The position numbers were made by a program, and so were the translations under genes. From contig JAIPJY010000023.1 of the NCBI GenBank assembly GCA_021733925.1, forward strand, positions 1 to 64,000: a DNA stretch of 64,000 bases, written 5' to 3'. Below, one piece after another: positions 1 through 64,000 of this stretch (position 1 is the stretch's first letter; every line of letters starts with the position of its first letter). Origin of the DNA: Prosthecobacter sp. Its GTDB lineage: Bacteria; Verrucomicrobiota; Verrucomicrobiia; Verrucomicrobiales; Verrucomicrobiaceae. The notes beneath the pieces are model-generated. The model was not told where the DNA came from. It saw only the letters and a program-made list of their open reading frames with translations, and made no database searches.

Positions 1-16
1 GGGGGCCTAATTTTAA

Positions 17-92
17 CCACAGAGGCACGATGGACACAGAGGTTTGCAATCAAGACCGGCTTCAGATCTCTGCGCTCATCGTGCCTCTGTGG
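17..92. repeat. 16-bp perfect inverted repeat (REP/MITE-like)
   Basis: CCACAGAGGCACGATG at 17-32 is matched exactly by its reverse complement at 77-92, with 44 bases between. A perfect 16-bp pair this close is unlikely by chance. It lies in a stretch without a convincing gene, next to a second hairpin (271-303), which suggests a dispersed non-coding repeat. A RAYT transposase at 14976-16115 could mobilise such elements; that link is inference. Confidence 0.6.
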
Positions 93-487
93 TGGATTCA
101 TTGCTGAGATACAGACCTGTTTTCAATTGATCGTGGTATGAGCGCGGCGCAGACGTGAAGCGGTGCTCTTTGCAGACACTGCTGGTGGGCTTGGGGTGTG
201 GCGGGTTGTTGGGTTTGCTTTCCGATGAGGTGCCGCGATACCCATGGAAGCGCTCGCTAAAGCTCGGCATCCCAGGGCTGTATTACGCAGCCCTTTCAGG
301 GCTGGTGCCGACGCAGAGTGCGGTAACGAAAGAGAGAGGTGTCCTCTTCGGAAAACGCAGAATGCTGGCATCATGGAACAAACGACAGCCCGCCTTAACC
401 GAGTGCCATTCAAGCCAGGCATTTAGTACGGGAGCAGCAGAAGCCAGAGCCGCAATCTCTTCGTCAGGCAGAGGTCCGTACTCCGTG
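93..487. other. Intergenic stretch with hairpin repeat, no convincing gene
   Basis: The stretch is open in several frames on both strands, but none of the translations looks like a real protein and the longest runs into the gene at 488. At 289-303 there is a clean hairpin, AGCCCTTTCAGGGCT, preceded by a related CCAGGGCT half at 272-279. Translations of this kind of GC-rich repeat often appear as spurious short proteins. I see no RNA gene or promoter I can support. Confidence 0.5.
272..303. repeat. Hairpin-forming repeat
   Basis: AGCCCT and AGGGCT (289-303) form a 6-bp stem with a TTC loop. AGGGCT also occurs just upstream at 274-279, so two alternative pairings with the central AGCCCT are possible. 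This is typical of REP-like intergenic elements. It has no U-tract and is not an obvious terminator. Confidence 0.45.
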
Positions 488-1072
488 TTAATCTGCCGCT
501 GCAGACACCGCCTTCATGGCCGTGGCCTGCATCTCTCTTTCCATCTGGGATTCCAGGCGGGCAAACTCCTTGGAGCGCTCCTCACCCAGCAGGAGGCTTA
601 GCTGCGCGCTGGAAAACTCCTTTTCAAAATCCAGGCTCTCGTTGAAAGCCGCGCCGCCGGCATAGCCGGTTTCATTCAGCATCCGCAGCGCTTCATACTT
701 CTGGGCCTCGCGCTCGCGCACGATTTTGAGGGTTTCATCGGCCCTGCTGGATTCCAGGTTCCAGGATTCAAACAAGGCGCCGTAGCGCGGCGCCCGGTCC
801 TTCATCAGCTGGTCGATCAGCTGTCCCTGGCGTTCTGGAGTCATTCTTTTGGCCATCCGCGCCATGCTTTCCTCCAGCTTTTGATTACGCTCCTCTAGGC
901 GGCGCAGCATCTCCGCCTCCTGATCCTTCGTCTGCACAGCAGCCGCAGGTTTTTTCGGAATGCCGGGGTTTATCTTCGGCGCTGCGGTGGGGGAGGTCGG
1001 AGGCGTGGAAAAGTAAAAGACTGCGATTCCCAGCAAGGGAGCCAAGGTGAAGAGGCAGAACAGTCGTTTCAT
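488..1072 (-). CDS. Membrane-anchored or secreted coiled-coil protein, unknown function
   Basis: I do not recognise a family. I chose the ATG at 1072 because the following residues (MKRLFCLFTLAPLLGIAVF) form a classic signal peptide or N-terminal anchor; the longer reading from 1138 would bury it. The 194-residue product continues with a Pro/Ala/Lys-rich linker (about residues 25-50), then a heptad-like Glu/Leu/Arg-rich coiled coil (EMLRRLEERNQKLEESMARM), then a helical C-terminal half rich in Glu and Arg. The composition suggests an envelope or periplasmic helical protein. It stands alone on the minus strand, downstream of dnaB. Confidence 0.6.
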   Translation of the reverse strand: MKRLFCLFTLAPLLGIAVFYFSTPPTSPTAAPKINPGIPKKPAAAVQTKDQEAEMLRRLEERNQKLEESMARMAKRMTPERQGQLIDQLMKDRAPRYGALFESWNLESSRADETLKIVREREAQKYEALRMLNETGYAGGAAFNESLDFEKEFSSAQLSLLLGEERSKEFARLESQMEREMQATAMKAVSAAAD

Positions 1073-1388
1073 CCAATTGATTTTGAGCCGGCGGAGATTT
1101 TCAGCCACGTGCGCAGATTTATCCAGACAGAGGATCATCTACCCGATCCATCGGCTGAAATATGAAGTGTTGCAGCGGCTCTCAGGCTGGAAATGGCCGG
1201 AGACCTTTGCGGAACTCGCGGCTTGAGGATGGCTCATCTGGCAAATTCCAGATCGGGTCAAGATAATGAGAACAGCACTGTGACAACGGCTGCGCTCATT
1301 TGACGCATAGTGGCTTATTGGTTTCTGAACTCTCCAATGTTCAAGCAGCGCCATGGAGCCTCGGCAGCCTGCGCTTGCACACTTGCGG
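1073..1388. other. Intergenic gap, possible coding remnant
   Basis: No intact gene is seen. On the plus strand, the frame ending at the TGA near 1227 reads YPIHRLKYEVLQRLSGWKWP and then ETFAELAA, which looks protein-like but has no start and no recognisable family. It may be the tail of a decayed gene. No terminator was seen for dnaB, which ends at 1389 on the minus strand. Confidence 0.3.
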
Positions 1389-2900
1389 CTACGGAGACTC
1401 GGCTTCTTCGGAGCGTTCGACGAAGCGCATGGCGTGGTCGATGAAGCGGAGGAGGACGTCGTCGGTGGGGCCGTTGCGGTTTTTGGCGAGGATGAGCATG
1501 GCTTCGCCTTTTTTCTTTTCTTCGGCTTCTTCGTCTTCGACTTCCATCTTGGCTCCGGCGTAGTCGGAGCGGGTAAGGAGGCCGACCATGTCGGCGTCCT
1601 GTTCGATGGAGCCGGATTCGCGCAAGTCGGAGAGGACGGGGCGCTGGCCTTTGCGGGATTCGACGGCGCGGTTGAGCTGGGCGAGGACGATGATGGGGAC
1701 GTTGAGCTCTTTGGCGAGGCCTTTGATGCCGGCGGAGATTTCGGCGATTTCGATCTGGCGGTTGTCCTTGGCGCGGCGGCTCTGGGAGGTGACGAGCTGA
1801 AGATAATCGATCATGATCATCTGGATGCCGTGCTGCTTTTTAAGGCGGCGTGACTTGGCGCGCATCTCCATGATGTCGAGGCCGGGTGTTTCATCGATGA
1901 AGATCTGGGCCTTCTGCAGATCTCGCGTGGCTTTGGCGAGGGCGTCTTGCTGAGCGCGGGAGAGGAGGCCGCGGGAGAGGTCCTGCATGCTGAGGCGTGC
2001 GCGGGAGACGAGGAGACGACGAACGAGCATGGTGGCGCTCATTTCCAAGCTGAAGACGACGCAGGGGGTGTTGCAGTCCACGGCGATGTGTTCGACGATG
2101 TTCATCGCGAGGGAGGTTTTACCCATCGAGGGACGGGCGGCGATGACGAACATTTCACCGCCTTGCAGGCCGGAGCTCATCTCATCGAGCTTGGTGTAGC
2201 CGGTGGAGAGACCGCGCAGCTGGCCGGGATGCTCGAGCATGTACTGGATGCTGTCGATGGCATCCATGACATGGGTGGCGAGGGTCTTGATGCCTTCCTT
2301 GGAGCCGGTGGATTCACGCACGGCGAGGACGCGTTGTTCCGCGTGGTCGATGAGGGTGTCGATGTTCTCATCCATCTGCTCTTTGCCATGCTCATAGGCG
2401 TGATGGATGTTGAGCGAACTGGCATGGATGAGCTCCCGCAGGATGTGCTTATCCAGAACGATCTTCTTATAATAGGGGAAGTGGGAGGGGATCGGAACGA
2501 AGGCGAAGAGTTCCGAGATGGCGGCGGCACCGCCGACTTTGTCGAGCATGTTCTGCTCACGCAGGGCGTGGGTGACAGTGACGGGATCGATGGGGAGGTT
2601 TTTGTCGTAAAACTCCAGCAGCTTTTCGTAGATGGTGCGATTGGCGTCGTGATAAAAGGCCAGGGCAGGGAGATTGACGCGGCATTCGCTGAGACGTTCG
2701 AGGGGATCTTGAAGCAGGCAGGAGAGGACGCCTTTTTCGGCCTCGTCGCTGAAGGGAAGGGCGCGATTGAAGGAGGCGAGCAGTTCTTCTGCGGTGGGGA
2801 TTTCGTTCCGCTTCTTGAAATTCTCCCGCTTTTTTGCAGGCTCGGCGCCACCGTTTGGCGGTGTGTCTGCTGTCGTGATGGGAGTGGAATTTTCGGCCAT
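1389..2900 (-). CDS. dnaB: Replicative DNA helicase DnaB
   Basis: Hexameric 5'-3' helicase that unwinds DNA at the replication fork and works with DnaG primase. The 503-residue product has a Pro/Lys-rich N-terminal extension (1-45), the DnaB N-terminal domain (about 46-150), a linker helix, and the RecA-like ATPase domain. Walker A is ARPSMGKTS (255-263), Walker B is MIMIDYLQL (361-369), and the C-terminal motif SDLRESGSIEQDADMV is the family signature. Length is slightly above the usual 450-480 because of the N-terminal extension and an acidic Glu/Lys insert near the C-terminus (EVEDEEAEEKKKGE). No intein is present. It is divergent from the Sel1-repeat gene at 3162. Confidence 0.97.
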   Translation of the reverse strand: MAENSTPITTADTPPNGGAEPAKKRENFKKRNEIPTAEELLASFNRALPFSDEAEKGVLSCLLQDPLERLSECRVNLPALAFYHDANRTIYEKLLEFYDKNLPIDPVTVTHALREQNMLDKVGGAAAISELFAFVPIPSHFPYYKKIVLDKHILRELIHASSLNIHHAYEHGKEQMDENIDTLIDHAEQRVLAVRESTGSKEGIKTLATHVMDAIDSIQYMLEHPGQLRGLSTGYTKLDEMSSGLQGGEMFVIAARPSMGKTSLAMNIVEHIAVDCNTPCVVFSLEMSATMLVRRLLVSRARLSMQDLSRGLLSRAQQDALAKATRDLQKAQIFIDETPGLDIMEMRAKSRRLKKQHGIQMIMIDYLQLVTSQSRRAKDNRQIEIAEISAGIKGLAKELNVPIIVLAQLNRAVESRKGQRPVLSDLRESGSIEQDADMVGLLTRSDYAGAKMEVEDEEAEEKKKGEAMLILAKNRNGPTDDVLLRFIDHAMRFVERSEEAESP

Positions 2901-3161
2901 GGAGGACGATCAGGATGGAGGGCTGAGGATTTGCGTCAATGACGCGCTCAATCTGGATGTGGTCGGATTCTGCGTCTTTTTGGGTGGTTTCTGAGGTTTT
3001 GAAAAAATCGCGTCAACGGCACCCTCTCAGAATTTTGTGTGTGAGTTTTTGTGATGACCGAAAATATACTTTCATCAAAAGCTTGATGTGTCTGGGGACG
3101 TGTCGAAAACTGAACATCTCCGGAACGACCGGGTCAAACGCCCCTCTTAATACCAACCCAT

Positions 3162-4865
3162 ATGTTACTTACAGCCCTCAAACTTAAACTCGCGGCACTT
3201 GTCGCGGTCGCTGGCATCGATACTGCCGAAATGCCAGGAGCCTCCAAAGAGTTCACTGACATTCTCACAGCCCTCAAGACTGATCAGGACAAGGTCAAGG
3301 AAGCCCCAGGAACCGGGAGTCCCGATGTGAACAAGGCTTTCAATGATGCCGTCGCGAAAGTGCGCGAACTGGCCCAGAAGGACGACAAGGACGCCATTTA
3401 CGCACTTGCCCATTGGGGAGTGCTCAGCGGAGCGAACATCAATGAAGTCGCCGCCCTGTTCCGCAAGGCCGCCGACAAAGGCCAGATCCTCGCCAAATCC
3501 GAGCTCGCCCAGGTGCTGATGCAGGCTGGTGCGCAAAACCCGGATGCAGTGAAGGAAGCCATCAAGCTGATCAAGGAAGCTGAAGCCGCCGACAACAAAG
3601 TTTCCCGTCGCATGCTGGCCCAGCTGCACCTGCAAGGTGTGACCGAAGGCCAGAATGGCGCTGTGGTGGTGGAGAAGAGCCCGATGAAAGCCAAGGAGCT
3701 TCTGGAAAAAGGCGAGAAGGCAAAGGACGGCGAGGCCACCCTTGGTCTGGCGCAGATTTACTCCGCCGGAGTGGAAGGCATCCCCCAGGATCAGAAGAAG
3801 GCACTCGAATACCTTATCGAAGCCGGCCAGCAGGGCAGCGCAGTTGCCCTGAGCACCTATGGAGCCCGCCTTCTGAATGGTGATCCTGAAACCCCGGAGA
3901 GCCCGAAGCTGGTGAAGAAGGATGTGACTGCCGCATTGAAGATGTTCAATGAAGCTGCCGAAAAAGGTCTTGCTGCTGCCAACCGCATTCTTGGCCAGAT
4001 CTATGAAAACGGAGTCGGCCCAGATGGCGCTGACGTGAAGCAGGACGTGACCAAGGCTTTCGAGTACTACACCAAGGCCGCCAATGGCAATGACCCCCAG
4101 GCTCTTTTCCGCCTCGGCAATGCCTTCGAAACCGGCATCATCAAGGACCCTAAAGGCAAGCGTGACGACAAGGACAACATCCTGATCCAGCCAAATCCAA
4201 AGAGCGCCCTCGACCTCTATCGTCTTGCCGCGCAGAACAACCTTGCCGAAGCTTTCTACAACGTCGGCGTGTATTATGAAACCGGCACGGTGGTGGACAA
4301 AGATCCTGCCAAGGCATTCACCTTCCTGATGAAGGCTTCCACGGCTGGCATTGCCCAGGCCATGAACCGCCTTGCTGGCCTTTATGCCAACGGGACCGGA
4401 GTCGCTCAGGACGTGGTGGCAGCCGCAGGCTGGTATCAGCGTGCAGCAGACATGAATTTTGCCCCTGCGCAGATTGCGCTTGGTATTCTTTATGAACAGG
4501 GTGCAGGCGTGCGTCAGAGCCGCATGGTGGCCGCAGGTCTCTATGCCGAAGCAGCACAGCAGGGCGTGGCCCTGGCCATGCTTCGCCTCGCCAACCTCTA
4601 TGCCGTGGGTGTGGTTCCCGGCACTCCAGAACTTCCCCGTGCCTGGGCTTACGCCATGCAGGCTGATGAAGTCGCCAAGAAGAGCGGCAACAAGGCTGAC
4701 ATGGATGTCACCACCAATGTGATCAAGCAGCTCGAAGGCAAGATGAAGCCCGAAGAAATCACCGAAGCGAAAAAGATCTTTGAGAAGCTGCCGAAGCCTT
4801 CTGCCGCAGCAGCTCCGGCCGCAGCGACGGTGCAGGACCCCATCCCTGCCAAGAAGAAGAAATAA
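3162..4865 (+). CDS. Exported Sel1-like repeat (TPR-like) protein
   Basis: A 567-residue protein built mostly of Sel1-like repeats, 36-44-residue helical pairs that form protein-binding superhelices. Repeat cores are visible as A-x-x-x-LG/LA-x-x-Y-x-x-G-x-G-V, for example ALGILYEQGAGVRQ and LGQIYENGVG. The N-terminus (MLLTALKLKLAALVAVAG) could act as a signal peptide, though there is no clear cleavage site. The C-terminus is an Ala/Pro linker followed by a lysine tail (AKKKK). The partner cannot be predicted. The gene ends just before a strong intrinsic terminator, so it is probably monocistronic. Confidence 0.85.
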   Translation: MLLTALKLKLAALVAVAGIDTAEMPGASKEFTDILTALKTDQDKVKEAPGTGSPDVNKAFNDAVAKVRELAQKDDKDAIYALAHWGVLSGANINEVAALFRKAADKGQILAKSELAQVLMQAGAQNPDAVKEAIKLIKEAEAADNKVSRRMLAQLHLQGVTEGQNGAVVVEKSPMKAKELLEKGEKAKDGEATLGLAQIYSAGVEGIPQDQKKALEYLIEAGQQGSAVALSTYGARLLNGDPETPESPKLVKKDVTAALKMFNEAAEKGLAAANRILGQIYENGVGPDGADVKQDVTKAFEYYTKAANGNDPQALFRLGNAFETGIIKDPKGKRDDKDNILIQPNPKSALDLYRLAAQNNLAEAFYNVGVYYETGTVVDKDPAKAFTFLMKASTAGIAQAMNRLAGLYANGTGVAQDVVAAAGWYQRAADMNFAPAQIALGILYEQGAGVRQSRMVAAGLYAEAAQQGVALAMLRLANLYAVGVVPGTPELPRAWAYAMQADEVAKKSGNKADMDVTTNVIKQLEGKMKPEEITEAKKIFEKLPKPSAAAAPAAATVQDPIPAKKKK

Positions 4866-4872
4866 ATAGCAC

Positions 4873-4900
4873 TTGTCAAAATAGAGCTCTTTGCTAGTCT
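4873..4900 (+). promoter_or_regulatory. Candidate sigma70-type promoter for tRNA-Ala
   Basis: TTGTCA (4873-4878) is followed after 16 bases by TAGTCT (4895-4900), with an extended -10 TGC just before it. Transcription would start near 4907, inside the 5' arm of the terminator hairpin that closes the Sel1 gene. The tRNA transcript would then lack most of that arm. This is predicted from consensus similarity only. Confidence 0.35.
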
Positions 4901-4935
4901 CCGGCTCCCCAAATTTTGGGGAGCCGGTTTTTTTT
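4901..4935 (+). terminator. Rho-independent terminator after the Sel1-repeat gene
   Basis: A perfect 10-bp stem CCGGCTCCCC / GGGGAGCCGG (4901-4910 and 4918-4927) with a 7-base loop is followed by eight T residues (4928-4935). It lies 35 bases after the stop of the Sel1 gene and 6 bases before the tRNA. Confidence 0.92.
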
Positions 4936-4941
4936 ATTTCC

Positions 4942-5017
4942 GGGGCATTAGCTCAGTTGGTAGAGCGCCTGCATGGCATGCAGGAGGTCAGCGGTTCGAA
5001 CCCGCTATGCTCCACCA
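4942..5017 (+). tRNA. tRNA-Ala (anticodon GGC)
   Basis: This 76-nt cloverleaf includes an encoded CCA end. Acceptor arms GGGGCAT / ATGCTCC pair with one G-U. The D-arm sequence TAGCTCAGTTGGTAGAGC is canonical. The anticodon stem CCTGC/GCAGG encloses the loop ATGGCAT, giving U33 and anticodon GGC, which reads GCC alanine codons. The T-arm is GCGGTTCGAACCCGC. The identity pair G3-U70 typical of tRNA-Ala is present. Confidence 0.97.
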
Positions 5018-5343
5018 AACCCCGTGCGCAATCTTTGGTGGTGTTATTTGGCTATTTTCGGGCAAATCTGAAGAATGAGGCCGGCTGAAACACCTGCAAT
5101 CAAAACAGAGGATTGACGACCTTCTCAATCAGCTCGTAACTCCCGTGTTCCACTTCAGACGGTACTGACCCTAGAAGTTTGGTGTGGTCAAGCCGGTCCG
5201 ATTTGCCTATTCAGCCAGAAAATGAAACAAGCCACGAAAGTGAAGGAACTCAGATTGCAGTTAGACACCCGGATTTTTCCGCTCAATATCCTTGCCGTTT
5301 CATCGGGGTTTGTTAACAAATCGACCCACAGCAGGCATTTTAT
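5018..5343. other. Intergenic region upstream of dnaN
   Basis: There is no gene here. A TTGACG at 5113-5118 with a poor -10-like TAACTC 18 bases later could be a weak dnaN promoter, but I would not rely on it. I found no cluster of DnaA boxes and no neighbouring dnaA, so there is no support for an origin of replication despite the dnaN neighbour. Confidence 0.4.
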
Positions 5344-6441
5344 ATGAAGTTCACCATCAGCAAAGAATCCTTCCTGGACGCCATCAACCAGGTTCAGCAT
5401 GTGGTCAGTTCGCGTACCACGCTCGCCATTCTCTCCAATGTGCTGCTCAAGGCGAAGGATGGAAGGCTAGAACTCACCACCACCGATCTTGATGTCGGCG
5501 TGACCTGCTCGGTTCCTGCCGAGGTGGATGAGCCCGGTGCCACCACGCTCCCGGCGCGTCGTCTTGCCACCATCGTTCGGGAGCTGCCTTCGGAGGAAAT
5601 CGAAGTCAAGGTCGACGAGAAAAACGTCGCCTCCATCCGCAGCGGTCCCAGTTATTTCAAAGTGCTGGGACTTACCAGTGAGGAGTTTCCGGCGCTGCCT
5701 CGTTTTGATGACGCGCGCGAATTCCGCATCGAGCAGCAGGTGCTGCGCGACTGCCTGCGCAAGACGAGCTACGCGATTTCCACGGACGAAACGCGCTACG
5801 TGCTCAATGGCATCCTTTTCGCCTTCAAGGACAACGCCCTGACCATGGTGGCCACCGATGGACGCCGCCTGGCCATGGTGGAGCAGGAACTGGAGTTTCC
5901 CCAAAGCCAGGAGATCGACATCATTGTGCCTACCAAGGCGGTGAACGAGCTTTCACGGTTGCTGGGTGATTCTGGCGAGGTCGCCATTCGCGTGACGGGT
6001 TCACAGGTTGGCTTTGATCTGGGCGAGAGCCTGCTGGTCAGCAAACTCATCGACGGGAACTACCCGAACTACCGACAGGTCATTCCTGGTGAATCGAAAG
6101 AACGCATTCCGCTGGAGCGGGAAGCCTTTCTCCGGGCGATCTCCCGTGTGTCCCTGCTGGTCACCGAGAAATCGAACTCGATCAAATTCATCTTCACGCC
6201 GGGCAGCGTGGAAATCGTGGCCACATCTCCGGATGTCGGGGAAGCGCGTGAAACGGTGGCCATCAATTACAAGGGTGCGTCCATCACGATCGCGTTCAAT
6301 CCTGAATTTGCGATGGCACCGCTGCGCAATCTGAGCGCCGATGAAGTGCATCTGCACCTCATTGATGAAATCAGCCCCGGGGTGCTGCGCAGCGGCACGA
6401 ATTTCCTGTATGTGCTGATGCCCATGCGCGTGAACGCCTGA
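5344..6441 (+). CDS. dnaN: DNA polymerase III beta subunit (sliding clamp)
   Basis: Ring-shaped processivity clamp that tethers DNA polymerase III and other replication and repair factors to DNA. At 365 residues it is the normal length and shows the three-domain beta-clamp pattern: the N-terminal MKFTISKESFLDAINQV, the mid-protein YVLNGILFAF and TDGRRLAM segments, and the C-terminal end YVLMPMRVNA, which matches the family's usual PMR ending. The ATG start at 5344 gives the canonical N-terminus. It is followed after 28 bases by a lipoprotein gene. It does not sit beside dnaA, recF or gyrB. Confidence 0.97.
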   Translation: MKFTISKESFLDAINQVQHVVSSRTTLAILSNVLLKAKDGRLELTTTDLDVGVTCSVPAEVDEPGATTLPARRLATIVRELPSEEIEVKVDEKNVASIRSGPSYFKVLGLTSEEFPALPRFDDAREFRIEQQVLRDCLRKTSYAISTDETRYVLNGILFAFKDNALTMVATDGRRLAMVEQELEFPQSQEIDIIVPTKAVNELSRLLGDSGEVAIRVTGSQVGFDLGESLLVSKLIDGNYPNYRQVIPGESKERIPLEREAFLRAISRVSLLVTEKSNSIKFIFTPGSVEIVATSPDVGEARETVAINYKGASITIAFNPEFAMAPLRNLSADEVHLHLIDEISPGVLRSGTNFLYVLMPMRVNA

Positions 6442-6469
6442 TCCAGTCCTTCTTTTAATCAAACACGCC

Positions 6470-6967
6470 ATGAAACGACTCCTGCAGGTATTTTTGCTGA
6501 TCGTGACCGCCACTAGCTTCACAGCATGCTTTGGCCCGTATCCGCCGCCGCCTTCTCGTGGCCCACGCGGACGTGGGCGTTCGTTGGATGTCCCCCCACG
6601 CTATGGAGTGCCTCAGGAGCAGACGCAGTATTTTGACGGGGTCAATCTGGCCAACCCTAATGCAAATGCTGCGGCGGTTCAGCCCCCCGATCCCAACGCT
6701 CCGCTGACGGGTGATAATGTCACAGCGCCAACGACTTCTGACAATACGACGGCACCGCCACCTGTGTCTCTGACTCCTCCCGGCAGCACACCGCCGCCTG
6801 TGGCCCCGGCACCTGCCGAGATCCCCTACGCTACTCGCATCACCGGCAAGCCGGGCTTTGTGAAAAGCCCGTTTGATCCGAATGGCCAGGCCATTGATGT
6901 GCGTGACTTCCAGTCCGGCCAAAAGGCGCGCTGCCCCTACACGGGCAAAATTTTCCGCGTGCCCTGA
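6470..6967 (+). CDS. Proline-rich lipoprotein, unknown function
   Basis: A 165-residue protein with a lipoprotein signal peptide: MKRLLQVFLLIVTATSFTAC, with the lipobox SFTAC and C20 as the likely lipidated residue. The middle is a disordered Pro/Asn/Ala/Thr-rich stretch. The C-terminus (KPGFVKSPFDPNGQAIDVRD ending in CPYTGKIFRVP) is a compact conserved-looking module that I associate with small verrucomicrobial envelope lipoproteins. Its function is unknown. It lies 28 bases after dnaN and may be co-transcribed with it. Confidence 0.75.
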   Translation: MKRLLQVFLLIVTATSFTACFGPYPPPPSRGPRGRGRSLDVPPRYGVPQEQTQYFDGVNLANPNANAAAVQPPDPNAPLTGDNVTAPTTSDNTTAPPPVSLTPPGSTPPPVAPAPAEIPYATRITGKPGFVKSPFDPNGQAIDVRDFQSGQKARCPYTGKIFRVP

Positions 6968-7058
6968 GCTGCTGTCGGATCGAGCCTAGTGTGAGTCTGC
7001 CTGGGGTTTCCTGAGCCGAATTTGCGTCTATTCGGATTTGTCCGTTTCTATTCCATTC

Positions 7059-7922
7059 GTGTCCGTCGAACGTTCCATAGCCATCTTCAGTCCCGGCCTG
7101 CTTGGCGGATCACTGGCCAAAACGATCCAGCAGCGCATGCCAGGCCTGGAGGTGCGTGTCTGGGCCCGACGTGATGAGGCGGTGGATGAGGTCCGGCAAG
7201 TGCTTCCCGGGGTCATCGCGAGCAAGGACATTCAGGAGGTCATTCGGGGCGCTTCTCTTGCCGTATTGTGCATGCCGATCCAGCATATGCCGGGCATTGC
7301 GCGGCAGATGGCAGCCTGCGAATTGTCGGATGACTTGATCGTCACGGACGTCGGCAGCGTGAAAGGCGGAGTGGTGGGGGAACTGGAGGCTATTTTCATG
7401 CCGACCCAGGCGGCCTTTCTGGGCAGCCATCCCATGGCGGGCTCCCAGCGCACGGGCCTGGCGAACGCACGGGGGGATTTGTTTCATCAGGCTGCGTGTA
7501 TTTTGACGCCGACAGCGCATACCAAGCCTGAGAATCTGAGCCGATTGCGCATTTTTTGGGTCAAACTCGGCTGCCGGATCCAGGAGATGACGCCGCAGAA
7601 GCATGATCACTGTGTGGCGCGCATCTCGCACCTGCCGCATACCATGGCGGTGCTGACGACTCTGGCCGCCCTCAGCAAGGACACCGGGGTGCTGGACAGC
7701 TCCGCGGGGGGCTTCCGTGACACCACCCGTGTCGCCGGGGGGGATCCCGACATGTGGGCGGGGATTCTCATGCAAAACCGCACGGAGGTCATGGCCGCCC
7801 TGCAAGATGCCTCTTCTGTGATGCGAGAGCTTCTTGAAATGCTCCAGAGCATGGACGAAGAAGCCCTCCGCCGTTTTCTCGCCCAGGCCAAAGCCCTGCG
7901 CGACCTCCTTCCGGCGGTCTGA
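7059..7922 (+). CDS. tyrA: Prephenate dehydrogenase family protein (TyrA)
   Basis: NAD(P)-dependent oxidative decarboxylation of prephenate (or arogenate) in tyrosine synthesis. The N-terminal Rossmann motif reads IAIFSPGLLGGSLA, where the first glycine of the usual GxGLxGGS is replaced by Ser-Pro. Family motifs VTDVGSVKG, GSHPMAGS and the catalytic-histidine segment ISHLPH are all present. I prefer the GTG at 7059, which places the first beta strand a few residues from the start as in relatives; a TTG at 7038 would add seven residues. No Shine-Dalgarno separates the two. It opens the operon tyrA-aroA-cmk-plsC, 5 bases before aroA. Confidence 0.9.
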   Translation: MSVERSIAIFSPGLLGGSLAKTIQQRMPGLEVRVWARRDEAVDEVRQVLPGVIASKDIQEVIRGASLAVLCMPIQHMPGIARQMAACELSDDLIVTDVGSVKGGVVGELEAIFMPTQAAFLGSHPMAGSQRTGLANARGDLFHQAACILTPTAHTKPENLSRLRIFWVKLGCRIQEMTPQKHDHCVARISHLPHTMAVLTTLAALSKDTGVLDSSAGGFRDTTRVAGGDPDMWAGILMQNRTEVMAALQDASSVMRELLEMLQSMDEEALRRFLAQAKALRDLLPAV

Positions 7923-7927
7923 AGATC

Positions 7928-9310
7928 ATGGCCAGCCTCAAGTCGAAGAAACTCAAAAGCATTCCCGCCGAAATCACTGTCCCCGGTGACAAAAGCATTT
8001 CCCACCGTTCCGCGATGTTTGCCGGACTCGCGAAGGGCACGACCATCATTGATGGCTTTCTGCCCAGCGAGGACTGTCTTTGCACCGTGCATGCCATGCA
8101 GGCCCTCGGAGCCACCATGGAGCCCCTGGAGGAAGTGGAAGGCGTGGGTCTCGTCAAACTGGCCATCACCGGCAACGGCATGAAGTTGAAGGCGCCGGAC
8201 AAGCCCGTCGATTGTGGCAACTCCGGCACTACTATTCGCCTGCTTTCCGGGATCCTTGCGGGGCAGGATTTCACAACGGAGCTTTTTGGCGATGCCTCGC
8301 TTTCGAAGCGGCCGATGAAACGTGTCGCTGATCCGCTTGGCCAGATGGGAGCAATGATCAGCGGGCAGGGGGAGAAAATCTGTGCTCCGCTCACGATCAG
8401 TGGCGCTCCATTGAAATCCATTTACTACAAGCTGCCTGTGGCCAGTGCGCAGGTGAAAAGCGCCATCCTGCTGGCGGGGCTCTATGCCACGGGCAAGACG
8501 ACGGTGGTGGAGCCGGTGGCCACTCGCAACCACACGGAGCGTCTGTTCACGCACTTCGGGATCAAATGGCTGCGAGAGGACAACTGTGTCAGTGTCTATG
8601 GTGGTCAGGAACCACGGGCCAACGACATCGTGGTGCCCGGAGACATTTCCAGCGCTGCCTTCTGGATGGTGGCCGCCGCAGCCTCGCCTGGAGCGCAGAT
8701 CACCATCAAAAATGTCGGCCTCAATCCAACACGCACGGGGATCATCACCGTGCTGCTGCGCATGGGGGCCCTGGTCACCCATTCCGAAACGCACTCCGAA
8801 GGTGAACCTCGTGGCAATATCACTGTCCGCGGTGGCGATTTGAACGCTACGGTGATCGGTGGGGCTGAGATTCCCAATGTCATCGACGAACTGCCCATTC
8901 TGGCGGTTGCCGCTGCGCTGGCCCGTGGAAAGACACTGATCCGTGACGCCTCCGAACTGCGGGTGAAGGAAACAGACCGCATCGCGGCCGTCGCTTCCAA
9001 TTTGCGCCTGATGGGTGTCACCGTCACCGAGCATCCGGATGGCATGGAAATCGAAGGCGGAGCCAAACTGCAGGGGGCCACGCTGCCATGCTATGGGGAC
9101 CACCGCATCGCGATGGCTTTCCTTGTTGCAGGCATGTTTGCCGAAGGTGTCACCACGATTGAGGGCAGTGAGTGCATCTCTACCTCCTACCCGGGCTTTG
9201 AACGTCATTTGGACCTCTTCCTTCTCGGCGACACTGGTGCACGCCCGATTCCTGTCATGTCCACCGTCCCTCAGCCGCTCGTGGACAAAATGAATCGTGC
9301 CAAACCATGA
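7928..9310 (+). CDS. aroA: EPSP synthase (3-phosphoshikimate 1-carboxyvinyltransferase)
   Basis: Shikimate-pathway enzyme joining shikimate-3-phosphate and PEP. The 460 residues are of normal length. Motifs: GDKSISHR (20-27), GNSGTTIRL (97-105), SLSKRPMKRV (124-133), SAQVK (173-177), RNHTE (200-204), NPTR and the acidic active-site segment NVIDELPILAV. The combination GDKS / SAQxK / RxHTE / NPTR is that described for class II (CP4-type) enzymes. However, position 100 is Gly, as in glyphosate-sensitive enzymes, not the Ala of CP4. The C-terminus carries about 20 extra residues. The stop overlaps the cmk start by 4 bases. Confidence 0.97.
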   Translation: MASLKSKKLKSIPAEITVPGDKSISHRSAMFAGLAKGTTIIDGFLPSEDCLCTVHAMQALGATMEPLEEVEGVGLVKLAITGNGMKLKAPDKPVDCGNSGTTIRLLSGILAGQDFTTELFGDASLSKRPMKRVADPLGQMGAMISGQGEKICAPLTISGAPLKSIYYKLPVASAQVKSAILLAGLYATGKTTVVEPVATRNHTERLFTHFGIKWLREDNCVSVYGGQEPRANDIVVPGDISSAAFWMVAAAASPGAQITIKNVGLNPTRTGIITVLLRMGALVTHSETHSEGEPRGNITVRGGDLNATVIGGAEIPNVIDELPILAVAAALARGKTLIRDASELRVKETDRIAAVASNLRLMGVTVTEHPDGMEIEGGAKLQGATLPCYGDHRIAMAFLVAGMFAEGVTTIEGSECISTSYPGFERHLDLFLLGDTGARPIPVMSTVPQPLVDKMNRAKP

Positions 9311-9948
9311 GCGTGGCGCATTCTGTGATCACGATTGATGGTCCTGCCGCTTCCGGCAAAAGCAGCATCGCGCGTCTTGTCGCGCAGCGCCTGGGTCGCA
9401 CGTACGTCAACACGGGCAACATGTACCGGGCCATGACCTGGGCGGTGCTGCAGGCCGGGGTGGACCCGAGAGATGCTGATGCCGTTCGTGCTGCTGCGGC
9501 TGGCATTGTCATCGAATCACCCGTTGTTGAGGGGAAAACTCAGGTCTGTATTTCCGGGCGGACGGCCACGGATGCCGAACTCAACAGTGATCCCGTCAAT
9601 CGTGCGGTGTCATTCATCGCCAGCGTCGATGAAGTGCGCGACCGCCTTGTGGCCTATCAGCGTGAACTCGCCACCCATGGTCCGCTGGTCATGGAGGGGC
9701 GCGACATTGGCTCGGTGGTTTTTCCCGACAGCCCGCATAAAATCTACATTGATGCTAGTGAGGAGGTTCGGGCCAGCCGGCGTGGTGCCCAGGGGCTTAC
9801 CGATCAGATTGCCGAACGGGATCGCATTGACAAACAGCGCAAACACAGCCCGCTTGTGATTCCTGCTGGTGCCATCGTCATCGATAATTCCCACATCACC
9901 CTCGACCAGGCCGTTGATCAGGTGATCGCGGCTCTCCAGCTGTCTTAA
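9307..9948 (+). CDS. cmk: Cytidylate kinase
   Basis: Phosphorylates CMP and dCMP with ATP. At 213 residues it is the usual length. The P-loop is GPAASGKSS (12-20). NTGNMYRAMTW, the DPVNRAVS segment and MEGRDIGSVVFP are characteristic CMP-kinase motifs. The ATG overlaps the aroA stop (ATGA), indicating translational coupling; aroA-cmk linkage is common in bacteria. plsC follows after 13 bases. Confidence 0.96.
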   Translation: MSVAHSVITIDGPAASGKSSIARLVAQRLGRTYVNTGNMYRAMTWAVLQAGVDPRDADAVRAAAAGIVIESPVVEGKTQVCISGRTATDAELNSDPVNRAVSFIASVDEVRDRLVAYQRELATHGPLVMEGRDIGSVVFPDSPHKIYIDASEEVRASRRGAQGLTDQIAERDRIDKQRKHSPLVIPAGAIVIDNSHITLDQAVDQVIAALQLS

Positions 9949-9961
9949 CTGCGAACGGAAA

Positions 9962-10573
9962 ATGAACTTCTCCTACTGGTTCGGTCATCGCGTCTTTCGC
10001 GAACTCGCCCTTGGATTGTTTGATTACCGCGTGATCGGTGTGGAAAAGCTCCAGTTCTCCGGTCCTGCGATCATCGCCTGCAACCACGTCAGCTTTCTCG
10101 ATCCTCCGCTGGTGGGGATTGCCTTTGATGAAATGGTCTATTCCTTTGCGCGCAAGACGCTCTTCGATCATCCGCTTGCTGCTAAGATTTTACGCAGCTG
10201 GCAGGTGCTGCCCGTGGATCGTGACAAACCCGATGCGGCTTCACTCAAGGCCATCATTCGTTTGCTGCGTGATGGCAACAAGGTGATCATGTTTCCTGAA
10301 GGCACGCGCAGCTACGACGGGGTGCCGCAAACGGCGGAAGCCGGTGTGGGGCTCTTCATTGCCAAAAGCAAGGCTCCGGTGCTGCCGGTTCGTCTCTTTG
10401 GCACCCATGAGGCTTATCCGCGAGGTGCCAAGTCGCTGCGTCCTGCCAAGATTTCACTCGTTGTTGGCGACCTCTGGCAGCCTGATTTGAAAAGTTATGC
10501 TGAATCTGGCAAAGAGCTGTATCAGAAACTGGCGGATGAAGTGATGCACCGCATCACAGAGCTGACAGTGTGA
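9962..10573 (+). CDS. plsC: 1-acyl-sn-glycerol-3-phosphate acyltransferase
   Basis: Transfers an acyl chain to lysophosphatidic acid, giving phosphatidic acid at the inner membrane. The catalytic HX4D motif is NHVSFLD (H42, D47), and the glycerol-phosphate-binding motif is FPEGTRS (111-117). A third block, VLPVRLFGTHEAYPRG, also fits the family. The 203 residues are typical of the short bacterial type without added membrane domains. It is the last gene of the tyrA-aroA-cmk-plsC operon. Confidence 0.94.
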   Translation: MNFSYWFGHRVFRELALGLFDYRVIGVEKLQFSGPAIIACNHVSFLDPPLVGIAFDEMVYSFARKTLFDHPLAAKILRSWQVLPVDRDKPDAASLKAIIRLLRDGNKVIMFPEGTRSYDGVPQTAEAGVGLFIAKSKAPVLPVRLFGTHEAYPRGAKSLRPAKISLVVGDLWQPDLKSYAESGKELYQKLADEVMHRITELTV

Positions 10574-10638
10574 TTGGAACTGCGCAGGTTTGAACCGCCA
10601 CGCGAGTTTTGGAATGTTAGAAGGCTGATTGAGACCGC

Positions 10639-11046
10639 CTACTTCTCCCTGCACTTCACGTCTCGCAGTTGCAGGTCCAGTGCCGCGCCGGACATCTGGA
10701 TTTCCACCAGTGATAGGGCCAAAGATGTCAGCATCAGGATCAGGCTCACGCCGAAGGTGATCTGTCCATCTGTCTGCCTGCCAAAGAACAGGAGCGTGGT
10801 GCTTGCCACGCAAAACATCAGGCTCAGCACGCCTGCCGTCTGCATGTGCTTGATGATTTGAATGCGTTTTCGCAGGCTTTGAATCTGCGCCAGCAGCATT
10901 GGCTCCTGCGTGGTCTGCCAGTTGGCATGCAGGCCGCGCACCACGGCGGCAAGGCCGAGGAAGCGATTGGTGTAGGCCAGCATCAGCAGGGATATGGCCG
11001 GGAAGAGGAGGGACGGGGTGGAGAGGGGGAGATCTGGCAATGTCAT
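10639..11046 (-). CDS. DUF2721 family membrane protein
   Basis: A 135-residue protein with about three membrane segments: TPSLLFPAISLLMLAYTNRF, VLSLMFCVASTTLLFF and FGVSLILMLTSLALSLVEIQ, separated by a charged cytosolic helix QIQSLRKRIQIIKH. This layout is that of DUF2721, whose function is unknown. I start at the ATG at 11046; the longer open frame upstream runs through inverted repeats and encodes nothing plausible. It is convergent with plsC, with no obvious terminator between. Confidence 0.8.
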   Translation of the reverse strand: MTLPDLPLSTPSLLFPAISLLMLAYTNRFLGLAAVVRGLHANWQTTQEPMLLAQIQSLRKRIQIIKHMQTAGVLSLMFCVASTTLLFFGRQTDGQITFGVSLILMLTSLALSLVEIQMSGAALDLQLRDVKCREK

Positions 11047-11110
11047 GGAGATTGATCGTCGAAGGGAGGTGGCTCGGCAAGGCGGAGCCCGTGTAGTCAA
11101 GATCAAGGCT

Positions 11111-11192
11111 GCATGCAGGAGGTATGCGAGAGCCATGCGTACTCGTCGTGAACGCTGGGCGTTTGAAGGTTTCTCGCATACCTCCGGCATGC
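11111..11192. repeat. 21-bp near-perfect inverted repeat
   Basis: GCATGCAGGAGGTATGCGAGA at 11111-11131 pairs with 11172-11192 at 20 of 21 positions across a 40-base spacer; the only mismatch is at the seventh base. It is followed by two more short inverted repeats. This looks like a miniature transposable or REPIN-type element inserted upstream of the DUF2721 gene. Confidence 0.65.
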
Positions 11193-11224
11193 GGCCCTGA
11201 GCATGGGAATGGCGTCTGGGCGGT

Positions 11225-11316
11225 CCGGTGGTTCCCGCTGCACCGCTTCGCGGTTTCGCTCCACCACCGGCTAATCTCTCTGCTCCCTCCGGGAGCCCGT
11301 TCATCCCGGAGATCAC
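11225..11316. repeat. Second repeat block with short palindromes
   Basis: CCGGTGGT (11225-11232) pairs with ACCACCGG (11263-11270), and a small hairpin CTCCCTCCGGGAG follows at about 11281-11293. The GC-rich, palindromic, non-coding character fits a dispersed intergenic repeat rather than a terminator, as no T-run follows. Confidence 0.45.
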
Positions 11317-11331
11317 CGTATAATGCGAGTC

Positions 11332-11607
11332 TCAGCTGTCGTCTTTCCGACAGAAGTTTCGAGCCATTGAGATCAGCCGTTCAGGCAAAGTTTTTTCTCC
11401 CAGCAAAATTAAACAAAAACACAGACTCATTACGGAAGCCATTCCGTTCGGCTTGGGATCAAGACAGCAGCAAAGAAACACAATGCCTGCAGCCGTTGCG
11501 AGGCCGAGCTTGATCCACTCACGTATGTTTTTGCATGCCGCTTTGTGGGCGACAGTTGTAGAGCTTGCACGATGCGGAGCATTCATGCCTGATGTAATGG
11601 GAACCAC
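11332..11607 (-). CDS. Possible small membrane protein, unknown
   Basis: A 91-residue reading frame, about 34 bases beyond the end of the aldolase/dehydrogenase gene on the same strand. Residues from about 29 onward look protein-like: an amphipathic start (IREWIKLGLATAAGIVFLCC), a second hydrophobic segment (MASVMSLCFCLILLGE), then a basic tail. Nothing in it is recognisable. It may equally be chance; an internal ATG could be the true start. Confidence 0.3.
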   Translation of the reverse strand: MVPITSGMNAPHRASSTTVAHKAACKNIREWIKLGLATAAGIVFLCCCLDPKPNGMASVMSLCFCLILLGEKTLPERLISMARNFCRKDDS

Positions 11608-11640
11608 TTAGTAGCATTGCAACAGGATAATTTTACTTTT

Positions 11641-13623
11641 TTAAATCACCCGGTCGTTTCCGCCGTCCACGGGGATTTGAGCGCCGGTGACTTTGGCGAA
11701 GAGTGGGCTGGCCATGGCGCTGACCATGTTGCCGATGTCCTTGGATTTGATCTCCACCTTCATGAGGTTCTTGGTCTTGTACTCCTCGATGGTCATGCCG
11801 TAGCGGGTGGCGCTCTTTTGCAGGGCTTCGGGGGTCCAGAGCTTGGTGTCGAAGACGGCGTCGGGGTGGACGATGTTGACGCGGATTTTGTTGGGGGCGA
11901 GTTCGAGGGCGGCGACGCGGCAGAGCTGGGTGAGGGCGGCCTTGGAGCAGGAGTAAGCCGATGCGCCAGGGCCGGGGGCCTTGAAGTTGCGGCTGCCAAC
12001 GAAGATGATGCTGGCATCGATGCCCTGCTTCACGAAGGGGATGACTTTGTTCATCAGCTTCTGATGGCTGGTGAGGTTGATCATGATGGTGCGGTCCCAG
12101 TCGCCCTGTGCCATGGCGTCGAGGTGGTCGTTCTTGGGGAAGATGCCTGCGTTGCTGACGACGATGTCGATGCCGCCGAACTCACGCACGGTGAAATCGA
12201 TGGCGTCCTGCACGGGTTTGTCTTCGGTGAGGTTCACCACAATGCCGATGCCGCCGATCTTCTTCATGATGTCGGGGATGTCCTTGTCGATGTCGAGGCC
12301 GACAACCTGAGCGCCCTGCTCGGCGAGGGATTCAGCGATGGCGAAGCCGATGCCGGCGGCGCAGCCGGTGACGAGGGCGACTTTGCCCTGATGCACCTTG
12401 CGTGCGGGGCCTTTGCGGAGCTTGGCCTGCTCGAGGTCCCAGTATTCGATTTCGAAGATGTCTTTTTCCGGCAGAGGCTCCCAGCCGCCGACGGATTCGC
12501 CGAGTTGAACGGTGGCGGCGGTCGATTCAGAGATGTCGGCGACGATCTTGGCGTCCTTGAGGGTGTCGCCAAAGCACACGACGCCCTGGTTTGGCCAGAT
12601 CGCAAAGCGTGGGGCGGGATCGAGCATGGTCTGGCCGCTGGCGTGGCGCTGGAAGTAAGCGGCGTAGTCGTCTGCGTACTGCTGAACGCTGGCGTCGAGG
12701 TCCTCGCCGATGAAGGCGGGGGCGCGCTTGGTGCGGATGCTGTGATCGGGGGTGAGGGGACCGCGAGTGCCGAAGGTGGCGACGTTGGCAAGATTTGCGT
12801 AACCGACGGCTTCGGGGGAGGCATTGAGACGGGCGATTTGCGGGAAGCCACGGCGTTTGGAGACGGCCTGGCGCAGTTTTGCGAGGGCCATGAGGTCCGG
12901 TGTCTCGCTTGCCGGACTCTGACCTGCAACCGGGACGGTTGCGCTACGCTTGGCGAGGTAGTCCTCGGCCATGGTGACCATCTCGATGTGGAGCTCGTAG
13001 CTTTTGCGGGCGTCGTCGTCGAAGGTGAAGAGGCCGTGCTTGAGCAGGACCATGCCCTGAATGCCATCTTTGCGGAGATCGCGGCCTGCGATGAGGTCGG
13101 CGATGGTCTTGGCGAGAATGAAGCCGGGCATCACGTAGGGGACGATGATGACGCGGTTGCCGTAGATCTCCTTCACGCGGGCTTCGCCGTCGGCGTTGCA
13201 GGTGAGGGCGGAAATGGCGTTGGCGTGGCTGTGATCGACGAATTTGAAGGGCAGGATGGCGTGCAGGATCGCCTCAATGCTGGCGGCCGGCGCATTGGGG
13301 TTGGTCATGGCGGCACGCTGCTGGAGGACCATGTCCTCATCACTCATCGTGGCGAGTTTGGACATCTTGATCAGAGCCTCCATGCGGACGGGGGAGAATC
13401 CGGCGGGCTCGATGGTGGCCAGATCCCAGCCGCTGCCTTTGACGTAGCAGAGGTCGACGGAGTCGCCGAAAAAGTCCTGTTCAGTGACCTTTACCGAGGT
13501 GTTGCCGCCGCCGTGGAGGACGAGGGAGGGATTGCGGCCGAGCAGACGGGAGGTGTAAACGCGTTGTCCGAGCAGATCGGTGCCGAAAGTGGCGGCTTCT
13601 TGGTCGTTCCAGAGGGATTGCAT
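11641..13623 (-). CDS. Bifunctional class II aldolase / short-chain dehydrogenase
   Basis: A fusion of an N-terminal class II (zinc) aldolase domain (about 1-400) and a C-terminal short-chain dehydrogenase (about 412-660). Aldolase features: GGGNTSVK (38-45) and metal ligands HSH (131-133) and H196. Dehydrogenase features: TGCAAGIG (419-426), NAG, and SAYSCSK with the catalytic YxxxK. Known relatives (RhaEW/YuxG type) cleave rhamnulose-1-phosphate and oxidise lactaldehyde to lactate in L-rhamnose use; L-fucose-type substrates are possible. No rhamnose isomerase, kinase or transporter is nearby, so the substrate is inferred from family. The next gene on the strand upstream is eboE. Confidence 0.9.
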   Translation of the reverse strand: MQSLWNDQEAATFGTDLLGQRVYTSRLLGRNPSLVLHGGGNTSVKVTEQDFFGDSVDLCYVKGSGWDLATIEPAGFSPVRMEALIKMSKLATMSDEDMVLQQRAAMTNPNAPAASIEAILHAILPFKFVDHSHANAISALTCNADGEARVKEIYGNRVIIVPYVMPGFILAKTIADLIAGRDLRKDGIQGMVLLKHGLFTFDDDARKSYELHIEMVTMAEDYLAKRSATVPVAGQSPASETPDLMALAKLRQAVSKRRGFPQIARLNASPEAVGYANLANVATFGTRGPLTPDHSIRTKRAPAFIGEDLDASVQQYADDYAAYFQRHASGQTMLDPAPRFAIWPNQGVVCFGDTLKDAKIVADISESTAATVQLGESVGGWEPLPEKDIFEIEYWDLEQAKLRKGPARKVHQGKVALVTGCAAGIGFAIAESLAEQGAQVVGLDIDKDIPDIMKKIGGIGIVVNLTEDKPVQDAIDFTVREFGGIDIVVSNAGIFPKNDHLDAMAQGDWDRTIMINLTSHQKLMNKVIPFVKQGIDASIIFVGSRNFKAPGPGASAYSCSKAALTQLCRVAALELAPNKIRVNIVHPDAVFDTKLWTPEALQKSATRYGMTIEEYKTKNLMKVEIKSKDIGNMVSAMASPLFAKVTGAQIPVDGGNDRVI

Positions 13624-13686
13624 GTTGGGAAATGGGGAACGCCAGACTTCCGATGGATGCGACCCTGTGCAAGGGGATTTTCCCTC

Positions 13687-14865
13687 TCAAACGGGGGCGA
13701 GCTCACGGCTTCTCATCTCACCCAGCGTCCATTCATATTCCCGCACGAGCTGATCCACCACGTCTCCGCTGCGCATCTCCTGCGGCAGGACTTCCCAAGT
13801 GTAGGTCTCCATCTCGATGTGCTGGCATTTTGTGGGATTTTTGGCCAGCCAGTCCATCGCGCCGATCAGGTGATCGCTGGTGCTGTCAAAGCCGCCGCCG
13901 GGCTGGGCATGGATGGGGATGTGGAAGTGGATGCGCCATTCTTCGCCGAGACTGGAGGGATTGGCCTGGGCGAACTGCAGGGCATCGGGCAGGTCCTTGA
14001 AGCGGCGGAGGGGCTCGTCCTTGCCGTAGCTGGCGATGACCTGATGGAAATACACGGGTTCGTCGAAGGCGGGGAGTTTCGCGATATTTTCCGGCGTCGG
14101 AATGAGTTTGAGGGCGGAGCTGAAGTGCAGTTTGCTGAGGCGGATGCCGGCGCCGGTGATGCGTGTCAGTGCTTTTCCGGCGTCTTCGAATTCGATGGCG
14201 AGGTGGCAGGTGTCGTAATTGAGGCCGACGAATTTGAAAAAGTCCAGGTCACGCGGGTTGCGATCGAGGTAGAGGCCGAAAAACTTGAGGGTTTCGCCAC
14301 TGGTTTCAAACAGGCCAAGGGGTTCGGGTTCCAGGCCGAGGTGCAGGTCGTGTCCGCTTTTCGTGGCGACTTTTTCGATGTGCTCACGGCAGAGGCGCAG
14401 ATTGGTGAAAATGGCCTGCAGTTCATCCGCGCCGACGCCGAAGGTTTTGTGGGAGCCGGGCAGGGTGCTCACGCTGCCGCTGACGCCGGGTGGAAGCAAC
14501 TGAGCGAGGATGTCGAAGAGGAGGTTGGTGTAGGTCAGGCGCTCCGTGGTGCTCCAGTCCGGCTTGAAGACCTGTTCTTTGACGCGGGTGCCGTGGAAGG
14601 AGCCGTAGGGGAAGCCGTTGATGGTGAAGACGTAGCAGTTGTTGGCGTCGAGCCAGGCCTTGAATTCAGCGATTTTCCCCGGGGCGCTGAGTTCGACTGC
14701 TGCCTGCTGGCTGAGACGGAGGCCGATGCCGTAGGGCCTGCCGCCGCTGACGCGATCCTTGACGCGCAGGGTGTAGTTTTTGAGGCCGTTCCAGGTTTCC
14801 TCCCAGGTTTCGCCGCGATGGATGTTGGTGCAGTAGCCGAGATGGATGCCGTGGTTGAGGAGCAT
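13687..14865 (-). CDS. eboE: EboE-type TIM-barrel protein (metabolite traffic family)
   Basis: A 392-residue protein resembling EboE, a xylose-isomerase-like TIM-barrel protein found in eboABCDEF clusters, which are implicated in moving precursors of secreted pigments to the periplasm in cyanobacteria and algae. Fitting segments are HLGYCTNIHRGETWEETW, GIGLRLS, YVFTINGFPYGSFHG, STLPGSHKTFG and LGLEPEPLGLFE. Acidic and His residues of a metal-dependent barrel (E in LEPEP, D and H in LNYDTCHL, H in IHFHIPIH, E in HIEMETYTWE) are present. None of the other ebo genes is adjacent; it sits 63 bases upstream of the aldolase/dehydrogenase, so it may have a different job here. The exact substrate is unknown. 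Confidence 0.8.
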   Translation of the reverse strand: MLLNHGIHLGYCTNIHRGETWEETWNGLKNYTLRVKDRVSGGRPYGIGLRLSQQAAVELSAPGKIAEFKAWLDANNCYVFTINGFPYGSFHGTRVKEQVFKPDWSTTERLTYTNLLFDILAQLLPPGVSGSVSTLPGSHKTFGVGADELQAIFTNLRLCREHIEKVATKSGHDLHLGLEPEPLGLFETSGETLKFFGLYLDRNPRDLDFFKFVGLNYDTCHLAIEFEDAGKALTRITGAGIRLSKLHFSSALKLIPTPENIAKLPAFDEPVYFHQVIASYGKDEPLRRFKDLPDALQFAQANPSSLGEEWRIHFHIPIHAQPGGGFDSTSDHLIGAMDWLAKNPTKCQHIEMETYTWEVLPQEMRSGDVVDQLVREYEWTLGEMRSRELAPV

Positions 14866-14975
14866 GCTGCTAGGTGCTGAGCGCTGAGCCTGCCGTCAAA
14901 TGAATCATCGGGGTAGTTGAAAAATAATGCCAGGCATTTAGTTGAAATCGCGGCGCGTTGTGCTTTGGGTTTGCT

Positions 14976-16115
14976 ATGATGAAACTCGATCAAAACACTG
15001 ATTTACAGGATGTGCCGCTGGAAGAACAGCTTGTGGGAGTGAATGCGAAAACGGGGCTTTATCCTGGCGCGCGGTCGTGGTCGGGGGGGAGGCACCGGAT
15101 TTTGGGGAGGGGGGCGCTGGAGTCTTACTGCTATCACGTGATGTCGCGGACTTGTGGTGGGGAGGTCTTTCTGGACGAGGTGGAGAAGGAGGCGCTGAGG
15201 CGCGTGATCTGGAGGATGGCGGAGTTTTCGGGGATCAAGGTGGTGACTTACTGCGTGATGGGGAATCACTTCCATTTGCTGGCGGAGGTGCCGCATCGGG
15301 AGACGTGGTTGCAGCGCTTTGCGGGGGCGACGGGAGAGGTGAAGCTGCTGGAGCACTTGGGGGTGCTTTACAGCAAGGCGTATGTGGGTCTGCTGCGCGA
15401 TGAACTGTGCGATCTGCGGACGCGTGGCATGGCTGTGCTGGCGGAGCAAAAGCTGGCGATGATCAAGAAGCGTTTCTGCGACCTGTCTGTGTTTATGAAG
15501 GAATTGAAGGAGCGTTTCAGCCGCTGGCTAAATAAACGGCGCGGACGCCGGGGCACGCTGTGGATGGATCGCTTCAAAAGCGTGCTGGTGGAGGGCAAGG
15601 GGGAGGCTTTGCGCACGATGGCGGCCTACATTGATCTGAATCCGGTGCGTGCGGGGCTGGTGAAGGATCCGAAAGACTACCGCTGGTGCGGGTATGCGGA
15701 GGCGCTGGGCGGCAGCCGCAGAGCGCAGCGTGGTCTGTGCAAGGCGCTAGGCAAACCGGTGGACGGCTGGCTTAATGCCGGGGCGGGGGAGGCGTATCGC
15801 TGCCTGCTGCATGCGGAGGGCAGGGAGGTGAAGGATGCGCAGAATGAGAAGGTGGTGGTGCGGGGCTTGACTGCGGAGTCGGCACGGGCGGTGCTGGCGG
15901 CGCATGGGAAGCTGAGCCCTGCTGAACTGGTGCGGCTGCGTGTACGCTACTTCACCGATGGGGTGGTCCTGGGCAGCAAGGAATTCGTGGAGGGCATCTT
16001 CTCAGCGCAGCGGGAGCGGTTCAGTCCGAAGCGCACGGACGGGGCGAGGCGGATCGCGGAATCCGATGCACCGTTTTATGCCTTGCGCAGGCTGCGTCTC
16101 CGTCCACTTGGATGA
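14976..16115 (+). CDS. REP-associated tyrosine transposase (RAYT, Y1/IS200-like)
   Basis: HUH-type single-stranded DNA transposase. The metal-binding HUH motif is GNHFHLL (H98, H100), and the segment with the catalytic tyrosine is AAYIDLNPVRAGLV, typical of RAYTs. The YHVMSRT start of the Y1 fold is also present. I start at the ATG at 14976. At about 380 residues it is longer than IS200 transposases (about 150) and, as for RAYTs, has an added C-terminal helical domain. No insertion-sequence ends, target duplications or passenger genes are seen, which fits a single-copy domesticated RAYT acting on short palindromic repeats elsewhere. Confidence 0.88.
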   Translation: MMKLDQNTDLQDVPLEEQLVGVNAKTGLYPGARSWSGGRHRILGRGALESYCYHVMSRTCGGEVFLDEVEKEALRRVIWRMAEFSGIKVVTYCVMGNHFHLLAEVPHRETWLQRFAGATGEVKLLEHLGVLYSKAYVGLLRDELCDLRTRGMAVLAEQKLAMIKKRFCDLSVFMKELKERFSRWLNKRRGRRGTLWMDRFKSVLVEGKGEALRTMAAYIDLNPVRAGLVKDPKDYRWCGYAEALGGSRRAQRGLCKALGKPVDGWLNAGAGEAYRCLLHAEGREVKDAQNEKVVVRGLTAESARAVLAAHGKLSPAELVRLRVRYFTDGVVLGSKEFVEGIFSAQRERFSPKRTDGARRIAESDAPFYALRRLRLRPLG

Positions 16116-16132
16116 AGAGAAAGGTGAATTGC

Positions 16133-16164
16133 AAAAAAAAACGGGCGTCTGGTGAAGACGCCCG
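16133..16164 (-). terminator. Rho-independent terminator of the DUF1080 gene
   Basis: CGGGCGTC (16142-16149) pairs with GACGCCCG (16157-16164) around a 7-base loop. Read on the minus strand it is followed by nine T residues (16133-16141 as A on the plus strand). It ends the DUF1080 gene and faces the convergent RAYT gene. Confidence 0.9.
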
Positions 16165-16193
16165 CTGTGCTGCAATGATTGGCCAGGATCAGA

Positions 16194-16889
16194 TCAAGGG
16201 AGCACCTTGATGGCGATGTCCTTGTAGTAGATGGTGCTCTTGGGGTCGTGGCCCTGGATGGCGATGGTGCCTTCGCTGAGCTTGCGGCCGGGCATGCCTT
16301 TGAGCTCCTTGACGGGATCCCAGCCTTCGGGCTCGATGAAGTCGACGGTGACCTTGCCGTTGACGGAGAGGGTGATGTGCTTGCCTTCGACCTTGATGTC
16401 GTAGTCAAACCATTCGCCATCGGTGCTGGGAGCGAGGGGCACTTTGATGTGCTTGCCACCCTGGGGTTCTTGCTGACCTTCGAGGAGGGCGAGGATGTTG
16501 ATGACGCCGTAGAGGCTGCCGGTTTTCTTGGGGTCGGTGTGGGTGCTGTTGACCTGGCACTCGTAGCCGGCATCTGGCCAGCCTTTGTCCTGATACTTTG
16601 TGTGGACGTACACGCCGCTGTTGGAGCCGGGGGTGGTCTTGACTTTCATTTTCAGTTCGAAGCTCTGGAACTTGGCTTCACCCTTTTCGCCGACGTAGAA
16701 GAGGTGGGCGCGGCCGCCGCTGACCTTGAGTTCGCCATTTTCGACGGTGAAAACGCCGGGGACTTCTTCGTTGGACTTCCAGCCGGAGAGGTCCTTGCCA
16801 TTGAAGAGGGAGGTCCAGCCGTCATCGGCGGCCTGGACGGAGGTGATTGCGAGCGCCGCGAGGGCGGTGAGTGTGAGTTGTTTGAGCAT
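16194..16889 (-). CDS. Secreted DUF1080 protein (3-keto-disaccharide hydrolase family)
   Basis: A 231-residue exported protein. The signal peptide is MLKQLTLTALAALAITSVQA, followed by the family opening WTSLFNGKDLSGWK. The rest is a concanavalin-like beta-sandwich with typical segments FELKMKVKTTPGSNSGVYVH, the DAGYECQV strand and WFDYDIKVEGKHITLSVNG. DUF1080 proteins are very numerous in Verrucomicrobiota and Planctomycetota; some hydrolyse 3-keto-glycosides. It is monocistronic with its own terminator, so the substrate is unknown. Confidence 0.9.
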   Translation of the reverse strand: MLKQLTLTALAALAITSVQAADDGWTSLFNGKDLSGWKSNEEVPGVFTVENGELKVSGGRAHLFYVGEKGEAKFQSFELKMKVKTTPGSNSGVYVHTKYQDKGWPDAGYECQVNSTHTDPKKTGSLYGVINILALLEGQQEPQGGKHIKVPLAPSTDGEWFDYDIKVEGKHITLSVNGKVTVDFIEPEGWDPVKELKGMPGRKLSEGTIAIQGHDPKSTIYYKDIAIKVLP

Positions 16890-16987
16890 AGAGGGATCGG
16901 TTTAACGTGACGACAGGGGCGTGTCTAACGAGTGAACATGAAAGACCAGGGTGTGCTGATCTCGGCCGCAGAAAAGCCAATGAGAGT

Positions 16988-18463
16988 TCAGCTGGCTTTC
17001 TTGGCCTTTTTCACGGCGGAAGGGGTGCTGAGCGGGGTTTCAATCGCGGCCTTTTTGACGGCGGGAGCACTGAGGTGACTTTCAAGTGATGCGTTGGTGA
17101 CACCGAGGAATTTGGCGGTGCGGTCGGCGTCTTCGCTGAAATGACGATAGGCGAGGCGGGAAAGTTCGCGCTCAACCCAGGGCAGGAGCTCAATGTCGGG
17201 GCTCTTTTCCGCGACGCTGACGAGCATGCTCAAGGCATCACGCATGCGGGTGACAGTGCTCGAAGGGTCCATGTGGCGGGCGCCTTTGCTGCCGAGCGGG
17301 ATGTCGGAGGGCAGCAGCACGTCGGAATTGCAGAGGGCGCAGGCGCGCTGAATGGTGTTTTCCAGTTCGCGCACGTTGCCGGGCCAGTCGTAGGCGTCGA
17401 GCATGTCGAGCGCATCATCGGTGAAGCGCATCTGCGGTCCGCGGCGGCGTGTCGAGAGGCGGTGAAGGAAGAATTCGGCCAGCAGGCGGACGTCTTCGCG
17501 GCGCTCGCGGAGCGGCGGAATGTGAATGCGCACGACGTTGAGGCGGTAGAACAAGTCCTCGCGGAAATTGCCCTTGGCGACTTCGTCTTCGAGATTTTTG
17601 TTGGTGGCGGCGAGAACACGGACGTCGGTCTTGAGCGTCTGGTTGCTGCCGACCCGAGAGTACTGGCCTTCCTGCAGCACGCGCAGCAGTTTGCTCTGCA
17701 CAGCGAGCGGCATGTCGCCGATTTCGTCGAGGAAGAGCGTGCCGCCGTCGCACTGCTCAAAACGTCCGACACGCTGGTTCACCGCACCGGTGAAGGAGCC
17801 TTTTTCATGGCCGAAGATTTCGCTTTCCAGCAGGTTGTCAGGAATGGCGGTGACGTTGATGGCAACGAATTCCTTCTGCGCACGTGGGCTGAACTTGTGG
17901 ATGGCACCGGCGACGAGTTCCTTGCCGCAGCCGCTTTCTCCAGTGATCATGACGGGGGCATCTGAGCGGGAGACACGGCCGATGAGCTTGAACACTTCCT
18001 GCATGGGCGCGGAACGGCCGATGATGGTCTCCTGAATCGATTCTGTGGGCACCTCAGCGGTTTGGGCGCGGGTGGCTTTGCGTGCCTCGATGGAGGTAAG
18101 GGCGCTTTCGACGACGGTGCGCAGTTCGTAGGGCAGGCGTTCCTTGCCGAGCACATCGTAAGCACCGAGACGCATGGCCTCGATGACGTGGCTGGTCGTG
18201 GCCGTGCCGCTGAAGAGGATGACCATCGATTGCGGATCGGTCTGGCGCAGGCGCTTGAGGAGTTCGATGCCAGTGGTGCCGTTGAGACGGACCTCTGAGA
18301 GCAGCAGGTCGGCCCGCTTCTTGATGTATGAGGCCAAGGCGTCTTCGGCCCGCTCAAAAGTACTGATGGAAACGCCCGGGGCTTTCAGGTGGGCGGCAGC
18401 CCATGCGAGGAAGTCGGCATCTGGATCCACGATAATAAGGTGGGTGTCCGGGTTTTCTGGCAT
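16988..18463 (-). CDS. NtrC-type sigma54 activator with atypical receiver
   Basis: Receiver domain (about 5-120), AAA+ sigma54-activation domain (about 146-380) and a Fis-like helix-turn-helix region (about 430-465) with a Lys/Ala-rich tail. Walker A is GESGCGKE (175-182), the sigma54 loop is GSFTGA (222-227) and Walker B is GTLFLDEIGD (241-250). In the receiver, the position of the phospho-accepting Asp is Glu57 (LLLSEVRLNG); the acidic pocket (D13, D15) and Lys107 remain. Glu mimics phospho-Asp in some regulators, so this activator may be constitutively active or controlled otherwise. No histidine kinase gene is adjacent. Confidence 0.92.
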   Translation of the reverse strand: MPENPDTHLIIVDPDADFLAWAAAHLKAPGVSISTFERAEDALASYIKKRADLLLSEVRLNGTTGIELLKRLRQTDPQSMVILFSGTATTSHVIEAMRLGAYDVLGKERLPYELRTVVESALTSIEARKATRAQTAEVPTESIQETIIGRSAPMQEVFKLIGRVSRSDAPVMITGESGCGKELVAGAIHKFSPRAQKEFVAINVTAIPDNLLESEIFGHEKGSFTGAVNQRVGRFEQCDGGTLFLDEIGDMPLAVQSKLLRVLQEGQYSRVGSNQTLKTDVRVLAATNKNLEDEVAKGNFREDLFYRLNVVRIHIPPLRERREDVRLLAEFFLHRLSTRRRGPQMRFTDDALDMLDAYDWPGNVRELENTIQRACALCNSDVLLPSDIPLGSKGARHMDPSSTVTRMRDALSMLVSVAEKSPDIELLPWVERELSRLAYRHFSEDADRTAKFLGVTNASLESHLSAPAVKKAAIETPLSTPSAVKKAKKAS

Positions 18464-18524
18464 TTGAGCGTTTTTTGGGTTGGAACTGCGTTATCGCAGC
18501 AATTGGTGGAGAGGTCAACATTCG

Positions 18525-19247
18525 TCATACGCCTCCGAAGCGGCGGTGGCGCTGGTGGAAGGCACGGATGGCGATTTTCAGGTCTTCCTTGGAGAAGTCC
18601 GGCCAGAGCTTTTCAGTGATGTAAAATTCAGTGTAGCTGACCTGCCAGAGCAGGAAGTTCGACAGCCGCATTTCGCCGGATGTGCGGATCAGGAGGTCAG
18701 GATCTGGATAGTAGCGCGTGTAGAGATGTTTGCCGAACATTTCGACATCAATCATGGCCTTGTCGAGGTGGCCGCGCTCCACGCTCTGCAGGAGGCTTTT
18801 CACGCCGTCGATGATCTCCTCACGTCCGCCGTAGCTGAGCGCGAGAATCAGGGTGAGCCCGGTGTTTTGGGCGGTCGCTTCGATGCAGCGGTGGAGCTCG
18901 TTCTGGCAGGATTGTGGCAGGTCATGCAGGCGGCCGATGGCCTGCAAGCGGACATTTTGTTTGATCATCTGCGGCAGTTCACCGCGCAAAAAGATCTCGA
19001 GCAGCTTCATCAGCGCTTCGACTTCGCGTTTGGGGCGCTTCCAGTTTTCTGAAGAAAAGGCGTAGAGCGTGAGGAATTCGATTCCGATCTCGCCACAGCC
19101 TTCCACCACACGGCGTACGGTTTCCGCGCCGGCTCGATGCCCTTCAGTACGTGGCAGACCGCGTTCTTTGGCCCAACGACCGTTGCCGTCCATGATCATG
19201 GCGATATGGCGGGGGATGGGTTTCAAATCATCGTTGGGGCGACTCAT
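18525..19247 (-). CDS. uppS: Isoprenyl transferase (undecaprenyl diphosphate synthase)
   Basis: Adds isopentenyl units in cis to make undecaprenyl diphosphate, the lipid carrier for peptidoglycan and other glycans. The signature MDGNGRWAKERGLPRTEGHR includes the catalytic Asp. TLYAFSSENWKRP and the C-terminal DLLIRTSGEMRLSNFLLWQ with YTEFYITEKLWPDF are diagnostic. I chose the ATG at 19247 (MSRPNDDLKP), which gives a normal 240 residues; a longer frame to 19328 adds an unlikely Arg/Ser-rich stretch. Unlike in many bacteria, cdsA and dxr are not beside it. Confidence 0.95.
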   Translation of the reverse strand: MSRPNDDLKPIPRHIAMIMDGNGRWAKERGLPRTEGHRAGAETVRRVVEGCGEIGIEFLTLYAFSSENWKRPKREVEALMKLLEIFLRGELPQMIKQNVRLQAIGRLHDLPQSCQNELHRCIEATAQNTGLTLILALSYGGREEIIDGVKSLLQSVERGHLDKAMIDVEMFGKHLYTRYYPDPDLLIRTSGEMRLSNFLLWQVSYTEFYITEKLWPDFSKEDLKIAIRAFHQRHRRFGGV

Positions 19248-19375
19248 GCGAAGGGAAAATCTACTGCATGCCGCTCTGTGCGCCAGAAAGTTCTGCGTGC
19301 GTACCGCTCTTGAGGCGGATTGCTGCAATCAGCTCGCGCAAGAAGCTGCACATGAGTTAAGTTTTTTTGCGCACG

Positions 19376-20614
19376 ATGAATCCCGGAACCACCGCCAGTC
19401 TGATCTGCCCGGCCTGCGGCCAGGCATTTCTCTCCATGCAGCAAAGCATGGAGGGGATGGTGCAGTGCCCGCACTGCGCGCACAATGCGCTGCGCAGCTA
19501 CTTCGGCACGCATGCCCAGGTGGCAGGCGTGGCGCAGGTGCGGCGGCGTGTTTCCCAGACGCAGCCGTTGCAAAGCATGCCGGCACCCGCGCCGCAGCAG
19601 GATATTCACGTCGTTTCTCAGCCTGCAGCATGGGGGGGGCAGCAGCAGCCGGTTCAGGCCCCTGCGAACTTCACGGCACGTCAGACGTTGCAGCCTTCAC
19701 AGGCGCTGATGCCCACGGGTGCGCCACCGCCACCGGAAGAATTCAAGACACCGCCGCATCTGCGCACCTCGCCTTGGCGCGGTGTCTTCATCATGCTGGG
19801 ATTTACTGTTGTGTGCGGTGGCGCTCTCTGGCTGTGGTGGGACAGCGTCCATGCGCCGGTGGTTAAGCCGGGTGTGGTTGCAGCACTTCCCCCCGCCAAG
19901 GTGGAGGTAAAGAAAGATCCGATTGTTCCCCAAACGCAAATCGCACGTGCTTTAATTCCGGCTCCGGATGTGGGTGCTGTGACTGCGGACGCGAAAGCTT
20001 TGGTTACGGAATTGTTTGCCTCTGACACGGCTGAACGCCGGGCCGCATGCATCCACGAGGCGGTAAAATACGGTGCCGAAATTGAAGCGCAGTTTGGTGC
20101 CATTGGTGACAAAAAAACCGAACTGCGACTGCTTTCACGCATTCCAGGCATGCCGCAGACGCTGCCGGGCGGTCAGCCGGTGCCGCTTTTCAAGCTGGTG
20201 ACTTCGGCGTGTGCCAATGGCGCGCTGATTCGTCTTGAGACGGGGGCCGACGGCAAGCGCCGCATCAGCTGGCCGCTGCTGTTTGAAACCCATTCGGCGG
20301 CGCTGGCTGCGTTCTTGAAACAACCGGCGGGAGACGCAGCGTGGTTTCACGTGGGTCTGCGGCCCAGCCATGGTCTGGATATTACAGCAGAACTGCGGCC
20401 CAAATACATCACCTTTGACGTGCAGGTGGCGGCTGGCAGCGATCCGCATTTCGTGGCGTGTGTCGAACGTGAAACGCCGCTGGGGCGCTTCTTGGATCGT
20501 GAAAGCGAATGGGGGAAGTCGTATCTCGCACGCCTGCTTGTGCGAAGGCTCGACATTCAGTCTGAGGCGCCTTGTCTGCTGGTGATCGATTGTGAAGGCG
20601 CTCCTGAACGCTGA
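19376..20614 (+). CDS. Zinc-ribbon membrane protein, unknown function
   Basis: A 412-residue protein. The N-terminus has a zinc ribbon (CPAC near 11-14 and CPHCAHN about 20 residues later), then a long Gln/Pro/Ala-rich disordered linker, one transmembrane helix (GVFIMLGFTVVCGGALWLWW, about residues 138-157), and an extracytoplasmic domain of about 240 residues. The outer domain contains KALVTELFASDTAERRAACI and LLVRRLDIQ. I know this zinc-ribbon-linker-TM layout from uncharacterised verrucomicrobial proteins. The ATG at 19376 is preferred over the TTG at 19367. It is divergent from uppS and convergent with tatC. Confidence 0.7.
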   Translation: MNPGTTASLICPACGQAFLSMQQSMEGMVQCPHCAHNALRSYFGTHAQVAGVAQVRRRVSQTQPLQSMPAPAPQQDIHVVSQPAAWGGQQQPVQAPANFTARQTLQPSQALMPTGAPPPPEEFKTPPHLRTSPWRGVFIMLGFTVVCGGALWLWWDSVHAPVVKPGVVAALPPAKVEVKKDPIVPQTQIARALIPAPDVGAVTADAKALVTELFASDTAERRAACIHEAVKYGAEIEAQFGAIGDKKTELRLLSRIPGMPQTLPGGQPVPLFKLVTSACANGALIRLETGADGKRRISWPLLFETHSAALAAFLKQPAGDAAWFHVGLRPSHGLDITAELRPKYITFDVQVAAGSDPHFVACVERETPLGRFLDRESEWGKSYLARLLVRRLDIQSEAPCLLVIDCEGAPER

Positions 20615-20615
20615 A

Positions 20616-20642
20616 GAGGCACAGGCTGTGAACCTGTGCCTC
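20616..20642. terminator. Hairpin between convergent genes
   Basis: GAGGCACAGG (20616-20625) pairs perfectly with CCTGTGCCTC (20633-20642) around a 7-base loop, 1 base after the stop of the zinc-ribbon gene and 30 bases before the end of tatC. The T-tract is missing on both sides, so it may be a weak bidirectional terminator or an mRNA 3'-end stabiliser. Confidence 0.5.
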
Positions 20643-20672
20643 CGCATGTTGATTTACTGAGTCCGCCCGGTG

Positions 20673-21812
20673 TTAGGAATCCTTGGGCGGTTCGTTGGAG
20701 TTTTTCTCATCCTCGCGGGCGAGTTCTTCCAGAGTCATTTCGCGGGTCGGCAGCTCTGACGGATCTTCCTCAGGCATCTGCGAGCTTTGGTCCTCGCCAT
20801 GGTCTTCGATGTCGGAGTTTTCGACGTCAGGTGGCGGGGCGGACGGTTTGGCGGCAGGGGCCTGGTAGTCGTCCTTTTCATCTTCGTCATCGTCGCCGGC
20901 CGACCACGGATTGTAGTTCTCGTTGTCCCAGTCATCACCGACGGAGTTCTCCAGTTCTTTCGCGTCCTTGTCGATGTCGGAGTAGTACTCAGGGTAGGCG
21001 GCACGGTCCTTCTTTTCCATGGTGTAGGCCAGCCACACACAGATGGCGTAGAGAACGTAGAGCGGGCCCGACATGAGCATCAGGGTGAACACATCCGGTG
21101 TGGGAGTGATGATGGCGGCGAACAGCGTGATGGCCACGAGGGCGTGACGCCAGGTGGACTTCATGATCTTGTAGTTCAGGATGTCGAGCTTGACCAAGGC
21201 CATGACGATCACCGGGAGCTCGAAGGAGATGCCGAAGACCAGAATGAAGCGGGTGGTGAAGGTGATGTATTCGTTCAGCGCCCACATCTGCTTGGCCCCG
21301 ACGGAGGCGGCAAACTCGGCAAAGAATTGCAGGGCTTTTGGCAGGACGACCCAGTAGGCAAAGGTGGCTCCCGATAGAAACAGGCCCGTGCCAATGGCGA
21401 TGGCAGGGAAGATCATTTTTTTCTCATTCGGTTTCAGGCCCGGCAGGATGAACTGGAGCAGGAAGATGAGGAGAAGCGGGAAGGAGATGATGACCGCCGC
21501 AATGAGGGACACGTTCACCGCCATCATGAAGGGGCCGGCGACGTCGATGTTGATCAAAATCGAACGCGCTTCCTCGACATTTTTGGCAAAGCCGGCCAAG
21601 ACCAGCGGGTACAGAATGGCGATGAAAAGCTCCTGGTAGAAGACAAACGTGCCGATCGTGGAGACGATCAGCGTCGTGACGATGCGCACAATCATGGTGC
21701 GCAGATCCTCGAGATGCTCGAGGAACGGTTTTTCCTCATCGCCTTTGCCGCTGAGGTTCATCGCGACTTTTTCGCGAACTTTAAAGACTTTTTGAAGGAT
21801 GCCGGACCACAT
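20673..21812 (-). CDS. tatC: Twin-arginine translocase subunit TatC with acidic tail
   Basis: Multi-spanning core of the Tat system, which exports folded proteins bearing twin-arginine signals. The family opening is FLEHLEDLRTMIVRIV; six hydrophobic segments follow, including the conserved FGISFELPVIVMALV and FAAIITPTPDVFTLMLMSGP with LYVLYAICVWLAY. The protein is 379 residues against about 250 for Escherichia coli TatC. The excess is a C-terminal tail of about 110 residues, very rich in Asp, Glu and Pro, and a longer loop after the first helix. No tatA or tatB gene lies beside it. Confidence 0.95.
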   Translation of the reverse strand: MWSGILQKVFKVREKVAMNLSGKGDEEKPFLEHLEDLRTMIVRIVTTLIVSTIGTFVFYQELFIAILYPLVLAGFAKNVEEARSILINIDVAGPFMMAVNVSLIAAVIISFPLLLIFLLQFILPGLKPNEKKMIFPAIAIGTGLFLSGATFAYWVVLPKALQFFAEFAASVGAKQMWALNEYITFTTRFILVFGISFELPVIVMALVKLDILNYKIMKSTWRHALVAITLFAAIITPTPDVFTLMLMSGPLYVLYAICVWLAYTMEKKDRAAYPEYYSDIDKDAKELENSVGDDWDNENYNPWSAGDDDEDEKDDYQAPAAKPSAPPPDVENSDIEDHGEDQSSQMPEEDPSELPTREMTLEELAREDEKNSNEPPKDS

Positions 21813-21850
21813 GGGATGAGAGGGGGGAAGGGAGTTGCGGGTGCGTAGGA

Positions 21851-22462
21851 CTACGGCAGTCCTTGGGCCGCGATCCGCGCGTAGAGAGCCAGCGTCAGGG
21901 CGTTGGTGATCGCATTGGCAGCAATCATCCCCCGCAGTTCTCCCGCGCTGACAAACCGCACGTCGCTGATGTGTTCGCTTCCGTCCGGTTCAGGACGGCT
22001 GACGACACACACGGGCTTCGCCGTAAACAGATAAACGATCTCGTCGGTAAAACCTTGCGAAGGAAAATACCAGCCCAGGGGCTGGAGCGTGCCCAGATCT
22101 GGATGGAGGGCGCAGCCGCATTCCTCACGCAGTTCATTCTGAATGGTGTGGATGATGGACTCACGGGTCACTGCGGAGTCGATCTGACCGGCGGGAAATT
22201 CCCACAAAGTTTGCATCACTGGCAGGCGCTCCTGATGAACCAGGACGAAACGACCGTCCTCCAGCACGGGTGCGATTGCCACGGCAGCCTTGCGCTTCAC
22301 CACCATCCACGGCACTTCGGACTTGCGGTTAGGCGTTGTAAAATAGGCCTTCTCGACACCCACGTGCGGATTGGCGAACAGCACCTCGCTGCGGGTTTTC
22401 TGCCAGCCTTCTTCGGCCCCAGGGGTATAGAGTTCAAATTCCGGGATCTGCATGCCGGTCAC
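21851..22462 (-). CDS. NUDIX hydrolase (ADP-ribose pyrophosphatase-like)
   Basis: A 203-residue NUDIX protein with an N-terminal domain like that of ADP-ribose pyrophosphatases (VGVEKAYFTTPNRKSEVPWM). The NUDIX box is slightly off consensus: glycine to first Glu spacing is longer (G-QIDSAVTR-E) and the Arg of REUxEExG is Asn (NELREECG), but the catalytic Glu residues are kept. Likely substrates are ADP-ribose or related nucleoside diphosphate sugars. The start overlaps the argH stop by 4 bases, so it is the second gene of an argH operon. Confidence 0.85.
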   Translation of the reverse strand: MTGMQIPEFELYTPGAEEGWQKTRSEVLFANPHVGVEKAYFTTPNRKSEVPWMVVKRKAAVAIAPVLEDGRFVLVHQERLPVMQTLWEFPAGQIDSAVTRESIIHTIQNELREECGCALHPDLGTLQPLGWYFPSQGFTDEIVYLFTAKPVCVVSRPEPDGSEHISDVRFVSAGELRGMIAANAITNALTLALYARIAAQGLP

Positions 22463-23829
22463 TCTGGGGTCAAAGCTTTGCGCCAGCGGGCCAGCTGCGC
22501 TTTCACATTCTGGGGGGAAGGGGCACCGATGCCCTTGCGCGCGGCCATGGCGGTTTCCAGGTTCAGGCAGGCGGTTACATCAGCTTCGAAAGCGGGTGAG
22601 AAGCGCTGGAACTCTTCCAGGGTCATGTCGCCAAAACTACGCTGCTGCTCGATGGAGCAGGCGACGAGTTTGCCGATGACTTCGTGGGCCTGCCGAAATG
22701 GGACGCCGTGATTGACGAGGTAGTCGGCCAGATCGGTGGCCAGCAGCATGGGATCGCCTGCGGCAGCGGTCGTTTTGGCCGGGTTCACATCCATGCCGTT
22801 GATCATTTCGGTGAACACCTGCAGGGCGATGTGAATGGTATCGATGGAGTCGAAGAGGGGTTCCTTGTCCTCCTGCATATCTCGATTGTAGGTCATGGGC
22901 AGGCCCTTGAGCAGGGTGAGGATGCTCATGAGGTTGCCGATCAGGCGCGCGGACTTGCCACGGGTGAGTTCGGCGACATCGGGGTTCTTTTTCTGCGGCA
23001 TCAAGGACGAGCCGGTGGTGTGAGCATCGCTGAGGGTGACGAAGCCAAACTCGGCGCTGGCCCAGAGGATCACGTCTTCGCTCAGGCGGGAAAGGTGGAC
23101 GCCGAGGAGTGAGATGGCGAAGAGCAGTTCGGCGACGAAATCACGGTCGCTGACTGCATCCATGGAGTTCTGTGTCACCGAGGCGAAGCCAAGCTGCTGG
23201 GAGACGAATTCGCGGTCAATGATGATGGTGCTGCCGGCCAGGGCACCGGAGCCGAGGGGCATGACATTGAGGCGTTTGCGGCAATCGGTCAGGCGGTCAA
23301 AATCACGCGCCAGCATCTCGACATAGGCCAGCAGATGATGGGCGAAGAGGACAGGCTGGCCGCGCTGCAGGTGAGTGTAGCCGGGCATGGCGGTGTCGCC
23401 GCCGCGCTCGGCACATTCGACAAGAGCCGCCTGCATGGAGGAGATGAGATCGAGGATGCGGGTGATTTCCGCCCGGCAGTAAAGACGCACGTCCGTGGCC
23501 ACCTGGTCATTCCGACTGCGGGCGGTGTGGAGCTTGGCACCGGCGGGGCCGATGCGCTTGGTCAGCTCTGACTCGATGTTCATGTGGACGTCTTCCAGCG
23601 ACTCCTTGAACTCAAAGTTCCCCGATTCGATCTCTTCGCGGATGGCGAGCAGGCCGGTTTCGATCTGCTGCTGTTCCTCGGCAGTCAGAATGCCGGCTTT
23701 GAGCAGGCCTTTGGAATGCGCGATGGAGCCGGCGATGTCGTGGGGGTAGAGCCTCCAGTCAAATGACACGGATTCTCCATAGCGCTGAACGAGAGCACTG
23801 GTTTCCTGAGCAAAACGGCCTTTCCACAT
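22459..23829 (-). CDS. argH: Argininosuccinate lyase
   Basis: Cleaves argininosuccinate to arginine and fumarate, the last step of arginine synthesis. The 456 residues are normal. MWKGRF at the N-terminus, HTARSRNDQVATD, the GYTHLQRGQP segment with the catalytic His, and the superfamily signature GSSLMPQKKNPD are all present. No other arg genes are nearby. It is translationally coupled to the NUDIX gene downstream. Confidence 0.97.
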   Translation of the reverse strand: MWKGRFAQETSALVQRYGESVSFDWRLYPHDIAGSIAHSKGLLKAGILTAEEQQQIETGLLAIREEIESGNFEFKESLEDVHMNIESELTKRIGPAGAKLHTARSRNDQVATDVRLYCRAEITRILDLISSMQAALVECAERGGDTAMPGYTHLQRGQPVLFAHHLLAYVEMLARDFDRLTDCRKRLNVMPLGSGALAGSTIIIDREFVSQQLGFASVTQNSMDAVSDRDFVAELLFAISLLGVHLSRLSEDVILWASAEFGFVTLSDAHTTGSSLMPQKKNPDVAELTRGKSARLIGNLMSILTLLKGLPMTYNRDMQEDKEPLFDSIDTIHIALQVFTEMINGMDVNPAKTTAAAGDPMLLATDLADYLVNHGVPFRQAHEVIGKLVACSIEQQRSFGDMTLEEFQRFSPAFEADVTACLNLETAMAARKGIGAPSPQNVKAQLARWRKALTPE

Positions 23830-24020
23830 AGATTTAGAGGGCGCGCAGATTAGCGGCTTTCAGAACCGGTGCAACCCCTGTGGCAGGCTGGTGAAAAGAG
23901 GCTGGATGGAGGGCCAATGCGCAAAATCTGGTTAAAGTACGCATTTGCCAGAATTGCAGTTCTTGTTAATCTCGTCTAAAGTTTGCGACAGAGTCTCAAT
24001 TGCAGAACCGTTTTCCTACC

Positions 24021-24260
24021 ATGTCCGCCGTCACCCTTGCTGAACTCCCCGTTGGCGCCGAAGCCATCGTACAGACCATGCCCACCGGGCGTTCCGGTCT
24101 CACCCGGCTGCGTGAAATGGGCATCGTCCCGGGCACACGCGTCCGCGTGACGCGCCGCGCGCCGCTGGGGGAACCCATCGAAATCTGCGTACGCGGCTCG
24201 CATCTTTCCATGCGCAACCATGAGGCGGCATTCATCGCCATCTCCCCCGCCGCCGCATGA
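24021..24260 (+). CDS. feoA: Ferrous iron transport protein A
   Basis: A small SH3-like cytosolic partner of FeoB. The 79 residues from the ATG at 24021 show the family pattern: TLAELPVGAEAIV, then LTRLREMGIVPGTRVRVTRR and a closing LSMRNHEAAFI. A TTG at 24000 would add seven residues of no family character. The stop overlaps the feoB start by 4 bases (ATGA). No Fur box was recognised in the gap to argH. Confidence 0.93.
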   Translation: MSAVTLAELPVGAEAIVQTMPTGRSGLTRLREMGIVPGTRVRVTRRAPLGEPIEICVRGSHLSMRNHEAAFIAISPAAA

Positions 24261-26341
24261 GCCAGGCCACGTCTGAACCGCCACTCATCGCCATTGTGGG
24301 AAACCCGAACTCCGGGAAAACCACGCTCTTCAACCTGCTTACCGGGCTGAAGCAAAAAGTGGCCAACTACCCTGGGGTGACCGTCGAAAAGAAAATCGGC
24401 GAGTGCTACAGCCAGCATGGGAAAAAACTGCGGCTGATCGACCTGCCCGGTGCCTACAGCCTGAACGCGCGCTCGCCGGATGAAGCGGTGCTGCGCGATG
24501 TATTGCTGGGGCGCAGGCCTGAAACGCCGCGCCCAGACCGGGTGGTGTGTGTGGTGGATTCGGCCAATCTGGAGCGCAATCTTTACATGGTCAGCCAGGT
24601 GCTTGAGCTCGGCCTGCCGACAATTTTGGTGCTGAACATGATGGACGTGGCGGTGCAGCGCGAGTGGCGCATTGACGCGGCCAAATTGTCCGAACTGCTC
24701 GGCGTCGTGGTGATTCAAACGCAGGCGGTGAGCGGTCAGGGATTGATTGAACTCAAGCTCGCGCTTAGTCGTGAGGACCTCACGCCGCCGAAGTGGCAGA
24801 GTGCGAAGCTGCCTGAAGGGGTGAAGGCCGCACTGGAACAAAGTCGCGGCCCCTTGTGCGAGACGGGAGCCATTCACAGCAGGGCTTCGCTGCTGGAGCC
24901 CTTGTATTTGCTGTCTGACCACAATCCGACGCACGATGGCATCGCGGACACGCAGATCGGGCGCATTCAGGAGCTGCGCAGCCGCATGGAAGCGAGCTTT
25001 CCGGGCTGGGAGGATGAACTCGTCGCGGAGCGCTACCGAGGCATCGAGAAACTGTGCGAGCAGGTTTTGAAACGGCCTGATCAGGAGATCGAAACCATCA
25101 CCACGAAAATTGACCGCATCCTGCTGCACCCGGTGCTGGGATTCGTGAACCTGCTGCTGGTGCTCGGGCTGCTGTTCTTTCTTATTTTCAAGGTGGCTGA
25201 AGGGCCGATGGGCTGGATTGAGGACGGGTTCGGTCAATTGGGCACGTGGGTGGAGGGGCTGATGTCTGCCGGGGATTTTCGCGATCTCATCGTGAATGGC
25301 GTTGTGCCCGGAGTTGGCGGCGTGGTCATCTTCCTGCCGCAGATTCTCATCCTGTTCTTCTTCATCGGCATCATGGAGGACACGGGTTACATGTCGCGTC
25401 TTGCCTTCATCATGGACTGGGCGATGAGCAAGGTGGGACTCAATGGCAAATCGTTCCTGCCATTCCTGAGTTCGTATGCCTGTGCCATTCCCGGTGTGAT
25501 GGCGGCGCGGACGATCGACAGTCCCAAGGACCGGCTGATCACCATTTTGATCGCGCCTCTGGCCTCCTGCTCGGCGCGTTTGCCGGTGTATTCCCTGCTT
25601 ATTGGCGTGTTGTTTCCTGTGGGGGAAGTCGGAGCGCTGACACAGGCGGGCATCATGCTGGGGCTGTATGCGCTGGGCACGTTTGGTGCGTTCTTCTTCG
25701 CCTGGGTGTTTAACAAGTGTGTCATGAAGGGCTCGGCGAGCCCGATGATTCTGGAAATGCCGTCTTACAAGATGCCTGCGATCAAAAGCATCCTTCTGCA
25801 TGTGTGGCAGCGTGCGCGCATGTTTTTGGTTCGTGCCGGAACGATCATCATGGGCATTTCCATTCTGATCTGGGCCGCCTCCACCTACCCGAAGAGCGAC
25901 ACGGAGGACAAGTCGCTCCAGCTTGAAAACAGTTTTGCGGGGCGTGCCGGCAAGCTGATCGAGCCCGCTATCGCTCCGCTCGGCTATGACTGGAAGATCG
26001 GCATCGGGCTTATTGGCAGCTTTGCCGCCCGTGAGGTGTTCAATTCCACGATGGGCGTCGTGTATGCGGTGGAAAGCGAAGATGACAGCAATCTGACGCC
26101 ACTGCGGGACAAACTGGCCTCCGAACGCCGTCCTGATGGTCGTGCGGTGTACACGCCGCTCGTTTGCATCAGCCTGCTGGTTTTTTACGTCTTTGCCATG
26201 CAGTGCGTCAGCACCATCGCCATCGTGAAGCGTGAGACGGGCAGCTGGAAATGGGCGATGTTTCAGCTCGGATACATGACAGGAACGGCGTATGTACTAA
26301 GCCTGCTGATTTTCCAAGTCGGCAGTGCGCTGGGCTACTAA
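24257..26341 (+). CDS. feoB: Ferrous iron transporter FeoB
   Basis: Inner-membrane Fe(II) transporter with an N-terminal G-domain. G1 is GNPNSGKTT (15-23), G3 is DLPG (62-65) and G4 is NMMD (127-130). The G-domain is followed by a helical GDI-type linker and a membrane domain with about eight helices, including the Gate motifs with cysteines (FLSSYACAIPGVMAARTI and LASCSARLPVYSLL). The 694 residues are normal. Operon: feoA-feoB-small cysteine-rich protein. Confidence 0.97.
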   Translation: MSQATSEPPLIAIVGNPNSGKTTLFNLLTGLKQKVANYPGVTVEKKIGECYSQHGKKLRLIDLPGAYSLNARSPDEAVLRDVLLGRRPETPRPDRVVCVVDSANLERNLYMVSQVLELGLPTILVLNMMDVAVQREWRIDAAKLSELLGVVVIQTQAVSGQGLIELKLALSREDLTPPKWQSAKLPEGVKAALEQSRGPLCETGAIHSRASLLEPLYLLSDHNPTHDGIADTQIGRIQELRSRMEASFPGWEDELVAERYRGIEKLCEQVLKRPDQEIETITTKIDRILLHPVLGFVNLLLVLGLLFFLIFKVAEGPMGWIEDGFGQLGTWVEGLMSAGDFRDLIVNGVVPGVGGVVIFLPQILILFFFIGIMEDTGYMSRLAFIMDWAMSKVGLNGKSFLPFLSSYACAIPGVMAARTIDSPKDRLITILIAPLASCSARLPVYSLLIGVLFPVGEVGALTQAGIMLGLYALGTFGAFFFAWVFNKCVMKGSASPMILEMPSYKMPAIKSILLHVWQRARMFLVRAGTIIMGISILIWAASTYPKSDTEDKSLQLENSFAGRAGKLIEPAIAPLGYDWKIGIGLIGSFAAREVFNSTMGVVYAVESEDDSNLTPLRDKLASERRPDGRAVYTPLVCISLLVFYVFAMQCVSTIAIVKRETGSWKWAMFQLGYMTGTAYVLSLLIFQVGSALGY

Positions 26342-26353
26342 CCTCCTTATCCT

Positions 26354-26482
26354 ATGAACGCAGACTGGCAATCCATCGCAGCAATCGCGGTCGTGCTCGT
26401 CACGATCACACTTTTCATTGTCCGCTCCGCCAAACGCCGGAAGAAACCGGGCTGCGGTGGCAGTTGCGGCTGTGGGAAATGA
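26354..26482 (+). CDS. FeoB-associated Cys-rich membrane protein
   Basis: A 42-residue protein starting 12 bases after feoB, too small for most gene finders. One membrane helix (IAAIAVVLVTITLFIV) is followed by a basic stretch (RSAKRRKK) and a cysteine-rich C-terminus PGCGGSCGCGK. This is the pattern of the small FeoB-associated cysteine-rich proteins found at the end of feo operons, proposed to help FeoB function or assembly. Its position and composition make it a real gene. Confidence 0.85.
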   Translation: MNADWQSIAAIAVVLVTITLFIVRSAKRRKKPGCGGSCGCGK

Positions 26483-26497
26483 GGCGCACAATGCGCC

Positions 26498-27349
26498 ATG
26501 ATAGCGATTGACCTCTGCACGTTCGATCCCGGTGTTGCCGCCAAGACGCCAGCAGGGTTTGCTGCGGCGGTGGTGGATTGTGTGGAGGCTTCCTGGGACA
26601 ATGGGGCAGACATTGTGCTGCTGCCTGAATTTACCTGGCTGGGGATGGAGTCGCTGGTGGAGCCGAAAACGCTTCAACGGGTGTCCGAGGTGTTTTGGGG
26701 GGAACTGCTGCCGGCGCTGAAATCACTGCTGATCCGCCCCGGCAAGGCGGTTGTGCTTGGCACAGTGCCGTTTTGGGATGCGGAACGGCAGGAACTGCGC
26801 AATCGGGCACCGATCCTGGTGGAGGACCGAATCCTGTACCAGGACAAGCTGCACCTGACGCCGTGGGAGTCGGATTTTTCGCCGGGCACGGAACTGCGCC
26901 TCTGGGAGTTTGCCGGGCTGCGCTTTGCGGTGGTGATCTGCCTCGACATCGAAATTCCAGAAATCAGCACGCGGCTGCGCGGGGCGGGGGTGGATGTGTT
27001 GCTGGTGCCGAGCGCCACGGAGACGGTTTTGGGCGTCGAGCGAGTGGATCGCTGCGCCTCAGCACGTGCTGTGGAACTGGGCTGCATCGTCGGCGTGTGC
27101 CACCTGACGGGCAAGGCTGAAGCGGGGTTGATCGATGAAAATGTGGGCCGCACGGCGGTTTATTTTCCTTCACAGGCGGCGTTCCGCGATGATCCACGGT
27201 GGAATGAGAGTGAGATCTACGAGAGCGGCAGCCACAAGCAGCGGCTGATCTTCGATCCCAAGCTCCTGCAGGTCATGCGCAGGATGCCACTGGAGACGAA
27301 TCCATCGCTCTTGAAAAAAATGCCAGCTTTCGAACTGGTGCAGGACTGA
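26498..27349 (+). CDS. Carbon-nitrogen hydrolase (nitrilase superfamily)
   Basis: A 283-residue protein with the Glu-Lys-Cys catalytic triad: E in LLPEFTWLG, K in QDKLHLTPWE and C in VVICLDIEIPE. This layout belongs to the amidase branch (omega-amidase, carbamoyl-putrescine amidase and similar). The substrate cannot be told from the sequence. It starts 15 bases after the small Feo protein and may be read through from feoAB, but no functional link is apparent. Confidence 0.88.
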   Translation: MIAIDLCTFDPGVAAKTPAGFAAAVVDCVEASWDNGADIVLLPEFTWLGMESLVEPKTLQRVSEVFWGELLPALKSLLIRPGKAVVLGTVPFWDAERQELRNRAPILVEDRILYQDKLHLTPWESDFSPGTELRLWEFAGLRFAVVICLDIEIPEISTRLRGAGVDVLLVPSATETVLGVERVDRCASARAVELGCIVGVCHLTGKAEAGLIDENVGRTAVYFPSQAAFRDDPRWNESEIYESGSHKQRLIFDPKLLQVMRRMPLETNPSLLKKMPAFELVQD

Positions 27350-27362
27350 TCCCAGCCACGGC

Positions 27363-28211
27363 TCAAGCCTTGGCCTTGGACTTGGAGGCGGCATGGCCCG
27401 CGACCTTGGTGTCGGATTTGGACCTGCTCGATTTCTGCTTGTGGACCGGTTTTTCAGTTTCAGGTCCAGATTTGGTTTTCGATCGGGCTTCGTTTTCTTC
27501 GGCCCGCTTCTTTTCACCCTCGGTGGGCACGATGCGAGCCACTTCGATTGGCAGTGCTGAAGTCGTGGCAGGGGCATTGAGTGCAGGAGAACCGTCCACC
27601 TCTGCTACAGCTGAGGCAGATTTTTCTTTCTCGCTAGGCGGCAGGGAGCCTTTGGTGATGACCACTTTGGCACCGACATTCACGGTGTTGAACAGGTCGA
27701 CCACATCCTTCATGCCCATGCGCACGCAGCCATAGCTGGCAGGCTTGCCCAGCCGGTTTTCTTCCGGGGTGCCGTGGATGTAAATGAAACGGTTGAAAGC
27801 GTTTTTGTTGGAAGTTTCCATGCCACGCAGCCAGAGGATGCGCGAGACGATGGGATCACGGCCTGGAGCGTTGGGTTTGAGCACTTCGCCGTTCCAGCGG
27901 CGGCTTTTCAAAACTGCTCCCGCAGGCAGGCCTTGGCCGATTTTGGCGATGACTTCATGCTGACCCAAGGGGGTGCGGTTGCTGCCCTTCTGGTCACCGA
28001 GCCCGAACTTCGAAGTCGAGATGACATACTCCTTGGTGAGCTTGCCTTCGCTGTAGATGCCGAGTTTCTGATCTTTAACGCTGACCACCACATCTCCTTT
28101 AGGTGGTGAGGTACATTGACTGAGCGTTCCAGCCAGCAGAACCCCCCCAACGACCTTCAAGAGGCAGTCATCGATACGGGATTTTTTAGAAGTCCGGCCA
28201 AAAAGCAGCAT
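27363..28211 (-). CDS. L,D-transpeptidase lipoprotein (YkuD)
   Basis: Peptidoglycan or lipoprotein cross-linking enzyme of the ErfK/YbiS/YcfS/YnhG type. The N-terminus is a lipoprotein signal (VVGGVLLAGTLSQC, C33). The YkuD domain spans about 41-195, with the active-site motif HGTPEENRLGKPASYGCVRM; H146, S159, C162 and R164 are the expected residues. The C-terminal 90 residues are disordered and rich in Lys, Ser, Ala and Glu, suggesting contact with an acidic wall polymer. It is convergent with the nitrilase gene, 13 bases apart. Confidence 0.93.
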   Translation of the reverse strand: MLLFGRTSKKSRIDDCLLKVVGGVLLAGTLSQCTSPPKGDVVVSVKDQKLGIYSEGKLTKEYVISTSKFGLGDQKGSNRTPLGQHEVIAKIGQGLPAGAVLKSRRWNGEVLKPNAPGRDPIVSRILWLRGMETSNKNAFNRFIYIHGTPEENRLGKPASYGCVRMGMKDVVDLFNTVNVGAKVVITKGSLPPSEKEKSASAVAEVDGSPALNAPATTSALPIEVARIVPTEGEKKRAEENEARSKTKSGPETEKPVHKQKSSRSKSDTKVAGHAASKSKAKA

Positions 28212-28382
28212 GAGCTAGAAGAATGATATAAGCTAAGAATTTCGCAACCCTGAATTATTATTACCGTGGTCAACGTCGGGAACCAAGCATCTATTTCGCA
28301 AGACCCGTGCCATTTGAGCGATAGATACTTGTCCGACGGGGTAGTATGCCATTCTTTCCCCCGTTATACAACCCCCGCAAAC

Positions 28383-28865
28383 ATGGACGAACCGCTTCTC
28401 ATTATCCGCCCCTATCAGGACAAGGACCTGTCGCAATTGCGCCAGATCACGGTGGCATCCTTTGGCAGCGTCGCCCTGGAGCAGATGCTTGAGCATAAAT
28501 TTGGGCTCTGGAATGAGCGCGACTGGAAGGTGCGCAAGGCCAACCACATCGATGATGACGTGACGCAGTGTCCGGAGGGGTGTTTCGTGGCCGAGCGTGG
28601 CGCCGAGGTTCTTGGCTACATCACCACCCGGCTGGACCGTGTGAATGAGCGGGGCCGCATTCCCAACATCGCCGTGGTAGAAAGCGCCCGGGGATTGGGG
28701 CTTGGGCGCCGTCTGATCCAGCATGCGCTCGATTACATGCGAGATGAGGGCATGAAGCTCGCGCAGATCGAAACCATGGCCTCAAATGCCATCGGCCAGC
28801 ACCTGTATCCGAGCTGTGGTTTTGAGGAAGTTGCCCGCCAGGTGCACTATGCGATGAAGCTCTGA
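28383..28865 (+). CDS. GNAT family N-acetyltransferase
   Basis: A 160-residue acyl-CoA-dependent acetyltransferase. The core is intact: LLIIRPYQDKDLSQLRQIT at the start, EVLGYITTRLD, then the acetyl-CoA-binding strand-loop IPNIAVVESARGLGLGRRLI (consensus Q/RxxGxG/A) and a C-terminal LYPSCGFEEVARQVHYAMKL. I chose the ATG at 28383. The 171-base gap upstream holds no gene. The substrate is unknown. Confidence 0.88.
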   Translation: MDEPLLIIRPYQDKDLSQLRQITVASFGSVALEQMLEHKFGLWNERDWKVRKANHIDDDVTQCPEGCFVAERGAEVLGYITTRLDRVNERGRIPNIAVVESARGLGLGRRLIQHALDYMRDEGMKLAQIETMASNAIGQHLYPSCGFEEVARQVHYAMKL

Positions 28866-28946
28866 CCCCGTCCGTCGGATGTCTGCGGGTTTGCATTGTC
28901 CCCCAAACTGGCCGATAAACCCCGCCTCCTACTCTAGAAAACGCTT

Positions 28947-30602
28947 GTGACCACCCCACGCAGACCCGAACACGCCCCGAAGAAACCCTCCCTTTTCAGC
29001 CGCCTCAAAGACGGCCTGAAACGCGTCATTGGCGGAGACAAGAAGAAGGTGTCGGCCCATGTGCCTGCCAAAGATCCTGGCCATTCAAAGGAGCACCATC
29101 CCGCCACTATTCACGCCCACAAGCGTCCTCATGAGGACAAGCCGCGTGAGCTCGCCCCCCGTCAACCGGGCGAAGGCCGTCCGCCGCGTGAACGTGGTGA
29201 CCGTCCAGAGCGTGATGGCCGCCCGCCGCGTGAGCGTGGTGACCGTCCGGAGCGCCCAGAGCGTGATGGCCGCCGCGGCCCGCCGCGTGGCCGTGAGCGC
29301 GATGACAAGCGTCCACCGCGTGGCCCCCGTGAGGACAAGCCGGTGCGCGAAAATCACGCCCCGGTGGCACCGCCCCCGCCGCCACCCGTTCCTGAAGGCC
29401 CCTTTCCTGAAGCCTTTGAAGTGCTCGGTCTTTCGCCAGCCGTGCTGGCCGCCATTCGTGAATCCGGCTACGAAAAGCCCACGACCATTCAGGAAAAGTC
29501 CATCCCCATCATTCTCACGGGCAGGGATGTCATCGGTGCTTCGCAGACCGGCACTGGCAAGACCGCTGCCTTCGCCCTGCCCACACTCACTCGGATGGGG
29601 GCTCCTGGGAAATTCCGTGTTCTCGTTCTCGAACCCGTCCGCGAACTGGCGGCGCAGGTGGTCGAACAGTTTGAAAAATATGGCAAGCACACCGGGCTGC
29701 GAGTTCTCCTCGTCCACGGTGGTGTTGGCTACGACAAGCAGCGCAAAGGCCTGCAGGAGGGTGTTGATATTGTCGTCGCCACCCCCGGACGACTTCTTGA
29801 TTTCATGCAGGAGGGCATTGCCGACCTTCGCGGTATCGAAGTGCTGATCTTGGATGAAGTCGATCGCATGCTGGACATGGGATTCCTTCCCGACGTGCGC
29901 CGCATCATTGAAAAAACCCCGTCTGCGCGCCAGACGCTGTTTTTCTCCGCCACCATGCCGCCGCAGATCAAGAGCCTCGCGGATTTCGCTCTCAAAGATC
30001 CTGAAAGCGTCGAAGTGGGCATCCGCTTCTCCGCTGCGGAGACTGTCAGCCACTACATGTATCCGATCGCCAGCGATCAGCGCATGGAACTCCTGCTGGC
30101 GATCCTGAAGCAGACGCATTTCGAGAGCGTCATGATTTTCACACGCACCAAGGTGCAGGCCGACCAGATCTACTCCGCACTCAACCAGCTCAACGAATAC
30201 AAGGTCGCCGTCATGCACTCTGACATCGGCCAGCGCGATCGCGAACGCGCGCTGCAGGGCTTCCGCAACGGTGAATTCGAAATCATCGTCGCCACCGACC
30301 TTGCCGCACGTGGTCTGGATGTCAGCGGCGTGACGCACGTCATCAACTACATGGTCCCCGAGCATTCGGAAGACTACGTGCATCGTATTGGCCGCACCGG
30401 TCGTGCGCAGAAGGAAGGCGATGCCTTCACTCTCTTTGCTGCCGATGAGCTCATGAACGTGGCTTCCATCGAGCGTCTCATCAGTCAGAAGATCGAGCGT
30501 CGGAAGCTTGAAGGCTTCAGTTACAAATACACCACCGCTCTCGACGACGAAGACCGCGCTCGCGCCATCCTCACCGGCCGGAAAAAGAAGCGGAGACGGT
30601 AA
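28947..30602 (+). CDS. DEAD-box RNA helicase, RhlE-like, with basic N-terminal extension
   Basis: ATP-dependent RNA helicase of 551 residues; GTG start. The first 150 residues are a disordered Arg/Pro/Asp/Glu-rich extension with repeats of the RERGDRPERDGRPP type, likely an RNA-binding or condensate-forming arm at the unusual N-terminal end. The helicase core follows: Q motif (TTIQEKSIPI), motif I ASQTGTGKT (198-206), Ia PVREL, motif II DEVD (303-306, in place of DEAD), motif III SAT (334-336), and ARGLD and HRIGRTGR in the second domain. The gene stands alone. Cold shock or ribosome assembly roles are usual for the family. Confidence 0.93.
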   Translation: MTTPRRPEHAPKKPSLFSRLKDGLKRVIGGDKKKVSAHVPAKDPGHSKEHHPATIHAHKRPHEDKPRELAPRQPGEGRPPRERGDRPERDGRPPRERGDRPERPERDGRRGPPRGRERDDKRPPRGPREDKPVRENHAPVAPPPPPPVPEGPFPEAFEVLGLSPAVLAAIRESGYEKPTTIQEKSIPIILTGRDVIGASQTGTGKTAAFALPTLTRMGAPGKFRVLVLEPVRELAAQVVEQFEKYGKHTGLRVLLVHGGVGYDKQRKGLQEGVDIVVATPGRLLDFMQEGIADLRGIEVLILDEVDRMLDMGFLPDVRRIIEKTPSARQTLFFSATMPPQIKSLADFALKDPESVEVGIRFSAAETVSHYMYPIASDQRMELLLAILKQTHFESVMIFTRTKVQADQIYSALNQLNEYKVAVMHSDIGQRDRERALQGFRNGEFEIIVATDLAARGLDVSGVTHVINYMVPEHSEDYVHRIGRTGRAQKEGDAFTLFAADELMNVASIERLISQKIERRKLEGFSYKYTTALDDEDRARAILTGRKKKRRR

Positions 30603-30961
30603 GACGAATTATCGCCCAGGCTTTGAGTCGCTCGTAATGTAATGTAATGCGGGCGGTGTCATGTCTGGTCGGTGCGTGAAGAGCGCCGTGAGCATCTGCT
30701 GCATGCTGGGTAGTACGCCGAGCCAGGTGACGCGGAGCTTGTAGCGGCGGGAGAATTGAAACACGAGCCTGGCAAAGTCGAAGGTGCGGTCATGGCCGCT
30801 GCGTTCGTAGCCGAAGCGCAGAGACAGGCGTTTGCAAATGTGACCGCGCTGCAATTGCTCAATGGCCCAAGCGCAGTCTCACGCAGACAAAGTATCTGTC
30901 TCACTGGCTCATGCTCGCCGGGATGGAGATGAGCCGCAAGAAGCAGCTGTGTGTGCGCTGA
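30603..30961. other. Intergenic region with probable gene remnants
   Basis: No intact gene is present. On the minus strand, 30609-30854 reads as 81 residues with protein-like composition (for example RTFDFARLVFQFSRRYKLRV). On the plus strand, a short frame ending at 30961 reads QTKYLSHWLMLAGMEMSRKK. Neither is recognisable. They may be leftovers of a decayed gene at the edge of the exopolysaccharide locus. The TAATGTAATGTAATG near 30635 is a trivial short tandem repeat. Confidence 0.3.
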
Positions 30962-31627
30962 TCAGAACGCCAGTGCCGGTCCCTGCTGGTTTCGGACATA
31001 TTTCAGGACGGCTTCGGTGCGTGATCTGACCTTGGGCTTCTGATAGATCGTTTTCAAATAGTCCCGCACGGTTTCATAGCTGATGCCCATTTCAAAAGCG
31101 GCCTCTTTGGCGCTCATACCTCTCACAAACAGACCCAGCAGTTCATTTTCACGGTGCGTAATGCCGGGAATGCGAGGCTGTACTTTGGCCGACTTGGTTT
31201 GAAACGCTGAGATCACCACGCGTGAAATGGCAGGGCTCAGAGGACCTCCGCCAATCGCGGCTGCGCGCACGGCTTCGATTAGATGTTCAGTCGGTGCAGT
31301 CTTCAGCACGTAGCCACAAGCACCGGCCTTCAGCGCTGCGAAGACCTGCTGAGGAGTGTCATCTCCGGTGAGCATGACGAATGCTGTGGCAGGCAAGTGG
31401 GATGCGAGCATGCCGAGGCAGTCAATGCCGGTCTTTCCTGGCAGTTTCATGTCTAGCAGCACGACATTCGGCCGAGAGTCCAAAATGGATGCCACGGCCT
31501 GCTCGGCGTTGTTGAAAATATCCAGAAGTTCAAAGCCACGCTCTGGCACAAGAAGTTTTCTCAGAAGCGCCTGAAAATGCGGATCATCCTCGACACAGGC
31601 GACACGGATGGAGGGCGGGGTGTTCAT
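30962..31627 (-). CDS. LuxR/NarL-type response regulator
   Basis: A 221-residue two-component regulator with a receiver domain (about 6-125; acidic pocket E13/D14/D15, phospho-acceptor D59 in VVLLDMKLPG, and K109 in YVLKTAPT) and a C-terminal LuxR-type helix-turn-helix (THRENELLGLFVRGMSAKEA, then GISYETVRDYLKTIYQK). It is the last gene of the long minus-strand exopolysaccharide cluster, which suggests it controls that locus. No histidine kinase lies in the window next to it. Confidence 0.93.
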   Translation of the reverse strand: MNTPPSIRVACVEDDPHFQALLRKLLVPERGFELLDIFNNAEQAVASILDSRPNVVLLDMKLPGKTGIDCLGMLASHLPATAFVMLTGDDTPQQVFAALKAGACGYVLKTAPTEHLIEAVRAAAIGGGPLSPAISRVVISAFQTKSAKVQPRIPGITHRENELLGLFVRGMSAKEAAFEMGISYETVRDYLKTIYQKPKVRSRTEAVLKYVRNQQGPALAF

Positions 31628-31663
31628 GATTTTGGAAGCTCAAAAAGGAACACTGAAAGTGTG

Positions 31664-32154
31664 TTACAATGGTACGCTCCGAACGAAACATGCAGACCGC
31701 AAGCCGGGTCGTCTCAAATCAGTCTTTTGAAGCAAGAATGAATCGAGGTTTAGGCTTTGCTGAACATGATTCAGCACGAATGCTGCCGATTGCTTATGCT
31801 GGACTGGTTGCATATTGCTGCCGAGCTGACTGACCCAGCGCCAGTTCAGGAAACGCAGAGGCTGGGCGTCGGCATATCGGATGATGATGAACATGGGCAT
31901 TAGGGCGAGGTCCTGCAGGGTGTAACGCCATGTTTCGCGAAATGGCACGCTGAGCCCGACTGCAGTTCAATGGCGGACAGCTGATGCACCAGCAGCATGC
32001 GCCATGCGAGTACTGTGGCACAGAGCGTCATCAGCAGGGCAAATTGAGGTCCTCTTCCGGCATGACTGAGAAACACGATCAAGATGGCGCCCGTTCGCAT
32101 GCCATCCAGTGAGGCGATGTGAAACACTCCCTGACGGAATGCTTTAGAATCCAT
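31664..32154 (-). pseudogene. Acyltransferase-3 family remnant (internal deletion and frameshift)
   Basis: From the ATG at 32154 the frame begins ASLDGMRTGAILIVFLSHAG, the hallmark start of membrane O-acyltransferases (acyltransferase-3) that acetylate polysaccharides. It then stops at 31900 after about 84 residues. A second frame (from about 31948) gives FRETWRYTLQDLALMPMFII and RFLNWRWVSQLG, which matches the C-terminal part of the same family. The normal protein has 350-400 residues, so about 200 residues in the middle are missing and the frame changes at the join. The start overlaps the end of the upstream glycosyltransferase gene by 11 bases, as in an intact operon. Confidence 0.75.
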
Positions 32155-33544
32155 GACTGGGGATGAGCATGGGTTGATGCTGGGGTTGCATCGACATGTC
32201 AGAGTCATCTGTCTGGCTGGCGAATCCCATGGGTGTGCCCCAGTCGGGTTTGGACGCACGATGGCCCAGCACCCAGCGATAGACCTCGTGTATCTGCACC
32301 GCCTTGGCCTCCCAGGAGTAAAACTTTCGCACGTGTGCCTGAGCGAGCTCTCCAGCGCTGTGCAGTTGGGCAGGATCCTCCCGCAGTTCCGTCAGCAGTT
32401 GACGGAGCCGTGTGACGATGTCCTCACGCGTGGTCATGGGCAGCACGTAGCCGGCTCCCGAAGGCACCAGTTCGGGCGGGCTCCCGTGATCCAGAACTAT
32501 GGATGGGATTCCCAGCGCCATGGCTTCGAGCACAGCGCCGCCGCCGAACTCACGAATGCTGGGGAAGACAAACAGATCACTCTCGCGCAGGCGAGCGCCG
32601 AGCTGGGCATGTGGGACAAAGCCATCCATGCGCACTCCGCCAGTGATGCCCTTTTTTTGCACCAGGACCTGCAGACGCTCGCGCTCCGGTCCTTCGCCAA
32701 TGATGTCGAGATGAACCGCGTCGCTGCGAACCAGTGGCGCCGCTGCCTCAATGAGCATGTCCACGCCCTTCAGCGCCACGAGGCGGCCGACGAAGGAAAC
32801 ACGGAGTGGCTTGGCTGAATCTGCGGAGGTTGTCGTCCTGGGGGTCAGCGGGATTTTTTCCAGATCGACTGCGTTCTCGGGTATGAAGATGCAACGGCTG
32901 CGAAGATGCGCGGGTATTTCATGCAGGGTCGTTCGAGAAGCGGTGAGAATGGCGTGCGCGGATTCACGTGTTTGCTTCAATTCCGGGGAGAAACGATAAA
33001 ACGCACGCAGCCGTCCTGCACCATCGCGCTCCTGCTGGCGCAAATCATTGAAGCCCTGCGGCCATGGAACGCCACCATTCAAAGGCCCTAGGACGAAGGG
33101 CACGCCAATCTTTTTCAACCGAGGCGCGATCCAGCTTGATGTGGTGGGAGAAAGCGGCAGCAGGCGGTGCACGAGATCAAACTCACCCGCGCGCAGCCTT
33201 GGGCCGAAGGCCTGCCAGAGTTTGCGCTCGAAGAAAGGATAAACGAGATTGGAGAACAAGGCATAGAGGCTCCAGTTGAAACCGCCTTTGCGGCTGAATT
33301 TCGTGGCCAGACTCCAGGAGAGGTGCTGCAGACGGCGGTTGTTGATGGCGGTGAAGTCAGTCCCCTCCACCATGCCGGCGCGAATGAAGTCATCTCGATT
33401 GCGCCACTCGGTGACGATGTGGGCATCGGTCTGTGCGGCGATTGCCTTCGCGCAGGACCAGCCAACCAGTGCCGCGCTGGTGAGTGTCGGATTGGCCGAT
33501 TCGGCGATGATGAGAGGGCGGATGCGACGAGGAGAGGATATCAT
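32144..33544 (-). CDS. Glycosyltransferase, GT4 type
   Basis: A 466-residue GT-B fold transferase. The C-terminal donor-binding half is clear: RVSFVGRLVALKGVDMLIEA, HLDIIGEGPERERL, then EFGGGAVLEAMALGIPSIVL with the E(x7)E motif. The N-terminal half (PRRIRPLIIAESANPTLTSA) is the acceptor domain. Retaining transfer from a nucleotide sugar during exopolysaccharide repeat-unit synthesis is likely; the sugar cannot be predicted. It appears full length. It lies 66 bases after the preceding glycosyltransferase. Confidence 0.9.
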   Translation of the reverse strand: MISSPRRIRPLIIAESANPTLTSAALVGWSCAKAIAAQTDAHIVTEWRNRDDFIRAGMVEGTDFTAINNRRLQHLSWSLATKFSRKGGFNWSLYALFSNLVYPFFERKLWQAFGPRLRAGEFDLVHRLLPLSPTTSSWIAPRLKKIGVPFVLGPLNGGVPWPQGFNDLRQQERDGAGRLRAFYRFSPELKQTRESAHAILTASRTTLHEIPAHLRSRCIFIPENAVDLEKIPLTPRTTTSADSAKPLRVSFVGRLVALKGVDMLIEAAAPLVRSDAVHLDIIGEGPERERLQVLVQKKGITGGVRMDGFVPHAQLGARLRESDLFVFPSIREFGGGAVLEAMALGIPSIVLDHGSPPELVPSGAGYVLPMTTREDIVTRLRQLLTELREDPAQLHSAGELAQAHVRKFYSWEAKAVQIHEVYRWVLGHRASKPDWGTPMGFASQTDDSDMSMQPQHQPMLIPSHGF

Positions 33545-33610
33545 TGTGTGAAACTGCGTTGCGGGTGCTGGAAAATTGCAGGGCTGTTTCGTGCAGAAAC
33601 CTCCCCTCGC

Positions 33611-34768
33611 TCATCCCCCCCAACTACGGGAACCCGTGAAAGGTTTTTCGTAAACTTCCATGACGCGTTTGGCGTTGTCGTTCCAGTTAAAGCGTCTGGC
33701 ATTTTCAAGGCCGGCCGGAATCAGCGCATCCCGTTGTTCACGATGCGTGGCGACATCCAGCAGAGCCTGCGCCATGTCGCCGACATCCTCGGGGTTGATA
33801 AAGCGGGCCGCAGTGCCGACGACTTCACCCAGCGAGCCGCATTTCGAACTGATGACGGGGCAGCCGCAAGCCATGGCCTCGATCGGTGGCAGGCCGAAGC
33901 CTTCAAACAAGGAAGGGTAAACCATGGTGGATGCCGCACGGTACAAGTCAGGAAGGACAGCGTCCTCTACAAAGCCGAGGAAACGAATGTCCTTGGAGTG
34001 GGGCGAATTCCTTGCCGCTGCGTGAATGTGCTCCGCGCCATGCCAGTCGCTGCCTGCCAACACAAGCTGCCAGGGGGAGCCGCTTTTGGATTTGAACTGA
34101 TTGAAGGCCTCGATCAAGCGCGCGTGATTTTTGGCCGGATGCTCGAGCCGCGACACATAAAGAAAGAAGGGTTCATTCAATTGCCAGCGTTGCGCCACCA
34201 TGGATCGGGCAGAAGCATGGTCGCCTGGATTGAAGCGTGCATGGTCAATGCCGTTAAGGATAATGTTCTGCTTCCGCACCGGCACGCCGAAGTAATGCTC
34301 TATGTCCCGCGCCGTGCTTGTGCTCACTGCAATGATGCCATTTTGCCGGCGGGCAAGATGCTTCACGACGACGCGACCGTAGATCATGCGGGCGAGGTCA
34401 TACTTCTTCTTCACATGAAACGGGGCAAGGTCGTGGATCGTCGAGACAAGATGACAGTGTGCGGTGTGCACCATGCGGTGGTAGCTGGGTACATGCAGCA
34501 CATCGATCTGATTCTTGTCCAGCCAGCGCGGCAGCATCTGCTGATGCCACCAGATGTTTCGTACTGCAGGACGCCACTGCTCATCGACAGGTACAATTTC
34601 CATTCTTCCGCGCGCAAACTCAAAGAGTGGCAAATCCTGTGCCAGGGTGAGAATGTGGAATTTGACCACATCCGCATAAGGCATGAGCGCCTTGGTCAGG
34701 GCGAGGACGTATTGCGCCACGCCGGTTTTGCCGCGCTGGATGACGCTGGTGGAGATCGCGATGTTCAT
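33611..34768 (-). CDS. Glycosyltransferase, GT4 type (mannosyltransferase-like)
   Basis: A 385-residue GT-B protein with N-terminal GKTGVAQYVLALTKAL and HDLAPFHVKKKY and C-terminal LYVSRLEHPAKNHARLIEAF, FLGFVEDAVLPDLYRAA and PSLFEGFGLPPIEAMACG. This family (RfaB/WbaZ-like) includes many mannosyltransferases. It is full length. The start overlaps the end of the GT26-STAS gene by 4 bases, so translation is probably coupled. Confidence 0.9.
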   Translation of the reverse strand: MNIAISTSVIQRGKTGVAQYVLALTKALMPYADVVKFHILTLAQDLPLFEFARGRMEIVPVDEQWRPAVRNIWWHQQMLPRWLDKNQIDVLHVPSYHRMVHTAHCHLVSTIHDLAPFHVKKKYDLARMIYGRVVVKHLARRQNGIIAVSTSTARDIEHYFGVPVRKQNIILNGIDHARFNPGDHASARSMVAQRWQLNEPFFLYVSRLEHPAKNHARLIEAFNQFKSKSGSPWQLVLAGSDWHGAEHIHAAARNSPHSKDIRFLGFVEDAVLPDLYRAASTMVYPSLFEGFGLPPIEAMACGCPVISSKCGSLGEVVGTAARFINPEDVGDMAQALLDVATHREQRDALIPAGLENARRFNWNDNAKRVMEVYEKPFTGSRSWGG

Positions 34769-36240
34769 GATGCAAGAAGGTGTTCCAATTGTTCGTGATG
34801 CAGGGATTCGTGAACGACCGGGCTGGCATTGGTGAAGCGCAGGTGAATGTGCTGGCTGGTGGCATGGTCTTTCAAGCGGGCCATCATTCCCAGGCCGCCG
34901 CTGTCCATCAGCCGAACGCCCTTGAGATCAATGACGACTGGATTGCGTGCATCAGCGGCGTTTTGGATGACTCCCAGTGCGCCACGCCAGAGGCCATCCA
35001 CACTGCTGGTGGTGACAGCGCCGCTCCAGTCGAGGTTCAGTGGCTCGGTCTTGCTGTTGGCTGGAGAAACAGGTGCGCTGGCATTCAAGATTTTGTTCAG
35101 CGCCTCTTCACGGCTGGCGGCTTGAGTAAAGATGGAGTTCAGACGTGTCATCTGCAGCAGTTTGAGCAATGCTGGTGAGATGGTGGAAAGGACCAGATGC
35201 TTGCCAGACTGGCGGCATCGCTTTTGCATGCGCATCAACAGGCCGAGTCCGGTGCTGTCGATGAATTGAGCGCCACCGCAGTCGAGGATGATGCCTTCTT
35301 CCGGTCCTTCGAGGCTGTTCATCCACCCCTGCTCAATGAGGCGGACCTCCGCTGCATCCAGCCGCTCCGGACAGAAATGTTCTGCAACGCTCGAAAGCTG
35401 AATGTCAGGGGCTTTGACAGGCGCTGGAATGCGTGGTGTGGCCGGGGTGGTCCGCCTTCCGCCATGTGTCAGCCACCACTGTTTCACAATCGTCAGTCCG
35501 AAAATCACGAAATCCGTAGCGTGGCGTTTAAACAAACGCCGTGGCTCCTGCAGCAGCCGGTACAGCCATTCGAGTCCGATCTTTTGCATCCAGAGAGGTT
35601 CGCGTTGCATGTGGCCCGTGAGAAAGTCGATGGTGGCGCCGAAGCCAATCGTCACTGGTGCACCCGCGCGCTGATAGTTCATGGCGATCCACTTTTCCTG
35701 CTTCGGGCCGCCGAATGACACAAACAGAAGATCTGGATTGGCGGTGTGAATGTCAGCACAGATCGTTGCATGATCCATTTCATGCATTGGTGTAAAGGGC
35801 GGAGACATGACGCCGGCGATTTTGAGCTTGGGATGACGCTCCTGCACCATATGGACCGCCTTTGCCGCCACGTCTTTCTGACCACCTAGAAAATAGACGC
35901 TCCAGTTTTTTTCTTCAGCGATTGCCAAGAGCTTAGGCACGAGATCGGAACCGGCGATGCGCTCTGGCAGCGCATTGCCGAGCCATCGCGAGGCCCAGAC
36001 GAGCGGCAAGCCATCACAGACTACGAGATGTGCATCGATCAAAATGCGGCGCAGATCCTGGTCATACATGGCGAGAGCGGTGAAATCGACGTTCGCTGTG
36101 GCGATGAAATGGGGTTCGCGTGAGGCAATCATGCCAGAGATGGTCTCCAGGGTCTGGCTGGTCGTCACATTGTCGAATGGCACGCCAAGGATGGACAACG
36201 AAGGCCCGCTTCGTGGGGTGACTGCTTCAGTTGTGTTCAT
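34765..36240 (-). CDS. WecG/TagA/CpsF (GT26) glycosyltransferase fused to two STAS domains
   Basis: Residues 1-255 are a GT26 glycosyltransferase, which adds an early sugar to undecaprenyl-linked acceptors: ANVDFTAL, CDGLPLVWASRWLG (75-88), ERIAGSDLVP (93-102), FGGPKQEKW (176-184) and the membrane-associating LEWLYRLLQEPRRLFKRH. A Pro/Thr linker (263-280) leads to a first STAS domain (about 285-385; FIDSTGLG with Thr330 at the phosphorylation position) and a second one (about 400-491; LMDSGGLG with Gly448 there). STAS domains are anti-anti-sigma modules phosphorylated by RsbW-type kinases; such a kinase and a stand-alone STAS gene lie in the same operon. The fusion suggests control of glycan initiation by partner switching, which is inference. 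Confidence 0.9.
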   Translation of the reverse strand: MNTTEAVTPRSGPSLSILGVPFDNVTTSQTLETISGMIASREPHFIATANVDFTALAMYDQDLRRILIDAHLVVCDGLPLVWASRWLGNALPERIAGSDLVPKLLAIAEEKNWSVYFLGGQKDVAAKAVHMVQERHPKLKIAGVMSPPFTPMHEMDHATICADIHTANPDLLFVSFGGPKQEKWIAMNYQRAGAPVTIGFGATIDFLTGHMQREPLWMQKIGLEWLYRLLQEPRRLFKRHATDFVIFGLTIVKQWWLTHGGRRTTPATPRIPAPVKAPDIQLSSVAEHFCPERLDAAEVRLIEQGWMNSLEGPEEGIILDCGGAQFIDSTGLGLLMRMQKRCRQSGKHLVLSTISPALLKLLQMTRLNSIFTQAASREEALNKILNASAPVSPANSKTEPLNLDWSGAVTTSSVDGLWRGALGVIQNAADARNPVVIDLKGVRLMDSGGLGMMARLKDHATSQHIHLRFTNASPVVHESLHHEQLEHLLAS

Positions 36241-37090
36241 GGGAATTCTTTGTCGGCTGGAAATGCTGTGAGTAGTAGCTGCTGAGCTGCTGGCCCAGAC
36301 CTGGCCAGCCGAAGCGCCCGCGACAGGTCTGCATGCCGCGCTTCCCGATTTTCAGGCGCAGTGCATCGTCATGGAGCATGCGCTCTGTGTAGTGCGAGAA
36401 CATTTCGGGTGTGTCAGCCAGCAAGATGTCCGATCCGTGCGCCAGATTCAGGCCCTGCGCACCGATAGTGGTGCTGATGACTGGCGTTCCCATCGCCATG
36501 CTCTCTGGAATTTTGAGCCTGGTGCCGCCGCCGATGCGAAGCAGCACGATTTGTGCCCAAGCACGTCGGTACCATGGTTGCACATCTGGCATGCCACCAG
36601 TCACGGTGACGTCTGGAAGCTCGCCGTAGGCTTTGACTTCTTCGGTGGGTGATTTGCCAACAATCAACACCTGCAGATCCACCCGGCTGCGGTCCACGCT
36701 CAGTGGAATATGCTGATGATCTTTGAGGAAGTTCTGCGCCATTACAATGTCGCATACATGAACCATGTCATATTTATTCTGGTGGAGCATCTCACCGATG
36801 GTGTCGGCCAGCTGAGGCAGCCACCAGTGACGGATCGTCGTTGGCATGGAGTTCAGGAGACGGTTGGGAAACAAACTGGGCCACGGTGGATGCTCGAAGG
36901 GCACGAAGACCACCTTGCGGCAAGAGCTTTCAAAGATGCCGGGGTGCTCCGCATGCCCGCCCTTTTCCGAGAGCGCGATCAAATCGATCGTGTGATCTCT
37001 GGCAAGCTCACGCAGAAGATGAAACACCTGCTGATACGTGCCGCGATCAATCGGGTAGGGGATGTAAGGGTAAACAACCAGGATGTGCAT
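36227..37090 (-). CDS. GT4-type glycosyltransferase with internal deletion
   Basis: A 287-residue product starting MHILVVYPYIPYPIDRGTYQ. The N-terminal domain looks normal through YDMVHVCDIVMAQNFL, and the C-terminal domain is normal from LIVGKSPTEEVKAYGELPDV to RIGGGTRLKIPESMAMGTPV. At about residues 130-140 (LSVDRSRVDLQVLIVGK) the linker and the first strands of the second Rossmann domain, roughly 100 residues, are absent; relatives have about 390-400 residues. The frame is kept. The product is probably inactive. It overlaps the GT26-STAS gene by 14 bases. Confidence 0.75.
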   Translation of the reverse strand: MHILVVYPYIPYPIDRGTYQQVFHLLRELARDHTIDLIALSEKGGHAEHPGIFESSCRKVVFVPFEHPPWPSLFPNRLLNSMPTTIRHWWLPQLADTIGEMLHQNKYDMVHVCDIVMAQNFLKDHQHIPLSVDRSRVDLQVLIVGKSPTEEVKAYGELPDVTVTGGMPDVQPWYRRAWAQIVLLRIGGGTRLKIPESMAMGTPVISTTIGAQGLNLAHGSDILLADTPEMFSHYTERMLHDDALRLKIGKRGMQTCRGRFGWPGLGQQLSSYYSQHFQPTKNSHEHN

Positions 37091-38100
37091 AAGCAGGGTG
37101 GACTTTCTGTACCAAAGCGGAACTCACGACCAAATGCATCGCCCGCAACTGGGGGGGGAATGAGTCCTGATTCAAGCGGTTCCACAGCGCGGTGTACATC
37201 TGGATGGATGACGCAGTTGCCTGGCTTTCGTTCCAAAGCTTGGTCACCGGTTTATGGAGAAGATGCGCAGGCGGATAACGGGTGATACCTGACGGAATAC
37301 CTCGTTTGCGGAGATGGATGAACACGTTTTTCCAAAGTGGTGCTTCAGGGTGCCGGTTGGTCTTGTTTTCCGGGTAATCAACAGGTGTTGACGACTTGAC
37401 TTCCAAGTGACGGCTCTCAAGCTGGAGGAAGATGTTCTGCGCGATCTGTATGAGCGCTGAATGTTCTAGGCGCAATGCGTCAAGCGTCTTGTTGGAGCGT
37501 TGCGGATGGAGTTTAAACTCGACTCCAGCAGCGTGACGAGAAAGAAGCGATGGATCGACTCCGGCAAGTTCCTGAAGCCTGCGGCGGCGTTCAAGGCAAA
37601 GCGTCCAGCCATGGCCAGAACCACGTCATCCAGCGCCAGCTTCGCCTTGGCTAGATTGCGTCCGACGAAGTCTGCTTCGGCGGCGCAGAATTTATCCTGA
37701 GCGAGTCTTTCTTTGGCAAATAACAAATCGGAGCAGCGATTGAGGAGCCGCTGCGTGGCTTCAGGCAAGGGAATGCGGGTGGCGTCGTCATGGTGTTCAC
37801 ATCCAGACCAACCAGTTGCGAAAGCGACTCCGAGCTTGTGCAGGGAGGCCTTGAAAAGACGATCATTGACCAATGTGCTTCCGCCTACGAACACGAAGAA
37901 CTCCATGTCGTTCTAGGACAGGTCCCGGCCGTTTACATGCGGCACGTCGCCTTCGCCGCGTCCATAACCGCCATCAAGGGCGAGACCTTCGAGTTTGCCG
38001 GCCGGGTGATGCGCTCAACGCCTGCGCGCACGTGTGTGCAGGCTTCTGCAAGGTGTTGTTCCAGGCTGCTGCTGCCATCGATGGTGAAGCGAGCACTCAT
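37047..38100 (-). pseudogene. Nucleotidyltransferase-like protein, broken into three frames
   Basis: The ATG at 38100 begins MSARFTIDGSSSLEQHLAEA but this frame stops at 37933. A second frame carries LEGLALDGGYGRGEG, a nucleotidyltransferase-like G-rich loop, then a TAG at 37913-37915 followed at once by NDMEFFVFVGG and on to 37466 (HHDDATRIPLPEATQRLLNR, then RNLAKAKLALDDVVLAMAG). A third frame (37475-37047) continues with LESRHLEVKSSTPVDYPENK and ALWNRLNQ. Read together they give one protein of about 330 residues with two frameshifts, one nonsense codon and probably a deletion. I recall such proteins in verrucomicrobial polysaccharide loci; their function is unknown. Confidence 0.6.
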
Positions 38101-39320
38101 TCTGGAAGGGATTCACGCAGGCATTCTTCAACCTGGGCAACGATTGGCGCCATGGCAAAACGCTCATGTGCTTCCTTGTGGCCCGTCTGGGCGATGTTCG
38201 TGCGCAGGTGGTCTTCGGTTTGCAGCAGCAGGATGCGCTCTGCCAGCTGAGTGGCGGCTCCGGCGTCATAAGTGACTGCGTTCTGACCGTGGCGGAACAG
38301 TTCGCGTCTGTCGCCTGTCATGGTGCCGATCACCGGCAGCCCACAGGCCATGGCTTCAAGTGGTGTGAGGGCAAAGGGCTCCTCACATTCGGAGGTGAAG
38401 AGCAGGGCATCATGTGCGCGATATACGTCAGGCATTTCTGCGGGTGTTGCGCTGTGCCATGAGACCGGGAGGGAGTTTCCCGCAGCGAAGTTTTTCAGCA
38501 TGGTCACGTAGGCATCATCACCTTTGCCATAGACATGCAGTTCGCCTGCAAAGGAGTTTTTGATGAGAAGCAAGGCACGTAGTGCTGTGAGAATGCCTTT
38601 GTCTTCGGCCAGGCGTCCCACCCAGAGCCAGTTTCTAGGGGGGCGGGTCACGGGTGTTCCCTGGAAGTGCTTTGTATCCACCGGACAGTGAATGACGCCG
38701 CCATGCTGCACCTTGTGGCCCTGCACTGCCGTGAGCTCGCGCAGGCGGGCGCTGGAGAAATAGAGCCGGTTGAAGTGGATTTCGGAGATGGGGTTGGTTG
38801 GTGCGATCACATCGCAGCGCCGACGGATTCCTAACAGCGTCCAAAGCGCACGATGAATGCGTGATGCGAATGATCCCTGCCTGCGATTCCACCAGTTGAG
38901 CCAGACGTCACCGGTGAGACTGCGCGAAATCCAGTTGTCGCTGACATTATAGACTGTCGGTACAGCACTCCGTTGCAGCGTGAGGCAGAGCGATTTTGAC
39001 AGTCCGTCCATGGACCAGACATGGACGACATCTGGCTGATGCACCATGAGCGACTCACGCAGGGTTTGATTGTTGTGCAGTTCCAGATGCTTAAGTGCAC
39101 GCAATTTCAGCCAGGGGTGCCCGTAACAGCCGTGAAGGTGCAGGCTTCGCTCGATATTGGGTTCCAAGACGGGCTGGTTGTCTTGCAGGCCATGATTGGA
39201 AGTGAGCACTTGCACTTCATGGCCGCGAAGCCGCAGCGCCTCGGTGATGGCGGCGCAGCGAAGTTCGTAAGCACCGACGTAGTGAGGTGGGTAAAGATTG
39301 GTAAGAACAAGAATTTTCAT
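38097..39320 (-). CDS. Glycosyltransferase, GT4 type
   Basis: A 407-residue protein starting MKILVLTNLYPPHYVGAYEL, a typical GT4 acceptor-domain start with the glycine-rich loop. The donor half contains WLWVGRLAEDKGILTALRAL, LHVYGKGDDAYV, the DALLFTSECEEPFALTPLEA segment with the E(x7)E motif, and MACGLPVIGT. Appears intact. The end overlaps the start of the nucleotidyltransferase-like pseudogene by 4 bases. Part of the minus-strand exopolysaccharide operon. Confidence 0.9.
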   Translation of the reverse strand: MKILVLTNLYPPHYVGAYELRCAAITEALRLRGHEVQVLTSNHGLQDNQPVLEPNIERSLHLHGCYGHPWLKLRALKHLELHNNQTLRESLMVHQPDVVHVWSMDGLSKSLCLTLQRSAVPTVYNVSDNWISRSLTGDVWLNWWNRRQGSFASRIHRALWTLLGIRRRCDVIAPTNPISEIHFNRLYFSSARLRELTAVQGHKVQHGGVIHCPVDTKHFQGTPVTRPPRNWLWVGRLAEDKGILTALRALLLIKNSFAGELHVYGKGDDAYVTMLKNFAAGNSLPVSWHSATPAEMPDVYRAHDALLFTSECEEPFALTPLEAMACGLPVIGTMTGDRRELFRHGQNAVTYDAGAATQLAERILLLQTEDHLRTNIAQTGHKEAHERFAMAPIVAQVEECLRESLPE

Positions 39321-39324
39321 GGAG

Positions 39325-39561
39325 TCAATTCCACCTGCTGCTGCTCACGCGGCCAGGATGGTAATCTTGAAGTGTGATTTGTATGAAGTGCGCAGGATTG
39401 GCGGCACGGGGCAGCTCCTGTGAGCCGTCAGTCGAACCATTATCAATGAGAGTCAGCTCTCGGTTCTGCCTGTTTTGTGCTGCCAGAGCCGGTAGTGTTT
39501 CCTTCAGCGTCCAGGCTTCATTGAAGGATCGCATGACGATGCCGGTGAGAGGATCACTCAT
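39325..39561 (-). pseudogene. GT2 family glycosyltransferase, N-terminal fragment
   Basis: Only 78 residues remain: GIVMRSFNEAWTLKETLPAL and TLIDNGSTDGSQEL are the nucleotide-binding start of a GT-A (GT2) transferase, which normally has 240-300 residues. The DxD motif and acceptor domain are missing, and the frame ends 4 bases before the next gene begins. Its start overlaps the upstream GT4 gene by 4 bases, so this was a normal operon member that lost about 200 residues. Confidence 0.75.
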
Positions 39562-40856
39562 GACAGTTTAGCGGCGAATTTAACAGGCTGGCGGTGGAGT
39601 ATAGTTTTTGAGCCTTTGTGCTTTTTCGCTTCGACCAATTCCTCATACACACGGGCCACGCGACCGGCGACGGTTGGCGCATCATATTCAGCTCGCACAA
39701 GCTCACGAGCTTCCATGCTGATGTGGCGGTGCAGCTTGTTATTCAGCATGAGGGTGTCGATGGCGGAGTGAAAATCGGCGCTTTGATCGAGTTTGTAGAG
39801 CAGGCCGGTTCGGCCATGTTCAATCAGCGAAGCAGGACCGGACGTGCGCGAGGAAAGCACTGGAGTGCCTGCAGCCCAGGCTTCCAGGATGACGAGGCCG
39901 AATGGTTCGGCAGTTGAACAAAGGACCAAGAGACGCGAGGACTGTACGAGGCCGATCATCTCAGCGCAACCTGATTCCAGCCCTCCTGTGAGCAGGACAT
40001 CGTTGATCAGGCCCAGGCGGGCGATTTCACGATGCAGCTCTTCGACGACTGATGGTGTGGTCCCCGCTCCAATGAGCACGAGCATGGCACGCGGATGTCG
40101 GCGTTTGATTGCTGGCAGCTGTCGCACAAGCCATGGCAGGTTTTTGGCGGGATCGAGCCGGGCGACTGTGACGATGAGATCACGGCCGGCGATTTGCGGG
40201 TAGGCTTTGAGTGCGGCAGCGCGGCAGTCGGCACCGTACTGAGCGGCCGGAACGGAGTGTGGCTGAACGATGATGCGCTGGCGGGGATAGATATTTTGCA
40301 GGAGGGCTGCTTCACGCGGATTGCATGAGAAGATGGCATCCGTGTTTTGCAGTACATGGCGGCTACGGACAAGCGCATCAAGAGCCTTGCCCCACTCCAA
40401 GCCACCTTTCAGTGGAGCCGTAAGCCTGGCATTCACTTCATCGGGCATGTCGTGAGCGCCGCCATGCAGTGTGACTACATGTGGCACGCCGCGTGATCTT
40501 GCCGCCATCAGGCTGATGCCTGCAATCCGGTTGAGCACATGCGAGTGCATCACATCCGCACCGCTGTCGCGGAGTTGCCAGAATAGATCAAATGAAAACA
40601 GATTGCCACCCCATGAAAGCAACGCCTCACGTTGTGCGGACGAAATCCCAATCACAGGAACAAAGGCGCTATAGCGCTGAATTTTGGGGCTGGCATCGCG
40701 CAGAGGATCGATGTTGTCGAGGCTGGCATTTTGTGGGGCATGCACCGCTGAGGAAATGCCGTGCATCTGCAGCCCTTGAACAAGGCGTTGCACGGCAGTC
40801 TCGGTTCCACCCCATTGTGCTGGATCGTATTTGCGGAGAATGTGGGATGCTTGCAT
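39558..40856 (-). CDS. Glycosyltransferase, GT4 type
   Basis: A 432-residue GT-B transferase. The start (MQASHILRKYDPAQWGGTET) has the acceptor-domain loop WGGTE. VVTLHGGAHDMP, IVTVARLDPAKNLPWLVRQL and LVLCSTAEPFGLVILEAWAA with the E(x7)E-type motif complete the fold. Intact length. It begins 6 bases after the flippase ends and overlaps the GT2 fragment by 4 bases. Confidence 0.9.
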   Translation of the reverse strand: MQASHILRKYDPAQWGGTETAVQRLVQGLQMHGISSAVHAPQNASLDNIDPLRDASPKIQRYSAFVPVIGISSAQREALLSWGGNLFSFDLFWQLRDSGADVMHSHVLNRIAGISLMAARSRGVPHVVTLHGGAHDMPDEVNARLTAPLKGGLEWGKALDALVRSRHVLQNTDAIFSCNPREAALLQNIYPRQRIIVQPHSVPAAQYGADCRAAALKAYPQIAGRDLIVTVARLDPAKNLPWLVRQLPAIKRRHPRAMLVLIGAGTTPSVVEELHREIARLGLINDVLLTGGLESGCAEMIGLVQSSRLLVLCSTAEPFGLVILEAWAAGTPVLSSRTSGPASLIEHGRTGLLYKLDQSADFHSAIDTLMLNNKLHRHISMEARELVRAEYDAPTVAGRVARVYEELVEAKKHKGSKTILHRQPVKFAAKLS

Positions 40857-40862
40857 AAGAGA

Positions 40863-41768
40863 TCACGCAGCTTGAAGCACGGGTGAAAATTTCTTGAAGG
40901 GAGAGGGAAGGCGTGAACGGAGCCACTGGCGCTCTGACGCCGTCAACGCCCCAGACCACAGGCAAAGCAGCGAAGTGAGGCCGCCTGCGCTTCCCATCAG
41001 GAAAATGCGGATCGAGGTGTTCTCGATCTGCAAATCTGGAAATAGCAGAGGTGCGCCCAAAGCAAAGATGGAGAAGCTCATCGTTGCACGCATGATGGAC
41101 TTTGAAAACATGCCTGGTAGCAGTTTCGCCTCCGGCATGTGACGCAGGGCGAAGAAGGCTGAGACAAGGTCCGGAGCCAGGGCAAAGAGCAATGCTGTGA
41201 GCATTATGGCCAGCAGGCTCCAGCCCGCATAAACGGCCCAGGCAACGACGGCGAGTCGCATGAGCATGGCCATCGTGATGATGTTGTTGATGGTGCTGAT
41301 GCGCTGCTGACTTCGCAGGATATCCGGGATAATGGCCAGTGGAAAAGCAAGGCCAATGGCGGCGAAGAATATGATCTGCACGATGCGAATCTCCACATGA
41401 TTGGCAGAGGAAACTCCAAGGGAACGAACGATTTCATCGTCTCCGAGTGCCACTGTGCCCGCCATGAGTGCGGCCACACCGAGGTAAAAGAACAGAATCG
41501 AGCTCAGCACCTGGCTGAGCTTGTGCCATTCACCGGTGAACGACAGTTCGGCGACACGTTTTTGCGCGGCAAAGCCAAAACCAAAATCCAACAGGATGCC
41601 GTATCCAAAAACACTCCAAAACAGAGACCAGAAGCCAAATGACTCGCGTGGCAGCGCCTGGTATAACAACCGAAAAGTCACCAGTCCGACAACAATGCCG
41701 ACAAAAGTGCGCAGGTAGTTCGAGAGTGCGCTGCTCAAGATAGGTTGTTTGACGCAGTCGCAGGTCAT
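40863..41768 (-). CDS. Polysaccharide flippase (Wzx/MATE-like), C-terminal half deleted
   Basis: A 301-residue membrane protein. The first 240 residues are a normal Wzx/PST start: LSNYLRTFVGIVVGLVTFRL, FGFWSLFWSVFGYGILLDFG (conserved in O-antigen flippases) and five or six further helices. After MRATMSFSIFALG it jumps to a short final segment ending LRSRLPSPFKKF. Full-length relatives have 450-500 residues, so about 150-200 residues (helices 7-11) appear to be missing in frame. The protein would probably not transport. It lies 34 bases after the frameshifted sensor gene. Confidence 0.8.
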   Translation of the reverse strand: MTCDCVKQPILSSALSNYLRTFVGIVVGLVTFRLLYQALPRESFGFWSLFWSVFGYGILLDFGFGFAAQKRVAELSFTGEWHKLSQVLSSILFFYLGVAALMAGTVALGDDEIVRSLGVSSANHVEIRIVQIIFFAAIGLAFPLAIIPDILRSQQRISTINNIITMAMLMRLAVVAWAVYAGWSLLAIMLTALLFALAPDLVSAFFALRHMPEAKLLPGMFSKSIMRATMSFSIFALGAPLLFPDLQIENTSIRIFLMGSAGGLTSLLCLWSGALTASERQWLRSRLPSPFKKFSPVLQAA

Positions 41769-41802
41769 CGCGAGAGCTAAAGTCTCGTGGCGAGTCCAGT
41801 GC

Positions 41803-42593
41803 TCAACAATCCCCGCAGCTGCGGGGAGGAGGGTGTATCATGGCTTCCGCGCGCGAAGGGCGGTTGTTCATCAAAGACGAGAGCAAGCTGAGTTCAGGCT
41901 GCCAACGCCTGGGTGAAGGTGCGGCGATTTTGATCTCAGGGCGTTCCGGCGCTTTTTCCACCAGGCGATGGATATGCGGAATGGGAGTGAGGTCTTCTGG
42001 GACATTGGGCGAGTTGCTGAAGAGTGCCGCATAGCTCTGCGGATCATGTGGATGACAGCCATGCATGGCGCGCATGGGTCGTTCCCCCATGTAGCTGGAA
42101 ATGATCAACACGCCTTCTTTGACGAGGAAAATGAGTTCGCCAAAACGTCCGCGAGTAAAGTGAGCGAGGAAACGCTGCAGTTCTTCATTTTCCATGATGC
42201 GGCCTTCAAGAACGCCCTGCAAGAGGGCGGTGATCTTCTGACGCGCCACTTCGTTGAAGAACCAGAGAGCACTCCCGCGAGATCGCCTCCGCTTTCGAGA
42301 GGATGCGCCAGTCCGCATATGTGCTCACCGGCTTTTCGCAGCGGATCTGAGGCGGCAAAGTCGGTGTTTCCATCAAACCATTGATCCTGACGTGTGACTG
42401 CAGCACGGACTTCAACGACGTCTGCGGTGCGGAGGTCCAAGAGCGAATCCCAGGCGATGGTGGAGGGCACACCGCCTACGATGGGGAGCCTGCCGGCTTC
42501 GGTGTCAGCCATGCGCAGCAATAGAAAATCTGCGCCGGACAGTTCACGCAGTTCTTCGAGCCATCGCGGCCGGCTCCACATCATTGCCAGCAT
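41803..42593 (-). pseudogene. GAF-like sensor protein with frameshift
   Basis: The frame from the ATG at 42593 (SRPRWLEELRELSGADFLLL to HPLESGGDLAGVL) resembles a GAF-type ligand-binding domain. At about 42270, in the run GTGCTCTCTGG on the minus strand, the sense continues in another frame as LWFFNEVARQKITALLQGVL and FTRGRFGELIFLVKEGVLII, running to 41803. The joined protein would have about 260 residues. The GAF assignment is tentative. It follows the RsbW-type kinase gene, so a sensory input to that switch is a fair guess. The frameshift may be real or a sequencing error. Confidence 0.55.
41811..41826. promoter_or_regulatory. 16-bp perfect palindrome upstream of the flippase gene
   Basis: CCCCGCAGCTGCGGGG lies 43 bases upstream of the flippase start. 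A 14-of-16 match, CCCCGCAGATGTGGGG, lies at 43409-43424 next to the STAS gene start. Both are candidate operator or RNA-hairpin sites; function is not shown. Confidence 0.35.
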
Positions 42594-42642
42594 CGGCGAT
42601 GAGCCGGAAGATGTTGGCGAGGGTTTCTTAACAAGAGGCGAC

Positions 42643-43119
42643 CTATGCGGTCATGAGTTCGAGCGTCGCCTCGGTGTCTTCACTGGCTTGTGGGGGAGAT
42701 TTGCGCCGCGTCTTCAGGCAGAGCACATTGTGCCCTTGTCCGTGCAAGTAAGATACGTGATCGGTGAGTGAACTGATGATGAAGAGCCCGCGCCCATGCT
42801 CGCGCTCGTCGTCTTCGGGAAGTTCCACATTGTCAGGCCATGCAAAGCCACTGGTGTGATCGGTGATGCGGATTTCGATGACGTCCGCAGTCAGCGCCGC
42901 TTCGATGCGAACTGTGTGCCGGGCCTGTTCGGGGGTGGCATAGAGCACCGCGTTGTTCGCTGCTTCTGCCAGCACCAGCTCCCACTGCTGGCACTCGTCC
43001 TCCCGGATCTGCCGATCCAGCAGCCATTGCATGGCAGAGCGTACGGCATCGCGGGCATCTTCCAGAGTTACTGGAAAATCGAGCCGAAAGACATCGAACT
43101 GCTGCTGCGGAAGCGACAT
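42643..43119 (-). CDS. RsbW/SpoIIAB-type anti-sigma kinase (HATPase_c_2)
   Basis: A 158-residue serine kinase of the GHKL fold, which binds a sigma factor or other partner and phosphorylates STAS proteins. The N-box is ELVLAEAANNAVLYA (E52, N55, N56), the G1 box is DHTSGF (87-92) and the G2 box is HGRGLFII (108-115). The C-terminal tail of about 25 residues is acidic. It lies 6 bases after the STAS gene and immediately before the GAF-like gene: a compact partner-switching operon inside the exopolysaccharide cluster. No sigma factor gene is adjacent. Confidence 0.92.
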   Translation of the reverse strand: MSLPQQQFDVFRLDFPVTLEDARDAVRSAMQWLLDRQIREDECQQWELVLAEAANNAVLYATPEQARHTVRIEAALTADVIEIRITDHTSGFAWPDNVELPEDDEREHGRGLFIISSLTDHVSYLHGQGHNVLCLKTRRKSPPQASEDTEATLELMTA

Positions 43120-43125
43120 GAGCGA

Positions 43126-43461
43126 TCAATTATGGATAATTTCGAAAACGCGATGAAGTCTTGTCAGTTCGATCAACTGGCAGACGGCGGAAGAAGGATT
43201 GATCAGTTTCAGGCTGGCCCCTCGGGAGCGGAGGTTTTTGTTCAGTGTCAGCAACTCACCGAGGCCGGAGCTGTCGATGTCACGTGTCTTGGAGAAATCA
43301 ATGCCATTCCTGAGAGCGGGGAGATCTTCGATGGCTTGGATGAGAAGGCGGTACATGCAATGCGCAAAAGTGTTTTGCAAACATCGCCGTTCACGTCGGA
43401 CAGTCATTCCCCGCAGATGTGGGGGAATAGTCCCCTGCCTCCACATCTCATGGGCTCGCAC
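43126..43461 (-). CDS. STAS-domain anti-anti-sigma protein
   Basis: A 111-residue protein whose C-terminal 70 residues are a clear STAS domain: GIDFSKTRDIDSSGLGELLT with Ser65 as the phosphorylatable residue, then LRSRGASLKLINPSSAVCQL and LTRLHRVFEI. The first 40 residues do not look like the usual first strands of a STAS fold, so the N-terminus may be altered. An ATG at 43407 (MTVRRER) is an alternative start. The gene precedes its likely kinase by 6 bases, the usual order of antagonist and anti-sigma genes. Confidence 0.88.
   Translation of the reverse strand: MRAHEMWRQGTIPPHLRGMTVRRERRCLQNTFAHCMYRLLIQAIEDLPALRNGIDFSKTRDIDSSGLGELLTLNKNLRSRGASLKLINPSSAVCQLIELTRLHRVFEIIHN
43409..43424. promoter_or_regulatory. 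Imperfect 16-bp palindrome at the STAS gene start
   Basis: CCCCGCAGATGTGGGG matches the palindrome at 41811-41826 at 14 of 16 positions and ends 1 base upstream of the ATG at 43407. It could bind a protein or fold in the mRNA to mask the start. This is inferred from similarity and position. Confidence 0.35.
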
Positions 43462-43469
43462 TTCTGAAT

Positions 43470-44384
43470 CTACGGAGGAGACCCATCCTCACGTGGCACC
43501 AATCGAAGTTGGTGGATGTGCAGGCTGGCCGCAGGTTTTCCAGCCGCCAGAAAGACAACCAACTGGTGGACATGCCGGGGGGGATCAGTGCTTGGCCATT
43601 GAATTTGAATTCGGTGGTGGCCCGGCATCATCCACGCTCCAGCTCGGAGGCGTGGACCCACTTCATTGTTCAAGTCGAGCCGCAAGCCCACTTCGACGGC
43701 CTCCGAAGCTTCCAGGGTTCCATCTATCTCCAGGCTATCGAAGGAAGTCCAGTCACGACCACGGGCATCCAGATGAGCGCTGGCCGCCCTTTGAGCGGTG
43801 CGTTCGAGGATCATATGGCCATGCCGACTGATTTGCCCACTTGAGGAATCCTCCTCTGGCTCCAAGGACCAAAAAAAGCCGCCTAGTTCTCCGGTGAAAT
43901 CAGTCAATACAGGGAACTGTCTGTCTGCAGCCTGCTTTGCCATCAGCACCTGTGCTGTTAGCACCAAGGGTGGCGATAGAAGTATGAGCATGGCCAGAAG
44001 TCGTGCGATCACACGCAACCCCATCGAATGAATCATGCCTGTAACAATCCAGAGAGTGCCTGCGACAATCCCTGCCACTCCCCACATGAAGTCGCCTATG
44101 TCTGCGGTGCGGTGACACCAGGGCTGAACAATTTCAATCAAGGCGGCAAGCAGGATCGCTGACAAAACAGCCGACAATAAGCTGCGCTTATTCACGGCAG
44201 CTGTGTTGCGGAACAAGCCCTCCAACGCCACACAGCAGATTCCCATCATGGGGACATGCATGTGGTTGATGAGCTCTCCTCGCCAGCCTGCAGACCACCC
44301 CTCAGGCAGCGGCAGCAGCATGGCGACGCCAATCCCAACAAGCAGGGAAGACAGAATCAAAGAACGCAAAGATAGTCGCTTCAA
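43470..44384 (-). CDS. VanZ-like membrane protein with C-terminal beta domain
   Basis: A 304-residue protein. The N-terminal half (to about 150) is VanZ-like, with four to five helices and the conserved ALIEIVQPWCHRTADIGDFM region. The C-terminal half is an extracytoplasmic beta-rich module: FTGELGGFFWSLEPEE, SFDSLEIDGTLEASEAVEVG and HQLVVFLAAGKPAASLHIHQ, resembling carbohydrate-binding folds. It is the first gene of the minus-strand exopolysaccharide operon and divergent from the YdcF-like gene, 118 bases away. A broken second copy lies at 46850-47455. Confidence 0.8.
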   Translation of the reverse strand: MKRLSLRSLILSSLLVGIGVAMLLPLPEGWSAGWRGELINHMHVPMMGICCVALEGLFRNTAAVNKRSLLSAVLSAILLAALIEIVQPWCHRTADIGDFMWGVAGIVAGTLWIVTGMIHSMGLRVIARLLAMLILLSPPLVLTAQVLMAKQAADRQFPVLTDFTGELGGFFWSLEPEEDSSSGQISRHGHMILERTAQRAASAHLDARGRDWTSFDSLEIDGTLEASEAVEVGLRLDLNNEVGPRLRAGAWMMPGHHRIQIQWPSTDPPRHVHQLVVFLAAGKPAASLHIHQLRLVPREDGSPP

Positions 44385-44502
44385 GCTGGGGATTTATAAA
44401 GAGGAGTGTTTCTGAGATAAACGCGAAGTGAATACCTGGCAATTGCCATGATGCCGAGGTGATGAATGGCTTTGAACAACTGTATCCTAGGCGAAGCCTG
44501 GG

Positions 44503-45336
44503 ATGAACATTTTTGCCGCTGCGGTTGCAGAACAACCTATTGTGATCCTACTCTTCCAAGTGATCACGCTTTTAAAAACTGTCCTGCAATTCACTCAGCC
44601 GTTGTTTTTGATCTGGCTACTTCTGGGAATTTGGCTGCTGAGGATGCTTTGGAATCGCCGAAGTGTCAGCTTGTGGATGCCTGCCACGTCTTGGGTGCTG
44701 CTCACGGTTATCTCATGCACGCCAATAGCCTCTGTACTTCTGGCAGACCTTGAGAACCAGGTTCCCAAGGTCCAGATGAACCAACTCCCTGCTGCGGATG
44801 CGATTCTATGCCTCGGCGGCGGCGCTGAACCATCCTTGTCAGAGCCCACGGGATTTCATCTGAAAGTTGGAGCGGACCGACTGAGCACCGCTCTTACGCT
44901 TGCGGCAGCTGGTAAGGCTCCACTGCTGATCCTGGGCGGCGGTGGGTATCCACATGAGGGACTGACGTTTTCTGAGGCGGACGCGGTTCGTGACTACCTC
45001 GCAGATCACGTCCATCTCAACATCCAATTGCACAGCATTGGGGTATGCAGTGACACGCATGATGAAACTCTCAAGGTTGCGGCGCTGATGAAGCAGCGCG
45101 GATTAAAGCGACTTCTGCTCGTCACCAGCGCGAGCCACATGCCACGTGCCGCGGCCGTCTTCCGCAAGACCGACGTCCAGGTGATACCGGTTCCCTGCAA
45201 CTATTCCAGCAGCCTCAATCACGTGGGTGATCTTCACTGGTTTCATTGGCCCAGCCATCATGGGTTTGAGATTTTCGCCTTCTGGATTCACGAGGTTATT
45301 GGCCATTATGTGTATCTCTTGCGAGGGTGGATTTGA
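44503..45336 (+). CDS. YdcF/ElyC-like (DUF218) membrane protein
   Basis: A 277-residue protein with two N-terminal membrane helices (about 15-55 and 60-80) and a DUF218 domain: AILCLGGG, GADRLSTALTLAAAGKAPLL then ILGGGG, SDTHDETLKVAALMKQRGLK and LVTSASHMPRAAAVFRK. ElyC and YdcF relatives act in envelope glycan and undecaprenyl-phosphate metabolism. It is divergently paired with the VanZ-like gene. The same pair recurs as remnants at 46.9-47.8 kb. Confidence 0.88.
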   Translation: MNIFAAAVAEQPIVILLFQVITLLKTVLQFTQPLFLIWLLLGIWLLRMLWNRRSVSLWMPATSWVLLTVISCTPIASVLLADLENQVPKVQMNQLPAADAILCLGGGAEPSLSEPTGFHLKVGADRLSTALTLAAAGKAPLLILGGGGYPHEGLTFSEADAVRDYLADHVHLNIQLHSIGVCSDTHDETLKVAALMKQRGLKRLLLVTSASHMPRAAAVFRKTDVQVIPVPCNYSSSLNHVGDLHWFHWPSHHGFEIFAFWIHEVIGHYVYLLRGWI

Positions 45337-45517
45337 GCATGCCTCAAATCTCTACATCATTCCTTTTGTGCTGACTGTACTCGCACGCAGCGTGCAGCCA
45401 CGGAAGGGAAACCCTCATTCGAAATGCCAGGAACTCAGTGCTTCATTGAGTCCGAAAAGTGGCGGGCCAAGGTCGTGGACTCCTGTCAGTTCGTGAGAGG
45501 ACTCCAAGCATAAAAGC

Positions 45518-46819
45518 TCACCAGCAGATCCCCTCATACTGCCAGGAAAGGGTCGATAATTCCCGCCAGCCTTGAACATCGATCACGACCTGATCCGGAC
45601 GCGCCAACTCCTTCAGAGTTTCGAAGGGGACGCATTTCTGGGAAACCACGATCACCTCACTTGATTGGATCACGTCCCTGGCATCCTGCTTCAAAAGCTG
45701 CGCGAGGTGCGGCATGCGTGCTTGAATTTGTTGTTCATTGGCACCGATGAGGCGGGAAAGGTTGATGTGCGGATCGTAGATGCTGAGTTCGTGGCCGCGC
45801 CCGATCAGCGTCTCAGCTGCCGCCACCATCGGACTGCCGCGCAGGTCGTCCGTGTTTGCTTTGAAGGCGAGGCCGAGGAAGCCGATGCGGCGCTTCGCCT
45901 TGCCCTCAATCAGGCTCACGAAGAGATCCTGATGAGCGGCATTGGTGGCTGCGGTGTTTTCAAGAAGGGGCAGGCTGAGGTTTTCCTGACGAGCGAAAGA
46001 TTTCAGCGCGGAGACGTCCTTGGGCAGGCAGGAGCCGCCGAAGGGATTGCCGGGCTTCATGTAATAGCGGGAGATGTTCAGCCGCGTGTCGGCACACAGC
46101 ACGTCCATGACGCGGGTGCCGTCCTCACCCAGGTGCTTGCAAAGGCGACCGATCTCATTGGCAAAGCCCACCTTCAGAGCATGGAAGTAGTTGCAGGAGT
46201 ACTTGATCATTTCCGCGCCCTCCCACGCCAATATGGACGGCTGACCGCCCATGATTTCGCACACTGCAGCATCCACGGGGGCGGTGCCATCGTGGGTGCC
46301 GATGACCACCAGGGAGGGCTCGTGGAAATCCCGGACGGCGGTGCCTTCCCGTAGAAATTCGGGGCAGTAGTAGACGCGCACCTGGCCGGACGCCACCAAG
46401 TCTGCCAGCATGTCAGTCACTATCGCGCGGGTGCTGCCGGGCAGCATCGTGCTGCGATAGAGCAGGATGTGTGTCTTCTTCGATTCCTTGATAGCCTCAA
46501 CGATCTGTGCGGTGACCTTGTGGACGAAGTCGAGATTCAGCTTGCCGGAGGGAAGGGATGGGGTGCCCACGCAGATGATGCTGGCATCAGACTGCGCCAC
46601 AGCCTCCGCTGCATCCTGGGTGGCGGTGATCTGCCCGCTTTCGCTGCCAGATTTCAGCAGCGCGTCCAAGTCCGGCTCCACAATGGGGGAGATGCCTTGG
46701 TTGAAGGCAGCCACTTTTGCGGCATGCAGGTCCACGCCGATGATGAGATGCCCTTTCTGCGCCAGACAGGCGGCGGTGACAGCACCAACGTAACCAAGAC
46801 CAAAGACAGAAATGTTCAT
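45518..46819 (-). CDS. Nucleotide-sugar dehydrogenase (GDP-mannose 6-dehydrogenase-like)
   Basis: NAD-dependent four-electron oxidation of a sugar nucleotide to the uronic acid. The Rossmann motif is GLGYVG (7-12); catalytic C264 lies in GGSCLPKD, with K206 in MIKYSCNYFHALKV. The CLPKD form and YCPEFLREGTAVRDF favour the AlgD (GDP-mannose) branch over Ugd (CFPKD), but UDP-glucose cannot be excluded. At 433 residues it is complete. The product would supply acidic sugar to the exopolysaccharide. Confidence 0.9.
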   Translation of the reverse strand: MNISVFGLGYVGAVTAACLAQKGHLIIGVDLHAAKVAAFNQGISPIVEPDLDALLKSGSESGQITATQDAAEAVAQSDASIICVGTPSLPSGKLNLDFVHKVTAQIVEAIKESKKTHILLYRSTMLPGSTRAIVTDMLADLVASGQVRVYYCPEFLREGTAVRDFHEPSLVVIGTHDGTAPVDAAVCEIMGGQPSILAWEGAEMIKYSCNYFHALKVGFANEIGRLCKHLGEDGTRVMDVLCADTRLNISRYYMKPGNPFGGSCLPKDVSALKSFARQENLSLPLLENTAATNAAHQDLFVSLIEGKAKRRIGFLGLAFKANTDDLRGSPMVAAAETLIGRGHELSIYDPHINLSRLIGANEQQIQARMPHLAQLLKQDARDVIQSSEVIVVSQKCVPFETLKELARPDQVVIDVQGWRELSTLSWQYEGICW

Positions 46820-46849
46820 ATGTTATGCGACGGCGGAGAAAAGCGGTAA

Positions 46850-47455
46850 ATGGAGAATCCTGCTTATTGGGCGATCCCCGACTCTTGTAAACCAGCAGAC
46901 GGTATTTTTTTTGTGCCGGGCGGCCCGCCAGGCGCGCTGACTGCAGCAGCAAGGGGGGCTTGTTCTGGCGTGGGAGCAGGCGCAGGCGATGGATCTGCAG
47001 CCGGGCCGCCGCAGGATTGGCCGCCAGGAAGACCGCCAATTGATGTACACGCGGTGTTGGGGCGTCCTTGTTCCAGTAAATTTGAATTTGACTGGTTCCC
47101 GGCTGCATCCAACCGCCATCCCGCAGGCGGTTGGCTCCATATGCGCCCAGATCCAGCCTGACACCGACTTCGACGGCTGACGCTGCCTGCAACGTGCCGG
47201 CTATTTCCAAACCGGCGAAGGCGCTCCAGTCACGATCCAGGGTGTCCAGGTGAATGCTGGAAGGATGGCCGGCGTCTCGTGCCAGAAGCAGAGCATCAGG
47301 ACCCGGGCCAGCTTGGGCGGGCTCGATGGTCCAGAGCGGATGCGAGCGGTCAGCCAGACCAGCGTTGGCGCCAGCACGCAGGCCACGGCCAGCAGCCGGG
47401 TGGCATGCCGCAGGGCTGCCGCCTGCATTCCGAGGCCGATGCGGCGGGCGATTTT
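46850..47455 (-). pseudogene. Remnant of a second VanZ-like/beta-domain gene
   Basis: Minus-strand reading gives pieces in two frames that parallel the intact gene at 43470-44384. About 47443-47340 (RIGLGMQAAALRHATRLLAV) matches its last membrane region. From about 47260 another frame gives DRDWSAFAGLEIAGTLQAAS, AVEVGVRLDL and HQLAVFLAANPAAARLQIHR, closely matching the C-terminal module. The VanZ helices are gone. The fragment ends abruptly at about 47455, where a plus-strand YdcF remnant begins. Confidence 0.7.
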
Positions 47456-47464
47456 CTGCGCGCG

Positions 47465-47794
47465 CATGTTGGCCTGAAAACCGACATCCACAGCCTGGGA
47501 ATCTGCAGTGACACCCATGATGAAGCCGTCAAAGTGGCCGATTTGATGCAGAAGCGGGGTCTCACGCAGCTGCTGCTCGTGACCAGCGCCAGCCATATGC
47601 CGCGCTCCCTGGCGGTATTTCGCAAAGCAGGCATCAACGCCATTCCGGTGCCGTGCAACTACACCAGCAGTCTGAACCGCGTGGGAGGGCGGTACTGGCT
47701 GCATCTGCCCCATGTGCAAGGATTCGAGAGCTTCAATGGCTGGCTGCACGAGATCGTCGGCTACTGGGTCTATCGCTGGCGTGGGTGGGTTTGA
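47465..47794 (+). pseudogene. Remnant of a second YdcF-like (DUF218) gene
   Basis: From about 47465 the plus strand encodes the C-terminal 110 residues of a DUF218 protein (HSLGICSDTHDEAVKVADLM, LLLVTSASHMPRSLAVFRKA, VGYWVYRWRGWV), aligned throughout with the last part of the intact gene at 44503-45336. The N-terminal 165 residues, including both membrane helices, are absent. It abuts the VanZ remnant head to head, so one deletion removed both N-terminal halves and the shared promoter. Confidence 0.75.
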
Positions 47795-48084
47795 TGGCGC
47801 GATGAGTTGATATTGCGGTTTTTTCCCCCGCGGGGGGGGGTAATGGGTACGTTTACACTGCATGAACATGTTTTATGTAAGAAATGACACTTGAAATGGC
47901 ACAAGACATGAGCCAAATGAATCATCGTTTAGATAGGCTAGGATGTATGCTCACAGGCCAGTTTTTGTGATGCATTCGTCCTGAACCTTTGCATTCCATC
48001 ATGAAGTTGAGTGAAGTCTCTGCTGTGCTACGAAGCGCTTGTGGAGATCTTTTTTATTCCAGACACATAACGCCTTCCTCAATA
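47795..48084. other. Intergenic region before the giant-protein locus
   Basis: No gene is seen. CCCCCGCGGGGG at about 47825-47837 follows a T-run and, read on the minus strand, precedes a short T-run; it could be a weak terminator. The AT-rich segment from about 47860 to 47960 may hold promoters for the downstream exported protein, but no clear -35/-10 pair stands out. Confidence 0.35.
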
Positions 48085-48450
48085 ATGACATTCGCAAGAT
48101 TCTTCACCTGTACGCTGCTGGTCTTTCTTGCTCAACAACTGGGGGCACCGAACACCGTCACAGGCACCTCGCCGGGCACTGGAAGCATCGTCGGCGGCAC
48201 GAAGAAGACCACCTCATTCAATGGCTTTACCGGCACCACGGGGGTGGACTTTAGCGCGGTGGAGGGCAGAGCGGGTGCGTCCAGCTTGGATGTGACGCCT
48301 CCTTTTGGCCAAGACGCTATATCCCAGGTTTTCCCTTATCCGTCTTGCTCATCCGTCACTGACACCTCCCCTGTCCTCCCGCTGGTGAAGCATGGCTTCC
48401 GCGTCAGTCCTTCCCGTTTCCCCACCGTTCTGTTTTCACTCTTCGTCTGA
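48085..48450 (+). CDS. Short exported-protein fragment, unknown
   Basis: A 121-residue frame beginning MTFARFFTCTLLVFLAQQLG, which looks like a signal peptide, followed by a Gly/Thr/Ser-rich stretch (NTVTGTSPGTGSIVGGTKKT) and a C-terminal half that does not look like a folded protein. It may be the truncated start of another large surface-protein gene left upstream of the giant one. It could also be non-coding; only the signal-like start argues for it. Confidence 0.35.
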   Translation: MTFARFFTCTLLVFLAQQLGAPNTVTGTSPGTGSIVGGTKKTTSFNGFTGTTGVDFSAVEGRAGASSLDVTPPFGQDAISQVFPYPSCSSVTDTSPVLPLVKHGFRVSPSRFPTVLFSLFV

Positions 48451-48485
48451 CGTTGTTCCCAGCCTCCCGTCCCGCCTTCTTTGCC

Positions 48486-51400
48486 ATGAAAAGCTTCCTC
48501 ACGCTCTTCCTTCTGTGTTTCACCGCAGTGCTGCACGCAGTCCCGCCCGTCGTCTTTAGCATTCTGCCAACCAGTGGCACGACCGCAGGCGGAACCACTG
48601 TGACGATCCTTGGCACGGCCTTCGACTTATCCACGGCCGTGACCTTCGGCGGTGTGGCCGTGGCCAGTTTCACGGTGGAGAGCAATCATATCATCACTGC
48701 TACCACCCCGGCACATGCTGCCGGCACTGTCAGTGTGGATGTCACCAATCCCAGTGGCACGAGTGCGGCGAACACGCTTTACACTTATTTTGCACCCACG
48801 GTGCAAATTGGACCGCCCTTCGCAGAATTTGTCGATCCCAATCCGGCAGCGGGGAATCAGTTTGGAGCCACGGTGGTGGCGCTAAACACGGGGAACGTGG
48901 TGGTCACCGCACCTTACGACGACGCGGGCGGGACGGACGCCGGGGCCGTTTACCTCTTCAACGGCGCCACCGGAGCGCTCATCAGCACGCTGACGGGTTC
49001 CACGGCCAATGATCGTGTGGGTGGCGGGGGTGTGAGGGTGCTGGGTAACGGCAACTATTTGGTGCACAGCGGAAATTGGAACAACGGAGCTGCAACCAAT
49101 GCCGGCGCGGTGACGTGGGGCAGCGGCACGGCGGGGGTGAGCGGCGCGGTCAGTGCCGCCAACAGCCTCGTCGGTTCCACGGCCAATGACAGCCTGGGCA
49201 ACGCTGGGGTGACGATTCTGAGGAATGGCAACTATGTGGTGGCAAGCTATCAATGGGACAACGGAGCCGTCGTTGATGCTGGAGCGGCGACCTGGGGCAG
49301 CGGCACGGCGGGAGTGAGCGGCGCGGTGAGTGCCAGCAACAGCCTCATCGGCTCCACCGCCAATGACTATGTGGGCATCGGCGTGAGGGCACTGAGCAAT
49401 GGCAACTATGTGGTGAACAGCTCCAACTGGGACAACGGAGCCGTCGTTGATGCCGGCGCGGTGACCTGGGGCAGCGGCACGACAGGGGTGGTCGGTGCGG
49501 TGAGCAGCAGCAACAGCCTCGTCGGCTCCACGGCCAGTGACCAAGTGGGCTACTCCAGCACGATGGCGCTGAGCAATGGCAACTATGTGGTGAACAGCCC
49601 CTACTGGGACAAAGGAGCCGTCGCTGATGCTGGAGCGGTGACCTGGGTCAACGGCACGTCTGGGATGGTCGGTGCGGTGAGCAGCAGCAACAGCCTCGTC
49701 GGCTCCACGGCCAGTGACCAAGTGGGCCGCAGCGGCGTGACCCCGTTGACCAATGGCAACTATGTGGTGGCAAGCTATCAATGGGACAACGGAGCTGTCG
49801 TTGATGCTGGAGCGGCGACTTGGGGTAGCGGTACGTCTGGGGTGAGCGGCGCGGTGAGCTCGATCAACAGCCTCGTCGGCTCCACAGCCAATGACAATGT
49901 GGGGGGGGGCGGCGTGTATACGTTGAGCAATGGCAACTATGTGGTGCGCAGCACTAATTGGGACAACGGAGCCGCCATCAATGCCGGAGCGGCGACCTGG
50001 GGCAGCGGCACTGCGGGGGTGACCGGTGTGGTGAGCTCGATCAACAGCCTCGTCGGCTCCACCGCCAATGACAATGTGGGCAACGTCTTGGTCCCCTTGA
50101 CCAATGGCAGCTACGTGGTGCATAGCTCAATTTGGGACAACGGAGCCGTCTCTAATGCCGGAGCGGCGACCTGGGGCAGCGGCACGACTGGGGTGAGCGG
50201 CGTGGTGAGTTCCAGCAACAGCCTCGTCGGCTCCACGGCGAGTGACAATGTGGGCGGCGGCGGCGTGACGGCACTAAGCAATGGCAACTATGTGGTGCGC
50301 AGCCAGAACTGGGACAACGGAGCCGCCATTAATGCCGGAGCGGCGACCTGGGGCAGCGGCACGACTGGGGTGAGCGGCGCGGTGAGTTCCAGCAACAGCC
50401 TCGTCGGCTCCACGACCGGTGACACTGTGGGCAGCAGCCCTGTGACGGCACTGAGCAATGGCAACTATGTGGTGGGCAGCCCCAACTGGGACAACGGAGC
50501 CGTCTTTAATGCCGGAGCGTCGACCTGGGGCAGTGGCGCGTCCGGGGTGAGCGGCGTGGTGAGTTCCAGCAATAGCCTCGTTGGCTCCGCCGGCAATGAC
50601 CAAGTAGGCGGCAGCGTGACGGCGCTGAGCAATGGCAACTATGTGGTGCGCAGCGGTTTTTGGAACAGCGGTGCCGCCAATGCCGTCGGAGCGCTGACTT
50701 GGGGCAGTGGCACCACCGGGGTGAGCGGCGCGGTGAGTTCCAGCAACAGCCTCGTCGGCTCCACGGCCAGTGACCAAGTAGGCGGCAGCGTGACGGCGCT
50801 GAGCAATGGCAACTACGTGGTGTATAGCTCATTTTGGGACAACGGAGCTGCTGCCAATGTCGGCGCGGCGACCTGGGGCAGTGGCACGACGGGGGTGAGT
50901 GGTGCGGTGAGCAGCAGCAACAGCGTGTTGGGCCAGTTGGCCAGCGCCGGCCTGCAACTCGCCAATCCGGACGATGTCAACGGCACTTTTTTTGCTGTGT
51001 TCCTCACTGAGGGGGGCGGGAAAGTCCGGCTCGGTTCCCAGAACGATGGCCTCGGTCCCCCCCCAGCCCCCACGGTTACCAGTCTCGACATCACCAGCGG
51101 CAGCACGGCGGGCGGCACCAGCGTGACCCTCACCGGCACCGCCTTCACCGGAGCCACGGGCGTGACCTTTGGCGGCGTGGCAGTGGCCAGCTTCATGGTG
51201 GTCAATGACACCACGATCACGGCCGTCACGGCAGCGGGCAGCGCAGGCAGCAGCAGCGTGGTGGTGACCACAGCGGGCGGCAGCAACGCGGCGAACACGC
51301 TTTACACCTTCGGCAACACCGCTCCCGTGATCACCAGCAATGGCGGTGGCGGCACGGCGGGCATCAACGTGGCCGAGAACACCACGGCTGTGACCACTGT

Positions 51401-51845
51401 CACTGCTACCGACTCCGAAGTGCCAGCGACGCAGAGCCTGACCTTCACCAAGAGCGGCGCTGACGCGGCTCTTTTCACCCTCAACTCCAGCAGCGGCGCG
51501 CTCTCCTTCACCACCGCGCCGAACTTTGAAGCGCCTGCCGATGCAGGTGCCAACAACGTCTATGACGTTACGGTCACGGTCACGGACGACGGCACCGGTT
51601 TGCTGACCGACACCCAGGCTCTGAGTGTGACCGTCACGGATGTGAATGAAGCGCCGAGCATTGCAGGCGACTCTGTCCAACTCGCCTACGAGACCGTGAA
51701 TCCGACGCGTTCGGGCAGCAATATTGTCTATTCCGTCAACAATGCCGCCGCCCTGGCTGGCGCCACCTTCAGCCGTGTGCGCTACCGCATGGAATTGACG
51801 GTGGCTGGCACGCCGCGTTATGCAGAAACGACGTTTGATGCCTAG
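48486..51845 (+). CDS. Giant exported repeat protein, N-terminal part (ends at in-frame TAG)
   Basis: From the ATG at 48486 there is a signal peptide (MKSFLTLFLLCFTAVLHA), an IPT/TIG domain (SILPTSGTTAGGTTVTILGT), eleven repeats of about 58 residues (48990-50925), a second IPT/TIG domain (about 51080-51310) and a cadherin-like segment (NVAENTTAVTTVTATDSEVP to SVTVTDVNEAPSIAG). The frame stops at TAG 51843-51845 after ETTFDA. The next codons continue in the same frame with [20 protein letters not shown], so the stop interrupts one longer protein. A surface adhesin or matrix role is likely by architecture. Confidence 0.85.
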   Translation: MKSFLTLFLLCFTAVLHAVPPVVFSILPTSGTTAGGTTVTILGTAFDLSTAVTFGGVAVASFTVESNHIITATTPAHAAGTVSVDVTNPSGTSAANTLYTYFAPTVQIGPPFAEFVDPNPAAGNQFGATVVALNTGNVVVTAPYDDAGGTDAGAVYLFNGATGALISTLTGSTANDRVGGGGVRVLGNGNYLVHSGNWNNGAATNAGAVTWGSGTAGVSGAVSAANSLVGSTANDSLGNAGVTILRNGNYVVASYQWDNGAVVDAGAATWGSGTAGVSGAVSASNSLIGSTANDYVGIGVRALSNGNYVVNSSNWDNGAVVDAGAVTWGSGTTGVVGAVSSSNSLVGSTASDQVGYSSTMALSNGNYVVNSPYWDKGAVADAGAVTWVNGTSGMVGAVSSSNSLVGSTASDQVGRSGVTPLTNGNYVVASYQWDNGAVVDAGAATWGSGTSGVSGAVSSINSLVGSTANDNVGGGGVYTLSNGNYVVRSTNWDNGAAINAGAATWGSGTAGVTGVVSSINSLVGSTANDNVGNVLVPLTNGSYVVHSSIWDNGAVSNAGAATWGSGTTGVSGVVSSSNSLVGSTASDNVGGGGVTALSNGNYVVRSQNWDNGAAINAGAATWGSGTTGVSGAVSSSNSLVGSTTGDTVGSSPVTALSNGNYVVGSPNWDNGAVFNAGASTWGSGASGVSGVVSSSNSLVGSAGNDQVGGSVTALSNGNYVVRSGFWNSGAANAVGALTWGSGTTGVSGAVSSSNSLVGSTASDQVGGSVTALSNGNYVVYSSFWDNGAAANVGAATWGSGTTGVSGAVSSSNSVLGQLASAGLQLANPDDVNGTFFAVFLTEGGGKVRLGSQNDGLGPPPAPTVTSLDITSGSTAGGTSVTLTGTAFTGATGVTFGGVAVASFMVVNDTTITAVTAAGSAGSSSVVVTTAGGSNAANTLYTFGNTAPVITSNGGGGTAGINVAENTTAVTTVTATDSEVPATQSLTFTKSGADAALFTLNSSSGALSFTTAPNFEAPADAGANNVYDVTVTVTDDGTGLLTDTQALSVTVTDVNEAPSIAGDSVQLAYETVNPTRSGSNIVYSVNNAAALAGATFSRVRYRMELTVAGTPRYAETTFDA
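48990..50925 (+). repeat. Eleven tandem repeats of about 58 codons
   Basis: Each unit of roughly 171-177 bases encodes NSLVGSTANDxVG, then LSNGNYVVxSxxWDNGA, AGAATWGSGT and GVSGAVSSS. The first unit is more divergent (LTGSTANDRVG) and the array ends at NSVLGQLASAG. The pattern fits the repeat family DUF5650 and probably forms a beta-propeller or solenoid. DNA identity between neighbouring units is high, so unit number may vary between strains. Confidence 0.85.
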
Positions 51846-51857
51846 GCCGGTCTGAAC

Positions 51858-54800
51858 GTGGCAGGCTTGAAGGTTCCGGATGGCAGCAACCTGCTCACCA
51901 TCCAGCGCAACGTGACGAACTTGACGGTGGACTCGAACTATCCCGGCGTCGTCAATGCCACGGCTCAGACGGGACGGTTGGAGATCTGGCCCAGCAACTA
52001 CAATCAAACGGCCTCAGGTGGTGTCGGTGGCTCCAGCAGCACCTTTGATTTTGACGATGGAGGCTTTGGCACGAGCGTGGGTCATGGCAGCTTTCAGGTT
52101 CATAACCTGTCTTCCGCCCCGATACAGACAGTTTTAGCCTGGAACAATCATGGGGCGGCCAATCCTGAAACCGGTTTCGGCAACCAACCCACGACTAACC
52201 CTGACTGGACTTTTGCCACTTTGGGCACCACGGGCTGGAAGCTGCAGATTTCGATCATGACGCCGAATCTGCCCGCCACCTTTGCCCTGACGGAGGACGT
52301 GACGGGCAACCTGCTCTTCACTGGCACGCCCTTTGCAGATGACAGCGCCTCGCTGACGGTCACACTGGCGGTGGCAGACGGTGTCATCACCGGCAACGCG
52401 GGCACCGGCATCACGGTGGGCGGCACGGCCGTCTCACGGACCTTCACCGGCACGGTGGCCGACCTCAACACCTACTTCACCACCGCTGGAAAAGTCACCT
52501 ACCTCGGCGTCCTGAACAACGACACCGCACGGACGCTCACCACGACCATTTCCGACGGCACCTTCAGCGCCAACACGGACAGCACGATCAACTTCGCGCC
52601 GGTGAATGACACACCATTGGATCTTGCACTGAGCGCCACAAGCATCGCGGAGAACGTGGGGGCAAATTCAACGGTGGGCACGTTGAGCACGACGGATGTC
52701 GATACGGGCGACACCTTCACCTATACGCTGGTGGCTGGCACCGGCAGCACGGACAATGCCGCGTTCAACATCTTGGGGAACGCCTTGCGCATCACCGCTT
52801 CCCCGAACTTTGAGGTGAAGAACAGCTACGACGTCCGGGTGCGCAGCACCGATGCGGGCGGGCTGTCCTTCGAGAAGCAGTTCACCATCAGCATCAGCAA
52901 CGTGATCGAAGCGCCGGTGATCGCCTCTGCCACGAGCGCCAACTTGGCTCCCACGACCGCCACGCTCGGCGGGAACGTGACGAGTGATGGCGGCCTGGCG
53001 GTGACGGAGCGCGGGGTGGTGTATGCGCTGACGGCCACGAACAGCAGTCCGCAGATCGGCGGCACCGGAGTGACGAAACTCGTGGGCACGGGCACGACCG
53101 GGGTTTTCACGGTGGATGTGAGCGGCCTGAGCTCCAACAAGGACTATTCGTATGCGGCCTACGCCCTCAATGGCGATGCCACGAGCTACACGAGCGTGGA
53201 CACCTTCACCACGACGACCGACTTTGTGCCGGGAACGGGAGTCACGGTCACCTACAGCGGCGTCATCGGCGGCACGACGGGCGTGAGTATCACTGGCGGC
53301 GGCACGCTCGAACTGACTGGCCTGAACACCTACAACGCGAACACGAACGTGGGGGACGGCACGATTTCCATCAACACGGTGGGCACCGGAGCCTCGCCGC
53401 AGTCCCTCGGCGCGGGCGGCACGGTGAACCTGGGTTCGCCGGGCACCTCGTCGGGTGCGCTGATCTACACAGGCGGTGCGGGCACGCTGGACAAGGACAT
53501 CAACGCGCTGGGCAACGGCGCGGATACCGTGCAGAACGCCGGCAGCGGGCTGCTGACGCTTTCCGGCACCCTCGACAAGACCGGCACCGTACTCACACTC
53601 AAAGGCGGGGCCAACGGTATCACCGTGTCAGGCTCCATCACGGGCAACACCGGCAGCCCGAACTCCGACCTGATCGTGGACGGCGGACCGGTGACGCTGA
53701 ACAGCGCAAACAGCTACAACGGCCCGACCTACATCATCAACGGCGGCACGCTCAATGCGAACGCGGTGGATGCGCTGCCGACGAGCCCGGCACGTTCGGC
53801 CATTCTCATGGACCAGAGCGGCACCGGCAGCTCTACGCTGGCACTTGGCGTCAGCCAGTCGGTGCTGTCCCTGACTGGAGCAGCCACCTCGGCCATCAAT
53901 CTGAATGCCAATTCGCTGACCGTGGGAGACACCTCCGGCAGCACCACCTTTGACGGCGTCATCAGCGGCGTGGGCGGCAGCCTCATCAAAGATGGCGCCA
54001 GCACCCTGGTGCTCAGCGGCACCAACACCTACACCGGCGGCACGAATGTGACTGCGGGCACCATCGTGCTGGCCAACCAGAGCGGGTTCGGCACCGGCAC
54101 CGTCACACTGGCCGGCGGGGTCAATTTCAGCACCTCCGGTTTTGAAGGCAACAGCGCCGGCGGCGCGCTTCCGAATGCCCTCGTCCTCAGCGGTGGCATG
54201 GTAAATGTGGATGTCAGCTTTGGTGCCAAGGACATCTGGATCAACACAGGCGTCTCCGGCACCGGTGGTTTCTCCGTCACAGGCGCTGGCGCGATCATGC
54301 GCAACCCTGGGCTGATGCTCTCGGGCGCCAACACCTTCCAGGGCGGGGTGACCATCGCCAATCAGACCCGGGTCTCGATTGACAACAACACGTCCCTCGG
54401 AACTGGCGGCCTGCGGGCGGCCAGTGGCACTGGCACGCTCCGGGTGGCCGGCAACGTGTCCAATGTGGCGAACAGCATCGTGATCGCCAGTGGCGTGACC
54501 TTGAATGTCGAGGTGGACAGCGGGATTGGTGGTGTGCTTTCCGGCGTCATCTCCTCCGAAGGGGCCGGCGGCAGCCTGACGAAGAGTGATGCAGGCACGC
54601 TGACCTTGACCGGGGCGAACACCTACACGGGAGCTACGACGGTGAGCGCGGGCACCTTGCAAGCTGGCAGTGCCGTGGCATTCACCAACAAGGGGGCGCT
54701 GTCGATGTCCGGCAGCGGTGTCCTTGACCTCGGCGGGTTTGCCGTTGGCTTCACGGATGCGAGTGCCAGCGCGACAACCAACACCATCACCAACAACGGG

Positions 54801-57800
54801 GCCGCGAATGCCACGCTGAACTTTTCTAATTTGAACACTCAGATCAGCAGCCTCATCCAGGACGGAACCAGGACCCTGGCGGTGAGCTTTAGAAATGACA
54901 ATTCGGCCAGCAACCTCTTTAAACTCGACAGCGCCAACACGTTCTCCGGCGGTGTGACCCTTTTGGACGGAAGCGCTGTTGGTTCCGGGTTTGGCTCGCG
55001 GCTAAGAATTAGCAATCTGGTCACCACCGTGGGATCTGCGGGCTCGATTGTCAGCAGTCCCTTCGGCACCGGAGCCATCACCATCGGTCAGGTGGCCACT
55101 GACAAGGCTGGCATCTTGTTCGACACCACGGCCAACAACACCCTCGCCAATGCAATTGTCGTCAATACCGCACTGGGCAATGATCAGCCAGGTATTCGAG
55201 TGGACACCGCAGCCACGGGCCTTGTTTTGTCAGGACAGATAACCGCGAACTTGGCCAACGCGCTGTTCTCCAATGGCACGAGTGGCAGTGGCGTGGCGAC
55301 GGTGAACCTGACGGGCCAGGTGACGGGTGCATTTGGTCTTGAGACCAATGCATCGGCTATCGCGGTGACTTTGAACAATGCGGCAGACAACAACGATTAT
55401 GCTGGCAACACGATTACCGGGTCAACTTCCTTCTTGAACTTGGGCAGGGCCAACCAGATTCCCAACGGTGCGGCCAAGGGGAATGTGGTCAATGCGGGCA
55501 CCTTGAATCTGAATGGCTTCAGTGAGACGATCAACGGCCTCAGCGGCGCGGGCACGATTGACGGCGTCAGCGGAACTCCGACACTGACCATCGGTGACAA
55601 CGATGCGAGCAGCACCTACTCTGGTGTGATCAAGAACACTGCCGGCACGCTGGCGCTGACCAAGACCGGCGCTGGCACGATGACTCTGGACGGTACGGCG
55701 GCCAACACCTACACCGGAGCCACGACAGTCAACGGCGGCGTGCTGGTGCTGAACAAGACGGGCGCGGGCAGTGAAAACGCGATTGCCGCCGGCGGCAGCA
55801 TTGTCGTCAATTCTGGCGGCACCCTGCGTTTGGGCACCCAGGGGCAGATCAATGACAGCATCACCAGTTTCAGCATCAACGGCGGCACCTTCGACCTGCA
55901 GACTTTCACCGATGGGGTGAACTCTCAAATTGCGCTCACCAGCGGTTCCATCATTGGCGGAGACACAGGTTTCGTTCTTGCCCGCGGTGGCTACGCAGGC
56001 GCTGGCACCACCACGATTTCCAAGAGGATTTCCGTCCGAGCTGCAGATGCGAACAGCGGGTTGTTTGATATCACAAGCGGCACGACTACGGTCAGTGGGG
56101 TCATTCACACGGACTCAGGAGGCGCTGCAGGCATTTCAAAGACCGGCACGGGCACTCTGGTGCTCAGCGGGGCGAGCACCTACGCGGGCGCCACGACGGT
56201 GAGCGCAGGCATCCTCAACATCCAGACCGCCACGGGTCTCGGTACCACTGCGGGGAGCACCTCCGTCAGCAATGGCGCGACCTTGCAGTTGCAGGGTGGC
56301 ATCACGGTGGGAGCGGAAGCGCTATCTCTCAATGGCGGCGCGGCCAGCGGTCAGACGGGGGCCTTGGTCAACGTCAGCGGCACCAACACTTACGGCGGTG
56401 CGGTCACGGTCACGGCCAGCAGCTCCATTTCCGCTGCCAGCGGCTCGGTGCTCAACCTCACTGGCGGGGTGATCAAAAACGGCACCGTGGCGACCTTCAA
56501 CGGCGGGGGCACGATCAATGTGGGGACCGTGGGTATCAGCGGTGCTTCGGCCAACTCGGACCTCGTCATTGACGGAACCATAGTAAACCTGAATGTGGCC
56601 AACACCTACAATGGTCCGACCTTCATCCGCAACAGCGGCACGCTCAATGCCAATGTGGTGGGCGCGTTGCCGACGGGAACGCGCACCGCGCTGACCTTTG
56701 ACGGCACGGGAACGTCGGTGCTGACCCTGGGTGCGGCGCAGTCCGTGGCCTCCTTGACTGCGGCAGGTGCTGCGACGGTGACGCTCAACGCCAATACATT
56801 GACGGTAGGCACCAGCACCGGAAGCACGACCTTTGCGGGAGCCATTGGGGGCACGGGCGGCCTGACCAAGGATGGGGCGAGCACTCAGGTTCTTAGCGGT
56901 AGCAACGGCTACAGCGGCGCGACGACGGTGAGCGCAGGCACTTTGTCGATCACGGGTGACATCAATGCCTCCGCGACGATTGCGGTCAACGGCGGGCTGC
57001 TCTCCACGAGCGGAGCGGACATGCTGGCCAACACGGCGGCGGTGACAGTGGCCGGCGGCACACTCACGGTGGGTGGCGCAGACACGGTGGGCACGCTGAC
57101 AATGAGCAGCGGCATTATTGGCGGTTCTGCAACCCTGACGGCAACGACCTACGGCCTGAGCGGCGGCACGGTGAATGGGAATCTGGGTACGGGAACGATC
57201 AACAGTTCGGGCACGGTGGCCCTCAACGGCACGGCTGGCGCGACCGTAGTAAATGTGACGGCTGGGACGCTGACTCTCGGAGCCAGTAGCGCGATCAACA
57301 GCGCCACGACGGTGGGCATCAGTGGTGGCAGCCTGACACTGGGAGCTTCCAACCAGATTGGCAATAGTGCGGCAGTGACGGTGTCCGGCGGCACTTTGGC
57401 GATGGGAGCCAACAGTGACACGGTGGGAACCGTGGTGTTGACCTCGGGCAGCATCACCGGCAGCACGGGTGTGCTTACCAGCACAGCGGCGTATGACATG
57501 CGTGCTGGCAGTGTGAGTGCGATTCTTGGCGGCACCGCCGGCCTGAACAAGACGACGGCGGGAACGGTGACGCTGAGCGGCGCGAACACCTACACCGGCG
57601 CGACGACGATCACCACAGGCACCTTGCAGGTGGATGGTTCCCTGGCCGCTGGCAGCACGGTGGGAGTGGGCACGGCGGGCACGTTGAGCGGTTCGGGCAC
57701 GATCAACGGCAACACGACCCTGACGGGAAGCGGCATCATTAACCTGACCAACCCTGGAGTCATTGCTGGCACCTTGGGAGTGACCGGCGGCAACTGGAAT

Positions 57801-60800
57801 GGCACGGGCAGCGTGACGGGCCTGGTGACCTCCAGCAGCGGCACCTTCACCATCGGCAGCGGGGCGAACTTGACGGCGAATGGCGATCTGAACGTCACCG
57901 GGGGCACGTTGGCCAGCGGAAGCGGCACGAGCACGATCACCGGCAGTGTGAACTACACCAGCGGCAGCAGCAGCACCTTTGGTGGGGTGATCGCCGGCAG
58001 TGGCAAGACGGTGACGATGAACAACGGGTCGGGCACCTTGACCTTGAGCGGCAACAACTCCTACACGGGATTGACTACGGTGAGCGCGGGCGTGTTGAAC
58101 ATTCAGAGCGCCAACGCCCTGGGAACAACGGCTGCGGGCACGAGCGTCACTTCGGGGGCTGCACTGCAAATTCAGGGCAGTATCACGACGGCGGCCGAGG
58201 CTTTGACCTTGAACGGCACGGGCGTCAGCAATACCGGGGCGCTGCGCAACATCAGCGGCACCAACGACTTCGCTGGTCTCGTCACGCTGGGCAGCGCGGC
58301 GCGGATCAACTCGGATGCAGGAACGCTGACGCTGAGCAACACGGGCACGATCACGGGAGCATTCGGCCTCACGGTGGGTGGCGCGGGAAACACCACGATC
58401 AACAGCATCATCGGCACCACGGCGGGCGGCTTGACCAAGGATGGAGCGGGCACACTGACGCTCACGGGCGCAAACACCTACTCGGGCGGCTACACATCGG
58501 TCCAGGCCGGTACGCTTCAAGCCGGGGCCAACAACGTGCTCCCAGGCTCCGTGGAAGTGAAGTTCACCGGCACCCTTGATCTCAATGGCTTCAACGCCAC
58601 GGTTTCGGGCAATACCATCGGAACTTCCAGTCTCTACTTCGGTGCCAATTCGGTAGGCCAGACAGCGACGGTCACCACCGGCGCAGGGACTTTGACGGTG
58701 AACGGGAACATCGGGGTGGACAGCAATGCCTACGGAACCAATCTCCTCAGCGGCAATCTTGATCTGGGGGGAGCGGTTCGCACCATTTCAGTGATCACCG
58801 GTGGCACGGGGGTCACCTTGACGATTTCAGCGGCGGTTTCCAACGGCGGTATAACCAAGACTCAGGGGGGCACATTGATTCTCTCCGGCAGCAACGGCTA
58901 CAGCGGCGCAACGACGGTGAGCGCGGGCACCTTGTCCGTCACGGGTGACATCAACTCCTCCGCGACGATTGCAGTCAACAGCGGGCTGCTTTCCACGAGC
59001 GGGGCTAATAAACTGGCCGATGCTGCGGCAGTGACCGTGGCCGGCGGCACACTCACGATCGGCGGAAATGACACGGTGGGCACGCTGACGATGAGCAGCG
59101 GTGCCATTGGTGGTTCGGCTACCTTGACGGCAACGACCTACGGCCTGAGCGGCGGCACGGTGAATGGGAATCTGGGCACGGGAACGATCAACAGCTCGGG
59201 TACCGTGGCTCTCAACGGCACGGCGGGAGCGGCTGTGGTCAATGTGACGGCGGGCAATCTGACGCTCGGAGCCAGCAGCGCGATTAACAGCGCCACCACG
59301 GTGGGCATCAGTGGGGGCAGCCTGACACTGGGAGCCTCCAACCAGATCGGCAATAGTGCGGTGGTGACGGTGTCCGGCGGCACCTTGGCAATGGGAGCCA
59401 ACAGTGACACGGTGGCGTCAGTCGTGTTGACCTCGGGCAGCATCACCGGCAGCACGGGCGTGCTTACCAGCACAGCGGCGTATGACATGCAGGCTGGCAG
59501 CGTGAGTGCGATTTTGGGCGGCAGCGCCGGCCTGAACAAGACGACAGCGGGAACGGTGACGCTGAGCGGCGCGAACACCTACACAGGCGCAACGACGATC
59601 AGTGCTGGTAAGTTAACACTCCAGGGAACTTATGGTTCGTCTGGATTTGCCATCTCATCGGGGGCCGTTCTTGAGTTCAACAGCGGTTCATCCCAAGACT
59701 ATGGCACTGCCAACTTTTCAGGGGCTGGGACACTTCTAAAAACGGGTACAGGTGAACTCAGGTGGGGAGGGAGTGCCGCCACATTTGCGCTGACTTCTGG
59801 ATCACTCATTGACATCCAGGGTGGATTGGTGGTTGGCGGGAACTTTGCCAACGAAGTTTGGACCAACAACAAATCGGATCTGAACATTGCCGGCGGAGCT
59901 TTCTTTGCGGGGGTGGAAGCCAACGTCCGAGTCAATGCACTGACAGGTGGTGGTACACTTTCCACGGGCTTCTCCGGCAGCGGTTACACCAGTTTTACCC
60001 TTGGGGTTGACAATGGAGGAGGGACCTTTTCAGGAACTATCACCGATGGTGTAAGCAGCTTGGGTGGGTATTCGGATTTTGGTGGTGCGGTTTCCACAGG
60101 CAACCTTACCAAGGCAGGCACCGGAACGCAGATTTTAACGGGCGCGAACACCTACACCGGCACGACGACGGTGAGCGCGGGCATCCTCAACATTCAGAAT
60201 GCCACGGGCCTCGGCACCATCGCAGGTGGCACTTCGGTGAGCAATGGAGCGACTCTGCAATTGCAGGGTGGCATCACGGTGGGGGCGGAGGCGCTCTCGC
60301 TCAATGGCGGTGCGGCCAGCGGTCAAACGGGGGCCTTGGTCAACGTCAGCGGTACCAACACCTACGGCGGTGCGATCACGGTGACGGCCAGCAGTTCCAT
60401 CTCGGCGGCCAGCGGTTCCGTGCTCAACCTCACGGGTGGGGTGGTCAAGAATGGTACTGTGGCGACCTTCAACGGCGGCGGCACGATCAATGTGGGGACC
60501 GTGGGCATCAGCGGTGCTTCGGCCAACTCGGACCTCGTCATTGACGGAACGGTGGTGAATCTCAATGTGGCCAATACTTACAATGGCCCGACCTTCATCC
60601 GCAACAGCGGCACGCTCAATGCCAATGTGGTGGGCGCGTTGCCGACGGCAACGCGCACCGCGCTGACCTTTGACGGCACGGGAACGTCGGTGCTGACCCT
60701 GGGTGCGGCGCAGTCCGTGGCCTCCCTGACTGCGGCGGGAGCTGCGACAGTGACACTCAATGCGAATACGCTGACCATCGGCGCAGCCAGTGGCAGCACC

Positions 60801-61292
60801 ACCTTTGCAGGAATCATTGGTGGCACGGGCGGTCTAATCAAGGATGGAGCGAGCACGCAGATCCTCACCGGCACGAACACCTTTACCGGTACGGTGACCG
60901 TCAACAACGGAACGCTGGCGGCCAACGGTCCGAACTCCATCAATTCAGCCCTGGGTTCGGCCAGTTCCATCGTCATCAACAATGGCGGAACGATCACGGT
61001 GGGTGGTGACAACTCGTTTACCGGCGGGCTAGATCCGACAGGGGCAGGAAAGTTCACGCAGATCAATGCGGGCGGTCTGCTCAGCAACGCGGGTTCTTCC
61101 ACCAACCATCTTTTTCATCTGGTGATGAACGGAGGGACGCTCTCGGCCACGACGGCTAACTCTTACTTTGGCAATTGGAATTTCGACTATGGGGTCGCCA
61201 CGCTTGGCAACGGGTCCACTTCGCTGATCACCGGTGGCAATGCCACGCTGACGCAAATTGGGGGGCACAATTTTCGACATTGGCGCGGGTGA
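51858..61292 (+). CDS. Giant exported repeat protein, central part (autotransporter-associated strands)
   Basis: Same frame as the preceding segment, resumed after TAG; the GTG at 51858 is only a nominal start. 3144 residues: a beta-sandwich region, cadherin-like repeats (about 52260-52910), one fibronectin-like segment (about 52920-53220), then from about 53230 dozens of autotransporter-associated beta-strand repeats of the type [17 protein letters not shown] followed by TTVSAGTLQ. Such repeats form long beta-helices on secreted or surface proteins. There are no cysteine-rich or catalytic domains. The frame ends at a TGA (61290-61292) caused by one extra base near 61271, because the expected sequence continues in the next frame. 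Confidence 0.85.
56214..56900 (+). repeat. Internal duplication, copy A1 (second copy 60183-60860)
   Basis: About 680 bases, encoding [20 protein letters not shown] through [19 protein letters not shown], recur at 60183-60860 with an estimated 90 percent nucleotide identity by eye. Long identical runs (for example GGCAGTGC-free stretches of the AATGTGGTGGGCGCGTTGCC type) show a fairly recent duplication or gene conversion. Confidence 0.8.
56886..57620 (+). repeat. Internal duplication, copy B1 (second copy 58885-59605)
   Basis: About 720 bases, from [20 protein letters not shown] to [20 protein letters not shown], recur about 2.0 kb downstream with only scattered substitutions. The pair is in direct orientation. 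In both copies the duplicated block begins at the AGCAACGGCTACAGCGGCGC segment. Confidence 0.8.
57590..58040 (+). repeat. Internal duplication, copy C1 (second copy 61810-62270)
   Basis: About 450 bases, encoding [20 protein letters not shown] through [16 protein letters not shown], recur 4.2 kb downstream, in the part of the gene beyond the frameshift. Synonymous changes dominate. Confidence 0.75.
58075..58470 (+). repeat. Internal duplication, copy D1 (second copy 61405-61800)
   Basis: About 395 bases, encoding [20 protein letters not shown] through [20 protein letters not shown], recur 3.3 kb downstream. In the first location block C precedes block D, in the second block D precedes block C, so the order has been shuffled. 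Confidence 0.75.
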
Positions 61293-64000
61293 CACCCTCA
61301 ATGTGCAGACAAAGATTGATGCGGGGGGGGCGGGTGTGACTGACTCGGGATTGACCAAGAGCGGCGTTGGAACCATGACGCTCAGCGGAGCCAACACTTA
61401 TGCCAGTGCAACGACGGTGAGCGCCGGTGTGCTCAACATACAGAACGCAAGCGCGCTGGGGTCGGTGGCCGCTGGGACGAGTGTGACTTCTGGTGCGGCG
61501 CTGCAAATTCAGGGTGGCATCACGACTCTCGCCGAGGCGCTGACCTTGAACGGCTTGGGTGTCAGCAATGATGGCGCGCTGCGCAACATCAGTGGAACCA
61601 ACAGCTACGCGGGCTTGGTGACCCTCGGCAGTGCGACGCGGATCAACTCGGACTCCGGCACCTTGGCCTTGAGCAACACGGGCACGATCACTGGCGCAGG
61701 TCTGGGACTGACGGTGGGCGGGGCAGGCAACACGACGATCAACAGCATCATCGGTACGACCACCGGCACACTGACAAAGGACGGCGCCGGCACCGCGATC
61801 CTCACCAATGCCAACACCTACACGGGAGCCACCACGATCACGGCGGGCACGTTGCAGGTGGATGGATCTATCGCCTCAGGCAGCACAGTGGGAGTAGGCA
61901 CGGCAGGAACGTTGAGCGGTTCTGGTACTGTCAGCGGCAATGCCACCCTCACGGGCAACGGTATCATCAACCTGACCAATCCGGGTGTCATTGCGGGCAC
62001 CTTAGGAGTGACTGGTGGCAGGTGGAACGGCGCGGGCAGTGTGACGGGTCTGGTAACCTCCAGCAGCGGCACCTTCACGATCGGCAGTGGAGCGAACCTC
62101 ACTGCAAACGGTGACCTGAATATCACCGGTGGCAGCATTGCCAGTGGCAACAGTGCCAGCACGATCACCGGCAATGTGAACTACACCAGCTCCAGCAACA
62201 GCAGCTTTGGCGGGGTGATCGCCGGCAGCGGCAAGACGCTGACGATGAACAACGCCTCGGCCACACTGACCTTGAGTGGCACCAGCAGCTACACCGGGGC
62301 GACGACCTTGACGGCTGGCAGTCTGGTAGTCAATGGCAGCATCGGTAGCAGCAGCTTGACGACGATCGACGGCGGGACCTTGATGGGCACGGGCACGGTG
62401 GGGGCGATTCAGCTCAACAGCGGCGGCACGATCAATCCCGGAGGATTGTCGTCTGCGGGGACGCTGAGCACGGGGAACATTGCCATTGTGGACGGGCAGC
62501 TCCACTTCAACATCGGCGGCACAGGCAGCTACGACCAGCTCAACGCCACCGGCACGATCAATCTCGCCGCGGGTGGTGCAGGTGCCAAGCTGGTGCTGGA
62601 TGCGATCAGCAGTTACACCGCCACGCTGAACAACGCCTTCACGCTCGTCAGCAACGATCTGACGGATGCCATTTCAGGGGCGTTTGCCAAAGGCACCTTT
62701 GGAGGCACGAAGATAGTGACGCTCAGCGGAGTGGATTATGTGGAAAACCTGCTGGGTTCAAACTATTACGGGCGCATCAACTACACAGGTAATTCGACCG
62801 ATCCTGGCACGCTGGCTACGGCGGGCAACGATATCGTCATCAAGGTGGTGACCCCTGAGATCACCGTGACGGAGGGGGCCACTACGCTGAGCGACAATGG
62901 TGGGTATAATTTTGGCGATGTGGACAAGCTGGTGCCAGCGGTGCCTTTAACGAAGACCTTCACCATCAAGAACGACGGCGAGGTGGACCTGATGAATATC
63001 GCGATTACCGGGCCGACCGGTGCAGCGGCGGCGGATTACAGCGTCAATACGACCGGTACGGCGACGAACCTGATCCCCGGAGCGAGCACGACGTACACGG
63101 TGACCTTCGATCCGCGCCGGATCGGCACGCGCAACGCCTACATATCGATCACCAGCAACGATCTGGACGAAGCCACCTTCGACATCCCGTTGACCGGGGT
63201 GGGATCAATCGGTCGGGATATCCTGGAGCCATGGACGGTGACCTACGGAGGACCGGATGCTCCGGGCACTTCGCGCGACGGCGCGGCTACGGCGGTGGCG
63301 GTGCAGAAGAGCACGACGAGCGACGAGGCGATGGCGGTGTTTGCCACAGGTTACACGTCCAATGCCTCGGGCACACGGGACATTTACACAGCCAAGTATG
63401 ATCCAGTGACCGGGGTCAAGCAGTGGCAGCAGACCTTCAATGGCGCGGCCAACGGCCATGATGAGGGAAGGGCCATCGCGGTGGACGGCAATGGGGACGT
63501 TGTAATTACCGGTTACACGACCAATAGCAGCACTGACACTGACGCGTATGTCGCCAAGTATGCTGGTGCGGATGGCACGCTGCTGTGGCAGAAGATCTAC
63601 GCGGGTGCGGGCGGCAGCTACGATGGTGGTAACATCGTGGCGGTGGACGCGGCCAACAACGTGGCTGTGGCAGGCTATGGAACGGCCACCAGCGGGGCCG
63701 CGCTGGACATTTTGGCCGCTCGCTACACCGTGGCAGGCGCGACGATTTTTGAGAGACTGGTGGATGGCGGTGCCAACCGCGAGGATGTGGCCTACGGGGT
63801 GGCCGTGGACACGGCGGGCAACCTTGCTGTGGCTGGCTATGCCGGGAGCGTCTCCACCGGGAAGGACTTCCGCATTCTGCATCTGGCCGCCGGGAGCGGG
63901 AGCACCAACTGGCAGTACACCAAGAGCGGCAGCAGCAGCACCGACGATCTGGCCTATGACGTGACCTTCGATGCTTCCAACCAGGTGGTTGCAACTGGCA
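61276..64000 (+). CDS. Giant exported repeat protein, C-terminal part in shifted frame (continues beyond window)
   Basis: After the frameshift the reading resumes as [20 protein letters not shown] and stays open to the end of the window (over 900 codons). It has more autotransporter-associated strands (to about 62400), a beta-rich closing region (62400-62800), an abnormal-spindle/HYDIN-like domain (about 62860-63200; [20 protein letters not shown] then [18 protein letters not shown]) and at least four beta-propeller repeats of the SBBP type ([40 protein letters not shown]). Whether it ends in an autotransporter barrel or another anchor cannot be seen here. Confidence 0.85.

Follow-up and report, generated by a model that had tools for sequence, protein, structure and literature searches.

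A WecG/TagA-family glycosyltransferase joined to two STAS domains and its possible control by a partner-switching kinase and phosphatase

Introduction

Can partner-switching phosphorylation act directly on the enzyme that commits a sugar to a surface polysaccharide? This question is raised by a Prosthecobacter sp. gene located at 34765..36240 (minus strand) of a stretch of 64,000 nucleotides (GenBank assembly GCA_021733925.1, contig JAIPJY010000023.1), which was analysed as a whole and is called the window below. According to domain profiles and the predicted fold, its 491-amino acid product is a WecG/TagA (GT26) glycosyltransferase followed by two STAS domains. GT26 enzymes, STAS domains and partner switching are all known kinds; the titles and abstract beginnings listed in searches of the open-licence literature describe neither their combination in cis as a WecG-STAS-STAS form nor the linkage of such a gene to a kinase-PP2C gene. 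An original prediction made from the sequence of the window had recognized the fusion and assigned phosphorylation positions to it. Profiles and folds confirmed the two STAS domains on a GT26 enzyme, whereas alignment moved the phosphorylation positions to Ser329 and Ser447.

Domain architecture and conservation of the fusion protein

In a profile search, the glycosyltransferase part matched PF03808 with 210.3 bits (cut-off, 27.4), and comparison of predicted structures found a GT-E fold in it. The GT26 catalytic domain and its C-terminal appendage helices occupy residues 13-262 (35455..36204) and are followed by a disordered linker with pLDDT values below 50 and weaker selection (residues 263-281; 35398..35454), STAS1 (residues 285-388; 35077..35388), and STAS2 (residues 397-491; 34768..35052), all on the minus strand. 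Profile matches and fold comparison each detected a STAS domain twice within residues 285-491, as had been proposed. STAS2 alone as a sequence query gave weak matches only; its fold comparison was clear.

Thermoanaerobacter italicus TagA (PDB 5wb4, 5wfg, 7mpk, and 7n41) ends after the appendage, whereas the fusion protein adds approximately 230 residues comprising the linker and the two STAS domains. The active-site residues and appendage arginines T48, N50, D76, R94, Q181, E182, R228, and R235 of the fusion protein correspond to T37, N39, D65, R83, Q167, E168, R214, and R221 of TagA, and all of them are identical in 29/29 aligned rows except Q181, which is found in 28/29. Judging from its family, the enzyme probably performs the step at which a lipid-linked sugar is committed to a surface polysaccharide. 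Among the five closest fusion genes, the dN/dS values were 0.06-0.15 for STAS1, 0.09-0.34 for STAS2, 0.08-0.16 for the glycosyltransferase, and 0.11-0.79 for the linker. Because the values are low for both STAS domains, both are maintained under purifying selection among these close genes.

Distribution of the architecture

A scan of genome contigs, whose query patterns were taken from the window protein and thus favour close relatives, gave 32 loci; by local profiles, 30 of them had STAS behind WecG, and 26 of these were of the two-domain form. The contigs of these loci were labelled Verrucomicrobia, Opitutaceae and related names, and Chloroflexi/Anaerolineae, in addition to Acidobacteria with one STAS domain. 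When the window's phylum was searched at E ≤ 1e-20, at least 194 of 387 genomes had a match, many of the listed matches spanning the glycosyltransferase only, and STAS was also carried by 28 of the best 29 other genomes (L003-L031, which are the same as L064-L092). The C-terminal part is therefore STAS in the relatives as well, and the fusion is conserved. These same counts, 30/32 for the named contigs and 28/29 for the best other genomes, ruled out a chance or mis-joined open reading frame. Retention of the design across several bacterial groups suggests that a kinase and a phosphatase encoded nearby may switch the enzyme as such.

STAS-less relatives also exist. A genome of the same genus (G190) has a GT4-WecG protein without STAS, and two others of this genus (G187 and G199) had no match among the matches listed in the phylum search at E ≤ 1e-20. 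G190 also encodes a 233-amino acid STAS-receiver fusion (L129:7933-8634) approximately 18 kb from its GT4-WecG gene. Other STAS proteins were observed beside WecG-STAS-STAS genes. Two of them, with 414 amino acids (L073:10866-12110) and 362 amino acids (L088:7877-8965), have a C-terminal STAS domain and no other Pfam match, and adjoin such genes. On a Chloroflexi-labelled contig, a PHP-domain protein with a C-terminal STAS domain (L057:5619-6728) is encoded beside a WecG-STAS-STAS gene, PP2C, and a kinase.

Acceptor residues of the STAS domains

The original prediction took Thr330 of STAS1, Gly448 of STAS2, and Ser65 of a stand-alone STAS protein as the phosphorylation positions, so that one STAS domain of the fusion might be switchable and the other permanently unphosphorylated. 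In HMMER alignments, Ser329 of STAS1 was aligned with Ser 58 of the SpoIIAA chain 1th8_B and with Ala of 1tid_B, which we take to be the deliberate S58A form of SpoIIAA. The phosphorylation site of SypA, Ser56, is directly after Asp according to the primer table, with Ser57 as its neighbour (PMC10120452). Because of the SpoIIAA alignment and the position of SypA Ser56, the predicted acceptors are Ser329 (codon 35254..35256, minus strand), Ser447 (codon 34900..34902, minus strand, with the Gly448 codon next to it), and Ser64 of the stand-alone STAS protein. T330, G448, and S65 are the neighbours of these residues and were ruled out as phosphorylation sites on the same grounds.

Both acceptors of the fusion, S329 and S447, are located directly after Asp and each starts a helix in the predicted model. 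Ser is present at position 329 in 24/29 aligned rows and at position 447 in 25/29, three rows having no STAS2, and this conservation of both serines speaks against a division into one switchable and one permanently unphosphorylated domain. In 33 more distant rows, STAS1 retains Ser in 29, but no more than 11 retain the Asp and 5 the Gly; the more distant rows of STAS2 (24 with a letter) are mostly D-S-[A/S].

Gly448 is restricted to a clade made up of the window protein and the four relatives nearest to it (5/5) and occurs in 0/24 other rows. These 24 rows, three of which are without STAS2, have T in 10, S in 8, A in 5, and one gap at this position. The position corresponds to SypA Ser57, which is described as stabilising the phosphorylation event and whose S57A substitution severely decreased biofilm restoration (PMC10120452). 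The window and its four nearest relatives also share the STAS2 loop GAVT, while the position of that Ala is taken by Glu or Asp in 18/24 other rows, as in GE(I/V)T. On account of Gly448 and the Ala in place of the loop acid, STAS2 may be an atypical substrate in the window clade, with its acceptor still present, and an asymmetry between STAS1 and STAS2 is possible for reasons other than a missing acceptor.

Kinase, phosphatase, and stand-alone STAS genes near the fusion

According to local profiles, confirmed in part by Pfam, an RsbW-type kinase, PP2C, and a small STAS protein are encoded together near the fusion gene in L034, L043, L057, L058, L066, L068, L069, L072, L076, and L093. In L034, whose fusion protein is 82% identical to that of the window, a 97-amino acid stand-alone STAS protein and then a 593-amino acid kinase-GAF-PP2C protein are encoded approximately 7-8 kb from the fusion. 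The same domain order is found in L066 and L093. A kinase-plus-PP2C protein is encoded a few kb from a stand-alone STAS protein in all of these loci except L057 and L058, where PP2C and kinase are separate proteins accompanied by a stand-alone STAS protein; in L068 and L069, receiver, PP2C, and kinase domains lie within one protein. The kinase-PP2C gene adjoins a response-regulator gene in G039 and G158 and a phosphodiesterase gene in G039 and L034. For most of the remaining fused loci, the stretch that was fetched did not contain the set. In L035, the kinase has only 173 amino acids without PP2C, and a stand-alone STAS protein was not detected.

We compared fused and STAS-less loci for these genes. 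By local profiles in the fetched stretches, a kinase was present in 7/32 fused loci (the window and L064-L118) versus 0/24 STAS-less loci, and a small STAS protein in 12/32 versus 1/24; the exception, L095, is a STAS-less GT4-WecG locus with a stand-alone STAS protein approximately 3 kb off. On the named contigs, a kinase occurred at 5/30 fused loci and 0/2 others, counts that are lowered by several contigs being short or having truncated flanks. Among the matches listed, an RsbW-type kinase was located within approximately 35 kb in 12/31 fused genomes versus 0/20 STAS-less WecG controls (Fisher p = 8.9e-4) and, within the same class only, in 8/9 versus 0/16 (Fisher p = 8.3e-6); these positions were read by hand, the counts are not independent because the genomes are related, and weak kinase matches outside the fetched stretches could escape in fused and control genomes alike. 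The linked genomes among the matches listed are G000, G038, G039, G048, G140, G158, G172, G221, G243, G276, G309, and G313. G122 was dropped as a linked genome, its kinase match being at a distance of approximately 51 kb, close to a STAS protein that matches RsbRD_N weakly.

The co-occurrence with an RsbW-type kinase on which the original prediction leaned thus holds for part of the family. In 19/31 fused genomes, including all eight f30 genomes and among these the single-contig G383, no RsbW-type kinase was located within 35 kb among the matches listed. All 15 one-STAS loci were without a kinase in the fetched stretch; four one-STAS genomes (G039, G048, G158, and G172) have a kinase 15-33 kb away among the matches listed. 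A HATPase_c_2 match was present in every genome searched, three of the 20 controls having none over the cut-off among the matches listed.

State of the locus in the window

The neighbours of the fusion gene encode GT4 transferases, a flippase-family protein, a response regulator, and a UDP-sugar dehydrogenase. Seven genes, domains, and remnants are located on the minus strand as follows. The start of one GT4 gene (33611..34768) overlaps the end of the fusion gene, and another GT4 gene upstream of the fusion (36227..37090) lacks approximately 357 bp of its middle compared with L032. The flippase-family gene (40863..41768) is shortened to 301 amino acids versus 522 in L032-L034, and its profile match is over the cut-off in L034 but not in the window copy. 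An RsbW-type kinase domain (HATPase_c_2; 42643..43119) corresponds to the N-terminal part of the 593-amino acid L034 protein, with a stop after the kinase. The adjacent region (42264..42640) is a remnant, in two frames, of the kinase-GAF-PP2C middle (approximately residues 160-292 of the L034 protein), and 41914..42318 is a C-terminal remnant of a phosphodiesterase-family gene, which in L034 comes after the kinase-phosphatase gene. The stand-alone STAS gene (43126..43461; DSSGLG, Ser64) can be aligned with its intact L034 counterpart only over approximately 43129-43302, so its N-terminal half looks broken; phmmer found no PDB entry matching this protein at E ≤ 0.001. Neither L034:8757-9821 nor 37466-37906 of the window had a Pfam match.

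Overall, at least six polysaccharide genes within 31800-43470 are short by approximately 0.1-2.1 kb, through either decay of the cluster or a local assembly fault. Besides the GT4 gene, the sequences missing relative to L032-L034 are approximately 112 bp of the next gene, 638 bp of a GT2 gene, 665 bp of the flippase gene, 2.1 kb of the kinase-GAF-PP2C region, and 177 and 397 bp of an acyltransferase gene. The flanking alignments overlap by 4-9 bases at three of seven deletion junctions (31949, 36671, and 37798) and are 1-10 bases apart at the other four (32046, 39340, 41059, and 42266).

Kinase, PP2C, and stand-alone STAS are therefore not intact together in the window, PP2C being absent and STAS incomplete. 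PP2C was not found at the window locus, and the two PP2C matches of the genome are on contigs C87 and C40. Because the genes are shortened and PP2C is on other contigs only, this genome probably has a broken local switch, or else the stretch was assembled wrongly. The C40 match lies in a protein that also contains a kinase domain and is encoded beside a STAS protein; this second partner-switching set consists of a GAF-PP2C-kinase gene (L119:8980-10857) and a gene for a 116-amino acid STAS protein (L119:13956-14306). In the window genome, the switch has probably been lost or is served by other copies.

These shortened genes raise the question whether the exopolysaccharide cluster of the window is decaying, with an open fusion gene that has neither a switch nor a complete pathway. 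The shortening or breakage of the kinase-phosphatase, stand-alone STAS, phosphodiesterase, flippase, GT4, GT2, and acyltransferase genes fits this reading, as does the contrast with the genes at approximately 24-31 kb, which align to relatives over nearly their full length. By length, the fusion gene is intact, as are the glycosyltransferase genes at 32144-34768. Against decay, the fusion gene has no deletion and its parts show dN/dS values of 0.07-0.12 when the window is compared with L032, and a local assembly fault is a possible alternative. We consider decay a serious possibility, though somewhat doubtful; it is a statement on the window copy rather than on the family and can be combined with any of the other readings.

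Two further observations concern the rest of the window. VanZ-like genes (43485-44405 and 46956-47354; below the cut-off) and DUF218 genes (44524-45333 and 47399-47791) occur as a pair twice, the second being partial, and one L035 protein each for VanZ-like and DUF218 matches both places. A repetitive open reading frame of 3144 amino acids at 51858-61292 has, by eye, the look of an autotransporter-type passenger.

Discussion

A direct tie between the fusion enzyme and the kinase is the best reading of these sequences, with phosphorylation as a prediction. The fusion protein would be the gatekeeper glycosyltransferase of an exopolysaccharide cluster, adding, as expected from its family, an early sugar to a lipid-linked precursor, and its activity would be set post-translationally by two cis STAS domains positioned directly behind a membrane-activated C-terminal appendage. 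A SypE-like kinase and a PP2C phosphatase would act together with the stand-alone STAS protein to phosphorylate the two domains, or to release them, at Ser329 and Ser447. Kinase binding or phosphorylation, undone by PP2C, would then change appendage docking, membrane association, or enzyme assembly, and sugar commitment would follow the signal sensed by a GAF or receiver domain, with no need for new transcription. That the kinase binds and phosphorylates the STAS domains, and in which direction control runs, is what we infer here, and we give this explanation as a whole, in which a co-encoded kinase and PP2C would operate a direct post-translational STAS switch on the GT26 enzyme, about an even chance.

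Two known enzymes bear on how such control might work. TagA is described as inactive without its C-terminal appendage, and membrane contact was proposed to fold the appendage onto the active site (PMC6493773). In Caulobacter, the WecG/TagA-family enzyme HfsJ is inhibited post-translationally via its C-terminus by HfiA; whereas STAS is built into the fusion enzyme, HfiA is a protein of its own with 68 residues, and the passages on it mention no STAS domain or kinase/phosphatase switch (PMC3900383). Because the STAS domains are located behind a TagA-type appendage and HfsJ is controlled via its C-terminus, an effect of the STAS domains on docking or membrane contact seems conceivable.

Among STAS systems, SypA/SypE of Vibrio fischeri resembles the fusion in its acceptor Ser after Asp and its polysaccharide locus. 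SypE is described as a serine kinase/phosphatase response regulator, and the L068 and L069 proteins likewise join kinase, receiver, and PP2C domains, although the domain order differs from that of SypE and L034 has GAF instead of a receiver. The active form of SypA is the unphosphorylated one (PMC4517449). SypA consists of one free domain, the target of which is given as unknown (PMC10120452), whereas here STAS is joined to an early-acting transferase. HmpU/V/W of Nostoc punctiforme is similarly a partner-switching module; it belongs to a locus for motility and polysaccharide, its downstream target is given as unknown, and its STAS protein is not described there as enzyme-fused (PMC8256260). 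A further likeness, by description, is all4160 of Anabaena, a glycosyltransferase with a STAS domain (PMC8256260, a review citing Wang 2007) on which the heterocyst envelope polysaccharide depends (PMC4390870); the review places its STAS domain at the N-terminus and mentions no two-STAS arrangement.

The STAS pair might also serve as a scaffold linking the transferase with further glycosyltransferases or with membrane proteins, phosphorylation being irrelevant in many members. The STAS protein MlaB plays a tethering role in the Mla transporter. We consider this unlikely for the fusion, as most aligned members retain the acceptor Ser, and genes for a kinase, a phosphatase, and a stand-alone STAS protein occur more often near fused enzymes than near those without STAS. 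Control in the reverse direction, in which the STAS domains would report the enzyme state and, as an anti-anti-sigma unit, sequester the kinase so that the enzyme steers a sigma factor or a SypA-like output, agrees with the classical binding and sequestration of RsbW-type kinases by STAS proteins (PMC8256260) and with the stand-alone STAS and kinase co-encoded in part of the family, but is quite improbable, because no sigma-factor family was found among the cluster proteins scanned (part of the cluster genes) and STAS has, even in distant groups, stayed fused to an enzyme whose active site is conserved.

Direct control of the fusion enzyme by the kinase and phosphatase would represent a so far uncharacterised regulatory design, in which partner-switching phosphorylation acts on the committing glycosyltransferase itself via cis STAS domains; we put the chance of this a little below even. 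For STAS/kinase/phosphatase modules in polysaccharide loci, such as those of SypA and HmpV, the fusion names a concrete target and a place, the TagA-activating appendage. If the design is real, the GT26 step would be a candidate for the missing target of such free STAS proteins, and two proteins and a small number of point mutants would be enough to put the question to the test.
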